Assembly: GCA_009746045.1 (NCBI GenBank)
Contig: RPFO01000448.1
Span: 3,684,373-3,748,372 of the forward strand
Length of the DNA: 64,000 bases
Source: Mesostigma viride
Lineage: Eukaryota; Streptophyta; Mesostigmatophyceae; Mesostigmatales; Mesostigmataceae
Reading direction: 5' to 3'
The notes beneath the pieces were generated by a model. That model worked only from the letters and a program-made list of their open reading frames with translations, was not told where the DNA came from and did not search any database. A program made the translations under genes and the position numbers. Shown here piece by piece: positions 1-64,000 of this stretch. Each line of letters starts with the position of its first letter. The stretch's first letter is position 1.

Positions 1-1477
1 CGTCTCGGTGGTCATAGAAAGTGGGCTGGGCGCCCCGCCCCGGCTGCTGGTAATTCCAGCAGCGGAGCCAATCATGTCGACTAAGAAGTCCGCAGCTAAT
101 GCGGAAACTGTGCGAAGGTCAATAGATTAATTTGGATTCCATGAGACTGCGCTGGTAGTCAGTCAGCGGCCCACAGCCTAGGGCGCTGCATGGCGCTGCC
201 TTCGGCTTGGTGCGCGGCCCTTTTTTGTTATGGGCCAGCGAGGGATATAAGGGTGACGCGCGGCCGGCTAATTTCTTGCGTTCCGGAAGAAAATATATTT
301 GCAAAATTCCCACAAAAGGAACCGAGTATCGGAAAGGCGTCTCGGCTGGCAGTGGCAGTGCCTGGCCTTGTCGTCTCTCCCTGCTCAGCACCCGGCAGGT
401 AGCGGTTCAAACCCTGGTGGCGTCGGAATGCGAATTTTCTGGGTTTTTATCTGGAATCATATTTTGCTGAGGCGGCTCCGCGGATTCGCTAACCTTTTAT
501 CGTCGGGCCCCTTAGGGGGTTATTATAGCCTTGTGCGGGCTGAGTCGCCATGAAGGAGATGTTGCGACACGCCCCACTTTGTGGTCTTTTTATGGAAGCG
601 GCTACCCTCGAGGCTGCCTGGAAGAGGGGGGGGGATTCTTCTTCTTTTCTTTGTTCACTGTTATTGGGGCAACAGTGATCCTATCAAGTTTTGTTTCCTG
701 AACGGCGACAGTGCGGGGGAGGAGGGCAATGGCGCCAGGGACTGGGGTGGATCGGGGGGCTCTTGCTCCTGCATGCGAGGGAGACGAGATGACTACTTAA
801 ACCTGCCTTTGGCAGGGGCTCTACTCATTGTTTTCAATCAAATGCTGGTTTTCTTGGGAGCTCAAGTGTCATAATCGGATTTCTCTGAAAATAGTTTATT
901 AAACAGAATGCGGGAAAGAAAGGGCCGCCACAACCTTGTGGCTGTACATGCAGAGAGGCTTGTTAGACGAATGGGGACGACTTGTTGTTTACCGGGGAAT
1001 CCTACTGGCAACTAGCTTTGCCTTTTGTAAGTCAGGCGCCGTTTGTTTGAACGGCCGGCCATGTGTGGAATGCTGACGGAAGTTGCGTCAAAAAGCTGTA
1101 ATAAAATCTGATGTAACCAGCACTCACCAATTGATTGGTGTGCTGCTTGGTTGGGTAGTGTGTTCAGGGTTGCATTCGAAGAGTACACATGGCCTGACAG
1201 CTCAGACGTGTGACAGATGAGCTGGCTGGCTGAATTAAAAAATTGTCAGCGTTAGGATATTTCTGGTTTTGCCGTTTTCCATTTTGACGGTAGGCTTGAT
1301 AAGCATGGTCGGCGGGTTGTGACCCGTAATTGTTTCTTCCCACCCATCCCACCCTTGGGGGGCTCTTGCTCCTGCATGCGAGGGAGACGAGATGACTACT
1401 TAAACCTGCCTTTGGCAGGGGCTCTACTCATTGTTTTCAATCAAATGCTGGTTTTCTTGGGAGCTCAAGTGTCATAA
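1..1477 (+). mobile_element. Split-direct-repeat (TOC1/PAT-like) non-autonomous element 3, left part outside window
   Basis: A 121-bp sequence occurs twice in direct orientation, at 754-874 (B1) and 1357-1477 (B2). B1 runs straight into a segment starting TCGGATTTCTCTGAAAATAG at 875 (A2), as in the two complete elements further right, where B1 abuts A2 and A2 is followed by a short C/T-rich spacer and B2. Here the spacer is about 1335-1356 (CCCACCCATCCCACCC). The matching A1 copy is not seen in 1-753, so it should lie left of the window. Layout A1-internal-B1-A2-B2 is the split direct repeat known from PAT-like/DIRS tyrosine-recombinase retrotransposons and Chlamydomonas TOC1. No recombinase or RT reading frame is visible in 1-753, so the copy looks non-autonomous. 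Confidence 0.72.
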
Positions 1478-1544
1478 GTCAATTAACGCGTCTTCTACGT
1501 CTTCCACAGTGTGCATGCGTAGCTAGCCAGCTATGTCGCGGTTT

Positions 1545-1862
1545 ACGATCCAGTTAACGATAACGGCTCCGTAACCACCCCAGTACCTACTAATATTGGG
1601 GCAGCTATGGCGCCGTAACCACTACCTGACCCGTCCCGTATACCCCAACGTAACCTGAACCGAAGCCGTTCACGCCCCCGTAAACATAACCGGCCCAGTT
1701 ACTGGGCCGTACCGAATCTCGGGGCCAATATTCCGAATGGTACCGTAACCGGTCCGGTAACCCAAACCGCCAACGAATACGGACCCGTAACCTGGCCCGT
1801 CGAAGTTACCGGGCAGGTTACGGGGGCGTCGAAGTTACCGGACAGGTTACGGGGGCTTCAAA
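1545..1862. repeat. Array of CCGTAACC / GGTTACGG motifs
   Basis: About ten copies of CCGTAACC or close variants (CGTAACC, GTTACCGG, GGTTACGG) occur in both orientations over some 300 bp. They end with two near-copies of GAAGTTACCGG-CAGGTTACGGGGG at about 1803-1857. The motif density and mixed orientation resemble subterminal transposase-binding regions of DNA transposons, but no matching TIR was found. Confidence 0.5.
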
Positions 1863-2997
1863 TTAACTCCTAGTGTCGTCCTGGTATTTTCTAACAATCC
1901 CCGGTGCGAGATAACGCTCGCTCAGGAGGGCGATCTGCTTGCGCAGCGTTGACCGATATTCTAGGGGACTGATGCAAACTTTGGGCTGCCCCTCGTCCAA
2001 GTACTTGTTCTGCAAGAATCGCTTCTTCACCTCGTCGGAAGCTACCTGTACAGGCTGAGGATGATGTTTGCCCATCCTAGAATCACCATCTCACGAGCAC
2101 AGCATCAGAATCACCATCTCACGATCAAATCTCCTGTGTCAAATTTCAGAGCTTCCTGTTAACTTCCGGTGGAGGAGCAAGACGCGATGGAGGTTTTCAA
2201 ACACCGCGCCTTTCCAAGTTCTTGGTCGTTTGCAGTTGCCTTGGCTGTTGGCAGTTGGCGCGGCCACTGCCAACAGCAGGCGCAAGGTGCAAGGAATCTT
2301 GCACTGCGAAAATCGGACGGCCAAAAAAAGCTCACCGCGCCGGAAATTCGAAATTGCGCCAAAAGTGGTCCCTGGGCACATGCAGCAGCTGACGCAATTG
2401 CCTGGAGGGAATCGGATTCGGAACCTTTGGTACCTTTGCAACCGTCAGTCACTCAAGGTCACTATCTTACAGCGCGTGCTATCCAACGGTTACTTATTCC
2501 CACGCCTGTTTCGTAACTGTGAAGATATCATTATGATTGGAAAAAACTAAGAATATCGTGACTGACATCTCACGTCTCTCCTTAGTTGGTCCAAGTTTGT
2601 TTCAGCACACCGGAATGACTAATTGGTCAAAATCAGCTGCTATCTACAGTGCTGTAAGCGGATCCGGAACCACCCACACTAATTTATCTAAATTCGTATA
2701 GTACGGAAGCGCTTCTTTGCTATATCGACCAAAACTCTATTGCGCGACGCAAAAAAAATCTGGACGTTCAGAGATTGATCTTGTTGGATCCTAGTCGTTG
2801 TATTTTGCCGGCAGGAATCTCATTCCATTCACCAGAGTGAAACACGTCGCGGCGGTGCCAGGCTCGTCACATACAGTATGCGGCTGCCTTGTTTTAAAAC
2901 TAATTTTATTGTTTAAAAAAATCGGATCTCTTACCTTAGCAACGGCCACACGACACTGCGCCGTTTGGACCTTCGCACGCGGTTTGGGCCTTCTCAC
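1863..2997. other. No gene recognised
   Basis: About 1.1 kb without a convincing coding region. Short open frames on both strands lack recognisable domains. A GGCAGTTGGC/GCCACTGCCAAC inverted repeat lies near 2250-2275, and a short repeat of GAATCACCATCTCACGA at about 2080-2125. Confidence 0.5.
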
Positions 2998-3214
2998 GCA
3001 ACCGGGACAACAACCACACGGTGTATCTACCTTACAATTTGGGAGACCTGCGCTAAGGACAGCCATAGCGACAGTGCCGGACTTGACGGCCATACGACTC
3101 TGCTCCGGATTCGGTTTGGACCTTGCACAGTCAACCGGGACAACAACCACACACATGTGTCTACCTTACAATTTGGGAGACCTGCGCTAAGGACAGCCAT
3201 AGCGACAGTGCTGG
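2998..3214. repeat. Tandem duplication, unit about 134 bp
   Basis: CAACCGGGACAACAACCACAC recurs at about 2999 and 3132, and CTACCTTACAATTTGGGAGA plus the following CCTGCGCTAAGGACAGCCATAGCGACAGTGC at about 3027 and 3161. The offset is 133-134 bp, so two units are present upstream of the Tnp2-like gene. Confidence 0.8.
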
Positions 3215-3256
3215 AGGGCCTGCATCGTCTGGAGTCGAGACGATGCAGGCCCTGAT
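3215..3256. repeat. Long hairpin, GGGCCTGCATC stem (first copy)
   Basis: AGGGCCTGCATCGTCT and its reverse complement AGACGATGCAGGCCCT face each other around a short loop. A related hairpin (AGGGCCTGCATCA...TGATGCAGGCCCT) lies at about 3349-3382. Both are just upstream of the first exon of the Tnp2-like gene, so they could be promoter, terminator or transposase-binding hairpins; nothing in the sequence decides. Confidence 0.7.
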
Positions 3257-3348
3257 CCGGTCCACAGTTTAGTGGATCTTTCCAATGATGATTGACCATC
3301 CTCCTTCTGGAATGTAGGTAGCTCGGGCAGCCATCATGACGTAGGGTG

Positions 3349-3382
3349 GGAGGGCCTGCATCATCTTGACTTGATGCAGGCC
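3349..3382. repeat. Long hairpin, GGGCCTGCATC stem (second copy)
   Basis: This is the second member of the hairpin pair. Its outer stem (GGGCCTGCATC) matches the first at 3215-3256, while the inner stem and loop differ, so the outer stem appears to be the conserved part. Confidence 0.65.
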
Positions 3383-6300
3383 CTCTGACACGGTTTCAGC
3401 CTTGTTGTTTAACTTGTTTTATCGGTTCCAGATGGCGAGCATGCACGGGTCTGTCGATGACTACATGATGGGTGGCATGCCTGCCGATGGCGGGCTTGAG
3501 CAGGAGGCCCGTGATTTTGCCCGCAATTTCGAGGAAACTGTGCAAAGCATTCGTGCGGACACACCCCTCTATCCCGGGTCGTCTAAGATGGCCCTCGCCA
3601 CGTCTTTGGAACTCCTGTCTCTGCTTGGCAAGAACAGCGCATCCGCCGTGTTTGCCGATGAGCTCTTTAAGTTTTTCTCTGACATACTACCACCGGGCAA
3701 CCAGTTTTCAGCGTCGGTGGCCAAGGCAAAGTCTGTGATGAATAATTTAGGGCTGGTTTACCAAGTGTACGATGCGTGCCCATGCGACGAGTATCTGTAT
3801 AAAGACAAGACTGTAAAGCAATGCCCCGTTTGCAAGCTGAACCGGTATGAGATCTATGAAGACCGGAGTGGAGAGACGGTTGTGACCACCAGACCGCATC
3901 GGCAGGTTCTCAAGTTTTCCCTGAAGGACCGGATCAGGGGCCTTTTCAGAATACCGGTGATGGCCAAAGCATTTAGGTACGCGGCCGAGAACCGAAGCAA
4001 GGAGCCTGACCACCCGCAGAAGAAGATCCACGGGATTAAAGGTCAGTTTGGCGCTGTCGTTTCCGCTTTTTTAATGTCCCTTTTTTAAAAAATATTTCCC
4101 TTGAAAGCTTGTTCTTGTGCACCGCTGCTGTTGATCGGCTCAAGGTATGCTGATTTGTGGCTCTGGCTCGTGCAGCAAGGTACCTGGACTAAGTTTTGCA
4201 TGCATGTTTGCTTTTTTCCCTTGCTTTGAACTGTTTTCTTGTGCCTCCCTGAGTGCAGATACAAGGGCCTGGCAGCGGCTTTTGGACCTGTTCCCCGAGC
4301 TTGCATCTGATCCAAGAAATCTGTTCATCGGATGCTGCTTCGATGGAGTGTGCCCGAGATACTGGTTAGACACCTACTCGTGCTGGCCGTGTATGGTTTG
4401 TTTTTTCAATCTGCCCGAGTGGGCGCACATAAATAAACATTTCTGCCCGATGGTCCTCCTGGTGGGGGCACACCGAGGGCGAGCCCCAAAAAAGATGCGC
4501 ATCTTCTTGGACCTCTTCGTAGACGAGCTAATAGAGCTTTTCAAAGGGTTTTATATGTGTGATGTACTTGACGACGCCAAGGGGGAATTCCAAACTGCAT
4601 TCATACGTGTGGTGCTGCTGATGACCATGCATGAGTATATCCCGCATTTTCAAAGCTGATCAACATGCCGGATGCAGGGTATGACGGGTGTTTAAAACAT
4701 GGCCCAAAGTGGAAGGGGACGTATTTTTCAAACGGCAAGATTGTATTCCTGGGCAATGACCGCATGCTCCCTGACACTGACCCACGTCGTGTTACCACGC
4801 AGCCCGACCCGGGTGACATGACTTATGCTGAATATCTGAACCATTGTGAGGACAACAAGCGCCTACCTGAGGCCTTTTCGCGGCTTCCGTACTGGCCAGC
4901 CCTGCAATGCCGGAATGCCATTGATGAGTTCCACCTGGCTTCGAATTTCTTCCTTCGCCTCGGGAACTGCACGAGTGGTAAGATACTTGATTTTTGTCAT
5001 TGTTAAACTGGATGGTATTTTTAGTCTTGGAAGTTTGCTGCACGCATGCCACCTTATGGCCAAAAGGAACTTACTAAACTTTTTTTATGTGTTTTTATGG
5101 TTGCGTATTTGGGTGCACATGCAGGTGAAGCTGCCACCAGGTCGGTACGGCATCGCCTCAAGGAGCTCAATCTGAGCCCTGACTTGTGGATGACCAAGGA
5201 GGAGACCACAACGGTTGCTGCTGATGGAACGGAGAAGACCACAGTCAAGTACAAGGGCAGTCAGCCAGTTTTTCAGCTGTCCAAGAGCGAGAAGAATGAG
5301 ATTTGTGGTGAGTTGTGCGGCTGAGCATGGTTATGATTTCATAGTCCATGCTGCTTATAAAAGTTTATTTCAACAGAATGCTTATTCCAAGTGCTCGTTC
5401 ATTAATCGGTGTTCTCTGAACGTAGTTTCTTTATAACAGATGAGAATGAACGCCGCTATGTGAGTGGTACTACGGGACGGTGGGCCTTGGGCTGGACCGG
5501 TTCCATGAGTTAGAATTAGTTGGCCAGTTTTGTATGGCCATTTCTAGTTCGTTAAGTTAAGTAGCAATTAAGTTACTGTTGCTGACGGCTCATGAGGCGA
5601 GCCCGGGCTACGCCGCCCTAAAGTGCCATTTGCACGATGTTCTAGGTCTCTTTTTCTTGTAATCGGATGTATGGGGTATGGGTATGGCGGATTACAAGAA
5701 ATTTAATGCTGCCCTAATCGCGTCAGCCTTTTGGCTGGCGGTGGCCGATTAGAGATGGCGCGTGACTGACATAGCTTGAACAGTCACGTGACTGTGAAAA
5801 AGAAATTGAAATTACCCTCGTCGGTTTTCTCCCCGCAGCTGGGTTCTTGGCCGACGAGAGACTATAAAATACTTCGCGTTTGCCTGCGCGTGGCACCTGT
5901 ACGGAACTCTGAAGCCATGAGTAAGATTTCCGTGCCACGCTGCAGTGCCTACCGCTTTGCTGCGGAGTGTCGCAGCAGGGTTGCAGTTCCTGACTGCTGA
6001 CTGCCGAAGGAAGGGTGGTCGGGTTACTTTTAGTGGGCATTGTGATGGACGACAAGTCTGTCGGCCCTCGCGTAAGTAGAAAAATATTTACCAGCATCCG
6101 CTCTTATGGGTGCGTGAGGTCTCGGGAATGTGGTGGGGACGAATTCCGGAATTATGCAATATTTCGATTCAGACCGAGACTTAAGGGGCCAGTTTAACAG
6201 ACGGACCTGGGCCGGGCAGGACCAAACATTTTGGCCGGCCCAGTTGCGCTTGCGCTTTATCGGCCGCTGGGGTGTGTGATGAGAGCCTGCTCATCAACTA

Positions 6301-6971
6301 AAACCTGAAATATGGAAAGTTACTCCCCCAGGTGACAACGTTGACAGTAATCGAGATATGGTGGCATCGGGTGACGTCCTACAAGTTGTCGTCACGTTAG
6401 GGCGGCACTGGCCTTTGAGGGAGGTCCGTGATCGTTAAACGAGGCGTCTTCTTCCTTGTCTTTGCGTGCACATTCAACACCCTCTTTTACTGGCCGAGGG
6501 TGGAAGGCTGGGGGGGGCCCTGCAAAGGGTTATCGTGCATGAGGCTCGCTACAGCCGCCGGCGATTGTAATGGTCGTGACCGTTGCGGCAGGGCAGCCTC
6601 GGGAGCCACTGAGCGAAAGTGGTTGGCGGAGCTTTGGAGATAAAGCACCAGGAAAGGGGGGTTGGGTAACGAGAACTACAATCAATCATGAAATGGGTGC
6701 AGCGTGGCAGGCTCACTCATGGGTTCTGTAATTGCCCACTTATTGTTTTAATCAAATGTTGGTGGATTGGTAATAGTGGGAATAGAATCGGTGTTCTCTG
6801 AACGTAGTTTCTTTATAACAGATGAGAATGAACGCCGCTATGTGAGTGGTACTACGGGACGGTGGGCCTTGGGCTGGACCGGTTCCATGAGTTAGAATTA
6901 GTTGGCCAGTTTTGTATGGCCATTTCTAGTTCGTTAAGTTAAGTAGCAATTAAGTTACTGTTGCTGACGGC

Positions 6972-7945
6972 CAGTGTTTTTTTTAGTGGCGATACACCGC
7001 CAAATGTGGCGGTGTGGCACTTTTTTTGGCAAAATGTGGCGGTGCCACCCACTTGGACAGGGCACCCAAGAAGCCACAATTTGGCCGTGCTGTTCTACTT
7101 TGTAGTTTCGTTTCGCCACAGGGTGGCCGTGCCTGAAGTTCACTCTAGTACAGGCTACGCCACAATTGGCGGTGTCAGCCGGTCTTCCGGCCGGCGTTCC
7201 GCCACAAGCCTCCCTAGTACTAGAACTACTATGAGTATTACTATGACTGACTGACTTACTGACTGCATAGTGCATGTACGTAGAGCCCGGCCAAGTGCCA
7301 AGTGGCAAGTGGCCCGCTGCCAGAGACCAGAGTGCACTGTGCAGACTGCAGCTTGTGTGCATTTTCTGGCTTCAGCTGGCTGGCGGCCTGGCGGCTGGCG
7401 CCTCAGTTCCAGTCACTCGCCAGCCATACAGTACTGTACTGCATTGCATTGACTATGTGTTTCGACTTTCGGCACTTCAGTAATCGTTTTGTTAAGCAGT
7501 GGCTGTAGTGGTAATCGTTGTTGTTAATTTACCAAGTACGCCCGGCGCCGATGCCTGAGACGGAGACGCTCGCCCGCCTTGTGTACAGGCATTCACGCCT
7601 TAAGTTGGGTTCGAGGTTTTTGGTCAACCCAACTTCAGGCGTGAACCCAACTTAAGGCGTGAATGATTCTAATAAATTCTACTAGTTTGAACTTAAGATA
7701 ATTAAACATACTGTTCTGAACTACTTTGAACTTGGAATGCCAGTACGGCGCCGCGCCGCGCTGACCCCGCTGCCGGTAGGGTCATTTGCTGCACCAAAAA
7801 GCCAGCCCGCCACACGTGGCCGTGCCAAGCCCAATTTTAATTGGCTTAAAGCCACACATTGGCCGAGTAAACTGAAGTTTTCATAGTTCGAAACGCCACA
7901 AGTGGCCTAGCGCCACTAGTAACGAAAACCTTAAAAAAAACACTG
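6972..7945. mobile_element. Non-autonomous hAT transposon, 974 bp
   Basis: Termini are inverted repeats CAGTGTTTTTTTTA (left) and TAAAAAAAACACTG (right). The flanks are the 8-bp direct repeat CTGACGGC (6964-6971 and 7946-7953). The uninterrupted A1 repeat at 5582-5589 shows the empty site with a single CTGACGGC, which proves the duplication. CAGTG ends with 8-bp duplications are hAT hallmarks. Inside there is no transposase, only repeated GCCAC/GTGGC motifs near both ends and a strong hairpin at 7591-7664. Confidence 0.9.
7591..7664. repeat. Hairpin with 21-bp stem inside hAT element
   Basis: ATTCACGCCTTAAGTTGGGT (7591-7610) is matched by its reverse complement at 7645-7664. A third, one-mismatch arm lies between them at 7626-7645, so alternative foldings are possible. 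Confidence 0.8.
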
Positions 7946-8024
7946 CTGACGGCTCATGAGGCGAGCCCGGGCTACGCCGCCCTAAAGTGCCATTTGCACG
8001 ATGTTCTAGGTCTCTTTTTCTTGT

Positions 8025-8059
8025 CCCGCCCTCCCTCCCTCTTCTTGTGTTTGTTTCTA
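8025..8059 (+). other. C/T-rich spacer between A2 and B2
   Basis: The sequence CCCGCCCTCCCTCCCTCTTC continues T-rich to ...TTTCTAG at the B2 edge. Elements 2 and 3 have an equivalent C/T-rich spacer at the same place. It looks like a polypyrimidine tract plus splice acceptor, or a polypurine tract on the other strand. Confidence 0.5.
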
Positions 8060-10551
8060 GGGTAACGAGAACTACAATCAATCATGAAATGGGTGCAGCG
8101 TGGCAGGCTCACTCATGGGTTCTGTAATTGCCCACTTATTGTTTTAATCAAATGTTGGTGGATTGGTAATAGTGGGAATAGAAAAGACTTTTCCATTTCA
8201 ATGCATGTCCTTGTAGCTACTTAATCCTTGGTTATTAAATGGATCAAAATATCTTCAGCTAACTCTCAGTTTTCCTGTTGTTAGCTGTTTATAGTTGGTT
8301 GCATGTTTAAGTGTTTTCCGTTAAAAGATGTGGCTTAAATCTCACAGTTTGTGTTGCTATTTTATGTGGGCATGTTCTTTTATGCAGATCTTGAGAGGCA
8401 CATCAACATGTCCTTGCCAGACTGCTTCACGGGAAACATCGTTGGGCTGCTGGCGCAGGGGAAGCCAGAGCACAAGGCGAAAACACATGACAAGATTGTT
8501 TATTTTTGCAAGTATTTGCCCGTGTTGCTGCGCGGTCGTTTGCATCCGCGCGCACGGAGCGCGTTCCTTGAAGCTTCCGCAGCCTGGGACTGTGCCTTCA
8601 GCGGCCGTGTTTTAACCCCTTAACGCAGGGGCAGCTCGATGAAGTAGGGAAGATGATGGTGCGGTCAGTGGTGGCCATCAGCGGGTGATTCCCGCCAGTG
8701 AAATGTCCCGCTCAATGCATGCTGCAACACATTTGGCAGCCCAGATATCCGAGCTCGGCGTTCCTGACGGTCGGAACATGGCCTGGGGTGAGCGTGAGAT
8801 GTGCACAGGCGGTCACAGCGGGCCATATGTCTAATGTAAATGTGGAGAAGTCCATCCAGCGTTCATTCAACGAGTTCGAGGAGCTGACGTACCTGTCATA
8901 CTTCATCCATGAGCAGACCGGGGTAAGTAATTTCTCACTGTATATGATTGTTTTGATTGTGTTTTTTTTTTGTTCGGTTGAGTCGTTTGCAGTTTTGCTT
9001 GTTTTTTTATTTTCATGCATCCTTTCTGATAGCATGCCTTCTTTTTCCCTCCATGTGTGATCGAGTGCATCTAATGTCACATTGTGCAGATTAAGAGCAA
9101 GTACTACATTTGGGATGTTTTGACCACGGACCCCTCGCGCATGGTTGAGCTGGGCCGCCGCCGACGCCAAAATCATTACCGCTTTTCTTCAGGCGAGCTT
9201 GAGGAGGTGCGGGCGCTGTTGGTGGGGGATGCACTGCAGCGCGCGACTTACACCGATCTGGAGAAGAATGGTGACCAGGAGTACTGGTAAGCTCGCCCCT
9301 AGTTTTGGACTTTTTATGGACATTTGCTAGTTAAAGTTTATCAGGCTTTGCGGATGCGGACTCGCGCAAGGATCCATACGTTGTTTTTTGCACTGTAGTC
9401 CAGCTGTTTGAGTGTTTTGGTGATGACAAGATTTGCATAATTTTTGGCCCTCAAACTTAATTGTTGACCATAGTAACGCTGTTGTGTACCTGCTATTGTG
9501 CTTGCATGCATGTTCTGTATGCAGGGCGCACTACTGCAAGGAGTTGGGTTACGTGCAGCATTGGGCTGCATTGAACAAGGCGCCTCTGGTGCCTGATCGA
9601 GCGCATCAAGGCAGGTGTGGCCGGCAGGCGTGCGAGACAAAGCGGATGAATTCGACAAAGTGCGTATGTATGGGTTCAACTATCGCACGGAGCACGCTGA
9701 TCGCACGCAAGCTCGGCGGCACCAAAATTCTGGCATCGCGTACCACCAGCCTGACGGCGCGTTGCAGTTTGGGCACATAACACACATTTTGCAAACTGCC
9801 CTAGCAGCGCCCATGCCAGAATGGGGATCGCAGTTGGTGCTGAGGGTTGAGCTTTTCGACCCTGGTCATGTCGCTCACCTTCCTAGTGAGAGGTTGATTG
9901 TGATCAGCAGTGCCGACGCCCCACGTAGCCCCAAGTTGGTTTTGCCAACATCGGTCAGTTCAGTGGGGTATGTGGTCGACAAGTCGTTTGCGCCTGAAAT
10001 GGTGGTGATTCCAGCCAAGCTGCCGTGGAACATGGTCAATGACGCGCAGGGCCCTTTGAGTAATGTTGTGACGCGCTCCCTCGAGGCTGATTGGGATCCT
10101 CTGCATGCCTGTGCTTGATATCCCTGATGATGAAGTGCCGGCGGAGACTGTCGAGAAGACGACGACGAAGAAGAAGAAGAAGAAGGCGGGTCAAACCAAA
10201 GCACCCAAGCCACCCCTTGGCAAGGGTAAGGCACCTGCAGCGCCAAGGGCTGCATGGGCCAGGCACAAAGCGCAAGGGGACTGATGCCCCGGAGGCAGGT
10301 CCCAGTTCTGCTCCGGCAACGGTGCCACCACAATCTGTGGGAACGCGGTCGAGTGGGAGACTGCATGCTGATGTGAACTATAGGGAGACAGATGATGAGA
10401 ATACTGATGAGGATGATGGGTATCAAACCAGTGATGAGTCTGAGGAAGACTTTTGATTTTTGGCATACGGCTGCACACAACGCTATTGTTTCAGTGGTTA
10501 TTTTGCACCTGCCATGCATATTTGCGGCGTGCCAAATCAGAATTTAATTTT

Positions 10552-10557
10552 AATAAA
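10552..10557 (+). terminator. AATAAA polyadenylation-type signal after Tnp2-like gene
   Basis: AATAAA lies about 95 bp downstream of the terminal codon of the acidic C-terminus (10456). It is the only such hexamer close to the gene end. Position and context fit a 3' end signal. Confidence 0.4.
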
Positions 10558-10608
10558 GTTTGCAATGCTCGTTTCGCTGTGATGGTTTTCTTGGGACTTG
10601 TGTTTTTC

Positions 10609-10690
10609 GCCGTTTTTTGGGTCCTTGTGTTTTTCTCGATCAGTTTTTTGGGTCCTTGTGTTTTTCTCGATCAGTTTTTTGGGTCCTTGT
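10609..10690. repeat. Short tandem repeat, unit about 31 bp
   Basis: TTTTTTGGGTCCTTGTG recurs three times with TTTTTCTCGATCAG between, directly after the gene end. Confidence 0.75.
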
Positions 10691-10692
10691 GA

Positions 10693-10981
10693 TATTCTCA
10701 GTTTTCTCGGGTCGTTGGGTTTCCCTGAGAATATTGGACCTGAGAATGTTGAGAATATATTTTCAGCTTTTTTCAGTCATTCTCAGGCAAATTCTCAGTG
10801 ATTGAGAATTATTCTCAATTTTTGAGAATAATTCTAAAAAAATTCTCATTTATTCTCATTTATTCTCAAAATTCTTAGAAAAATTCTCAAAAATTCTCAG
10901 TGATTGAGAATTATTCTCAGTTTTTTGTTGATTTTTGAGAATATGTGAGAATTTTTGAGAATTTTTTGAGAATAAATTCTC
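10693..10981. repeat. Dense GAGAAT/ATTCTC array
   Basis: More than twenty copies of GAGAAT or ATTCTC in both orientations lie in under 300 bp just downstream of the Tnp2-like gene, and the array ends near CCTAGTGTGG (10991-11000). CACTA elements carry subterminal repeat arrays and end in ...TAGTG, so this may be the right subterminal region. No matching left end was found. Confidence 0.6.
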
Positions 10982-10985
10982 AGCC

Positions 10986-11340
10986 GAGTTCCTAGTGTGG
11001 CGTGAAGATGGAGGCACATGTCGTAAAGCGAGGCGTAGTCCCCGTAGAAGATGCAGTCCAGAGCATCGGACGGAGACATGTTGGTCCAGTCGTGATCATC
11101 GACCTGGAAAGGTTGGAGCCGAAAGCGCGGTTCCGAGGGGCGTGAAGACCCTCCTGTTTTGTCGGCTGCATCATGAGCGGGCGCGTTTAGGGTCATGCGA
11201 TGCCGATGGCAAGGCATTGAGCCCGGGAGGTTGCTGGGCGACCACCAGTGCACGACTAGTACATCACCGCTGCCTGCCGGGTCTGGCCGAAGCTGCAGCC
11301 TCAGCTCAGTCAGCTGCCGCATTGTTATGGGCGAGCGCAT
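10986..11340 (-). CDS. Unrecognised coding-like fragment
   Basis: An open minus-strand frame of about 118 codons reads from MRSPITMRQL to ...YDMCLHLHATLGTR and then runs into the GAGAAT array. Its composition (HDWTNMSPSDALDC, FYGDYASLYD) looks more protein-like than the other frames here. I do not recognise a family. It could be a piece of a host gene or older element interrupted by the Tnp2-bearing element at about 10996. Confidence 0.25.
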
Positions 11341-11410
11341 CCGCCAAACTGCGTTGCGTCGAGGGGCGTTTGCTCGTCATATTTACCCATATTTACCCAC
11401 ATTTACCCAG

Positions 11411-14400
11411 AGGCCTCAATTGAGGCCTTTTGGCTCAATTGAGGCCTTTTTCACCAAGGTCACATGGGGACGGTAATTTTGGCGGGAAGGACCGGTCCTA
11501 TGGGTCGTCCGGCCCCAGTGGCGCGAATCTGGTATATGTGCTGAGCGTCCTGACCCGTTGGGGTCGACAGGGGTCGACGGTTACTGAAAGATATGTGAGG
11601 TGGAAAAGTATCGGGGTTCTTTGAACGGAGTTTCTTCTATACGTGAATGCGGGAACAAGAGGCCGCTGGATGAGCGGCTTATAGGTCGCAGTGTTTACTC
11701 GTAGCTGTTTGGCTAGAGCTTTTGTGATTAGTAGATGCAATATAGTGCATGGTTGAAAAATGAATTAAATAAAATGTGCGTTCCGCGCTTGGGTTGATTA
11801 TACCCGGGCGGAACGGGGCGTGAGGTGCAGTGCCCCTGAAAAGAACAACCTACGCATTATTTAATACTAGCCGTGCAGATTCGGGATATTCTACCCCCGG
11901 TCTGTACGGTTAGCGTCTTACTAGCATCCACTAAACATAAGGGTTTAATGACGTCAGTTAGCTAGGGATAAGGGAGGTTTTGCGACTAAAAGCCGCTCTG
12001 GCTGGTTTTGTCGGCCTCTTTCTTTGCTCGTTGTCGTTGCGGCGGCAGCCGCAGCTATGGGTGCTGCGGAGCAAAATCCCAAAAGCACTGGTTGCACTGG
12101 CCACTTGGCCAGTGGTGAGACTTCCAGTTGTTAACCGGCCAGGCGTAGTTCCTCGCCCGGTTAACTAAAAGAAAAGAAAAAGATTACCTCCGGTCCGCAC
12201 CTTTTCCCCAGCTTGGGGTCTTTGGTGGGCCGGATGCCGTGACAGGTGCTCAACTGTCGCTTGGTCGGCCCAGTGCGCGAGCTGGTGCTCCGTACCTGGG
12301 GATGCTTGCACCCCGGGTTGGAGCCGGATGGCTGGCACTGGCGACCCGTGTCTCGGTTCGCGGCCTGCGGCTTTTTCTTCGGAAATTGCTGCTGGCCAGC
12401 AAACTTTGCAATTGCCTTCCGCCGAGGGGGGGGTGGTTGGGGCTGGGGACGGCGATGGGAAAAGCGTCTAAGCTAGAAATTTTTTCCCCACGCATAGAAA
12501 CCTCGGGGGGGAATGCGGTCTTGGCTGAACGGACTCTCGTTCAGCCAGGTGCCTGGGGCTGTGGCCTCGGGCATCCGGGCTGGCGGGGCCTGGGCTAGGT
12601 CCACGTTTTTTCTCGAAGCACCCCGGGTCTATGGGGAGACGGCCATAGCGGTACCGACTCGGGGCCCCGAGAGGGGTCATGATAGGCTGGCCGTGCGCAA
12701 TCGCAGTGCAAATGCGCTGGGCCTTTTTGGGCCTGGCCATGCATCCACAGCCGCCGGGCACACGCCTCCCGATGTGGGGGGGCTCCCGTTTTGCGGCAGG
12801 GCGGTCACTTGTGACAACGAGCAAGGTGGAGTGCGGCTTCAAGGGAAAGCCAGGGCGGGGGTGATTGGGCAACGTACTTCATGAAGGGCCTTGAACGGCG
12901 TGCCTCCGGGCATGTCAATTAGTGTCACATGTATGCTTCCACTTATTGTTTTAATGAAGATGCTGGTTTTTGTGGGAGCTACGTGGGACATGAATCGGGG
13001 TTCTTTGAACGGAGTTTCTTCTATACGTGAATGCGGGAACAAGAGGCCGCTGGATGAGCGGCTTATAGGTCGCAGTGTTTACTCGTAGCTGTTTGGCTAG
13101 AGCTTTTGTGATTAGTAGATGCAATATAGTGCATGGTTGAAAAATGAATTAAATAAAATGTGCGTTCCGCGCTTGGGTTGATTATACCCGGGCGGAACGG
13201 GGCGTGAGGTGCAGTGCCCCTGAAAAGAACAACCTACGCATTATTTAATACTAGCCGTGCAGATTCGGGATATTCTACCCCCGGTCTGTACGGTTAGCGT
13301 CTTACTAGCATCCACTAAACATAAGGGTTTAATGACGTCAGTTAGCTAGGGATAAGGGAGGTTTTGCGACTAAAAGCCGCTCTGGCTGGTTTTGTCGGCC
13401 TCTTTCTTTGCTCCCCACCCACCCACCCTTGTCTTGGTTGCCTCTAGGGCAACGTACTTCATGAAGGGCCTTGAACGGCGTGCCTCCGGGCATGTCAATT
13501 AGTGTCACATGTATGCTTCCACTTATTGTTTTAATGAAGATGCTGGTTTTTGTGGGAGCTACGTGGGACATGAACCTATTTTGGCCACTTTCGTGCAACC
13601 GGACGACGAATTTTCACGAATGCACGACCATGGCGGCCTCGAGTAAAATAGACTGTATGGCCACGTTCGTGCATCATTTCGACCAGTAAGGAGCTCGTTG
13701 GGTAGATAATTTATCCGTGAAGCTAGCCCGATCGCTAAATGGGTCAGAAGTCAATTTCTAAATTCGTGGGGTCGTTATTTGTGTGCTGAATGCCAGGTTA
13801 GTGAAATTCAGCTGGGGCGTAATTGGCGTTGATAGTGCGCCTGCCAGCAGGCCGGTGCTTCGATATGCTGGGAAGAGACTAGCGGAACGGCGGGGGGGGA
13901 TGTTGGGGCAGCCGTGACTAAAGGGGCACTGGCTATTTTCGAGCCTTTTGGCGTGGATCCGTATGTAGAGGAAGGGGTGTTTTTAGCTAGGAAAAACTGG
14001 GATGCGGACAATAAACGCGCGCGCGCCCCCAGCTATGGGAGCGCCATTATGCGAACAGCGCTGGTGAGGCCGCTGCAGCCGCTTTCATACGTCAATGGAC
14101 GACGCATGGAGCGTCTGTCCGGCCAGATTTGCGGGCTGCATAGCTTCCGGACAACTTGAAAACGCCGATCGAGCTTGAACAGCTTTTCTAATGCAGCCAC
14201 GTTCAGCGCGCCAGCGCATATGCGTGCCTAGTGATCCCGGGTGTGAGGGGTGTGAAAGGTAAGTGCGTCCTGGCATGGTAGTAAGGTAATGGCATCGATT
14301 TGCTTGTGATATCGTCAGTTTTTAGCTGCCTATCGGCGCCTAGTGCCAATGTGACGTAAGGCAGGTTACAGTACTTCGTGCAGTGCTCTGCGGCTGGCCC

Positions 14401-15144
14401 CCGCCTTATAGACGTGTTTGCTTTCCATAAGAAGCATGGCAGTTCCTGCCATGCTGGCCATGTCTCAGGCAACCCTTGCAAAGCCCGAAATCAAGCTAAG
14501 AGGTCTAGTAGGCTGTGCAAATTATGTTGTCCAGTTATGCTTGTATATCTTGCCATGTGCTGTTCATCTGCTGCCGCGGCAGCAAACCCCTGTCATAATA
14601 TACCGTAACAACCTAGATATTGGGGCTATGTGAGTGAAGCTACGCGCTTGGAAGGTCACACCTATCATTATAATGCATGATCCTTGTGCGTGTTTGTAAT
14701 AGAGGCTTTGGATTCCTCATGGTTACGTGCAATACCCATGGCAGGCTATTGCTGCCTGCAGTGCTGCGCGACAGCCCCGGCCGTCCAAGTGTGTGTGAGG
14801 GGTCCCTTGGGGAGCATGCCATGTCATGCCATGCTTACCATGTCGTGGGGGAACCTCGTAAGGTCCAAAAGACACGTTACATGCAGATGGAAGTGAGTAC
14901 TGACGCCTTTTGGTCGCTTGTATCTATGGTCATGTTGTGTTGATGGTGCCGTCGCAGCGACAACCTGTTTTATTAAATTATCATAATTAAATATGTATTA
15001 GGGCTATATGACTGATGTTAAGTGCTGGGAACCCCAAAACAATCATAACAATGCATGGCCTTCACTCATATTTGGAATAAAGTTTGTTGGCTCATTGTAA
15101 TTACATGAAACACCCAATTTATGAAAAGGCCTCAATTGAGGCCT
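11411..15144. mobile_element. Possible DNA element with palindromic ends AGGCCTCAATTGAGGCCT
   Basis: The 18-bp palindrome AGGCCTCAATTGAGGCCT occurs at 11411-11428 (with a second partial copy to about 11451) and again at 15127-15144. The TTTT following on both sides would make an inverted terminal repeat of about 22 bp. The complete split-repeat element 2 lies inside. No transposase and no clear target duplication are visible, so the boundary claim rests only on the paired palindromes. Confidence 0.35.
11611..13574 (+). mobile_element. Split-direct-repeat (TOC1/PAT-like) non-autonomous element 2, complete
   Basis: A1 11611-12029 and A2 12995-13413 are both 419 bp and appear identical. B1 12867-12994 and B2 13447-13574 are both 128 bp. 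B1 abuts A2 (ACATGAATCGGGG). The internal part is 12030-12866 (837 bp) without recombinase, RT or RNase H motifs. A2 and B2 are separated by a 33-bp spacer 13414-13446, starting CCCACCCACCCACCC. The A segment starts TCGGGGTTCTTTGAACGG, clearly related to element 1 (TCGGTGTTCTCTGAACG). Flanks (AAAAGTA left, CCTATTTT right) show no target duplication. The near-identity of the repeats suggests a recent insertion. Confidence 0.87.
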
Positions 15145-15290
15145 TTTTCCAGGTAGATATTGCGTAATAGATTCAGAAAATTAGATCAGCATGTGCGTCT
15201 TAGAAAGACGAAGCGATATTAGTGATATTCACGGCTAAATTCGGTGCTCAAATGTTAAAGTTATGAGCTCCGCCGTCAGCTGAGCCATGG
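13575..15290. other. No gene recognised
   Basis: About 1.7 kb. Short frames only, none with recognisable motifs. The AGGCCTCAATTGAGGCCT palindrome lies at 15127-15144. Confidence 0.5.
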
Positions 15291-15394
15291 CTACCTCGTG
15301 GCTCGTGGCTCGTGGTGATCGTGGCTACCTACCGGGCAGGCCATGCCACGGACTAACTATTGACGGGGCGGGATGGCATCGGAACCCGGCGCCG

Positions 15395-15830
15395 GAAGAC
15401 CTTCCCACGCGGCCGGTACCATCGATCCTAATATACTATATCCTAACGCTAATCTATCTAGTCTAGAAAAATCCTAACTACCCTACTCATCAAAACGCCT
15501 CAGGTCCTCTTGGGGGGAGGTGGCTTGCCCACGGCAGCTGGGTCGGGCGTGTGAGCCTTGACAATCTTCTGCCACCGCGTCTTGTTCTGCATGGCAGTCC
15601 AAAGAAGGGAGAGAGAGTGGATGCGGTATTGAAACTGGGCTGGGACCAGTAGGTCATCCAGCAACATCTGGACATAGTTTGTGACATGTTTCCCTACCCT
15701 TTTGGGAATGCCCTTGGGGCCAGGCCAGGTCAGAATGTGCCGCCCTGGCTGGCCAAGCCGCTGGGGGCCTGCCAGACCAAGGGCGGTGTCGACCTGGCTG
15801 GTGCGAGCAAGGTGTCCTACTATGGATGAT
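15395..15830 (-). pseudogene. Diverged LINE ORF2 C-terminal fragment with 3' UTR
   Basis: On the minus strand the segment reads VGHLARTSQVDTALG...GRHILTWPGPKGI, parallel to VGHLARTNQVDT...GRHLLTWAGPSDV in the two LINE copies at 53.4 and 60.1 kb. The low-coordinate part (CTAATCTATCTAGTCTAG at about 15450) resembles their 3' UTR (CTAATCTATCTAC). GHLARM..R..., downstream of RT, is typical of non-LTR retrotransposon ORF2 ends. This copy is older or from a sister family and is cut at about 15830. Confidence 0.6.
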
Positions 15831-16820
15831 GCTGATGATCATTTTTAGTCGTTACAATTGGGTGCGAACAGTTAGTGATGTACAGCTCCTTGCTGCACCC
15901 CTTTGACGCGCGCTTGAGGCATTCATGATTAATGAGCCTTTCACCTATTCTTTAACATGGTCTTGTGTCTTATATGCTGGCCTATGTCAGGTTCCACGCT
16001 GGGCCAGTGGCTGGCCTCAACGACGCCGCCGGCGCCGCCAGCGTGCCATGCAGCCCCTGTCAGCCCGCAGCCCGGCTGGCCGCGTGTGGGCTGAGGCCAT
16101 GCAATGTCCGCACGACCCGCACGTACGCTGGCAGCTGGCACCCAGCTGACAGGGCCTCGTAGGAGGCAGTATCTGCGCACCCAGAGGCGCGATCCGTAGT
16201 TTGGCATACAGCCAGGTAGCCTAATTGACAGTTAGCTACACCCTTGGCTAGTCATGCGCAATATCAAGGAGACAACCAGCGCAGGCCAGAAATCGGGAGA
16301 ATCCGGACCATGGTAGGTCGAGCCTGCCGTTATCTTGTCCGCGTGTTCGAGTCGTTCAGGATGATGAAGATGAATGGTGATGGAAATGTGTATCCTTGTG
16401 CATTGAAATTATGGCTGGCTTACGTGTAGAGCGACTAGATGACCTAGACGGTGGGGCCGGAAACAGCATGCTTGATCAGGGCGTGTGTTTCGAGCCTAAC
16501 TGGCCGGGAGTGTCTAGTGGTGAGCACCCGCCATTGCTGCGATCGCTCTCCCACCATTTACGAGGAAATACCTGCAAATGGAAAACCACTGAAAAGGTCT
16601 AGCTAGTCAGTCATCACGTTAGCCATGGCTTGATTCCAAACATCCAAGAACTGCACACGGTGCAAAGGCAAAAAGCCGGAGGACAGCAGTTTCAAATGTG
16701 CGGCGGGAACCAAAAGCCCGCGTATGCCAGAAAACATCGTGTTGCTGCAGCGACGCGACGATGTGGACAACGAATCCAGTGCCAAGCTCGGAACGGCCGC
16801 AAAGGAGATCTGGCATCACA
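15831..16820. other. No gene recognised
   Basis: About 1 kb with no supported gene. A GC-rich stretch at about 16020-16170 contains short inverted repeats (CTGTCAGC / GCTGACAG). Nothing else stands out. Confidence 0.45.
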
Positions 16821-16824
16821 GGGT

Positions 16825-19138
16825 TCAGATGTGCGGAGATACTATGCGATCATGCAGCCGGTCCACGACCTGTTTGTAGAGCTTGTGCCAAGGGGCAGCA
16901 CCGAACAGATGTGGGTGACGTTGCAAAAAACACCGGACTTGACGGAGCATACAGTACTGTAATGTCACGGAGCATACTGTAATGTCTCGGGCATAGTCTT
17001 TGACCAATAAACGATGCAAGAGTTCAACAAGAGTCGTGATGAAATCGACACGATAAGAACAAAGACGTGAAAAACGATGTAACTGAGAAAGAACAACACC
17101 ATATTTTGCTGTGTGGGAAAGGAGACTGTGAATATCGGGGTAACGAATAAAAAGAATTTGCTGGTATTTAGGATCCTTGCGCTTATCATAGACAGCCGTA
17201 CGCCAGCCCTTCTTGTTATGGGTAATGTTAAGATCGAGGTAATTGCAATGAGTATCCTCCGACGTGAGCTTTAATGTGAGGGACGCTTGCATGCGGGTAG
17301 ATGCCAGGCAGACCAGCGGTGATATACAAATGGGTTGCGAAATCAGGGTAATGTCGAAAGCAATGACATCATCAATGTATCGACATGTGTGGATAAAACG
17401 CCTGATGAGAACATCATCGTTTGAGGCAATGAGATTCTCCATGTATGCAAGCTCATAAGTGTATATAGATAGAGGTTTGCAAGTCGAGCCCGGCACATGC
17501 AGTTAGTGCCCATAGGGATGCCGATAGCTTGTTGGTATACATTGCCCGCAAAACAAATGAAGGTGTTATCAACAAGATAAGAGATCCAATGAACAAGGTC
17601 AGCCTTCGTGATAGTATAATTATAAGCATCCCGCACGATAGCACCTGCCGCAATCCCTGAGAGCCACGTTGCCGTGGGCTTGGTCTGAGAAACACGCACG
17701 TGCAGGTGGTTGCGCCCGTGAGGCCTACGTGCATACAGACGAGTAAGGAGGCTATCTAAACGAGCTTTCAAATCGTGCAAATCAGTGTGGTATATAGAGT
17801 GGTGAAATCATAGGTGGCTATGGGCATAGGTATACGCTTCTCTGCTGCTGTCTTAGAACGGCTAAGGGCGGCAAGGCATAGGCGTACTTGGGCTGAGTCT
17901 ATGACGATCCAACTACCAGCGCATTTATACCCGGCATTCGACAGCACCGCCACCCATCATGCATTGGCTTCGGGGAGAAGAGCATTCAAAGCATATGGCA
18001 GACGAGTTTCGAGAGAGGCATCAGTGGGGCTGAATGCGACGCAGCAATGGTGCGCAAAGCAACAGGAGTTTTGTGCAGCTTAAGAGTGAGATACAGATAT
18101 GGGAACGTAGTGGTGGTGGCGGCGCGTCGCTGCCGCTTAAGGAATGCCCGAGCAACAATGTTTTGGCTGTGCAGAAAAGCACGATGAGCAGCATTGATAC
18201 TGGCGGTGGACTGCATGTGCACGCTGAACATAGGTAGGGCGCTGGTTGTCTCCTTGATAGGTAGGGCTGGACGCCAACTCGTGTTGCAAAGTAGCCGGCA
18301 AGGTAGTGCTTCTTGCATATGAAAGCAAAGTTGTTGGCACTCTTGTCATGCAACACACGTGATAATAAAGTCCTGCTTGAAGTGGTCAAGAAGTGCTTTA
18401 TCTGTGGTGTTGAGCCAGGTGGTGCGGTGGACCTGCCGGAGACGGTAATCAAGCCTGGTGAGACGTGCATTGCATTCGTGAAGGAAGAGCGAAACCACGG
18501 TTCCATGGCAAGGGGAGCAAGCTATATAGGTCCGTGCACATGGCATTGCAGAATTTGCGCAGTGATGTTGAGAGCATTGCATTCACCTCAGACTTTGGTA
18601 CACGTGCGCTGGACCCACGGCCGAAACTTGGTGCCTTTGGAAAAAAGGTCTACAAGCGTGTGGCTCGCGGCAGGATGCTGAGGTCAGCGGTCATGACGTG
18701 CTGTGAGGTGGGATCAAGGTACTTGAAATACCGTTGTTGTTGGCAGGCCGGGCAGGGCCCTGCCAAGATGGTGGCCAGCTCGGTGGGCGTTGTATCGCGG
18801 CTGACCTTCCCGTTGCTGAAAACCATTTGTCCCAAGGTGGGAGAGTAATGCCAGGCGGCAATGGGAGTGCCGAAAGTGTTGCGCACCACGAGCGGCATCG
18901 CAGCCTGCACTTGCGGCAAATGCAGAATGTGTGGCAAACACAGCTCATCCATCGCAGCATGAATGAAAGGTGAGATCAGTAAACGGCGCAGACGCAGTGC
19001 ATCTGCATTCCCATTGACACGGTGCCAAATGATACGTGAGAGAAGGCCTCGCAGGCTAGTGGCATGGGAGCGGGGGACTTGCAGATCAGCTGGGGAGCAC
19101 GACCCGACGGCAATGTGTAAGCTGGTAAGCTTCTTCAA
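16825..19138 (-). pseudogene. Reverse transcriptase pseudogene, Penelope-like or unclassified (GIPMGTN/YIDD family)
   Basis: Reading right to left, the frames carry in order: CPACQQ and HVMTADLSI (N-terminal region, about 18.7 kb), DKSANNFAFICKKHYL (about 18.35 kb), LTLKLHKTPVALRTI (RT fingers, about 18.05 kb), YDFTTLYTTL (RT motif A, about 17.8 kb), DNTFICFAGNVYQQAIGIPM and MGTN (motif B, about 17.52 kb), CRYIDDVIAF (motif C catalytic YIDD, about 17.38 kb) and KYGVVLSQLHRFSRLCS (thumb, about 17.08 kb), stopping at 16825. At least four frame changes separate the blocks, and one sits inside motif B (MGTNCMCRARLANLYLY). This motif set is shared with Penelope-like RTs, including the Naiad/Chlamys branch of algae and invertebrates. 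No GIY-YIG nuclease was recognised, so the assignment stays open. Confidence 0.7.
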
Positions 19139-19222
19139 GCTGCAGGCTTCGAGATAGGATGCATGAAAGTTGCCGCGTTGGATAAGCCGAGACGTGACAG
19201 TGACGTAAGCAGCAATATATAT

Positions 19223-19982
19223 TCATTGAGAATGATAGATTACGGAGGTGAGATAGGCATGCAACATAAGGAAAAACCCGATAACTGGGAGAATAACCCT
19301 GAAGAAATTAATAGTAATCTGACACAGACATCCAAGGATCACGCCAGCGGCACAAGGTACAACTAACTAGACATCACAAAACTACACGCAGCAACAGCGC
19401 TGCCGGCCCACCATGCAGGCCTGGAAGGGATCTAGACCGCATGGGTCGCGACAAAGTCGGCCCGGGTGCGGCGGAATAACACATCAGCCACGGTGCGAGT
19501 GAGGGCGAGTGACAGGCGCTGCCGCCAATACGAGGACCACGTGCGGGCCGACCACGGGGCGGTCTGACCCTCGAGGTCGAGGCGGTCTTCACGGCGCTGG
19601 CAGCACTCGTGGAAAAACTCCGCTGTCTTGGGGCCCATGGCCCCGAACTCCTCAAGGACAAAGGGGATGACCCGGTGGGGCCCCACATTGCCGTAGGAGG
19701 CAAACTTGTCGCGCTCAGCCACAGTGGCAGCAGCGCCGGCATCCACAGCCGCCCGGAGGATGTGGCGACTGGAAAGCGGCCGAGCCACGGAGACATCGAT
19801 GAGCAGGTGGCAACCCTGCCCGTCGTAGTCAAGCACGGTAATGTCGGGGCGGTGGTTGGGTGAGTAGAGGGCGGCCCCATCCGCGTCCTCGCACTTGATG
19901 GTGGAGTGGGGAAAGAACGACCGAACCATGGCACACACCACCCGGAGGAGAGCGGTATGGAGATAGAGGAACCAGTTCTGGC
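19223..19982 (-). mobile_element. 5'-truncated LINE with endonuclease-like C-terminus, copy A (760 bp)
   Basis: The copy is flanked by the 14-bp direct repeat GCAGCAATATATAT (19209-19222 and 19983-19996). On the minus strand it encodes about 180 residues (19432-19982) containing RPDITVLDYDGQGCHLLIDV, a PD...D-x-V arrangement like the restriction-like endonuclease of R2-type LINEs, then ARPLSSRHIL and FVLEEFGAMGP. The stop at 19432 is followed by a 3' UTR of 209 bp. Its last 58 bases (19223-19280) are identical to the tiny insertion at 50816-50873, which fixes the element's 3' terminus. Family placement is inferred from domain position and 14-bp target duplication. Confidence 0.75.
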
Positions 19983-20001
19983 GCAGCAATATATATACCG
20001 C

Positions 20002-20522
20002 TTATCTGCTTATCTGCTTATTGACGTTTCGGTGGCGCGGCCCTTGGCTCTTAGCCACGTGGCTGGGGCCTCCCTCACGGCAGGTTACACGGCGGACCGG
20101 GCGGAGCGGGCCAAGCTCCTGGCCTACGGCGACGTCGGGCACCATCGTGTGGTGCCCTTTGTCCTGGAGGAGTTTGGGGCCATGGGGCCCCTGACCTCCG
20201 CCTTCTTCAAGGAGTGTTGCCGGCTCCGGGAGGACCGGCTGGACCTGGAGGGCCAGCGGGCCCCATGGTCGGCGCGGACCTGGACGTCATATTGGCGTCA
20301 GCGCCTGTCGGTGGCGCTGACTCGGGCCATGGCTGACATCATGCTCCGCCGTACGCGGGCTGATTTTGCGGTGCAGCAGGGCTATTAGGTTCCTCCCGTT
20401 AGGCGTTTCCATTGGTCTTATCGTAGTATAGAGCTTTGACATGGCTCTGTATATAGGTTTATAGCTGGGCGTTTGCTTTGGTTTGAGTGATTTCACTCTG
20501 CTGTAAGTAATTATATTTTTAA
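20002..20522 (+). mobile_element. 5'-truncated LINE with endonuclease-like C-terminus, copy B
   Basis: This copy has the opposite orientation to copy A and shares its protein: LIDVSVARPL, VVPFVLEEFGAMGP, REDRLDLEGQ, APWSARTWTSYWRQRLS, ending ...DFAVQQGY with a stop at 20388. The flanks AATATATATACCGC (19988-20001) and AATATATATATACCGC (20521-20536) form a 13-14-bp target duplication that overlaps the duplication of copy A. The 3' UTR differs from copy A, so this is a sister subfamily. Confidence 0.7.
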
Positions 20523-20572
20523 TATATATATACCGCGCGCGCTAGTGCCATTTTGGCCCCTTGTGGCATGTT

Positions 20573-20797
20573 AATTAATTAATTAATTAGACTCGTGCTC
20601 CCGTTGGGGAGTCACGGAGCATTAACCCCGATGGATGGATGGATGGGTGCAAACATTCCTACCGGTCTAATCTATCTACCTTGGCTACGTACTACATCTA
20701 TCTAACAACATTCTAACTACAACATCTATCTAGGCAGCCGCACGCTGCCCTGGGGGGAGCTATCTAGCGTGCCTCCCGCGGGTGCTTCCCCACTGGG
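20573..20797 (-). mobile_element. LINE copy 2, 3' end and 3' UTR (left piece of a split copy)
   Basis: This piece begins with the (TTAA)n-type 3' tail at 20573-20590 and continues as the LINE 3' UTR (GACTCGTGCTCCCGTTGGGG...), closely matching 53100-53330. It stops at a run of eight G where the LTR element entered. The rest of the same copy is at 59989-60295 and 61826-62042. Outer flanks TGTGGCATGTT (20562-20572 and 62043-62053) are its 11-bp target duplication. Confidence 0.85.
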
Positions 20798-20802
20798 GGG
20801 GG

Positions 20803-21283
20803 AGTTAGTCTCCATGCTTTGCTGTAGACTAAGTCTCAAAGGCATTGTGAATACAACGTATGAATAATCCTTGTAAACCTACGTTGGTATGTGAATATAA
20901 ATACCACGTGGGCTATGCAGATAGGAATGCTAGTCGAGTCGCATACGTTTCCCTAGATAGGTACTTTGGGTACTGGGGTACGTGACAGATGTCAGTACCC
21001 AGTATACGTAGTGTCCTGTCATTGGACGGTACTAGAGTATCCTAGATAGGGACCGTACTGCAGCGTGCATTGATCTGTGATCACACGATGCAGTGACTAG
21101 ACTGCTACCTGTCATCGTGCGGCCTCGGGCCAACGGTCTGCACCCAACGGTCACTGGCGGCGCAGCCAGTGAGAGGAACGTTGATAAAGGGTAAACCTAT
21201 TTTCTAATGAACCAAGCAATTCATTGCTCTCAGCACTCTGTGTTCTCAAGCATTGTACCAAGTCGGTCGTTCGTATTCTAACT
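20803..21283 (+). repeat. 5' LTR
   Basis: 481 bp, starting AGTTAGTCTCC and ending TTCTAACT. The terminal six bases form an inverted repeat (AGTTAG/CTAACT) rather than the usual TG...CA. TATAAATACC at about 20898 is a plausible TATA element. A primer-binding site could not be recognised in the following TGAATTTTATCTGC. Confidence 0.88.
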
Positions 21284-21302
21284 TGAATTTTATCTGCTAC
21301 CA

Positions 21303-22777
21303 ATGGCTATCTCTAACAAGAATGTCGCTAAGAAGCTTAACTTCAACGAGGATGATGACGGGCAGGATCGGCGGATGCCCAAAGACAACAATCAGAAGCC
21401 GGCTGGCGATGCGGCCATTTCAAAGAAAAAGAAGAAAAACAAAAAGAACAACAATGTCTGCCAGGACGAGGGGACGGCGGCTGCAAGGCCGACCGACCTA
21501 CCCCCCTCCCCTGAGAAGCCGGAGGACGAGACGGCTCCCCCCCGGGGGACCGGCTTACCCTCGACTCCGGCGGCTGCAACAGCCGAAACCACGGCTGGAG
21601 CAGCCATGGCTGCGGCTCCAGCCCTCGGCGGTCAACCCCACTGAGGCTCCCCAGTTCGGCCCTCCGTTGCCGACTATTCGGGAGCTCATGCCCCGTCAGA
21701 CGGCTTCGGTGGCGCCGGACGGGGCGATCACGTTTCGCCCCGCCACGTCTGATCTTCGTGTTCCCTTCGCTCAGGGGCACAATCACATCGAGCTTCAGCT
21801 TGGGCGACCTTCGTCCGTTCTTCACAAGAAGAAGGACATGGAAAGCATTAAGCTCGCGCGGGTGGTGCGTAGACCCGTGGAGCCCATCGGAGGACAACAA
21901 ATGTCCGATGATGAGGTCTCCGATACTGCCAGTCTTCCCGACGGGGAGACTGAGATAACCCTTACCCCAGCGCTCCTGGCGGTCGAGCAGGCCGCGCTGG
22001 TGGCTAACGAAGAACGCCGAGCGAGGCAGCGAGACAGGGAGGTCCGTCGAGAGACGGCCTTTCGGCTCGCCGCTAAGCGGCAGGAATACGAGGAGGAGGC
22101 CGCCCGTCGCCTGGCAACCCACCAGGCGATGGCGGCGGCGTACCGCGAGGCAACTCAGCGGCTATACGCGACCTTCTCAAAAATGCTGATTATCCGATGG
22201 AATACTCGGATGCATGGTCAAGACCTGGCCGAGCTTGCTCGGTCAGCCCATTTTAAAGCTATGTCCTCCCTAACCCAAGCCAGGGTAACGGAGGCCATCT
22301 TGGCCAAGCATGGGGTGGTAGCTGAAGCTGCCCCCCCGCTGGAAACCACCAAGAAACCCTCTCCTCCCCAACCCATGCAGTACAAGGAGGGCCTGCTGGT
22401 CCTGGGCCAGAGGAAGGGAAAGAGCACGGACTGCCCTGTCCGGGATGCTCTGATCATGGGAGACCCCTTCCCTGACATTCCTACGGATGAGGCGGCCTTT
22501 CAGGCTGCCCTCCGAGAGCATGAGGTACGCAAGGAGATGAAAAGGCTCCTCCAGGAGGAGGCAGCGAGGAGAGCGGCGGCAGACACCCCTGCCCGCCCCT
22601 CCACCGCTGGGGCTGGACCCAGTGGGGTCACCCGGACCCCCCCGGACTCCCCCCGGGCCACCACGGCCCCCCCTCCCCCTCCCCCACCACCCCAGGTTCG
22701 CCCTCACTACAATACGCTTCCGCGGACACCTTTTTCAGCGGGGAAAGTGCCCCCGGGCTTCCGGGGCAAATTCAGCA
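21303..22777 (+). pseudogene. ORF1 upstream of gag in the LTR element, unknown product
   Basis: This follows the 5' LTR and begins MAISNKNVAKKLNFNEDDD. A Lys-rich tract (KKKKKNKKNNN) is followed by a Pro/Ala-rich stretch. Near 21630 the frame must shift by one to enter a long frame reading PTEAPQFGPPLPTIRELMPR. That frame contains a charged helical segment (VANEERRARQRDREVRRETA) and a poly-Pro tract (PPPPPPPP at about 22670). The 23-kb DNA transposon cuts it at FRGKFS; across the insertion the frame runs only five more codons to a stop at 45857. No zinc knuckle or enzyme motif is seen. It may be an extra structural gene or an N-terminal Gag-like protein. Confidence 0.55.
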
Positions 22778-23067
22778 GGCCGGGCCCACTTCGAATGTTC
22801 CGCGGTCCAAGCCAAGTGTGTGACACTTTTCCTTCAATTTTGATGTAAAAATCTTGAATTTTGGCTTGCGAACGTATAAATTTCACGTAAATATTACAAT
22901 TTGTGGGTATTTATCTCATTGTAAGTCTCGTGTGACATAAAAACTTTACATTAGCGTGAAATTGCATTGTTTCATTGAAGAATATCATGGATACATTCGT
23001 CGCACTTGAGACGGAGTCGACTGAATTTACTAAAGACTCGTCCAACATAAAATAAAGTCTTCGAACG

Positions 23068-26000
23068 TCACTTCTTATTCTTGCTCCTTGCTTCTGCTTC
23101 CAATTTCTGCTCTTCTGTTTTGGACTTCTTCCTCTTTGGATCGATGGACATCGCAGGTGCCCACTTTGCCACATCATTCCAACTCTTTCCGTCCATCAGA
23201 GTCACCACCTTCTTCACATAGTCCAAAGGCATCCAGAACTTGCCCCGATGCAACTTTCCGCCCTCTGTCTCTTCTGGAAAAAACTTCATGCAAACGTCCC
23301 TCCATTTCCGATCGTATCCACCTACCTGCCCGTACAACTTCACCTCCTGTAACTTGGTATACTTTTGCTTTTCCCTACTCGCATTGGCCCTTCTCATGGT
23401 GTTCTCGGCCCACCCATCAATCCAGAAGCACTCCGGTGCTCCGTGTTTCTGTTCCCCGTCCATAAGTCTCATCCACAGCGTAGGCTTCTCATAATAAGGC
23501 TCTTGGCTCTGCGCATTCGCTTCCACCCCTTCAGACTGAGCAGTAAGTTTAGCTGCAGGACCGAAGCCCACCGCAGCGTTCGCCCGCACCACATCATTAC
23601 CTGCGCGTAACCAATCGGCACATCAACGACGGACTAAAGTCAACGTAGATAGATTGCAAACGAATTAAAAAAAAAATTCAGGATACATGCCACGACCAAA
23701 ACAGCGATTTCCTCACCCTTTGTTATTCCTTTCGGAGCTCGAGTAGCAGCTGTCTTGGGTCGAGACGAGCCGGAAGACTTGGAGGGCGCGGCAGGCTTCT
23801 TCCTCCCCTCAGACGTCGCTCTGCGAGTTGACCCTCCTGCCCCTCCACCCCTTGCCCTTCCATCACCCCTTCGCCTCCCTCCATCTTCCTCCTCCTCGTC
23901 GTCATCCCCGTCCTCCTCCTCCTCCCCCTCCTCCTCCTCCTCCTCCTCCTCCTCCTCCTCCTCCTCCTCCTCCTCCTCCTCCTCCTCCTCCTCCTCCTCC
24001 GCCTCCTCCTCCTCCTCCTCCTCCTCCTCCTCCTCCTCCCCCTCCTCCCCTCCTCCCCTCCTCCCCCTCCTCCCCCTCCTCCCCTCCTCCCCCTCCTCCT
24101 CCTCCTCCTCCTCGGAGGAGGATGATGATGACTCGACTGGCTGCCTTCGAAGCTCTTTCTTGGGATACTTTGAAACGCGCGTAGGCGCGGAAGGAGCGAC
24201 AGGCCGGGCAGAAGCGCCAGGCTCAGCTTCATCTTCGTCGTCCGAGATTTGAACAACTGCCTTTCGAAGCTTTTTGGAAGGGTGTGACTCCGGCTGCGGC
24301 TGGACAGACGGCCGCTGCCCACCCTTCCCTTTGTCCCGCGTCTTCTGCGGTGACGACTTCTCTCCCCCCTTAGACGTCTTCTGCGGTGACGACTTCTCTC
24401 CCCCCGTAGACGTCGCTCTGCGAGTCGACCCTCCTTCCTTTCCCTGTCCCTCGCCTCCCTCGTCCCCATCCGAATCTCCTTCCGCGTCATCCTCAGCCTT
24501 CCTCTTCTTCGCCAATGACGTCCACGAGACGTCAGGCATCTTCCCCATCCGAACCAGTAAGTCTTCGAAGCCATCCAATGACTTCTTTCCGCCAAAAACG
24601 ACCACGATGGGACGCAACTCCCAGAAAAACTGCGTCGCTAGCTCGATAAGCTTCCTGTGGTAACCGGAAGCTCGTTCGACAGTTGTCTTTTTTGGAGGAA
24701 CCATAAAGAGGTCATGGTCACCCCACCAGAAGTCCTTGAAGGACGTCCACTTGCGGCCGAACTCACCATCCAAATTCAGGATTCTACAGCACGGTAGTGG
24801 CGTCAGGCCATCGTCTTGCCTCGCGAAAGTGGATGGGAAGCCCTCACCGTCGCCCACCGCCACCTCCGCCGCCACCCTCCTCACAAATGCCTTCTTCCTG
24901 TCAGGGCCGCCTTTAGGGAGACTATGAGAAGAATACCAGACGGTCATCTTATCCCAGGAAATGCTGCGCCAGTTATACTCAATCGGCTCAGCACTTTTCT
25001 CTTCCACCTTCTCCCCCCCTTTCCCTGCAACTTTCTCCTTCGCCTCAACAACCGCCTCCTTCTTCCCTTCCCCTCCTTCCATCTTTTTTTGATAGTGGAG
25101 ATACAAGTCCTTGTCCAGAAGGCCGTGCGAACCCTTCATGCTGAAGTTCGGAGCGGTTTTGTCGAGGAGATCCACTAGATCGATTTTGCTATCCATCAGA
25201 TCCTTTCTCGGAATCCTTAGGTGATTGGCAAGACCTTCGGACTTTAAGAGGTAGGCGACATTGCGCGTGATGATGACGGCCTTCTCCCAAAATGCAAGGA
25301 ATCGATCGACGACGTCCTTGTTCCTTGGCATCCGCCCAAGTAGTCGACAGCCGAACACCTCTTCAAATAAGCGAGAAGCCTTGTACTCCATATCAGCCCC
25401 CCCTTACATTCGCCATCCAAGTCGGGCTTTTCCTGAAACTTAATAAGGATGAATTGGCGAACGCACTCAAGTACGTCCTTGGCCAACTCCACCAACTTTG
25501 ACAGCTTTTCGGGCCCAACCTCCCCACTCATGATGCATTCACACACAGCGTCCATCATCGGAAACGACGCCAGGTTCCTTACAGACGTCCAGGACACCTT
25601 TTGCCCCTTCTTGGTGCCCTCGGCGTTAGCGAACCGGCATCTGAGAGTCATAGTCTCCTCAGAAGCTGGTGTGACTGAATTCTCATCATCCGGCCTGGCC
25701 TTTGTGAGGCGCAGGAAGGTGTTCGCCAGAACTCGATTGTAATTTGAAATTTGGGAAGGTTGGGCCTTGTTTTTTTTCCGCTCGCCTTCTTCCTCCCTCA
25801 ACTCCCCCTTATCCTCCTTACTCCCCTCCAAACTCCCTTCCCTCCCGACTGATTGTTTGGTGGCCGGCAGGATGTACGCCAGCAGGTTCGTGTAATGGCC
25901 ATCGGGAATAAAATGCCCTTTGCCCTGCTTCACGACGCCGTGCAAGTACAGCCTGTTGTAATTCCAAACATCCAGAAGCGCCTGCCCAAGCGTCCGATCC

Positions 26001-29000
26001 GCTACCGCCTGATCTTCGGCATTGGCGCCCTTGGAGATTTCGAATAGGCGATCCAGCTTCTTCTTCCCAACCTCCTGTCACGAACAGAGGAACGAAAAAT
26101 TGACACACAAGAACAATTCAAGGGTCGACTTGCAGCGTGACGTTATGAACGCACGGGAGCGCGAAAAATGGTCTTCAGCGCCGAAATCGGTAAGTTAGGG
26201 TCACTCTGCGAAACCACCCCAGAAATATGTCGGGATGATCTAGTTTGACTGCCATTGTCGTTTCTGTGTGCGACTTCCCGCATTTATAATGCATGATAAT
26301 GTTAATCATCCCACGGTCCTAAATTTAGGACTTTGTCCTAAATCGTCCTAGTGGTCACTATAACCGAGGTACCGGGGGGGGGGGGTCACTATATGGACCG
26401 TACCCCATGTGGACCGTACCCGGCATGATGTACCCGACCCGTGGTACCGGCACATGGTACCCGGATTCCGTACCCGGGTACCGGGTATAATGGCGGGAAA
26501 GTAGGTACCTCGACCAAAAATATAACCGATTTTGGAGCGAAAAAGTGGGTGCGGGAATGAAGTGAGGTGGATATGGCGACCTGACAATCGTGGCCGGCGT
26601 TTTCACGTGCGTTTATCATTTCGGGCGCCCAGTAGCAAAAACGAAAGGTTGTTAGTTATGCTTAAAGGCTGTGAATATTTTCTGCGCAAGTTTTTATGTG
26701 TAGCGCTGTATCACAGCGGCACAACACAAATGGGTCGCAGATCGCCTGCTCGCGGAGGGTCGATTTTGGCACAAACATGTTAGTGTATTAGCAATGGTGG
26801 TGCGAATCAAGCCAGGAAATTTTTGTGGACGATTTTTATTATAGTCTGGAGTTTAGAAACGGAGTATTTGACATGGGAGCGCCTGGGCCGTGATATTCTT
26901 GCCCGATTTCCATTGTCGACCATGTTTTAGGGACGTTCAGGCTGGGCAGCGAGCGCACCTTATAGGTCTTCACTTTCGGCATTTCTTGGACCTAGAACGC
27001 AGCACAAGCGTGGTTTATATCATTGTCGAACCGGTTGGCCAGCTTTGGTGCGCTCAGCTCTCGGAAAGCTGACCTCGCTGCGGATTTCAGCGACTTTTTT
27101 GCAACCATCTGGAATGAGGCGACGTAAGTAGCAGGTAAGTGCCGGGTTGTCCTAGATCATGAGTGTAACTGGCAACGCTGTCGTGGTGTTTTGAGTCAGC
27201 CAGCTATGCCTAAAAAGAGGGGACGCTCTCTGTGCACATAACTGTCACACATAGTTGGTTTACGTCATACAATTTTTTACGTCTCTATCTTCGTCGTCCG
27301 CTGCAGCTAAAACACACATGCGTAAGAGCAGTTTTACTCATGTGTTAGTTATAAACCATGGTCCTATGGCCTGCAGTCGTTCAGGGTGTTCTCAGACAGT
27401 ATATACAGTATGGTTTACGTGTTACATGCACCCTGAATTCGCTCACAAAGCGTTGCATGTTAGCACAACGTTGTTTTGTAACTTGATTTGGCTGCATTCA
27501 TGTGTTAGTTGCAATGCAAATGCAATGTTTTTTCATCGCTGGGTGGTGGCCAGCATGTCCGTGATGTCAAAGAAGGTTTGGCATATGCTTAGAGAAAGTT
27601 TACCGCAAGGGGTGGGCCATGTTCAAGCCGGGCAACCTCAGCAACCATGCAACCCTATATTGCATTACCTGCACCATCTGTGACACCGTTAATCACGCGT
27701 ATATATAGAGGCAGCCACAGCAGGGTATGGCCTTGTTATACGCTGCCCCGCCATCCCAAGGCCTCGTAGGGTCCCCTAGCGCTTGTAAGATGCTCAAGGG
27801 ACCGTGTGGATAGCATGGTCATGCGTTGACAATAATTGGTCCTAATGGTCCTAAAACCCACATTTTGGCCAAATTCGCGCTTTGAGGTCTGGCAGGTGGC
27901 AGGGCCCATTCATGCACTAAATGTAATTATTTGACCCCAGGTTTTTGATAGAAACTAAAAAAGTGTGTTATCTGTCATGGGCACGAATGCCAGGGTCAAA
28001 TTTTAATGTTTGCATGTATATTTTTTAATTCCACTTGGTCCTAAATTTAGGACTTTTACTGGGAAGATGGACATAAAGGAAGACTTTTGACATGGTCACT
28101 CCACAGTGCGACCCTTACTCGACATAACACGACGAAGTGGTGGAACTGCAGCGTCACCATTGCCATAGATAGAACTACCACTTACAGATATTTCCGGGAA
28201 ATTTTTACACTCGTCCCAATTTGGAAGAAGGTCGGCCCCCCGAAGCAGAATGACGTTCGTTCCCCCGTACCCAGTATGGAATTGTTCCATAAGGGATGAG
28301 AAAAGTTTAGCCGCCGCGGCACTGTCCTTCGCGTTCTCAGACGCTGCCCCCCCTTCACACATTAGTTTCTTAACATGTGTCACACCGGGCGTCCATTCCC
28401 CCTCCAATTGCTTGAAAGACTTTAAACCCTTGAAATAGTGGTTTCCGTCGACCACCGCATATCGAAGAACGAGATATTCGCCATCAGGATGTTCTTCGTG
28501 AAATCTTGGGTCGAATGCCTTTAACCCCTAAATGGTCTTGCTGCCGATTTTCCGCCAAAAATCGAGTTCCAGCCGATGCATCGGCCCCTTCTCGGGGGAC
28601 CAGATGCCGCGAAATCTATTGAGAATTAGGAAAAGTTTAGCTGAGAAGATTGAAAGTTTATAATTTTCCTCACAGCATGGTACTAGGGTTTGCATACTTC
28701 TGACAAAGTTATAGAGGTGTTCTGGCCGGTCAAAGTACAAGGGGTCAGGGTACTTTTTCACGTACAACGTGCATTCCGGAAAACGACGACCTGGCCATGG
28801 CGGCTTGCGCCCACGCATGGCATTTGCGTTTTCGTTCGAATTTTCTGACCAAACTTAGGATATTGATTTTATACGTCCTAAATATCATACAGCCCAATTT
28901 TTGGTTCGCGGGAATGCCATTTAATAGGTGTCGGCAGCGTTCTTGCTGGAAAAAACTGCGATCAGGCCGGACGATAGAAACGTTGACAGCAATACCTTTC

Positions 29001-32000
29001 CGGCGTATTTTAAAGGATATATCGGTTTATTTGTACTTTTTATGATACATAATAGTCGTAAACGTGCAAGGGTGGCCAGAAATCGCCGAATCCAGCGACC
29101 ATGCTGCACAACTTTGGTGTGCCGAAATGCGCCATTTTGGGCCACCGCCTGGGCCAAGGTAACGCCATCCATGCCTGGTAAAGCTTAAGCATCGTTCTCC
29201 TATCGATGTTTGACGTTTATATGTACGTTCTAGTTTGTGTAGCACATTCTTTTTGCATTATTCATGCTCTTTCTTGACCCTGGCCTGGCCCCTTTCTAAA
29301 ACACCCTTCTTAGATGCTTCCCTCAGTCAGTTGACCTGCCACAGGGTGATGGTGATAAGTTTTAGAGGCTGCATGGGTTTGAATACCTCCATATATGTTT
29401 GTTATACATTTCCCATACACATATTGCATGAGTGTGAGGCAGTTGGCTGGTCTCTGTGGCATCATCAAGCACGTAACTGGTGAGTAAAAGCTTCCCATTG
29501 ACAGCATGTGCCACCAGGTGTGCTGGCCATCACCTGGCAAGCTATAGCAGCTTAGGCCTAGTTTATCCTTGCTAGGGCAGGCTGAAATAGGCTCAACATC
29601 ACTAGTTTGTTGGTGGCTGCCTCCTAGAATGCATGCCTTGCGTAGGGTATCCGTACCACGTTACCTACGTGCATGGACAAGGTAGCACCTGCACATAGGT
29701 GCCATGTAAGGGCAGTGTGATGATGCAGTTATGTTTCCCCATCATTGTGGAAGGGAAATGTATTGTTTGGCATGGTTGGTGGCCATATTAGTAGGTAGTA
29801 TGCCCACCCCTACCCCCTTGGTTGCTTTTTACCAACGGTACCCCTAAGGGCTGTGCTGGGTGTAACTGCTGGTATACCCACCCAAATGATGACCCCAATG
29901 GCTCAAACTGTTCAGCAACTAATTGTTTATCATCCCTGAAGTGGTAGGTGCCTAGGTCTTATAACATAATTCAAAATGCACATTCTACCAAAAATGAAAA
30001 CGCGCGTCTTGACCCCCCTGACTTTGACGGCAGTTATATATGGCCTACCCTGCATATATGTGAGGTTGTGATATACCAACCCGAAGGGCAACTCATGGAC
30101 ATGCTTGCCCCCCAAGGACAGCCATTGGATATGGGTAGGTTGGATGGCATCTGGTTTGCAAAATTGTGAAGATCCAGCCGATTTATCGGCAGGATCTCAG
30201 ACCATTTAGGGGTTAAGGAGGTCTGGCTTATTAGGCTGAAGACCTCCCTTGGTTGAAAATCAAAGGGCAGAACGTCGTCTTGTTCCCCGACTCGTGCATA
30301 GGTCCGGAACTCAACACCTCTCTTGAGGAAAGAAGCGGTGGACTTGGTTCCAAGATACTTCTCAATCTCCTTGTCGGACAAGGGGCGAAAGTAACGCGAG
30401 CCCACGAACTCCGCGTCAGTCCTAGCGCCATGGCATTTTTTCAGCCAATCCCGGTAAGGGCCGGTGGACGTGATGTGTTTGGCGAAGAGGCTTGGCTTGG
30501 TTTCCGCAAGCGCTTGAAAGGCGAACTGCCACACAGGGATGCACACCTTAAAATGCAAACTGTTTGTCTTTGCATTCAGCAAGATGCGCCCGTTCTCCCT
30601 GAACACCTCATCGCTTAGCAACCGCTGCCTCATGTTGTCAGGCAAAATCAGCCCGTTGACGGTGTGAATGCGCATGCTATTGCAACCGGTATCGATGAAG
30701 TCACTCGGTCGAATCCAACGGGATTCCCGCACAGCATTCGCGTCCCGAATGGCTTTGTCCCTGATCTCCTTCTCGGAGTCCACGGTCGTTGCCATCTTCC
30801 AATCTTTGATGATCGGCTCCTTGTCCACCTTTCCACTACTCGTCAGGATCCCCTCCTTGAAGAGCTTTGAAAGTGCTTTCAGAAGCTCAAGAAAAGGGGA
30901 GAAGGTAGGCCACTTTAATATATCCGACGCCGGCGCCTTGCCCCTGGCTTCGACGTAGTTAAGCATCTCCTTGACGAGTGCAAAAACGGCATCATTGCCG
31001 GCCAACCTTCCGTCACCGTCTCCTTCCCCCTCGGCACCCTGAACGAAGGCATTGACGAACATGAGACAAGAAAGCAATAAATAGTTAAACGTATGCATAT
31101 AGTCCGCGAGCGTAGGAAAATCTCAGAGTAGGGTGCTAAGAACACAGAAGGTAAAAAGGGTCACTCCACGGAGCTACCCCTCTGAATCTAAATCACCAAA
31201 AACGCACCGCTTCCTTTTCTCCCGCCTTCTTCCCCTTCTTTCCTTTTCCGCCTTTCTCCCCCTCGCCACCCTGGAGGAAGGCATTGACAAGGATGAGACA
31301 GGAAAACAATAAATAGTTTAACGTTTGCAAATAGTCGGCGTGCAGACAAAAAATTCCGAATAGGGTGCAAAGAACGGAGAAGGTAAAAAGGTTCACTCCA
31401 CAGAGCTACCCCTCTAAATCTACAATTCCGCAAAAACGCACCTCTTCCTTTTCTCCCGCCTTCTTCCCCTTCTTTCCCTTCCCGCCCTTCTCCCCCCGGC
31501 CGCGTCATCCTCCCCCTTATCCTTCCCCTTCTCCTTTTTATCCGCATCCCTCTTCTTTTTGGAATCTTTTGCCTGACCCTCAAGCAGCTTCGCCCGTTCA
31601 CGATCCCTTCTCTTGAGATCCCACTTCATGAACTTGATGACCTTGTCCACCTTCGCCTCCGTGTACGCCTTTGGTTTCCACTTGAACTTTTCGGTGCCCT
31701 TGGACTTGACTTGGTTGACAAAATCATAGGCCAGGTCACCGTTGAAGGTGTCGGCGCCTTGCATTGCGAAATCGGCCGCCGCCTCAACGCGTAGTTGGGT
31801 GAGATACTTGCGAAACTCCCCGGCACCCATCGTAACATCCTTAGGGGGATTGCCTAGGATGAGTTCGCCAATATCACAGGCAGTCTGCACCTTCTTCCTT
31901 CTGGCAATAAGCTTTAGGTAAGCTGCTTGGAGTGTCGTCGTCGCCCTTTTTTTAGCCTGCTGGAAGGTATACCAACAACACACAACATACACATGAAGCG

Positions 32001-35000
32001 AAATGTATTAAGAAGAATAATCTGCACTCTGGCATCCTAGCTCTGCAGCGCGACCTTCAGCGTTATAAACTTAAAAAACATTGCACAAACCTTTGCCTTC
32101 CCCTTCCCCTTCGGAGTTGGCTCGGGCTCATTTTCTTCCTCCTCCTCCTCCTCCTCGTGCTCCTCCTCCTCTTCCTCCTCGTCCACCTCCTGCTCCTTCT
32201 CCTCCTCTTCCTTCTCGTCCACCTCCTGCATGAAAAAAAAATAATAATAATTCAGACGATGACATAAAAAAAACGAGCATTAATTTTGTTTTAACGTTGC
32301 TCTGCGGAGCGACCCCAACCCTGGGCTTGAACAGTAAAATGAACCAAATTTCCTACCTCTACGTTCTCCGTCCCCATCCCTTCGACCTCTTCGAAATGTT
32401 GATCGTCGTCCTGCAAGACAAAACGTGCGTTCAGATAAATATACAAAGTCAGTCAAAACAGGAAGTATTTCTTGAATATCCTATCTTCACAAATCGACCC
32501 GAACCTTTAGCGGCATTTGCTTACCTCCGGGTTCCACGCTGAAGGACTTTGTCCCTCAAAACATGGAATGTCACCCTCCTGGCGGGAAGTAGAGCAAGAA
32601 ATGCGTTCATCGTTAGTAACAATTTTCAACAAAAGAAATACACAACACTAATCTAAACGGACTGAATAAAAATGTACACAAATGTCAATAATTACCTCAA
32701 TGTCAAATCTCCACTCCCGCAACACTTGTCCGATCGGCCACATCTCAGATGGAGTTGTGTGGCTCAGTTCGTTTTCGAAAAACGTCCGAAGAAAAAACAA
32801 GTGAGATAGCATGTCCTGACTCCATGATTTCTCGTTTATGTTCGCCGTCACTAACGACAGGCAGTCGTCGATCCCCTTGTACTCAAGCCATGCGACAACC
32901 TCCTTTCGTGGGGGCTCATACTGTCCGGCCATGTCGAACTCCCCACTCTGACGAAAACGCAGGATCTCATCCTCGCACAACTGAAGAAACAATTCAACAG
33001 CTCGACTCGGAAGAATAGGGTCTGGGTTCACCCTAAACTGCGCCATCCACACTGAATACGACGAAAGGAAGTGCGATCTAACCCCATCCAAATCTTCAAT
33101 CACTTCCGAACCAGCCCTGAACAACTCGGGAGATACCGAGTGGTCCATGGCGATCAGAAAGTCGCCGAAGACATCCCAGTCGAACTGTGCAGCCTTGAAC
33201 CCTTTCTTCAAGAGCAGATTGACATCCGTTTCCGTCAGCGGGGAGGTGTCCCAATCCTCACCTGTCTTCCCCTGCTCTAGGACCTGGTACATTTCCCACC
33301 TGCAGACAGATATGATGATGTCAAAATACTCGTGTGACAATGGGTGCTGTCTCGTGTCCTTGCAGTACTGTTTGGTCGCACAAGACAGCTTGATCCAGAC
33401 GAGCAGGCTTCGAGGAACATAAGCTGTAACATCCGCTGCGTCGGGTATCGTTGACCCGCACTCGGTAACAAGCAACTCAAAGGTGTCGAAAGAGATGCAA
33501 TTTCTTTCCCCTTTAACCTTTTGCCTCGAAGGCTCCGCCCCATGACTTCGAACAAAAGATCACGAAGTGTTGGATCACTCCAAGGGTTCATCTTCTCATC
33601 AGACCCGACTGACACCTCTCATGCCAGACACCGTCATCGATCGCAACTTCGATCTCCTTCGACACAAAGGTGCTCAAGAACGACTTGGCGTCATCGTTCA
33701 GATGTTTTTCGTAAGTCGTCAACCATGACTTCCAAGTTTCCAAGCCCCTCAACTGGATCGGCTGCACACAGGTCCACAAAACGAAACAAAAGCATAATCG
33801 GAAAAAAAGTTTAGGGTCACTCTGCGAAGTGACCCTTCATAAAAAAATCTCAAACAGAACGAACGACTAACTGACATGCACTATGAAGCGGCGAAAAAAT
33901 TATTAGCTCACCCGCAATTTCTCCTCCCCACTCCCAACCTCGGCGTTCCCCTGAGACTCTGTCTCATCTCCCCCTTTCTTCCTCTGGATGCAGCAAGACA
34001 GAGGAAAGCATACTCGTTGAAAAAGTTTAGGGTCACTCTGCGAAATGACCCTCCATAAATTAATCACACATGCAAAGGAAACGGCAACTCAGAAATGATG
34101 GACAAATGAACAAAGAACAAAGGCGAAAAACACAGGATTACTTATCGCTCACCTCCGTTGTTGTCCCGCTCTTCTTGGGATCCTCTGACTTCTTTTCGTC
34201 TGCCCCCCGCTTCCTCTGAAATCAAAACAACAGGGAAAAGCATACTTGTTGGTTCAGGTTAGGGTCACTCTGCGAAATGACCCATTCATGGTCAGACGAG
34301 CTTAGCAGAGATAAGGAATAACGAAACCGTTAAAAAAAACACGCACACTAATGGGGGTAAAAACTGTTTCTCACCTGAGACGGCTCCGTACCCTCCTTCT
34401 CCGAGACCCCCGCGGTCTTCCCATCCACCTCCGTCGACTTTTCTGCAGCCTGCGCCTTCCTGCGCTCCTCCTCAAGTTTGGCTTGGTATTTCAGGCGTGC
34501 CGCCACACCCGCCTCCATCATCCTCTTCCCCTCCTCCTGCACCTTCCTCTTCGCCTTTGCCTCCTCGTCCTTCTTTTTCCTTTCCTCATTCGCCTTTCTC
34601 TCCTTTTCGTCCCGCTCCCACGACGCCCTCCTCTTCCTGCGCTCCGCCTCCTCCATCTCCGCAGCTTCCATTTCTGCCTGCTTCGCCTCTCGCTCTGCCC
34701 TTTCCTTCTTCACCCATTCCCTCTGCTCCCTTTCCAGGAGCTCCTGGGCGGCCTTCCGTTCCTTGTCCTTTTTCTCCAGATTCACCAGATCTTCGGCGTG
34801 CTGCGTTGCCTGATCCAGATAAGAAGTCAGAAGTGCCATGCGGTCATTCCTTCTCTTTCTTTCCTCCTCCGGAAGATCCTCCAGTGGCCTTGGGTCTGCC
34901 TTGTCCCTGTCCTCCATGCTGATCAGGAGGTCAATGTTCTTCTGCAGATCACGCAGGAACCGCTCATGGTCATCCTCCTTCTCCTCCCATTCCGCTCTTG

Positions 35001-35849
35001 CTTTCTTTCTTGCCTGTGGGGAGCGGCTCCTCGGAGGTGAGTTTGACGACCGGCGCTTGGGTGGCGACCGGCGCTTGGGCGGAGACTTCCGACCGTGAGA
35101 CTTTGCAGGCGACTTGGGCGGTGATCGGGACTTGGAGGTCGCCCCCTTCTTTGGAGGGGAGCTTTGGGGAGACGCGGGCTGCGAGCTGGGCTGTGAGGTC
35201 GAGGCCTCGGGTAGGGACCTTGAAGGAGACCTGGGCGACGTGCTGACCTTCGAGGTCGAAGCCTCGTGGTGGGACCTTAGAGGTGACTTGGGCGGCGGGC
35301 TGCCCTGCTCAGACGCCTCGTGGTGGGCCCTTGGAGAAGACTTGGGCGGCGAGCTGGGCTTCGAGGTAACCACCTCGACGGGGGCGGACCTCGGCGAGTT
35401 TGAGGTCGACTTCCCGAGGACGGGGGACTCCTTGTTGATGGCGGGCCGCTGGGGAGACTGTGGAGACACAACGGAGCTGGACCCAGCCCCGGCAGCCTGT
35501 GCCTCAGGTGCGGGCCGCTGAGGAGACTGTGGAGACACAACGGAGCTGGACCCAGCCCCGGCAGCCTGTGCCTCAGGTGCGGGCCGCTTGGGAGATTTGG
35601 AGGCCGACGCCTCCACGGAGCTTGGCCCAGCCCCGGCAGCAAGCATTGTTGACAGAGGAGGAAACTCCTCTACGCCCTTGGGCGGAGAGGCGGGTGGCGT
35701 ACTATACTTAGGAGACTCGCTCGTCGACTTGACCTTGTCGACATAGGTGGCCCTCTCCACCTCTTTTCCCTTCTGAAGCAAGGAGGCCCTCTCCTGCTCC
35801 TCCTTTTCCTTCTGAAGCTGAACTTCCCTCTCCTTCTCTTGTTCCTTCT
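23068..35849 (-). CDS. Giant multi-exon passenger gene of the 23-kb transposon, unknown function
   Basis: Exons inferred from GT/AG junctions, in reading order: 35849-34375, 34215-34153, 33983-33912, 33761-33616, about 33613-32696, 32578-32525, 32410-32357, 32225-32091, 31959-31442, 31270-31208, 31038-30213 joined over a TTAA insertion to 28520-about 28127, 26074-23717 and 23600-23068 (stop at 23068). The total is about 2,500 residues. The N-terminal exon has Ser/Pro-rich repeats (SPPKSSPRAHHEAS, PPKRRSPPKRRS) and a long charged coiled coil (KKERAEREAKQAEMEAAEME). Exon 5 has DTFELLVTECGS and ends WRFDIE. The penultimate exon holds FKDFWWGDHDLFMVPPKK and a poly-Glu tract. I recognise no domain. 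One frame change lies in a G-run near 25412 and others near 33520-33615. The 5' end is unresolved: the first exon seen starts after a GCCGCAG acceptor. Confidence 0.6.
23915..24115. repeat. (CTC)n/(GAG)n tract coding poly-Glu
   Basis: This is about 200 bp of CTC triplets with few interruptions, inside the penultimate exon of the minus-strand gene, where it encodes an almost pure Glu run. The other frames over it (poly-Ser, poly-Pro, poly-Arg) are shadows. Confidence 0.95.
26316..28053. mobile_element. Probable non-autonomous element with palindromic ends GTCCTAAATTTAGGAC
   Basis: The 16-bp palindrome GTCCTAAATTTAGGAC occurs at 26316-26331 and 28038-28053. Extra GTCCTAA copies lie just inside (26336-26350, 27837-27855). 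The segment fills most of one intron of the giant minus-strand gene. It contains no recognisable transposase. It includes a stretch rich in GTACCGG/CCGGTAC motifs (26365-26490). The target duplication is unclear. Confidence 0.45.
28525..30212. mobile_element. piggyBac-like (TTAA) non-autonomous element, 1,688 bp
   Basis: Ends are inverted repeats CCCCTAAATGGTCT (28525-28538) and AGACCATTTAGGGG (30199-30212). TTAA flanks both sides (28521-28524, 30213-30216). It splits an exon of the giant minus-strand gene. Deleting it with one TTAA restores a continuous frame (…SQTSL then KAFDPRFHEE…), which proves that the exon is real and the insertion young. Inside are a CCGATT/AATCGG subterminal palindrome near each end and no transposase. 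Confidence 0.9.
31041..31441 (-). repeat. Tandem duplication of an intron with its flanking splice sites
   Basis: The block from ACCCTGAACGAAGGCATTGAC (about 31036) to GCACCGCTTCC (31208) recurs as 31268-31441 at an offset of about 232 bp. Both copies keep the acceptor, the GTGCGTTTTTG donor and the CACTCCAC-GAGCTACCCCT palindrome variant. The duplication created the 21-codon exon 31208-31270, rich in Gly/Lys (GKGKKGKKAG). Confidence 0.8.
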
Positions 35850-36004
35850 GCGGCAAATAAGGAAAAACAAATAGACCAATGTCGGATGAAGAAAGTGTAA
35901 ATTCGCATCAGCGTGAGGGGTGGCGCTGCAGCGCTACCCTAAGAAGAAACAAGGATGAAATCCCATTCAGGTTTGGGAAAAAAAAAATCGAAGATGTAAC
36001 TTTT

Positions 36005-36520
36005 ATAAACGTATCTGGAAAGGGTGACTCGGCAGCGCGACCTTACAACACAAATGTGATTGAATAACGTATCTTGGAAAGGTCACTCGGACGCGCTACC
36101 CTACAAACAAAATGTTATTGAATAACGTATCTGGAAAGGGTGACTCTGCAGCACTACCCTACAAACAAAATGTTATTGAATAACGTATCTGGAAAGGGTG
36201 ACTCTGCAACGCGACCCTACAACCAAAATGTGATTGAATAACGTATCTTGGAAAGGTGACTCTGCAGCGCTACCCTACAAACAAAATGTTATTGAATAAC
36301 GTATCCGGAAAGGGTGACTCTGCATCGCGACCCTACAACCAAAATGTGATTGAATAACGTATCTTGGAAAGGTGACTCTGCAGCGCGACCCTACAAACAA
36401 AATGTTATTGAATAACGTATCTTGGAAAGGTGACTCTGCAGCGCGACCCTACCAACAAAATGTTATTGAATAACGCATCTTGGAAAGGTGACTCTGCAGC
36501 GCGACCCTACAAACACTGAA
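36005..36520. repeat. Tandem repeat, unit about 59-60 bp, each with the palindrome
   Basis: About nine units of the form AACGTATCTTGGAAAGGTGA-CTCTGCAGCGCGACCCTACA-AACAAAATGTTATTGAAT. Each carries one copy of the dispersed palindrome family (GGTGACTCTGCAGCGCGACC). The array lies upstream of the giant minus-strand gene. Confidence 0.9.
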
Positions 36521-36655
36521 TGGAAGTTTGCATTGTGAGGGGGTCACTCTGCAGCGCGACCTTACAAACAAAGACTGCGACATTGCGCAAGGGTAGGGGT
36601 CACTCTGCAGAGCGACCCTACCCAAAAACAATACTAACCACTCCCCAAAAAAATC

Positions 36656-38765
36656 ACGCATGGATGGTGGTGGTGGGTGGCTGGCAGGCATGGATGGTGG
36701 TGGTGGGTGGCTGGCACGCATGGATGGTGGTGGTGGGTGGCTGGCACGCATGGATGGTGGTGGTGGGTGGCTGGCACGCATGGATGGTGGTGGTGGGGTG
36801 CTGGCATGCATGGATGATGGTGGTGGGGTGCTGGCATGCATGGATGGTGGTGGTGGGTGGCTGGCACGCATGGATGGTGGTGGTGGGTGGCTGGCACGCA
36901 TGGATGGTGGTGGTGGGTGGCTGGCACGCATGGATGGTGGTGGTGGGGTGCTGGCATGCATGGATGGTGGTGGTGGGTGGCTGGCACGCATGGATGGTGG
37001 TGGTGGGTGGCTGGCACGCATGGATGGTGGTGGTGGGGTGCTGGCATGCATGGATGATGGTGGTGGGGTGCTGGCATGCATGGATGGTGGTGGTGGGTGG
37101 CTGGCACGCATGGATGGTGGTGGTGGGGTGCTGGCATGCATGGATGGTGGTGGTGGGTGGCTGGCACGCATGGATGTGGTGGTGGGTGGCTGGCATGCAT
37201 GGATGGTGGTGGTGGGGTGCTGGCACGCATGGATGGTGGTGGTGGGGTGCTGGCATGCATGGATGATGGTGGTGGGGTGCTGGCATGCATGGATGGTGGT
37301 GGTGGGTGGCTGGCATGCATGGATGATGGTGGTGGGGTGCTGGCATGCATGGATGGTGGTGGTGGGTGGCTGGCATGCATGGATGATGGTGGTGGGTGGC
37401 TGGCATGCATGGATGGTGGTGGTGGGTGGCTGGCATGCATGGATGGTGGTGGTGGGTGGCTGGCACGCATGGATGGTGGTGGTGGGTGGCTGGCACGCAT
37501 GGATGGTGGTGGTGGGTGGCTGGCACGCATGGATGGTGGTGGTGGGTGGCTGGCACGCATGGATGGTGGTGGTGGGTGGCTGGCACGCATGGATGGTGGT
37601 GGTGGGTGGCTGGCACGCATGGATGGTGGTGGGGTGCTGGCACGCATGGATGGTGGTGGTGGGTGCTGGCACGCATGGATGATGGTGGTGGGTGGCTGGC
37701 ATGCATGGATGGTGGTGGTGGGGTGCTGGCACGCATGGATGGTGGTGGTGGGGTGCTGGCATGCATGGATGATGGTGGTGGGGTGCTGGCATGCATGGAT
37801 GGTGGTGGTGGGTGGCTGGCACGCATGGATGGTGGTGGTGGGTGGCTGGCACGCATGGATGGTGGTGGTGGGTGGCTGGCATGCATGGATGGTGGTGGTG
37901 GGTGGCTGGCACGCATGGATGGTGGTGGTGGGTGGCTGGCACGCATGGATGTGGTGGTGGGTGGCTGGCACGCATGGATGGTGGTGGTGGGTGGCTGGCA
38001 CGCATGGATGGTGGTGGTGGGTGCTGGCACGCATGGATGGTGGTGGTGGGGTGCTGGCATGCATGGATGATGGTGGTGGGGTGCTGGCATGCATGGATGG
38101 TGGTGGTGGGTGGCTGGCACGCATGGATGGTGGTGGTGGGTGCTGGCATGCATGGATGGTGGTGGTGGGTGGCTGGCACGCATGGATGGTGGTGGTGGGT
38201 GGCTGGCACGCATGGATGGTGGTGGTGGGTGCTGGCATGCATGGATGATGGTGGTGGGGTGCTGGCATGCATGGATGGTGGTGGTGGGTGGCTGGCACGC
38301 ATGGATGGTGGTGGTGGGGTGCTGGCATGCATGGATGGTGGTGGTGGGTGGCTGGCACGCATGGATGATGGTGGTGGGTGGCTGGCATGCATGGATGGTG
38401 GTGGTGGGGTGCTGGCACGCATGGATGGTGGTGGTGGGTGCTGGCATGCATGGATGATGGTGGTGGGTGCTGGCATGCATGGATGGTGGTGGTGGGGTGC
38501 TGGCACGCATGGATGGTGGTGGTGGGGTGCTGGCATGCATGGATGGTGGTGGTGGGTGGCTGGCACGCATGGATGGTGGTGGTGGGTGGCTGGCACGCAT
38601 GGATGGTGGTGGTGGGGTGCTGGCATGCATGGATGATGGTGGTGGGGTGCTGGCATGCATGGATGGTGGTGGTGGGTGGCTGGCACGCATGGATGGTGGT
38701 GGTGGGTGGCTGGCACGCATGGATGATGGTGGTGGGGTGCTGGCATGCATGGATGGTGGTGGTGG
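36656..38765. repeat. Minisatellite, 30-bp unit, about 70 copies
   Basis: The unit contains GGATGGTGGTGGTGGG, then TGGCTGGCACGCAT or variants with TGCTGGCATGCAT and GATGATGG. Because the unit is a multiple of three and lacks stops, several frames on both strands stay open for hundreds of codons (for example a ten-residue HHHHPCVPAT or MDGGGGWLAR repeat). With no splice context or start, I treat these frames as by-products of the repeat. Confidence 0.95.
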
Positions 38766-39262
38766 ACATATCGCTGGCTGAGGACCAACACGAAAAAAGA
38801 AGCCATATCGCTGGCTGAGGACCAACACGAAAAAAGAAAACATATCGCTGGCTGACGACCAACACGAAAAAAGAAAACATATCGCTGGCTGACGACCAAC
38901 ACGAAAAAAGAAAACATTTAGCTGGCTTAGGACCAACACGAAAAAAGAAAACATTTAGCTGGCAGAGGACCAATACGAAAAAATACTCTGGTCGCTCGCT
39001 GAGGACCAACCCTTAAAAAGAAGCCGTGTCGCTGGCTGAGGACCAACACGAAAAAAGAAAACATATTGCTGGCTGAGGACCAACCCTAAAAAAGAAGGCA
39101 TATCGCTGGCTGAGGACCAACACGAAAAAAGAAGCCATGTCGCTGGCTGAGGACCAACCCTTAAAAAGAAGGCATATCGCTGGCCGAGAACCAACCAGAA
39201 AAAAGAAGTCATGTCGCTGGCTGAGGACCAACACGAAAAAACAAGCCATATCGCTGGCTGAG
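38766..39262. repeat. Tandem repeat, unit about 37 bp, about 13 copies
   Basis: The unit contains ATATCGCTGGCTGAGGACCA then ACACGAAAAAAGAA, with drift (GGTTAGGACC, ACCCTTAAAAAG). It abuts the 30-bp minisatellite without a gap. Confidence 0.93.
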
Positions 39263-41068
39263 GACTACAAAAGGGCATCATAGACGCCACCCTGCTCGCG
39301 CGAGTAAGTAGGGGTTCGTTGCACATTTACCTGCACGCATAAATCAGGAAGGGGGAAAAACGGCATTGAACAGGACCACGATTAGAATTGGGCTAGCTAT
39401 AAACTAACCGGACCATTTGAAGGCATAGCAACAAACATCACGCTCGACATCAAAAAAGACTGCGCTGTTGATGCACCTTTTTCATTATGGCGGCGAGTTG
39501 AGGCGGCATTTGTCTCACCATCTTCAGGCAGCGATGATTATTACAGAAAACAGCTATGGCGGCAGCAGTGGTGGTGCGGTTTTCGAAACCCAACAGCTGT
39601 TGTGACCGATCGTCCGTGGAGCGACCCCTGTCAACGGCCCAGCGTAACCGGCGTTCAGGACGGAAAACGTGGCATGCTCGCCATTCGGCCAACGAGGCGA
39701 AACGCGGCGCTAGATTATTCTTATTGACAAACCGCGCATGCGGATTGGACGACTCACAATGTGACGTAATCCAAGCGTCGGTCTTCACGGTCCCGCAGGT
39801 ATAAAAAGGAACAACACGCAGCCAATTTGACGCTACAATCGGGATGTTTGGATTCGGGCGTCACCATGCTGCCGTGGATAACGACGTCCGCGGTTCGATT
39901 CTAGCGTGAGCCCGGTGCTTTTTTGCACGTCGTCTGAGAGATCATCTGTCATATTACCACCAGTCGTCACTCTGCAAAGCGACGTGCCTACTGCCACGTG
40001 GTATGGCAAAAATTTCGAATGCAGAACTTTTGGGGTATACAAATAAATATATTCATGAATCGGGTATAGTAAATGTATGGGGATATATACTAACATGCTA
40101 GCCAATATATTTATACTTTCTGCTGTCCATATGCTTATTATTATGATTATTGTTATGAATATGATATATGTTCTTTCTAATATTTGTTAAATATATTTTC
40201 CTATTTACTGCTAACTTACTGTACTAGTTTTTTATATAAATGACTAGTACTAGATAGATTAATGCCATGAATACAAATTTAAAATATTGATTAAATTTTA
40301 TGACAATATTACATATATTTATGGACATCACTCTTTTTTTCATACAATAAGTAGAAAATATTTAGTATTAGAGATAGCTAGTCTGTCCAGTTCATATTTC
40401 TTCTATCTAAACAATAATGATTGTAATAGAAATAGTACTAAATACTAATTAAAACTATATAAATACCAATAAATACTTTCCATATTTCTGCTACATAATT
40501 AAACAATAATGATTAAAACAATTATGTTCAATATTCAATTTCATTTAGTAGAATCTTAAATAATTCCATGAATTAATTCACGTATTTTCCTGTCTTGGTG
40601 TGATCATCCAGGTACCTCGATCGGCAACGACACGACACGCCTGAAAAATGAGCCGGGAAGGTGTGTTTCCAATGATGCAAATCTTGGTCGCGCTGCAGCG
40701 CGACCTCTTCTCAGTTCCATACGAAAAGGCCTTAAAACTTGTGTGTAACTTCGCAAGGGTCGCGCTGCAGAGCTACCAAAAATTTCATGAAGTTTGACTT
40801 TCTCTATATTTGCTTCGCAATTGAGATTCTTTTGTATCTGCGAAGAAGGTGGGGTCATTTCGCGGAGTGACCCTGCTAATATGTAAATTTTTCCGTGAAT
40901 TTCTTTTTGTTTCTGCAGCACGGGAACGGGTGTTTCTTTCGCCAACCTCCTCCTCCTTGCGTGGCGGCTTTGCTAATCGACTCAATGCCCACAACTTGAG
41001 CATCGGGACACCGACGCCCCTTGCAGCGGATCTGAAAAACAGCTCGAAACGAAATTTCGGGAATGAGA
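39263..41068. other. Spacer between divergent genes, with AT-rich island
   Basis: 39263-40069 has ordinary composition with short frames and no recognised product. 40070-40610 is strikingly A/T-rich with few G or C. 40611-41068 carries three copies of the dispersed palindrome (about 40690, 40756, 40851). It could also hold the 5' end of the plus-strand transposase gene, since an open stretch follows TTTCTGCAG at 40919. Confidence 0.6.
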
Positions 41069-44000
41069 ACCGCAGCACCTCGCCCGCCTCAGGAAGCCAG
41101 CGAAAAGGCCTGGCCAGTACGCCGAGAAGAAGTCTGTTGTGGGGACTCATCTTGCTGATGAGGCGTACAACGTAGTTCATCACATGAGGAATGAATCTAC
41201 CAAGCGGGCCTCTTTTGAGGAGATTGTTGATGGCTTCAATAAGAGGGCTGACGAGCTCAAGGCGGAGCATTTTGACATTCCGGTGGCCAAGCTTTTTGAT
41301 GAGCAGCGGCTTGCACAACTGTCGAGGTCTTGGGTGGCTCGGCTGATCGCCCTTTTTGACGACCTGTCGAAATCCGACCATGACAGAGACGTCAAGATCA
41401 TTTTGGTGTCAACTCTTTTTTGTGGGGACGACATCGAGAAGGAGTTTTCGGCGGCAGAGTTGGAGAGAATGACGGGTGTCCCCGCGAAGACCATTCTCAA
41501 AGTTCGGGCGATCAGAAAGCAACAGAAGATGGAGTTCCTGACGCGTGCGCTGGCGCGAAAGAAGAGGAAGTTGCCCCAATTTGTAATCGAGTCGATCGCG
41601 CAGGCTTGGACTGATGAGGAGAACTCGCGCGCTTCGCCCCAAGAGAGGGATACCATAAAGACGCACGAACGAGTTGGCAATCGTGCGATTTTGGTTGGTG
41701 TCCAAGGGGCCTACTTCTACCTCACCTCGAAGGAGGACATATATCTCAAGTTTTTAGCGGAGCACACGTACTGGGACAAGAAAAGTCCGCAGTATGAGAA
41801 GGATGTCGGCATCCATGTCGGATATACGACTTTCTGCAAGTACGCCCCCAAAACCGTCAAGGGGAAGTGGAAGGAGAGAAACGTGTGCGCCTGTGAGACG
41901 CATACGGTCATGCAGTCGAAGGTAGCGGCATGGACTAGGTACTGCAAGGCGAAGCACGGCAAGAACTGCAAGTGCGGCGACGAGTGTGAGGGATGTTTAA
42001 GGGCGAGATTGCCTGACGGCACGTGCGGGATGTTCGAAAGCCTGCACACGACCGAATGGGTGAAGCACTTCCATTGCCGTGTGGCGGAGGCGGATGGGGG
42101 AAGTGAGCTGGGGGGTGGGGCAAACTCGGCGAGAAACGAAGAGGAGGAAGGGGACAATAATGTGACGGAAGATGAATGGCAGGGGCAAGACCTTGACGAT
42201 CTTGAAATAAATGAGAGGATCGTGGAGGATGAGGAAGGGGTGCCAAGGGTAGGGGACCCATCCATGGAGGAGGGGTCTGTCTTTCGCATTCTGAAGAGGG
42301 CATGTATGGAGAACTCGTGTCCCGAGTCCCGGTGTGGCATCAAAGACTGGGTGTTGTGTGACCGGGACAAGAATTCAACAGAACTACTAAATTGGTTCAG
42401 ATACGTGAAGAAGGAGGTAGTGGTTTCCCGACCGGCAGGGGAGGTAAGCGTGTTTGGATTTTGTGACGCAATTATTTCGCAGCGTCATTCTGCAGCGCGA
42501 TGTTAATTTAAAGGCTTTTCTGATACTTTATGAATATGTTACTTGCAAATTTACTTCATCCCTTGGTTAAAACAGGACGCGACCGATCGGCGGGTCCCGG
42601 AGAAGGTCAAGCGGCCCGTACAGGAAACGATGAGGTCAACGCCCGCGCAGCTGAGGCTGGCGATTATCGAGAGTTGGGAGGACTTTACCAACCACTGCTT
42701 TACGTCATGGTGGCAGTCGGCAACGATCAAGGACCGGGAGAGGAACATGACTGAGGGGGATGTGCTCGTGCATGGAGATTGGGCCGAGAATTACGAGAAC
42801 AACAACTACGTCCAACTGCAGTCGCAGTACTTTCACAAGACGAGCTTTGTCCTCATGCCCATGATCGTGCGATATTTGCACAATGGTGCGATGGCAAAGC
42901 GAACGTTCTTTTTTCTCGGGGAAGCCAAGATGAAGCGGGGAGAGCGGGCGCTCGTCTACGCGCTGAGGACAATCATGGAAACCCTGCGCGGACTTGGTGT
43001 GGGGGTGAAGAGGATGTTCATGTGCTCTGACAACTGCTCATCCCAGTTCAAGTCCAAGTACGTGGTTAACGCCGTCTTCCGCCTCCTCATGCAGGATCCC
43101 GACTTGGAATCCTTCGAGTACCACTACTTGGGTGAGCAGCACGGGAAGGGGGAGGTGGATGGTCAGGGAGCGAAGTTCAAGTGCATTGTGAGGAACATGC
43201 AATGCATTCCTGAGAACCAGGGCATCGTTACAGGGCGCCAGATCGTCAAGTACATGCGGGACAGCTGGGAAGGAGGCAAAACCACGAGCAGGGAGTCGGC
43301 CCGCGCTCGGGCAGAGGGCGTCCACCGTCATTTCTTTCATTTTCCTGAGGTGCGAAACTCAATTTTTCTTGAACTTGATTGAGGTATCTCTGCAGAGTGA
43401 CCTTTTGCCCATTTGCATTTTATTATTTGATAATGCTAAAAGAACTGGTATGAATTAGCGTCTTATATAGTGAAAAATGCATGCAAAGCACTTTCAAAGG
43501 GGTATCTCTGCAGAGTGACCCTTCATGTGTACTTGATCTATTGACACATACCAACTTTCCGTTTCTGACATTCTCCCTCATTGCAGGACCTCGACTCCGG
43601 CGCCCGTATGATACCGACGCGTGTCGAGGCCATCAAGCAAGCGCACTGGTGGCGCCTGGACAAGTCTGACCCGGGGCTCCTGATGATGAGGCGTTTTTCG
43701 TGCTACTGCCCAGCCTGCCTAGCTAACAGGTGGGAGGAGTGCCGGACCGAGTGGACACATATCGAGGAATTTAACGATGAGGGCCAAACGATGAAAACTT
43801 TCCGCCTGATGCCGCCAACGCAGCCCATACCTCCGGTTCGCCAGCTGACGCGGGCGGAACTGCTGAAGGATCAAAGGGATGCCATTGGCAGGCAGATGCG
43901 CATGTATGATTACATCGCAGTTCCGTCAGACAGAGAGGACGTGAACCACAATTCCGCCCACCCTTTTTGGGTGATGCAGGTGGTGAGGGAGGCCTCAGTG

Positions 44001-44330
44001 CTGGAGAAGGAGGAGGTTAGGTGGGTTGAGGGACAAAACGGACGGCAGAAGGAGATTTTCTTGCCCGGCCACGCCGTTCTGGCGGTTCGGCTGTGGAAGC
44101 GAGATATGCATGACCCCCTGCATTTTACTCTGGATTTGGCTGATTGGCCGGAGTCCCGCCCAGCCGACCTGGTCGATTGCTATCTGTGCATCTCCGCTGC
44201 TCTTCCGCTCCAGTGCATGGTCCTTGGCAACCAAAGGCAAGCCTACGTTGATATGAGCAAGGAGCTTGACGCGTGGCTAACCGCTCTTGTACGCAACCAG
44301 CAAGCCCCGGAGGGGCTGCCACCGGCTTAA
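41069..44330 (+). CDS. DDE-type transposase of the 23-kb element, three exons
   Basis: Exons: about 41069-42443, 42576-43349 and 43587-44330. Both introns (132 and 237 bp) are phase 0, with GAG|GTAAGC...ACAG|GAC and GAG|GTGCGA...TGCAG|GAC. The first in-frame ATG is 41184; the open frame begins after a stop near 41066, so an upstream exon is possible. Exon 1 has a DNA-binding-like N-terminus and a Cys/His cluster (CACETH, CKCGDECEGC). Exon 2 carries the catalytic-looking core: VLVHGDWAENYENNN (first Asp), FMCSDNCSSQFKSKY (second Asp) and GEQHGKGEVDGQGAKFK. This combination is typical of a widespread but poorly named eukaryotic DDE transposase group. Exon 3 has CYCPACLANRWEEC and AHPFWVMQVVREA, and ends LPPA. 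No stop interrupts it, so it may be active. Relation to Sola is inferred only from the 4-bp duplication. Confidence 0.8.
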
Positions 44331-44926
44331 ACTTTCGGGGACGCTCCGCAGCGCCACCCCTACGGATCTTTAAGCCTGGGCTTTATTCGCCTACGGTTGG
44401 GACAGTGTTTATTCGTGTTTATATATTTTTGGAGAACATTTTTTTGTTTTTTCATATGTTACATTAGATGACAAGTGGCTGGGAACATTGTTAGCCTCGG
44501 TAGTGACAAATTTTAGTATATTTCCGTGTCGAAATGGCGAGTATTTTATTTAACTTGTACAATAATTATTTCGAATTACAAATTTATAATTTGGTTTGAC
44601 CTAAAAATCATGTCGTCACTCAAATATAGTAGTTGCTGTGTAGGACTTTCCGTCTGCAAATTGGTTCGTACTAATTTCGAATGTCACAACAATGTTACTG
44701 TACTAAGGCCTGTTTGGTAGATGTCTTAAAACACAAATTCGCTCCGGAAGTGCCAAAGTACCTTGCTTGTAACCGGACTAGTTACGAATTGTGATTGGAA
44801 GGTTGTCCCCTACAACCACAAGGAATAGAGGGGACGCTCCGCAGCGCCACCCATACGACAGTCCGGACCGGGCTTTGCTGAAATAATTTTCTCACTCGCA
44901 ACTTAGCCATCAAACTCACTTTTACG

Positions 44927-45400
44927 ATGGAGCGCGCCGATGTTTTTGGTTCGCAGCATACATATGTGCATGTCGATAAAAAGGAGCATGCGGCCAACAT
45001 GTATGTTGAAATCGACTCCCCCCCCCACGACTTCCCACGCTCCCTGCGGGGACCGTTTGGAGGTTGGGGTTCAGGTGTCATTGCGTTCGGAAACGGGATG
45101 ATCGACCTGATGCCCCCAGATTCAGATTTGGCGCCTGCCCCCCGTGTTCCGGGTAAGGCCAGGGTGGTGCAATGCCTCCAGAATGAGGGCACGGAAATTT
45201 CGCCCAATGTCTCGGCTGTGCGCCTCCGGGCTGAGGCCCAGCATGAGTTCTTGAATGCGGCGGAAATAGGTGGGGCCGTATGGGCCCCCAAACAATTTTC
45301 CAACGAGCCTCCAAATTTCGTGGGGGACTTGTACAAGGGAGCGTACAAGTTTCGTGACATTGAGATCGATGGATGGGGGTCATTTCTCCAGGAAAAGTGA
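44927..45400 (+). CDS. Small ORF (157 codons) near the right end of the 23-kb transposon
   Basis: It begins MERADVFGSQHTYVHVDKKE and ends DIEIDGWGSFLQEK. It follows the transposase 3' end by 600 bp, with a copy of the palindrome at 44831 in the spacer. Composition is protein-like (PPHDFPRSLRGPFGGWGSG, NEPPNFVGDLYKGAYKF), and a possible AATAAA lies at 45494. I recognise no family. It may be an accessory gene of the element; a single-exon chance frame cannot be excluded. Confidence 0.5.
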   Translation: MERADVFGSQHTYVHVDKKEHAANMYVEIDSPPHDFPRSLRGPFGGWGSGVIAFGNGMIDLMPPDSDLAPAPRVPGKARVVQCLQNEGTEISPNVSAVRLRAEAQHEFLNAAEIGGAVWAPKQFSNEPPNFVGDLYKGAYKFRDIEIDGWGSFLQEK

Positions 45401-45493
45401 ATGCCGGTCCCATTTGGCAAATATAATCGATGATTAATTCCATGCAACATTTTGCGTTGGTCAAATGTGTAAATTTGCATTATTCATCGATTC

Positions 45494-45499
45494 AATAAA
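45494..45499 (+). terminator. AATAAA polyadenylation-type signal
   Basis: The hexamer lies 94 bp after the stop of the 157-codon ORF and before the right terminal region of the 23-kb transposon. Confidence 0.35.
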
Positions 45500-45696
45500 A
45501 TTATGGGGGTGGGTATACCCACCATTTGATGGTTGAAAGTACTACTAGCTTCGTCGATTAACTCTTCTCAACATGGTCCTCTAGTCGACTAGGATTGTAC
45601 CAATCCATCAGGGTATCGAGAAACTTGTTATGCCGAAACACTCCGGTCGAAAATTTCGTGCCACCTGCAGGCAATCAAAAAGCGCACGCGGACCGA

Positions 45697-45838
45697 CGGG
45701 AAAGAGTAGTTAGTCACGAAATTAAAAAAACGACAAAAAGTGTCACACGCGGCCCGGCGGGAAAGAGTAGTTTGTTACGAAGTTAAAAAAACGACGAAAA
45801 GTGTCACACTTTTCGGAACATTCGAAGTGGGCCCGGCC
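45697..45838. repeat. Duplicated subterminal module at right end of 23-kb transposon
   Basis: GGAAAGAGTAGTTAGTCACG...AACGACAAAAAGTGTCACAC is followed by a near-copy (GGAAAGAGTAGTTTGTTACG...AACGACGAAAAGTGTCACAC) and then the terminal CGGAACATTCGAAGTGGGCC. The AAGTGTCACAC box also occurs inside the left end, so the module probably contains a transposase site. Confidence 0.75.
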
Positions 45839-45842
45839 AGCA

Positions 45843-46250
45843 AGCGCTGCGGAACTTAGATACTAAAAATTCGTTTTTGGTTCGTACCGTACAGCCAATC
45901 ATTTTGCGCCCGGATCAAATTGTGATCTGGGCACTGAACACGAAAATTTCAGCGGAACGTACGAAACACTAACGCAACTACAGAAAATTTTCAGTGACGA
46001 AACTGTAGTACCGTGTACCAAGCAAAATGTAGTAGGACTTCGCTAAATTCACGTTCGGAATTTTTCCCCGCAAGATTCCCCTGCAAGATTCCCCCGCACG
46101 ATTCCCCCCGCTAGGTTCAGGCTCCAGTCGATGCTCGCCAAATGGCGCAAAAAAAGAAACATATGTTAAAATCAACGGTGCGAATCCTCGTTACCGCTCG
46201 GGTAACATTCTCACTCATTTCGCGTCTCCTACGAACCGTATTGTAGTGCT
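45843..46250 (+). other. LTR-element spacer between ORF1 and gag
   Basis: Resumes the LTR retrotransposon after the 23-kb insertion. ORF1 stops at 45857. The remainder is A/T-richer than its surroundings and has a C-rich repeat (CAAGATTCCCC, CACGATTCCCC) near 46070-46105. No gene is seen; it may be a leader or another worn insertion. Confidence 0.4.
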
Positions 46251-47466
46251 GTGGGTTGGGGCCCCCTCCCCACCCAGGGGGGGTGGCCAGGACCCCAGGA
46301 GGCCCTGGGGGGAGGTGCAGAGGTGCCCCGAGCACCCACCCAACCTGCTGAGGCCCCCCCAAGGACGGGGGATATCCAAGAACAGCTCGCCATTCTCCAG
46401 GCTCAGCTGGCCTCGTTGCAAGACCAGCAGTTAACAGCTAACCAGCTGCAAACTGTCGAGGGCCTGCGCGCCCCGTGATGTCGCGGTATGAGCGGGGGAC
46501 CATCAACCTGGACCCCACCCGCCTCCAACAGGCAACCGACGTCTTCTTGAGGGCCAACCCCCCTCCCACAGGTGTGTATAACCCTCATAAAAAGGAATCC
46601 AAAATCAATATTGCTGGTTTGCCTGAGGGTCACACCATTGAACAAGCCAAACAATTTGTCTTTGCTCTGGAGTATGGGATGGAAGGCCTAAACCTTAGGC
46701 ATCAGTTTAAGGCTCTCAGGGCCTCATCCACCTTCCACCAATCATCTCCTGCAATTAGAGCATTGATTCAAACCTATCAGGAACGCACCCTGACACCTGA
46801 AGCAGCCATTGAACAGTGGCCTACCTTTATCACTGATCTGAAACAGCTAGTGCTTACCAATAACCACATGGAAGCAGTAGAACGTTTCAACTGGCTTGCT
46901 GCATATAAGGTGAACAAGAATAACCTCTCTGGGGATGCAAAAACATACAGGGTAATGATTGAGAAAGACCTTGAGCTTCTCAAGCTCCAACCAAGGTATC
47001 TCATCCACACCTGGCTAACAAAAGCTAATTTGCAACCTTCTGTCCTGGCTACCCTGCTTACAGGCCTCAAGTCCCTCTGGGACAACTTCAGAGAGTGCCA
47101 TGCTCTATATCGAGGAGGCAGTGGAGCCCCTGGGTACTGGCAACCCCCAGGCCCAGGACCCCAAGGTCCAGGGTGTCCAAGGCCACAAGCGCAATTAAGG
47201 GGGGGGCCAGCCAGGGGGGGGCACCCAAGACCCACAAGTCCTCCCACCAAGGCGGGGCAGTGGCTCTCAGGGGCGTGGCAACACGTGGCACCGTGTGCCC
47301 CTGCATGGCAACCCCAACCCCAACAACAACAACAACAACAACAACAATATAACAACAACAGGTCCCAGCAGGGCAATAATAACAACAGGTCCCAACAGGG
47401 CCAAAACAACAACAACAACAGGTCCCAGCAGGGCCATAACCACAACAACAATCGGTCCCAGCAGGG

Positions 47467-47499
<33 letters not shown>

Positions 47500-47852
47500 C
47501 CAACCTGGAAACCCTGGCATACGGTGCCTGAGGTGCTTCCAGAGGGGACATGACAGGGACCACTGCCCCAACAACGACTCGATCCTGCACACCAACGTGG
47601 ATCTCTGCCCGGGTTGCTGGCACGCACGTCATCCCCTGGGACCTCCAGGCAGCCGGTGCAACAGGACTCGCTACCAAAAACAATGTGAGTTCTCTCACCT
47701 TGCTTACTCTGAGGATGATGATCTCATTACCATTGGGGATGGCAGCCAGGGCATAATTGATTTTGAGGCAGCAACCTTACTGTCCTCCCAACACCCTGTT
47801 CTGGAACCTTACATAAAAGCACTAACCCCTACTGTTGACAACTCCATAGATA
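46251..47852 (+). pseudogene. gag: Gag region of the Copia-like polyprotein
   Basis: An N-terminal piece (46251-46475) ends with a coiled coil (DIQEQLAILQAQLASLQDQQ). A frame change near 46475 leads into the main frame (SRYERGTINLDPTRL). A capsid-like helical region (about residues 40-220: IRALIQTYQERTLTPEAAIE, YRVMIEKDLELLKL) is followed by a Gly/Pro stretch, then a long Gln/Asn tract with repeated NNRSQQG, then a CCHC zinc knuckle CLRCFQRGHDRDHC (C-x2-C-x4-H-x4-C). A second Cys/His cluster (CPGCWHARH...CNRTRYQKQC) follows. The frame ends at TVDNSIDI, where a TTAA element sits; across it the frame passes directly into integrase, with no protease between. Confidence 0.8.
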
Positions 47853-47856
47853 TTAA

Positions 47857-49700
47857 CCCATAGTCCGGAAACTGGGCGTCGGATATATCGCTCACTTTGA
47901 CCCCCGGTGGCGCGGCGCTTAATTCCAGGAGCGCCGCGCCACCCGTGACGGATGTAAGTTGTCCGGTGGGTCTGGGAACACTTAGGGACGAAGGTGATGC
48001 ATAGGTTTGGGGGTAATATTCGCCATAGCCTGGTAAATACAACGTGTATTGAGACAGTATCACGTGACTTTGGCGGGAAATTTTCACTCGCGCGCGCGCG
48101 TAACAAGATATGGCTGCTAGCTTGCCGTTATCAAGGAAATTTTGCGTCTCGCGGCTTGTAATGGTTCAGAATGTTGCTCAGAATGATGATGCGTGATTTT
48201 CGTAGGTCAGGCATGGCCAGATGTATAGCATTGGTAAAATACAGGTGGACATTACTGCTTTCTTGGTCGTCAGTACCAGATGAGTAATGGCATGCCATAT
48301 TTCGATTTTCTTCTTATGGCCCGGCAGTCTGCGCCAGCCCGAGCACCCAGTTTTGGTACTGGACATCCGCAGCAGCGTCCCTGGCCGGGCCCACTTCAAA
48401 TGTTCCGAAAAGTGTGACACTTTTGGTCGTTTTTTTGACTTTTTCGACGATCGTCACTCTGCAGAGTGATTCGTCGTGCGAAATCGTGCGAAATTGTGCG
48501 AAATTTGCTGAAATCGTGTGAAATTTGCTGAAATCGTGCGAATTTGTGCGAAATTTGCTGAAATTGTGCGAAATTTCATGTGAAAAATGTCGACGGTAAA
48601 AAATTTTGATGTGCACAACGTGTGTGAATTCATGCGAAATTTTGTCAAACGTCACTCCCCAAAACGACCCTTGGTTGAAATCCATGCGAAATTGTGCGAA
48701 ATCATGCAAAATTGTGCGAAATCGTGCGAAATCGTGCGAAAATGTGTGAAAATTTTGCGAAAATCACGCGAAAATCACGCGAACTCGTGCGAAATTTTAT
48801 TTTTTTTTTGCGAAAAACGACCAAAAGTGTCACACCCTTGGCTTGGACGGCGGAACATTTGAAGTGGGCCCGGCCCCCTGTGAATTCGGATGCGTTTATA
48901 GGTCATCTTTGCACAGAACATCAACCTGGTAATCATGTCGGATGCATGCATTATGCGGCTATGGCGGCCTATGCCTGGAAAGCATTAGCCAGTGTGAGAT
49001 ATGAGGGTCCCGGCCAGCAGAACCCGGAAAGGTCGTGATCAAGCCAGGTACGGCAACGTGTTTGCATGTCGTTTGCACGGGAATCTGTCGTTTATACATC
49101 CATTTTACACGAGTGTATCATTGCCTCTTGCAGCAGGTTTCCATGCCTGCTGTATGAGTGCTGTTAGCCCCAAATCTGCTCAGTTTGTGGTGTTTCTTTG
49201 GAGGATGCCATTCCGTTAGTGCTGGTTTAGCACTTCTTTGTTTCCCAGCACTTTTTACAGTCCTATGTGGCTGTATACAATGCATAAGTGTGTGGCATTT
49301 CATGGATGGCTGCTTACGCGCGCGTAACCCACACACGTAAGTGAGCGCATTATATAGGTCAGATGGGCTATCCGTGCGGTCTGACCCAAGGAAAGCATGG
49401 TGGCACTATCTATTGACATTGTCCAACCCCAGAATAATTTTTTAGAACCCTCCCTGCAGGGGTAAACTACTAAGGGGATTTCCCTTGCCTGAAAATGATC
49501 GTCTTTTGTCCAACTTTGGCAGTAAATATCTTGCAAATCACTTCCTGGACTCGGAATATTATTGCATTTTCTGAAAGCCCTTGAAGTGTAGATACTCCTA
49601 GCACCTTGGTTGGGGGTATTTGGAGTTGTGGCCTATGAGTTATGATTTTTTCCATTTTCAGGGGTCTAAAAATGCCAAAAACCCATTCCCGGACTATGGG
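47857..49700. mobile_element. piggyBac-like (TTAA) non-autonomous element, 1,844 bp
   Basis: Inverted ends CCCATAGTCCGG (47857-47868) and CCGGACTATGGG (49689-49700), with TTAA on both sides (47853-47856, 49701-49704). Removing it with one TTAA joins gag to integrase in frame (…NSIDI then KELAHQL…). It contains no transposase, and a related-to-the-giant 493-bp element is nested in it. Confidence 0.9.
48383..48875. mobile_element. Short non-autonomous relative of the 23-kb transposon, 493 bp
   Basis: Both ends carry GGCCGGGCCCACTTCAAATG (inverted), then TTCCG and GTGTGACACTTTTGGTCGTT, as in the 23-kb element. The 4-bp duplication is CCCT (48379-48382 and 48876-48879). The inside is dominated by GCGAAAT/ATTTCGC repeats and holds one perfect core palindrome (CACTCTGCAGAGTG at about 48466) plus one variant. 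Confidence 0.9.
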
Positions 49701-50653
49701 TTAAGGAGCTTGCTCATCAGCTGCACCTAGCCATGGGTCATGAAACAGTGGCTGAGGAACTGGCCAAACGGCTGGGGGGTAGTAGCATGGGAAAACAACT
49801 CAGGAATGCAGTAAAACTGGCTAGACAACACTGTCAAGAATGTCAGTTCAATAGCCCCAAACCTCAAAAATGGCATACTGCAACTCCTTCCACCAATAGG
49901 GGCATGATCGTGGGGGATGTGATGCACATCAACAAAGATGTCCAACCCTACCTGATCCTAAAAGACTCATGGTCCAGGTTCACAGTAATGGAACCCCTAC
50001 CTGGCATGTCTGCAGGGCAGCTACGTGTTGCACTCATGATTGCTTTACCCAGATTCTACCCAGTTGACAGAATTTTGCTTGATCAACAATTTTCTTGTCT
50101 GACTGACCTGGAAGGGTGTGAAGCAATAGAGATTGCTGGGCTGGAAGATCATGAGGGTCAGGGGGTCATTGAAAGAACCATCAGATCTGTCAAAACCCTA
50201 CTAGCCAAAAATCCTTCCAAGGATGCTACTTCAGGGGTCTATTGTGACAGGGCACTCTGGTGTCATGAAATGTGCACAACCCTAAACATGAGACCTGTCT
50301 TGCATGCCAAGTGGGGTGAAGTAATCCCAGCAGGCCTGCAAGCAGGTGTATATCCCCCAGAGGTGATAGCACTGTACAACACTGCACGTGCACAAACCTC
50401 AGCAAAACTGGCAGAAAAAGATAAAACCCATCCCAGGCCAGTATTCCAAAAAGGTGATCAAGTTCTCTATTACAAGGAAAACAGCTTTGGTAAGGTTGGA
50501 ACTTGGCTAGGTCCAGTTACCATCCGTGGATTTACCAAAAACAGCAAGACCGTGGAGGTCAAGCACAATATCAATGGGAAGCGTCACAGGGTGAGCTGTC
50601 ATAGAATTAAGAAGTATTATTCTCCCATGGCAGACGTGCCTGGGGAAGAGTCT
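49701..50653 (+). pseudogene. Integrase region of the Copia-like polyprotein
   Basis: The HHCC zinc-binding module reads ELAHQLHLAMGHETVAEEL...HCQECQ. The catalytic core carries the DDE residues: VGDVMHINKD (first Asp), DRILLDQQFSC (second Asp) and GQGVIERTIRSVKTLL (Glu in the V/I-ER-x-x-R context). A C-terminal module VFQKGDQVLYY...GTWLGPVTIRGF...RHRVSCHRIKKYY resembles GPY/F-type integrase tails. The frame continues to EESL and then meets the TTAA element at 50654. It lies between Gag and protease, which is unusual. Confidence 0.85.
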
Positions 50654-50657
50654 TTAA

Positions 50658-52628
50658 GGGGAGGTGGCACCCCAAAACCCTTAAAAATTGACATATGGTA
50701 ATATCACTTGAAATCCATTTGCACAACCCAAAGTTATGATTGGGGGCACTAAATAACATCTCTAGTGAGTGGTCCATGCACTTGTTGGGGGTACTACCCC
50801 CATATATACGCCAATCGGGTTTTTCCTTATGTTGCATGCCTATCTCACCTCCGTAATCTATCATTCTCAATGAATATATACGCCAATAATGCGCTATAAA
50901 TAGCAAAAGACGCTCATTAGGGCTGGGTATGCCCCAGCCAATGCACACATTTATTTACAAAACTGCCTGCAGCGTTTTTAGTTCCCTGAGTTTGTAGCTT
51001 GCTGAGCTATTTACATCATGAAAAGGGCGAAACCTCGAACAGTTATTAATTTCCCCGCAAAATGACCCTTTTTTTACCGGACATTGGGAATAACTTTTTA
51101 TAAACACGTCAAAAAAATACTTTTTCCTGCAGCGAAAATCCGTCTAACAGGGGGACAACTGTGTTCCAAGTCCCAGGTCATTCCGACAAGTCTAGCTCAA
51201 GTTATAAGGTTTTGCGTGCTAAATCCTGAACATACGCTAAATGAGGTTTTTCTGTGTATAAGGTCACCTAGACATGATGTTTTCCATCCAAGAAGCCAAA
51301 AAACATGCCCAACTCGATCACACAACATAAGAAAAGGCTAGGCACCTCATCTGCCCTCCCCTGCCCTCAGCATGGCCAGCCTTGCCAGCGTGGGCATAGC
51401 AACACCATCGCTAGGCATACACGCACCAAGAGAGCATACACTATGCTCAGCCCAAGGTTACCATGTAAATTTATGCCAAGAACTCAGCAAGTATACGTGT
51501 AAAAACCTTAGAAAGAATGCCCAAGCAATAGAGGCAACTGCAGCCTGCAAACTTGGCAGCAAATCGATCATACATGCTGTCTGCCAAGCATTCACATCCT
51601 ATATCCAGCTTGCCTTGCTGCACACATAGCAGTGAAGTCTTAATGGTTATAGCTCAAGGGAAAAAATGGAAACACCTATCTAATGTTAATGCCACTCATG
51701 CAGTATGGCCAGCAAAAGAACCACTCTCACCTTCCTTTCCAATATGGCAATTTGCTAAGAAGCTGATGCCAGCTTGTTAGCCTCTAGGCATGCCCATGCC
51801 GGATGTCGTTACTAAAACAGGCGTGTCAGATCCGGCACATAACAAAGCGTCTGAGCAAGCTCATGTCCAAAGGATGATGGAAAACAAATGTCAACACATT
51901 ACCAACAACTTGACCTCGGCGCCTGAAGCATGCCAGCCACAAACTACACGAAATTGTACGAAATTGCTAGGAATCTGACGATGCAACCGAAAGAAATGGA
52001 GCGCTTCCTGCAGGGAAACTGCCCGAAAAAAGGGCAAAAGGCCGACGTTAATGCACCTGCCTGCGTGGAAATGTTTCATGCATAAACTGGCACGCAAGCT
52101 CGAACAATAAAAGACATCATCCATTGATCAGGCGATCAAGGAAGGTGCGCCTTCCGTGAATACGTCGAAGGCGACATGCGCAGGCCTGCGTAGGTTCTTA
52201 CCTTGAATGCCGGAAATGTAAAAGAAACCGGGAAGCTTCGGCACAAACTCGACAACACCATTAATTTATAGCCTCATAATCGCTCTTTAGAGCCTACGTT
52301 GCCTCACAATCGCTGCCGTAAAACTGCATTAAATTTCATGATCCGCAAGAGAAATTATATCCTGGACCCCCGCGCCCGTAGCCGTTCGAGAAATTAGCGA
52401 TATTGCAAACCGTAAACTTTCCGCCATGAAATGAGGTCATCGACTAATATTCTGCGAAATTCATGCATTTTTTCTAGCTTTTTAGATGCCATATCGATTA
52501 ATATTGCCTGAAGGCAAGCCGCCATGGCCACCTCCGCGAGGGTTGAGCGGTCCGGGCACACATTATACACCGTACGGACGGTACCGCGAATTTTTTGGCG
52601 CGGAAAATATTCGGCGTGCCACGTCCCC
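50658..52628. mobile_element. TTAA-target non-autonomous element, 1,971 bp
   Basis: Inverted ends GGGGAGGTGGCACC (50658-50671) and, at the right, GGCGTGCCACGTCCCC, matching with two mismatches. TTAA lies at 50654-50657 and 52629-52632. Removal with one TTAA rejoins the polyprotein in frame (EESL then SMDSLLLSGNSS). It carries a 58-bp LINE 3'-end insertion (50816-50873) and a stretch (about 51535-52350) related to 62687-63680. No transposase is seen. Confidence 0.85.
50816..50873 (+). mobile_element. 58-bp ultra-short LINE 3'-end insertion
   Basis: Identical, on the opposite strand, to the terminal 58 bp of LINE copy A (19223-19280). It is flanked by the 14-bp direct repeat ATATATACGCCAAT (50802-50815 and 50874-50887). 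This is an extreme 5' truncation by target-primed reverse transcription. Confidence 0.9.
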
Positions 52629-52632
52629 TTAA

Positions 52633-55287
52633 GCATGGACTCACTACTTCTATCTGGCAACTCCAGCATGCCCAGCAGTAGCCCTGAGCCACCAATTACT
52701 GCTGTTGACAGCACCACAGCACCCTCTGTGAACCCTTCCACCCTCAGTGAAGCCAGGCCCACTTCACAACCTGGGGATTGCTTAACCAGGCACGAGGTAG
52801 CTGGGTTGGAAGCATTAGCTCAGCCCCAAGGCACCAAATTGTCTGCCAACCCTCCCGCTCTGAGGTCAAGATTGGCAGTCGCCTTGCAAGCATTACACAG
52901 GTCACATAAGCAACAAGCTGCTGTGGCCGAAGGGTTGGCAAAAGTCTCAGCTGTGTGCACTAGTCAGGACCCCTGGACCCTGGCAATAGACACTCAGGCA
53001 CAGGTCAGTGTGATCAGTGCACAAGCCATCCCTGGTCTTGAGATTGCACCTTCATTTTGGGCACGGGTGCAGGATTTCTCAGGCCAAATTAATTAATTAA
53101 TTAATTAGACTCGTGCTCCCGTTGGGGAGTCACGGAGCATTAACCCCGATGAATGGATGGATGGGTGCACACATTCCTACCGGTCTAATCTATCTACATT
53201 GGCTACATACTACATCTATCTAACAACATTCTAACTACATCATCTATCTAGGCAGCCGCACGCTGCCCTAGGGGGAGCTATCTAGCGTGCCTCCCGCGGG
53301 ATTGCACACGCGGGCGCTTCCCCACTGGGGGGGGCTCGTTGTCCTCTATGACCTGGGCCCACTAATTGGCCTTGTCCATCATCTTCTTCCAAATCACGGA
53401 GAGGCCTAGGCCCCCCATGTCCTCTACTAGCTGTTCTTTGAAGGTGCGGGCCTTGCGGCGTCTAACATCACTGGGCCCAGCCCACGTCAGGAGGTGCCGG
53501 CCAGGCTGGGCTGGTCGCAGTCCTGCGGGGGGGCCACGTGAGGTGTCTACCTGGTTGGTGCGAGCTAGGTGCCCTACTAGCTGCAGGCGGCGTTGCTTAA
53601 TTGTGCTGGTGATATAGCTAGGGCATGCCCTGGTACAGACCTGTCCTCATTGCGGACATGAGCAGCATATCCTACTCTGAAAATGGAACGCAGCATGCTG
53701 GTGACCGCGCCGTCCAGCTTGCGGGCCAGGTCGGCGGTGAGGGTCCACGTCTCGGCGCCATACGTGAGAACAGGAAGGACGAGGACCTTGAACAGGTCCT
53801 GTTTCTCGATCTTGCCCAGGGGCTTGCGCCATAGGGCCCGGTACTGGCGTAAAGCGTGCTCAGGCCAAAGCTCAATGGATGTAGTGGGACAGGTGATGCT
53901 CCCTATACTTGGTATTCAGACACCCTTCCAGGTGGTGGAGGGGTACTCTGGTAACACCTTGTTGGGGGAACCTTTTGTATCCTATCCTGGGGTGCGGCTT
54001 ATCTCAGCTAATGAGCTCAGTGTCACAGGGGTGGGTGCAGTTCCTCTGGACCACTTTAAAATCCCTCTCTCCAGTATTGTCCCTGGTATGGATGCTGTCA
54101 TCAAGGCAGTCAACACTCAGTATGCACCAGGGGAGATCCCTGATTTGGACAAGTTAGTGCACAGCCAGTTCCTCCATCCCTCAGCCTTTGGGCTGGGTAA
54201 GTGGGACATAGCCATGCACTCCCCCCACCAAATCTCCCACGTCATACAAGAATGCAAAACACAAAAAGGGTTTACCAAGTGGCTGATGGCCATTGTCCAC
54301 CAAGCCAGGCAGGAATGGGTCCTGCCCAACCCCCAAAACCCTCAATACAAACCTCCTGTCACCCCTTCATGGGATGTGCCAGAGGGAGCCAAAAAGCTCA
54401 GATTAAAATTTGTTCTCAAACAAAAACCACAAAAAGTGGGCTCCCCAATCTTCCATGCCAGACCATGTGTCACAGAATTAAAGGGGACATCCACACTGCC
54501 AAAAGGGGAAACCTACACACCTGGGTTGCAACAAACCTCACTCAGGATCATGCTCTCCCTATTCCTCCACAACCTCAATGCAGGCCAAGACTATGTCTGC
54601 AAAGCCACTGATATTAAAAGGGCCTTCCTCAGGGGGGACCCAGAAAAGGCTGAATCTGTGTGGAAAGGGAAGGTGTACGTGGTAGACACCCCAGCTGTGT
54701 GGAAACCCTACATTGATGAGCCCCACCTTATCATCAACATTGGGGTGGAAGGGCTTGTCAGTGCCCCCAAAATTTTCAGAGACTCAGCAGAGGAAGTATT
54801 CAAAAAGCTCAAGGCCACGTATGATGACCTGGACCCATGCTTTTTTGTTGTACCCACCCCCTCTGGACTGCTGCTCTTTGTGTGGCATGGAGATGACCAA
54901 CTCATTTGTGGGCCTAGAGCTGAAGTGGAAACATTTATTCAGCAGGTCCAGGAATCATATGAGATTGGCAAACAGGTGGAATTGAGCACAACCCCCATCC
55001 AGTTCTGTGGCATCATGTTGCAGCTGCACAGGCAGCCAGATCAGTGGGTCTGCTCTCTCTCTCCTCCTGCAGAATATATCCAAGATTGTCTAGATCTGCT
55101 GCAAGACAACTACCTCCCCTTACACATGTGTGCCACTGTTCAGGGCAAACTGGGGTGGTGGTCAGCCATCTGTGGGGCTCCCTTAGCTGTCATCAGCAGG
55201 GTCACCCATGATGTTCTAGTCAAGATAAAATGCAGTCACATCAGGAAGTTGGTCAATGACTGCCCCCCCTCATCCTCCATGGCCTGA
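52633..55287 (+). pseudogene. Protease and reverse transcriptase regions of the Copia-like polyprotein (split by LINE copy 1)
   Basis: After a Ser/Thr-rich linker, the retropepsin-like motif WTLAIDTQAQVSVIS appears at about 52977; the usual Gly of DTG is replaced by Gln. LINE copy 1 interrupts at DFSGQ (53088), and the frame resumes at 53870 (SSMDVVGQVMLPIL) with GYSGNTLLGEPFVS as the protease C-terminal motif. The RT follows: ATDIKRAFLRGD (first catalytic Asp), GLVSAPKIFRDS (counterpart of Copia GLKQAPRAW), FVWHGDDQLICG (catalytic DD) and FCGIMLQ. The frame leaves at a run of seven C (55262-55268), ending in SSSMA. The linker, protease and RT are one frame once insertions are removed. Confidence 0.85.
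53089..53858 (-). mobile_element. LINE copy 1, 5'-truncated, 770 bp
   Basis: Flanked by the 11-bp direct repeat CTCAGGCCAAA (53078-53088 and 53859-53869). On the minus strand, from the high-coordinate end, it encodes LFKVLVLPVLTYGAETWTLT-type residues after RT, then VGHLARTNQVDT and LLTWAGPSDVRRRKARTFKE, followed by a 3' UTR of about 230 bp and a TTAA-repeat tail at 53089-53108. These are hallmarks of non-LTR ORF2 C-termini. It starts at almost the same internal position as copy 2, so the truncation point may be fixed. Confidence 0.88.
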
Positions 55288-55817
55288 ATCTGATGGAAGA
55301 CATCCACATCCAATGTGTCATGGACAGCTCCATGGAGAGCAGAACAATCAATCAGATGGGGGCACGGGAATCAGGGCTGTTTTTTCTCACCAACAGGTCA
55401 GATTACATGTCCCTCACTTCCTGGTACAGCAGGCTACACCGCAGAAAACCTGGCAGCAGCAACTCAGCTGAATGTCGTGCTGTGGTGTCTGCTGCATTGC
55501 ATGCTCGTTCCCTGCAGCACATGCTCACCTGGCTACAAACCCAGGCAGGCAGCACATGAAATGTTATCTCACATCTCTACACTGACAGCTTTTCTGTGAT
55601 CAGTTTTCTAACCAAGAAATCTGTGTCTGCTGCTGTCCACACTGACCTGGATTGGGTGATCCTCAAACAGGAGGCAACCTACTTTTCCAGCTGGACTCAT
55701 GTGGATGATGAGGACAACCCAGCAGACGCTCTAACGAAGCTGCGGGATGCTGCTGGCCAACAGTACCAGCTCCTCTTTCAGAACATGAACCCCTATGATA
55801 TCAGAGTCAGTGTTTGA
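55288..55817 (+). pseudogene. RNase H region of the Copia-like polyprotein
   Basis: Continues the RT in the next frame after the C7 run: CVMDSSMESRTINQ (first acidic residue), SNSAECRAVVSAALHARSLQ (Glu), YTDSFSVISFL (Asp) and HVDDEDNPADALTKLRD (terminal Asp, as in Copia DIxTK). One in-frame TGA lies at 55557-55559. It ends PYDIRVSV at 55817. Position after RT and the PADALTK motif fit Copia. Confidence 0.8.
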
Positions 55818-56152
55818 ATAAATGACTGGCCATAGCACAGTACACAACCACCACACCCCCTTACCACAGCGATAGCTGCTGGGCGCCATAAAATTCAACA
55901 CATTCGTTGTGGGGTGTGAGTGCTGGCTAGGTCAGATTTGCAGCTTGAGGACACAAGCTTTGTATACACTTACTTAATGTGTGCTCCAATAACTGGCCAA
56001 ACCAGCCAGCTGTGTACACCTTATCTAATGTGCAATATAACACCTGGCCAGAACAGCCAGCTGTAACCAACCTGGCTCAACCAGCCATGTCTCTTTTGTA
56101 CCCCTAATCAACTTAAAAACAATAACAATAATGTTGGGGGTGCAGACCTGCA
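55818..56152 (+). other. 3' untranslated part of LTR element
   Basis: No coding region. The motif ACTGGCCA-AACCAGCCAGCTGT or close variants recurs about four times (55998-56090). It continues after the piggyBac insertion as 59483-59507, directly before the 3' LTR. Confidence 0.55.
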
Positions 56153-56156
56153 TTAA

Positions 56157-59100
56157 CTCGTCGTCTGTCCCAACTCAGTCCTCACAGGAGGACTGAGTTG
56201 ACAATTTTCAACCGCGTGTAGCGACTAGGTGGGGGGTCCATCCCAAATGTTTTGATGTGGATCGGGGGTGTACTAGATGTCATTTTGTTGGCAAAAATAC
56301 TGCAGATGTGAAAACTTGACGCGAACACCTGAAAATTACACGGTCGTTGGGCACCCCCTCGCGAATTTGCATTTTTCGGGATAAGAACGAGTGGGAAAAA
56401 TTCAATCAAATCCTGGTGCATGAAGAAAAAATATAGGCATGTAAACAATATAGTTCTTTATCAATAGAAAAAAACTGGGCTCGATTTGGCCACTGCAACT
56501 GCCTGAAACTCTCAGTCCTCAGCCGAGGACAAGGGCTTGCTGGCACTATGCCAGCATGCTACCATTATTCCAATGTCCATATTATGCCATGTAGCCATTT
56601 AAATGACCCATGCTCACACAAAAAACATCTACAAACCTGCAGGGCTCAATAAAACATGCTAGGAGGGCCTTGCAAGTCGCTTAATTACGGAGCTGAAAAA
56701 CGTCTACATGCTAGCATGCTAGCACCTAGTTTTCATTATCCCAAGCACCTAGTGCTGATAATGATAACCTGCCTATATAAACAATATTAGGCAAATTCAG
56801 CGCCTGCTTGGCCCTGCAGCTGTCTGGGCGCGGGTGGCCCTCTTGGCCGCCCACTTCCTGCCAGCCTCGCTGCGCTCGGTGAGGGGCACCATGGCCCTCT
56901 GCTTGCCCTTCAAGGCGTTCAAGCCGGGGATCTTGCCTGGCGGGGCATGCCAGGCAGCGAAGCACTCGCGGTGAAGGGCCACGTTGCATTCTGGGCACCA
57001 GAAGTCAGTGCGAGGAAGGCGAGGCTCCCCAGGCTTGGGCTTGGGCTTGGTGGCAGTGCACACCTCACACTGTGCCTGCATGCGTTCCTCGCCCTTGAAT
57101 GGGATGCGCTCGATGGTGGTGTGTGTGCCGGAGTGCCGCCCACCACGTCCGGGCATCACAGCCACGCCCACGCTGTCGATGGGCAGTGCGGCACCATCCC
57201 ACTTGTTGTGCATCAGCTTGGTGGCCAGCTTCAGGTGGAAGTCCATGTGAGACATGGCCTCATCCGGGCCACCCGCCAGCAGGGTGTGGATGTTGTGCGC
57301 CTGGCTGACCGTCTCGGACAGCATGCCAAAGAATGGCCGGTGGAACCACATCTGCGTGGGCAGCACAGACTGCACATTGTATTCGGCGCAATGCATGTCC
57401 TTGATGTCGACGGCCTTGTACATGGACCAGTACAGCACCACGTGGTATGGAGCCGGCACTAGCACGCGGTCAGCCGTGCGACCTCCGTGGCGCGACACCA
57501 TGACCTGCTTGATGGGGACGCCGCTGCCACACAGCCACACAAGCTGGCGGTCCTGCCACCCGACCACGCTGACCCCGGTCTCCTCGTTGTACGCCCAGCA
57601 CCACCAGCCCTGCGCCGGCTTCCTCGGCACCAAGGCCTTCAGCTCAGCCCACGGGATGCCCTTCCGGTTGGTCATGATCGTCCCCACGCTGTCATGCCCC
57701 TTGGCAGCAAGGCGGACAGCGTTCTCCACGCCCGTGTAGTAGCGGTCGGTGGCCACGGTGCAGCCCTCCCGTGGAAGCGTGTCGCTGAGGCGCTGCGTGA
57801 CCGCGGTGACATGGCCCACTTCTGGCAGCTTGTCGTATGTCTCGGCGTGCCAAATGTACCCGAGGTGGATGTCGCAGAGGCAGTATTTCCGGATGTGGAA
57901 CTTGTTTGGCTTGTCCTTGCAGTAGCAACGGACTGGACACATCTGGTGGCGCGTCTCAATTGACCGCTCGTCCAGGGCCATGTGCCCCGAGGGGACGAAA
58001 TACTTCTTATACTGGCCATTAAGGAAGCGCTCCAGCCAGTCGAGTTGCCACAGACGGTGCTCACGAGTGCGGGGGTCTGCAGGCCTCTGGGTGCTGTCGC
58101 GGAAATGGAGGAACCGGGTAATCTGCTGAAACCGTTTCAATGTCATGTACCGGTTGAGGCGAGCTCTGGACACCAAGGATGCCCAGGTCTGCCTCTTGGA
58201 AATAAAGAGGTACAGAGGGCAGCTTGCACACGCCCATGGTAAGCACGATGGCCAAGTACTTCCCAAACTCATGCACAGTGAGGTGGTCCCATGTTCTTCC
58301 CCCCTCATCCTCCTCATCCTTCTTGCTGGCAGCATAGCGATTGATCTCGGCGACGATGGGCGCCAGAGTGTCCTGGATTACCATGAACAGGGTCCATATG
58401 TCCAGCAGCTTCCATGCACCAATCCTGGTGGGGATGTTCTTGGTAGAAGCCGGCGTTGTAATACCTTGCGGGTTGATTGCCGGCCCCTGGCCTGCTGCCG
58501 GCTCCCCTACGCCCCATCGCCAGCCATCCTGTGTCACAGGCTCAGCCTCCTCGTCGCTGCCCTCATCATGTGGGCGAACACGCACATCCGCTGCCTCCAG
58601 CTCATCCTCGTCATCAGACTCGACGAGATCAGGCACCTCGTCGGGGTCAGCGCCTGCTGGCATGGAATCACGTCGCTTCCGGGTGCGTTTGGGCTTGGAA
58701 GCAGCCCCGGAAGGTTTAGGAGGTCGCCCTCGCCCGCGGCCAGTGGCACCGCGCCCGCCACGCCCTCGCTTTGGGACGAAATCGCCATCATCGCCATCAG
58801 ACGCGGGGTCGTCGTCATCGCCCTCATCTGGCCCCACCTCCGGATCTGGCATTGGTTCGTCATCTGACGACGGGGGGGGGGGCTGTCGGCATTCCCCGAG
58901 GTTGGGGTGCTACTGAGCGACGTTTCCTCGCCGGCAGCGTGGTCCAGAATGTACTGTCTTGAAAAACCATACTGCGTTTCATCATCAAATAAGACTGTAA
59001 ACTGCGCTCCCCGGGACTTTTTGCCCGTGACCTTGCCACACAACACCGCGCTTGCAAAATTAGCACCGTAATTCGACTTTGCCCAATTTATTCCGAACTC

Positions 59101-59478
59101 TGTCGCCTTTACTTTCACTTTAAACCCTATATCTATGCGTATTTCTGGGCCTACTCCACTGCCGGTCTCCGCCATCGCTGACCGTGCATCGTCGTCGTCA
59201 GTCGCAGTCGTCCCTTTTTGGTACCGTTTTTCGCCCAAAATTTTTTAGGGTACCCTAGTTACCCCCCTACAGATGAGGGTCAAAACAAAATCCAAAAAAA
59301 TCGCAAAAATATGTCCCATAAACATCTTTTCACGTAGTATTTGAATAAATTTAGAGAGAATTTTTTTTGACAAATATTCCGACCAGGGCGAATTTTCTAC
59401 AAACCTCAAAAACTCGGTCCTCGGTAGAGGACTGAGATCGACTCAGTCCTCCGCTGAGGACCAGAGACAGACGACGAG
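56157..59478 (-). mobile_element. piggyBac transposon, 3,322 bp, with transposase
   Basis: Inverted ends CTCGTCGTCTGTC (56157-56169) and GACAGACGACGAG (59466-59478), with TTAA on both sides (56153-56156, 59479-59482). Hairpins built on CTCAGTCCTC/GAGGACTGAG lie just inside both ends (56175-56202, 56512-56530, 59411-59464). The transposase gene is on the minus strand. Confidence 0.93.
56797..59177 (-). pseudogene. piggyBac transposase (DDE_Tnp_1_7 type), two frame breaks
   Basis: Starts MAETGSGVGPE at 59177 (an upstream in-frame Met at 59238 is possible). A small beta-rich N-terminal stretch (GKVTGKKSRGAQFTVLFDDE) is followed by an acidic and AT-hook-like basic region (RGRGRPPKPSG). The catalytic domain then reads FGKYLAIVLTMG, YMTLKRFQQITRFLHFRD, GHMALDERSIE (first Asp), VATDRYYTGVENA (second Asp) and KAVDIKDMHCAEYN (third Asp). 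The C-terminal cysteine-rich finger is CEVCTATK...FWCPECNVALHRECFAAWH, and the end is Arg/Lys-rich. Frame breaks lie in a G-run at about 58871-58880 and near 58170. The first is in a homopolymer and might be a sequencing error; otherwise the gene is recently dead. Confidence 0.9.
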
Positions 59479-59507
59479 TTAAGAAATAAATAATAAAACA
59501 ATACTGG

Positions 59508-59988
59508 AGTTAGTCTCCATGCTTTGCTGTAGACTAAGTCTCAAAGGCATTGTGAATACAACGTATGAATAAGCCTTGTAAACCTACGTTGGTATGTGAA
59601 TATAAATACCACGTGGGCTATGCAGATAGGAATGCTAGTCGAGTCGCATACGTTTCCCTAGATAGGTACTTTGGGTACTGGGGTACGTGACAGATGTCAG
59701 TACCCAGTATACGTAGTGTCCTGTCATTGGACGGTACTAGAGTATCCTAGATAGGGACCGTACTGCAGCGTGCATTGATCTGTGATCACACGATGCAGTG
59801 ACTAGACTGCTACCTGTCATCGTGCGGCCTCGGGCCAACGGTCTGCACCCAACGGTCACTGGCGGCGCAGCCAGTGAGAGGAACGTTGATAAAGGGTAAA
59901 CCTATTTTCTAATGAACCAAGCAATTCATTGCTCTCAGCACTCTGTGTTCTCAAGCATTGTACCAAGTCGGTCGTTCGTATTCTAACT
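59508..59988 (+). repeat. 3' LTR
   Basis: 481 bp, matching the 5' LTR with one difference noted (AATAAGCC against AATAATCC). It is followed by GGGGG and the LINE sequence CTCGTTGTCC, which in copy 1 follows the intact G8 run. Confidence 0.92.
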
Positions 59989-60295
59989 GGGGGCTCGTTG
60001 TCCTCTATGACCTGGGCCCACTTGGCCTTGTCCATCATCTTCTTCCAAATCACGGAGAGGCCTAGGCCCCCCATGTCCTCTACTAGCTGTTCTTTGAAGG
60101 TGCGGGCCTTGCGGCGTCTAACATCACTGGGCCCAGCCCACGTCAGGAGGTGCCGGCCAGGCTGGGCTGGTCGCAGTCCTGCGGGGGGGCCACGTGAGGT
60201 GTCTACCTGGTTGGTGCGAGCTAGGTGCCCTACTAGCTCAGTGCAGGCGGCGTTGCTTAATTGTGCTGGTGATATAGGGCATGCCCTGGTACAGG
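59989..60295 (-). mobile_element. LINE copy 2, middle piece
   Basis: Continues the LINE begun at 20573-20797, across the LTR element. The minus strand reads ...VGHLARTNQVDTSRGPP and LLTWAGPSDVRRRKARTFKE. It is then split at GGTACAGG by a hAT element. It differs from copy 1 by several micro-indels (for example CACTTGG against CACTAATTGG). Confidence 0.85.
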
Positions 60296-61817
60296 CAGTG
60301 TAAAATCATACGCCGTATTATACGGTATAATACGGTATAATACGTTATGCGCTGGTTTTTAGCGTATAATTTTTCATACGTAATACGTTTTAGCGCATAA
60401 TGACGTATAATACCGTATAATGCCGTATTTTCCGCGGTTTTTTGGCGTTTCAGTGCGGAACAAGGCTGTTTTTGCGCGGCTGTGATGACAGTGGAACATT
60501 GCAACGACTTGAAACTACGGACAGTGAGATTGATCACATGCTTTCGTATCTCTACTAACCCGTCTGAACCAGGTCTGAACTGTAGCACATGGATTGCAAA
60601 TTGAAACGTGGCGGTAGGTAGGGAGTCACAGAGGGGCGAGCACTGAGCAGCCGACGTGCTGACTGAGCACTTAGTGCATACATAGGAATTCCTACCCAAT
60701 TTTGCCTGACTTGCATGGCGACAGCACGGAATAGCACCCTAGCGATTGCGTTATTTACAACATACAAGCGCAGGAACTAGCCAGCTTGGCTATCGATAGC
60801 TACGTACTCATAAGTCAATTGGTAATGGATGGTTAAATTCACGCCCAGGCAACGGCGCGGTCGGGAAGCGCATGCTATATCACGTCCTGATATTTCGGCC
60901 GCACTGTGCAGGAGGTACTGCTAATGCTTTGCCGAGTCAGATCGGTTTGTTTATCCGACATAAGGTCTTTGGGTATTTATTCTTCTGGTCTGCATGTCAT
61001 AAACTGTTGATGCTGGCTAGACGAAGCACATGGATTTAGCAAAGCAGGTGGCCGGAGTTTATCATTTGTTCGTCGGCCTGCATGCAACTGCATCGTCGGC
61101 CTGCATCTGATCTCCTCGAAGTGCCGGTCCTGCCTGCTCCGGAGCCACGGCATGGTTGCTGCTGCACGCGATGAAAGCTTTGTTAATCTGGGCAAGAACT
61201 AGAAGAATTTAATATGTTGGGATTTGCAGTTAGCGATGCCAGGGCCATGTTCATGGGAAGCTAGCGGAGCACATGGCAGCCTCGAGGGCGAGGGGCCACA
61301 TGGCTGGCTGGATCGTCACACACAGTCACATGCAGCTCAGTATATGCACATAGCATCGCACAATGCAAACATATAATGCATTAATTGTATTTGCGTGCAT
61401 GCACTGCCAGATATATACACACATATACACAATTATGCATGCACACGTTTGCACATAATATGAATAGAGCAAGTGCATGCATGTGCAAGGGTTCCTCACC
61501 AGTTGGAACTGCATGTATAGTACTAACTATGATCACATTACTATGTGCAAGACGAGCCTTAGCTCAGTATTACATGCTACATCGTGTCCACAATGTACAC
61601 CTCATTGAGTATTTTGGGTAGGGCAACCTTGGATTATGTCCAAAACAGTGTTAAAAACATGGGGATTGATGGTGGGTGTCTTAAAATGTGTAAAATCAGA
61701 GTATTCTGAGTGTGTCCGTACGATAACGTATAATATCGTATTATACCGTATCATACCGTATTATACATTATACTCCACCGTGACCGTATAACGCGTATAA
61801 CGTACGATTTTACACTG
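60296..61817. mobile_element. Non-autonomous hAT transposon, 1,522 bp
   Basis: Inverted ends CAGTGTAAAATC (left) and GATTTTACACTG (right), with the 8-bp direct repeat GGTACAGG (60288-60295 and 61818-61825). Subterminal zones (60305-60430 and 61720-61805) are filled with TATAATACG/CGTATTATA motifs. No transposase frame is visible. It sits inside LINE copy 2; copy 1 shows the near-empty site at about 53631. Confidence 0.9.
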
Positions 61818-62042
61818 GGTACAGGTCCTCATTGCGGACATGAGCAGCATATCCTACTCTGAAAATGGAACGCAGCATGCTGGTGACCGCGCCGTCCAGC
61901 TTGCGGGCCAGGTCGGCGGTGAGGGTCCACGTCTCGGCGCCATACGTGAGAACAGGAAGGACGAGGACCTTGAACAGGTCCTGTTTCTCGATCTTGCCCA
62001 GGGGCTTGCGCCACAGGGCCCGGTACTGCCAGGCGTAAAGCG
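61818..62042 (-). mobile_element. LINE copy 2, 5' piece
   Basis: The first 8 bp are the hAT target duplication. On the minus strand, from 62042: YAWQYRALWRKPLGKIEKQD, LVLPVLTYGAETWTLTADLA, TSMLRSIFRVGYAAHVRNED, the RT-distal region of a non-LTR ORF2. It ends at GCGTAAAGCG with the target duplication TGTGGCATGTT at 62043-62053. Confidence 0.87.
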
Positions 62043-62053
62043 TGTGGCATGTT

Positions 62054-63968
62054 GGCATGTGTTATATGGCATGGTCTCTTGTTTAATCACCTGGGTATGG
62101 TGCATTATGCCCATTTGGGCATCCCTTGTTGTTTCATGCCAATTGGAATAAAGTTTTGTGTTGTTATGCCATTTATACCATTTATACCCCTGCCAGCTGG
62201 CACCGTTATAACGGGGCCAGCTGGCTTTGGCCATTTTGTAGCTAGCGTTCACAGTTTTGTGACACTTCATGTATTGAATGCATTGATGGCGTGTCTATGA
62301 TTATAATAAACTGCCTTTCAAAGGCCAGGGCCAACTGATTTGTGTAAATGGTCGATAATGCATTATATATGTCTCCAACCCCATGTGCACTGTATACCCC
62401 CCTGAGGGGGGTGCTATTTTTAGCAGGTGTAGGGCATGGATATGTGACCAACCAAATTTCCCAAACATTATTTGATATAAAAGCATGATTGGTTCCAAGG
62501 GTGGGCCAGAAAATATTATTTGGCTAGTTACTCTCAGGCGCACAAAGTTACCCAAACTCAGTCCGTTCTCGTGGTTCGAGTTGACACAGTTGAAGGGCTA
62601 ATGCATGCCTCCGTTTACAACAGATGGCCTACATGAAATATGTTAATGGCAGCTAGTTGGGCGAACAGGGTGAAATTCACCTCTGACACAACTGCAGCCT
62701 GCAAACTCGGCAGCAAATCATACATGCTGTCTGCCAAGCATTCACTGACATCCCATCCAGCTTGCCTTGCGGCACACATATATAGCAGGGAAGTCTCAAT
62801 GGTTCTAGCTCAAGGATTCAAGCAATATTGGAAACACCTATCTAATGCAATGCCACTCTGACATGCAGTATGGCCATGGCAAAAGAACCACTCTCACCTT
62901 CCTTTCCAATACGGCAATTTGCTAAGAAGCGCCTGATATTGCTGCAGCTTGTTAGCCTCTAGGTACATGCCGGATCCATGTCGTTACTAAAAGAGGCGTG
63001 TCAGATCTAGATCCGGCACAAAACAAAGCGACTGAGCAAGCTCATGTCCATGAAGGATTATGGAAAACAAATGCCAACACATTACCGACAACTTAACCTC
63101 GGCGCTTTTAGCATGCCCGGCCAGCCACAAACTACACGAAATCGTACGAAATTGCCAGGAACCTGACGAAGCAACCGAAAGAAATGGCGCGCTTCGGCCT
63201 GCAGGGAAACTGCCCGAAAAAGGCGGAAGACCGACGTAAATGCACCTGCCTGCGTGGACATGATGTTTTATGCATTTACTGCTGGCACGCAAGCGCGAAC
63301 AATAAAAGACATCGCCGATTGTCCAGCCGCCCAAGCAAGGTGCGCCTTCCGTGAATACGTCGAAGGCGACATGCGCAGGCCTTCGTATAACTAGGTTAAA
63401 AGAAACCGGGAAGCTTCGGCACAAACTCGACAACAGACCGAGGGCCGGATCAGGAGTTAATCAACAACAGCAGTCAGTTGATTCCCAACGCCGGTGATAC
63501 TGCAGGCAAACAGAGATTGTATAGCGCCGGCAATTGAAAAAAAAAAAACAACGATGTAGTCTAGTTTTTTTTTTTGAGACTAAATCATTGAGTTATTAGC
63601 TTCATAATCGCTCTTTATAGCCTACGTTGCCTCACAATTGCTGCCGTAAACCTGCATTAAACTTCATTATCCGCACAAGATCCGCAATGTATATCCCTTG
63701 GTATCCCTTGTGAGCGTTGGCAGTGAGAGAAGCTACAGGGGTTAATGAAGGCACCCACGTGACGCAGTTGTAGTTACGACGTGCTTATTATATAATTAGT
63801 TAACTAACGCTCCAGATTGTCGGAGGCTAACGTTTTAACTTTTTTCATTTTGCCTTCGTATATCCTTAAGTGTATTAAAAAACAACTCCGTACTGTACGC
63901 CAAAAATATTTTATGTTATTAAAAAAAAATTAGTTATTGGCACCCACGTGCAGCAGTTACGTGCTTAT

Positions 63969-64000
<32 letters not shown>
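62054..64000. other. No gene recognised; right edge
   Basis: Short frames only. 62687-63680 is related to 51535-52350 (see repeat entry). A T-run/A-run pair lies at about 63537-63578, and a (GTT)n microsatellite at 63970-64000 continues past the window. Confidence 0.5.
62687..63680. repeat. Dispersed repeat shared with 51535-52350
   Basis: It starts AACTGCAGCCTGCAAACTCG and ends near CCTGCATTAAACTTCATTAT. The counterpart at 51535-52350 matches throughout with substitutions and indels, and this copy has about 150 bp extra (63440-63590). The counterpart lies inside a TTAA element, so this may be a worn copy of the same family, but the ends do not match at the termini. Confidence 0.75.

Follow-up and report, generated by a model that had tools for sequence, protein, structure and literature searches.

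The element described here invites comparison with the Sola transposons and with the VANDAL elements of Arabidopsis, the latter being Mutator-like. Sola elements are summarized in PMC10741241 as having 4-bp duplications, a DDD transposase and variable inverted repeats, some of them exceeding 15 kb. In PMC12477816, nested insertions and pseudogenised transposases are described as frequent in algal giant families, and the 21.5-kb Ectocarpus Sola-1 element Sola1-1_Ec32 is shown with a gene for ParB-like and methyltransferase domains on the strand opposite to the transposase. VANC proteins of VANDAL elements are reported to lift silencing and to bind, within introns and intergenic repeats, motifs that are specific to the family (PMC5735166). 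These motifs are partly tandem, related families have different motifs, and the accessory protein has conserved and variable parts, as outlined in PMC5735166 and PMC10398659. For giant cut-and-paste elements, efficacy has been reported to fall over ~6 kb of cargo (PMC6431247).

We analysed a 64,000-nt stretch of Mesostigma viride DNA (hereafter the window), in which positions 22778-45838 form a 23-kb element. Like Sola1-1_Ec32 as described, it is an algal giant DNA transposon in which the transposase and a large accessory gene lie on opposite strands. However, the Ectocarpus accessory protein has 1104 aa with ParB-like and methyltransferase domains, whereas the Mesostigma passenger gene has ~2,480 codons and no such domain was detected. 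Sola1-1_Ec32 is the closest published case found, compared here by its description. As in the published outline of VANDALs, the Mesostigma element has an element-specific word in introns and intergenic DNA, partly in tandem and with family variants. On the other hand, the transposases differ, the Mesostigma word is a 22-bp palindrome, and any likeness in motif binding and anti-silencing would be one of analogy. Our literature search returned nothing on this element within the texts it reached, and supplementary or later Mesostigma annotation could exist.

The 23-kb unit and its copies in the genome

The element is bounded by a perfect 25-nt inverted pair (22778-22802 on the plus strand and 45814-45838 on the minus strand), and the target-site duplication AGCA could be read directly at 22774-22777 and 45839-45842, as in the sequence-only reading that first described it. 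Inside the 25 nt the two ends are unequal, the left running on as CGGTCCAAGCCAAG-type subterminal sequence and the right adjoining AAAAGTGTGACACTTTT-type sequence. A 493-bp non-autonomous relative (48383-48875), which had also been picked out from the letters, has the same two unequal 25-nt ends in opposite orientation, its own CCCT duplication on both sides, and one copy of the palindrome described below at 48451. No further copy of the 15-nt end motif was found between the two ends of the 23-kb element at up to 2 mismatches. Because the unequal pair recurs on the 493-bp relative and the end motif is absent internally, the two ends are those of one element, and we are nearly certain that 22778-45838 is a single mobile unit that has transposed whole. 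The earlier reading had stated that it would fall if the ends belonged to two short elements bracketing a host segment, or if no other locus had the same ends and genes; such a chance composite now has a negligible probability, being ruled out by the unequal ends, the absence of internal ends and the whole-unit copies elsewhere that carry the same ends and gene set.

When the flanks were joined at a single AGCA, they read ...FRGKFSKRCGT*, which bears out the claim that the insertion splits a retrotransposon ORF; a paralogous empty site is present at 53260-53380. A single difference in 483 bases separates the two end repeats of the retroelement in which the element sits (20801-21283 and 59506-59988). 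Since the transposase introns, which lie on the retroelement's strand, are still present, the element would have arrived after the retroelement's own insertion. The element has moved recently. The retroelement with these end repeats has a GGGGG duplication of its own. To the left of the element there are also two pairs of direct repeats, each 100% identical (11610-12029 and 12994-13413; 5404-5589 and 6786-6971).

We searched the 440-Mb assembly that contains the window; all copy counts given here are lower bounds. The left end gave 395 candidates, 40 of which were scored, and piece m of the giant gene lay 2.6-8.7 kb onward in 34 of these. Passenger piece m had at least 834 candidates, and the 150 scored formed two classes: family 1, with 67 matches (some partial) at 94-100% identity, and family 2, with 83 at 66-67%. 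The small ORF had at least 291 candidates, of which 150 were scored; here 67 matches, partial ones included, had 79-100% identity, and the other 83 had 66-67%. A small ORF of the same family was located 12-42 kb from the passenger match, in the expected order and orientation, for 35/67 family-1 and 36/83 family-2 matches. The wrong arrangement was seen once in each family, and no scored match was paired with the other family's small ORF. Contig ends, fragments and unscored hits are likely among the causes of unpaired passenger matches.

Six family-1 copies (C685, C1, C1106, C87, C1446 and C72) were compared with the window copy; the set is non-random, as each locus was picked for having the left end, the small ORF and piece m near one another. 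In every one of them the two 25-nt ends are perfect, the span is 19,619-27,461 bp, and each passenger piece from a to o is matched, as are the small ORF and transposase exons T2-T4 (some of these matches being partial); at 13 nt, the first transposase exon falls below the length that the copy search could use. The full-length copies whose existence had been proposed as a check are therefore present, each with both ends and three genes. Their 4-bp duplications are perfect in five (AAAT, TTGT, AATA, AAAA and TGCT) while C1 has a single mismatch (ATTA/ACTA). Identity of the six to the window copy is 98-100% in the transposase exons, the small ORF and pieces j-m, and lower in the low-complexity pieces i (92-100%) and n (94-99%). 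Family 2 was examined in one copy, C85, which spans 21,542 bp between 24-nt perfect inverted ends (GGGTGGTCCCACGCGG...) with the duplication CGCA; its ends are unlike those of family 1, and it has the same three genes in the same order. These results show a high-copy family of 20-27 kb units with 4-bp duplications, located at many places and moved as wholes.

Transposase, small ORF and classification

The transposase gene (40648-44330, plus strand) has exons at 40648-40660, 40919-42443, 42576-43349 and 43587-44330, and corresponds to the EukProt gene model Mv26047 (P0001, 1018 aa). A protein search with the transposase core returned two proteins, both from EukProt Mesostigma viride (Mesvir1): P0001, with 100% identity across the part searched, and P0002, with 68%. 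P0002 is in turn 92.6% identical to the transposase region of the family-2 copy C85. The reading frame in the window copy is one base shorter than in the six other copies. The putative catalytic exon (42576-43349, plus strand) has a predicted RNase H-like fold and the motifs HGDWAENY, SDNCSSQFK and HGKGEVDGQG. The structural model of the core resembles RNase H (mean pLDDT 52; core blocks ~70-84). This supports a predicted RNase H-like core, the acidic residues of which (numbered as in P0001) are D581, D665 and either D708 or E706; a fold computed for the entire transposase reached a pLDDT of 31 and was not used. Between families, dN/dS was 0.21/0.86 in transposase exon T3 and 0.25/0.91 in the small ORF (157 aa; 44927-45400, plus strand), which accompanies the passenger in each of the families.

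By duplication length and acidic residues, we class the element as a giant cut-and-paste DNA transposon that is Sola-like, without a sequence assignment. The traits in common with the Sola superfamily are the 4-bp duplication (AGCA and CCCT in the window, five of six further copies perfect and one with a mismatch, and CGCA in family 2), the variable inverted repeats and the long unit. A DDD triad is likely, its third acidic residue being D708 or, alternatively, E706 in a moderate model (mean pLDDT 52). Searches of Pfam and NCBIfam gave no match relating the transposase to named Sola transposases; DUF7869, at E 0.026 and 0.12, was below the cut-off and was rejected. The structure search (VIA-align rows) named no DDE superfamily and excludes none. 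The superfamily question raised for the transposase in the sequence-only reading is settled in part. No library matched, and the duplication length speaks against KDZ and Zisupton, which have 8-bp target-site duplications (PMC12730594), the duplications being 4 bp in the window, the further copies and family 2. Ginger elements, listed with TG..CA termini in PMC10741241, do not fit either, as the termini here are GGCC..GGCC in family 1 and GGGT..ACCC in family 2.

The giant passenger gene

The passenger gene (23071-35847, minus strand) was modelled in 15 exon pieces, a-o, with 7,446 nt, or 2,482 codons, and 12 GT-AG introns, in keeping with the at least 13 exons and ~2,500 residues read earlier. 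Its pieces, all on the minus strand, are located at 35847-34375, 34215-34153, 33983-33912, 33761-33616 and 33517-32696 (a-e), at 32578-32525, 32410-32357, 32225-32091, 31956-31442 and 31270-31208 (f-j), and at 31038-30213, 28520-28186, 26074-25404, 25403-23717 and 23600-23071 (k-o). The start of the gene was not found. Codon use, trained on the transposase and scored with pieces i, m and n trimmed, placed the model frame best of six in 14/15 pieces; in piece f it was second by 0.02, and in piece l it was best but scored just 0.03. In 300 non-coding windows of 300 nt used as a control, the best-of-six score was at most 0.02. As judged from its codon use, the giant gene of ~2,480 codons is real. 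Note that an exon with its intron is tandemly duplicated within the gene (31008-31190 and 31240-31422, 81% identical).

dN was lower than dS between families in all 12 passenger pieces that could be matched (13 tried), as in k (0.33/2.56), m (0.29/2.73) and o (0.37/1.23), although dS was saturated in e and l, and the family-2 counterpart of piece a has stops. For piece d the family-2 copy gave no match. Identity between the families was 54-65% in k-m and o, 45% in i, and 31-34% in a, e and n. Together these comparisons support constraint on the predicted giant protein and on the small ORF.

The sequence-only reading held that the passenger is kept in long frames. In the window copy, however, a 1.69-kb TTAA-flanked nested element (28521-30216; 18-nt perfect inverted ends including TTAA) breaks the exon to which pieces k and l belong; it is absent from this place in all six other copies. 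This nested element is non-autonomous, and a 98% identical copy is present elsewhere in C87. C1446 has an insertion in piece a and C72 one in piece k, so that the passenger is interrupted by insertions in 3/7 family-1 copies, the window copy included. Low-complexity parts of i and n have out-of-frame length changes or stops in several copies, and the family-2 copy C85 has a frame change in piece k; such small frame changes may be real or assembly errors. By these alignments, the passenger appears conserved across the family split, yet not intact in every copy. An interrupted passenger may act in trans, or the insertions may postdate arrival. As for the claim that the protein works for the element, dN below dS between the families supports it, within the limit set by the interruptions in the window copy and 2/6 others; the passenger probably does so.

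We found no convincing domain in the passenger or the small ORF with Pfam and NCBIfam, and no DNA-binding domain among the matches of the passenger. The best Pfam rows, RecQ_Zn_bind (E 0.015) and oligo_HPY (E 0.054), were unrelated and below the cut-off. PHROGs, asked for passenger k+l, the transposase and the small ORF, named no domain. The protein database had no match for the upstream and downstream passenger queries, the viral and prokaryote contigs held no relatives, and phages had none for two passenger pieces. One passenger stretch, YLVLRYAVVDGNHYFKGLKSF, is identical in both families, and by eye we take it to resemble the ParB-type DGNHR motif. This identity, and the opposite-strand gene of the 21.5-kb Ectocarpus Sola-1 element as described in PMC12477816, would fit a passenger that is a diverged ParB-like and DNA methyltransferase accessory protein as in algal transposons. 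However, no ParB or methyltransferase model in Pfam matches the passenger, family 2 lacks the methyltransferase-like VPPK stretch, and a profile of 30 IMG/VR-contig methyltransferases scored passenger pieces no better than shuffles and did not support a reading of piece n as a methyltransferase. We regard such an identity as unlikely.

A palindromic word in non-coding DNA

A 22-bp palindrome, GGGTCACTCTGCAGAGTGACCC, is common to the introns of both the giant gene and the transposase gene. At up to 6 mismatches the window has 28 sites, 27 in the element (for example at 33814-33835, of the GGGTCACTCTGCAGAGTGACCC type) and one in the 493-bp relative, and none elsewhere, whereas in ten controls with single bases shuffled in blocks the count was 0 or 1. 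None of the sites overlaps an exon, though ~47% of the element is marked as coding; 13/27 lie in introns, and one or more are present in 9/15 GT-AG introns. The sequences flanking the sites differ from each other for the most part; exceptions are the tandem array, the duplicated introns and the pair 33814/34030. Among 500 random 150-bp windows outside the element, none came within 7 mismatches of the palindrome. The six family-1 copies have 25-32 sites inside each, and every examined copy over both families has 20-32. The palindrome was absent from the outer flanks of the six copies, from 12 kb of outer flank at eight left ends (one being the window's) and, at up to 5 mismatches, from 226 kb of bacterial and viral DNA. 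The enrichment in the element is partly circular, as the word was chosen from this element; its absence outside and the family-2 variant are independent support. Within the sequences examined, the palindrome is so far located only in non-coding DNA of these elements.

In family 2 the word reads GGGTCTCGCTGCAGCGAGACCC. C85 has 20 sites at up to 6 mismatches to the family-1 word, with which they were located, and 19 of them are outside aligned exons; these again occupy the DNA immediately ahead of transposase exon 2, the interval from exon 3 to exon 4, and the region upstream of the passenger. Both variants have the outer GGGTC/GACCC and the inner CTGCAG, while position 6 and its mirror, position 17, change together between the families (25/27 vs 1/20 and 27/27 vs 0/20). 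Fisher values for this half-site switch overstate it, because sites within arrays are not independent, and the variants cross-match at up to 5 mismatches (9-11 family-2-type sites per family-1 copy and 15 family-1-type sites in the family-2 copy). From these site sequences, the palindrome differs by family, its half-sites apparently having changed in step.

Such paired changes, and the location of 13/27 sites in 9/15 GT-AG introns, would be expected if the palindromes acted in RNA as intron hairpins, aiding splicing or hiding introns. However, 14/27 sites are outside identified introns, and pairing beyond column make-up was not kept in the window's 28 sites (216/308 pairs, a value reached by 250/1000 shuffles), so that the letters rather than a hairpin are conserved. 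We therefore consider a role as hairpins very improbable.

We favour, with some reservation, a giant Sola-like three-gene transposon the palindromes of which are bound by its own dimeric protein, most likely the passenger, for anti-silencing or marking. The transposase would cut at the 25-bp ends with a 4-bp stagger, and an element-encoded dimer, most likely the giant passenger, would bind the 22-bp palindromes in introns and intergenic DNA. By recognising only copies of its own family, the passenger would keep them transcribed (anti-silencing) or mark them. The passenger is the leading candidate for the binder because it is element-specific, has fast-changing as well as conserved parts, and has a precedent in VANC; that it binds the palindrome is, on this analogy, a possibility we rate somewhat below even. 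The binder could instead be the transposase or a host protein.

The main rival is the transposase; in other superfamilies, subterminal repeats are transposase binding sites. On this reading the palindromes would be bound by the transposase and spread for complex assembly, and the passenger would do something else. Three observations would suit such a role: a single palindrome has been retained by the 493-bp relative, at 68 bp from its end; near the right end of the element there are two sites, at 1.0-1.5 kb; and in both families motifs cluster immediately ahead of transposase exon 2 as well as in the interval separating exons 3 and 4. This reading is doubtful, however, given that most sites are in introns and the central array and that the left end of the window copy has no site for 3.4 kb.

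If the passenger is indeed the binder, the system would be an independent counterpart of VANC/VANDAL outside Mutator-like elements, in an early-branching streptophyte alga, with passengers that co-evolved with a palindromic address word; we put this forward only tentatively. What is new is that giant Sola-like elements occur with an orphan accessory gene of very large size and with a palindrome that differs by family. Two families of 20-27 kb units, each with many copies and three genes, coexist despite the expected cost in mobility. The family-specific word makes it testable whether large passengers pay by recognising or protecting their own copies, and whether such self-recognition arose more than once.

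Three successive tandem arrays (58, 30 and 37 bp) occupy 36008-39265, and element length varies between copies. The first (36008-36515) has 8.8 units of 58 bp, most of them holding the 22-bp palindrome, and is non-coding by codon use. The 30-bp (70.7 units) and 37-bp (13.6 units) arrays at 36655-39265 lie between the two divergent genes. The arrays were considered as passenger-strand coding sequence and rejected, codon use giving no support; the score of the 30-bp array was 0.10-0.12 in all three plus-strand frames. Another palindrome, the 16-nt GTCCTAAATTTAGGAC, is present at 26316-26331 and 28038-28053 within one passenger intron, and these sites are perhaps the ends of another nested element.
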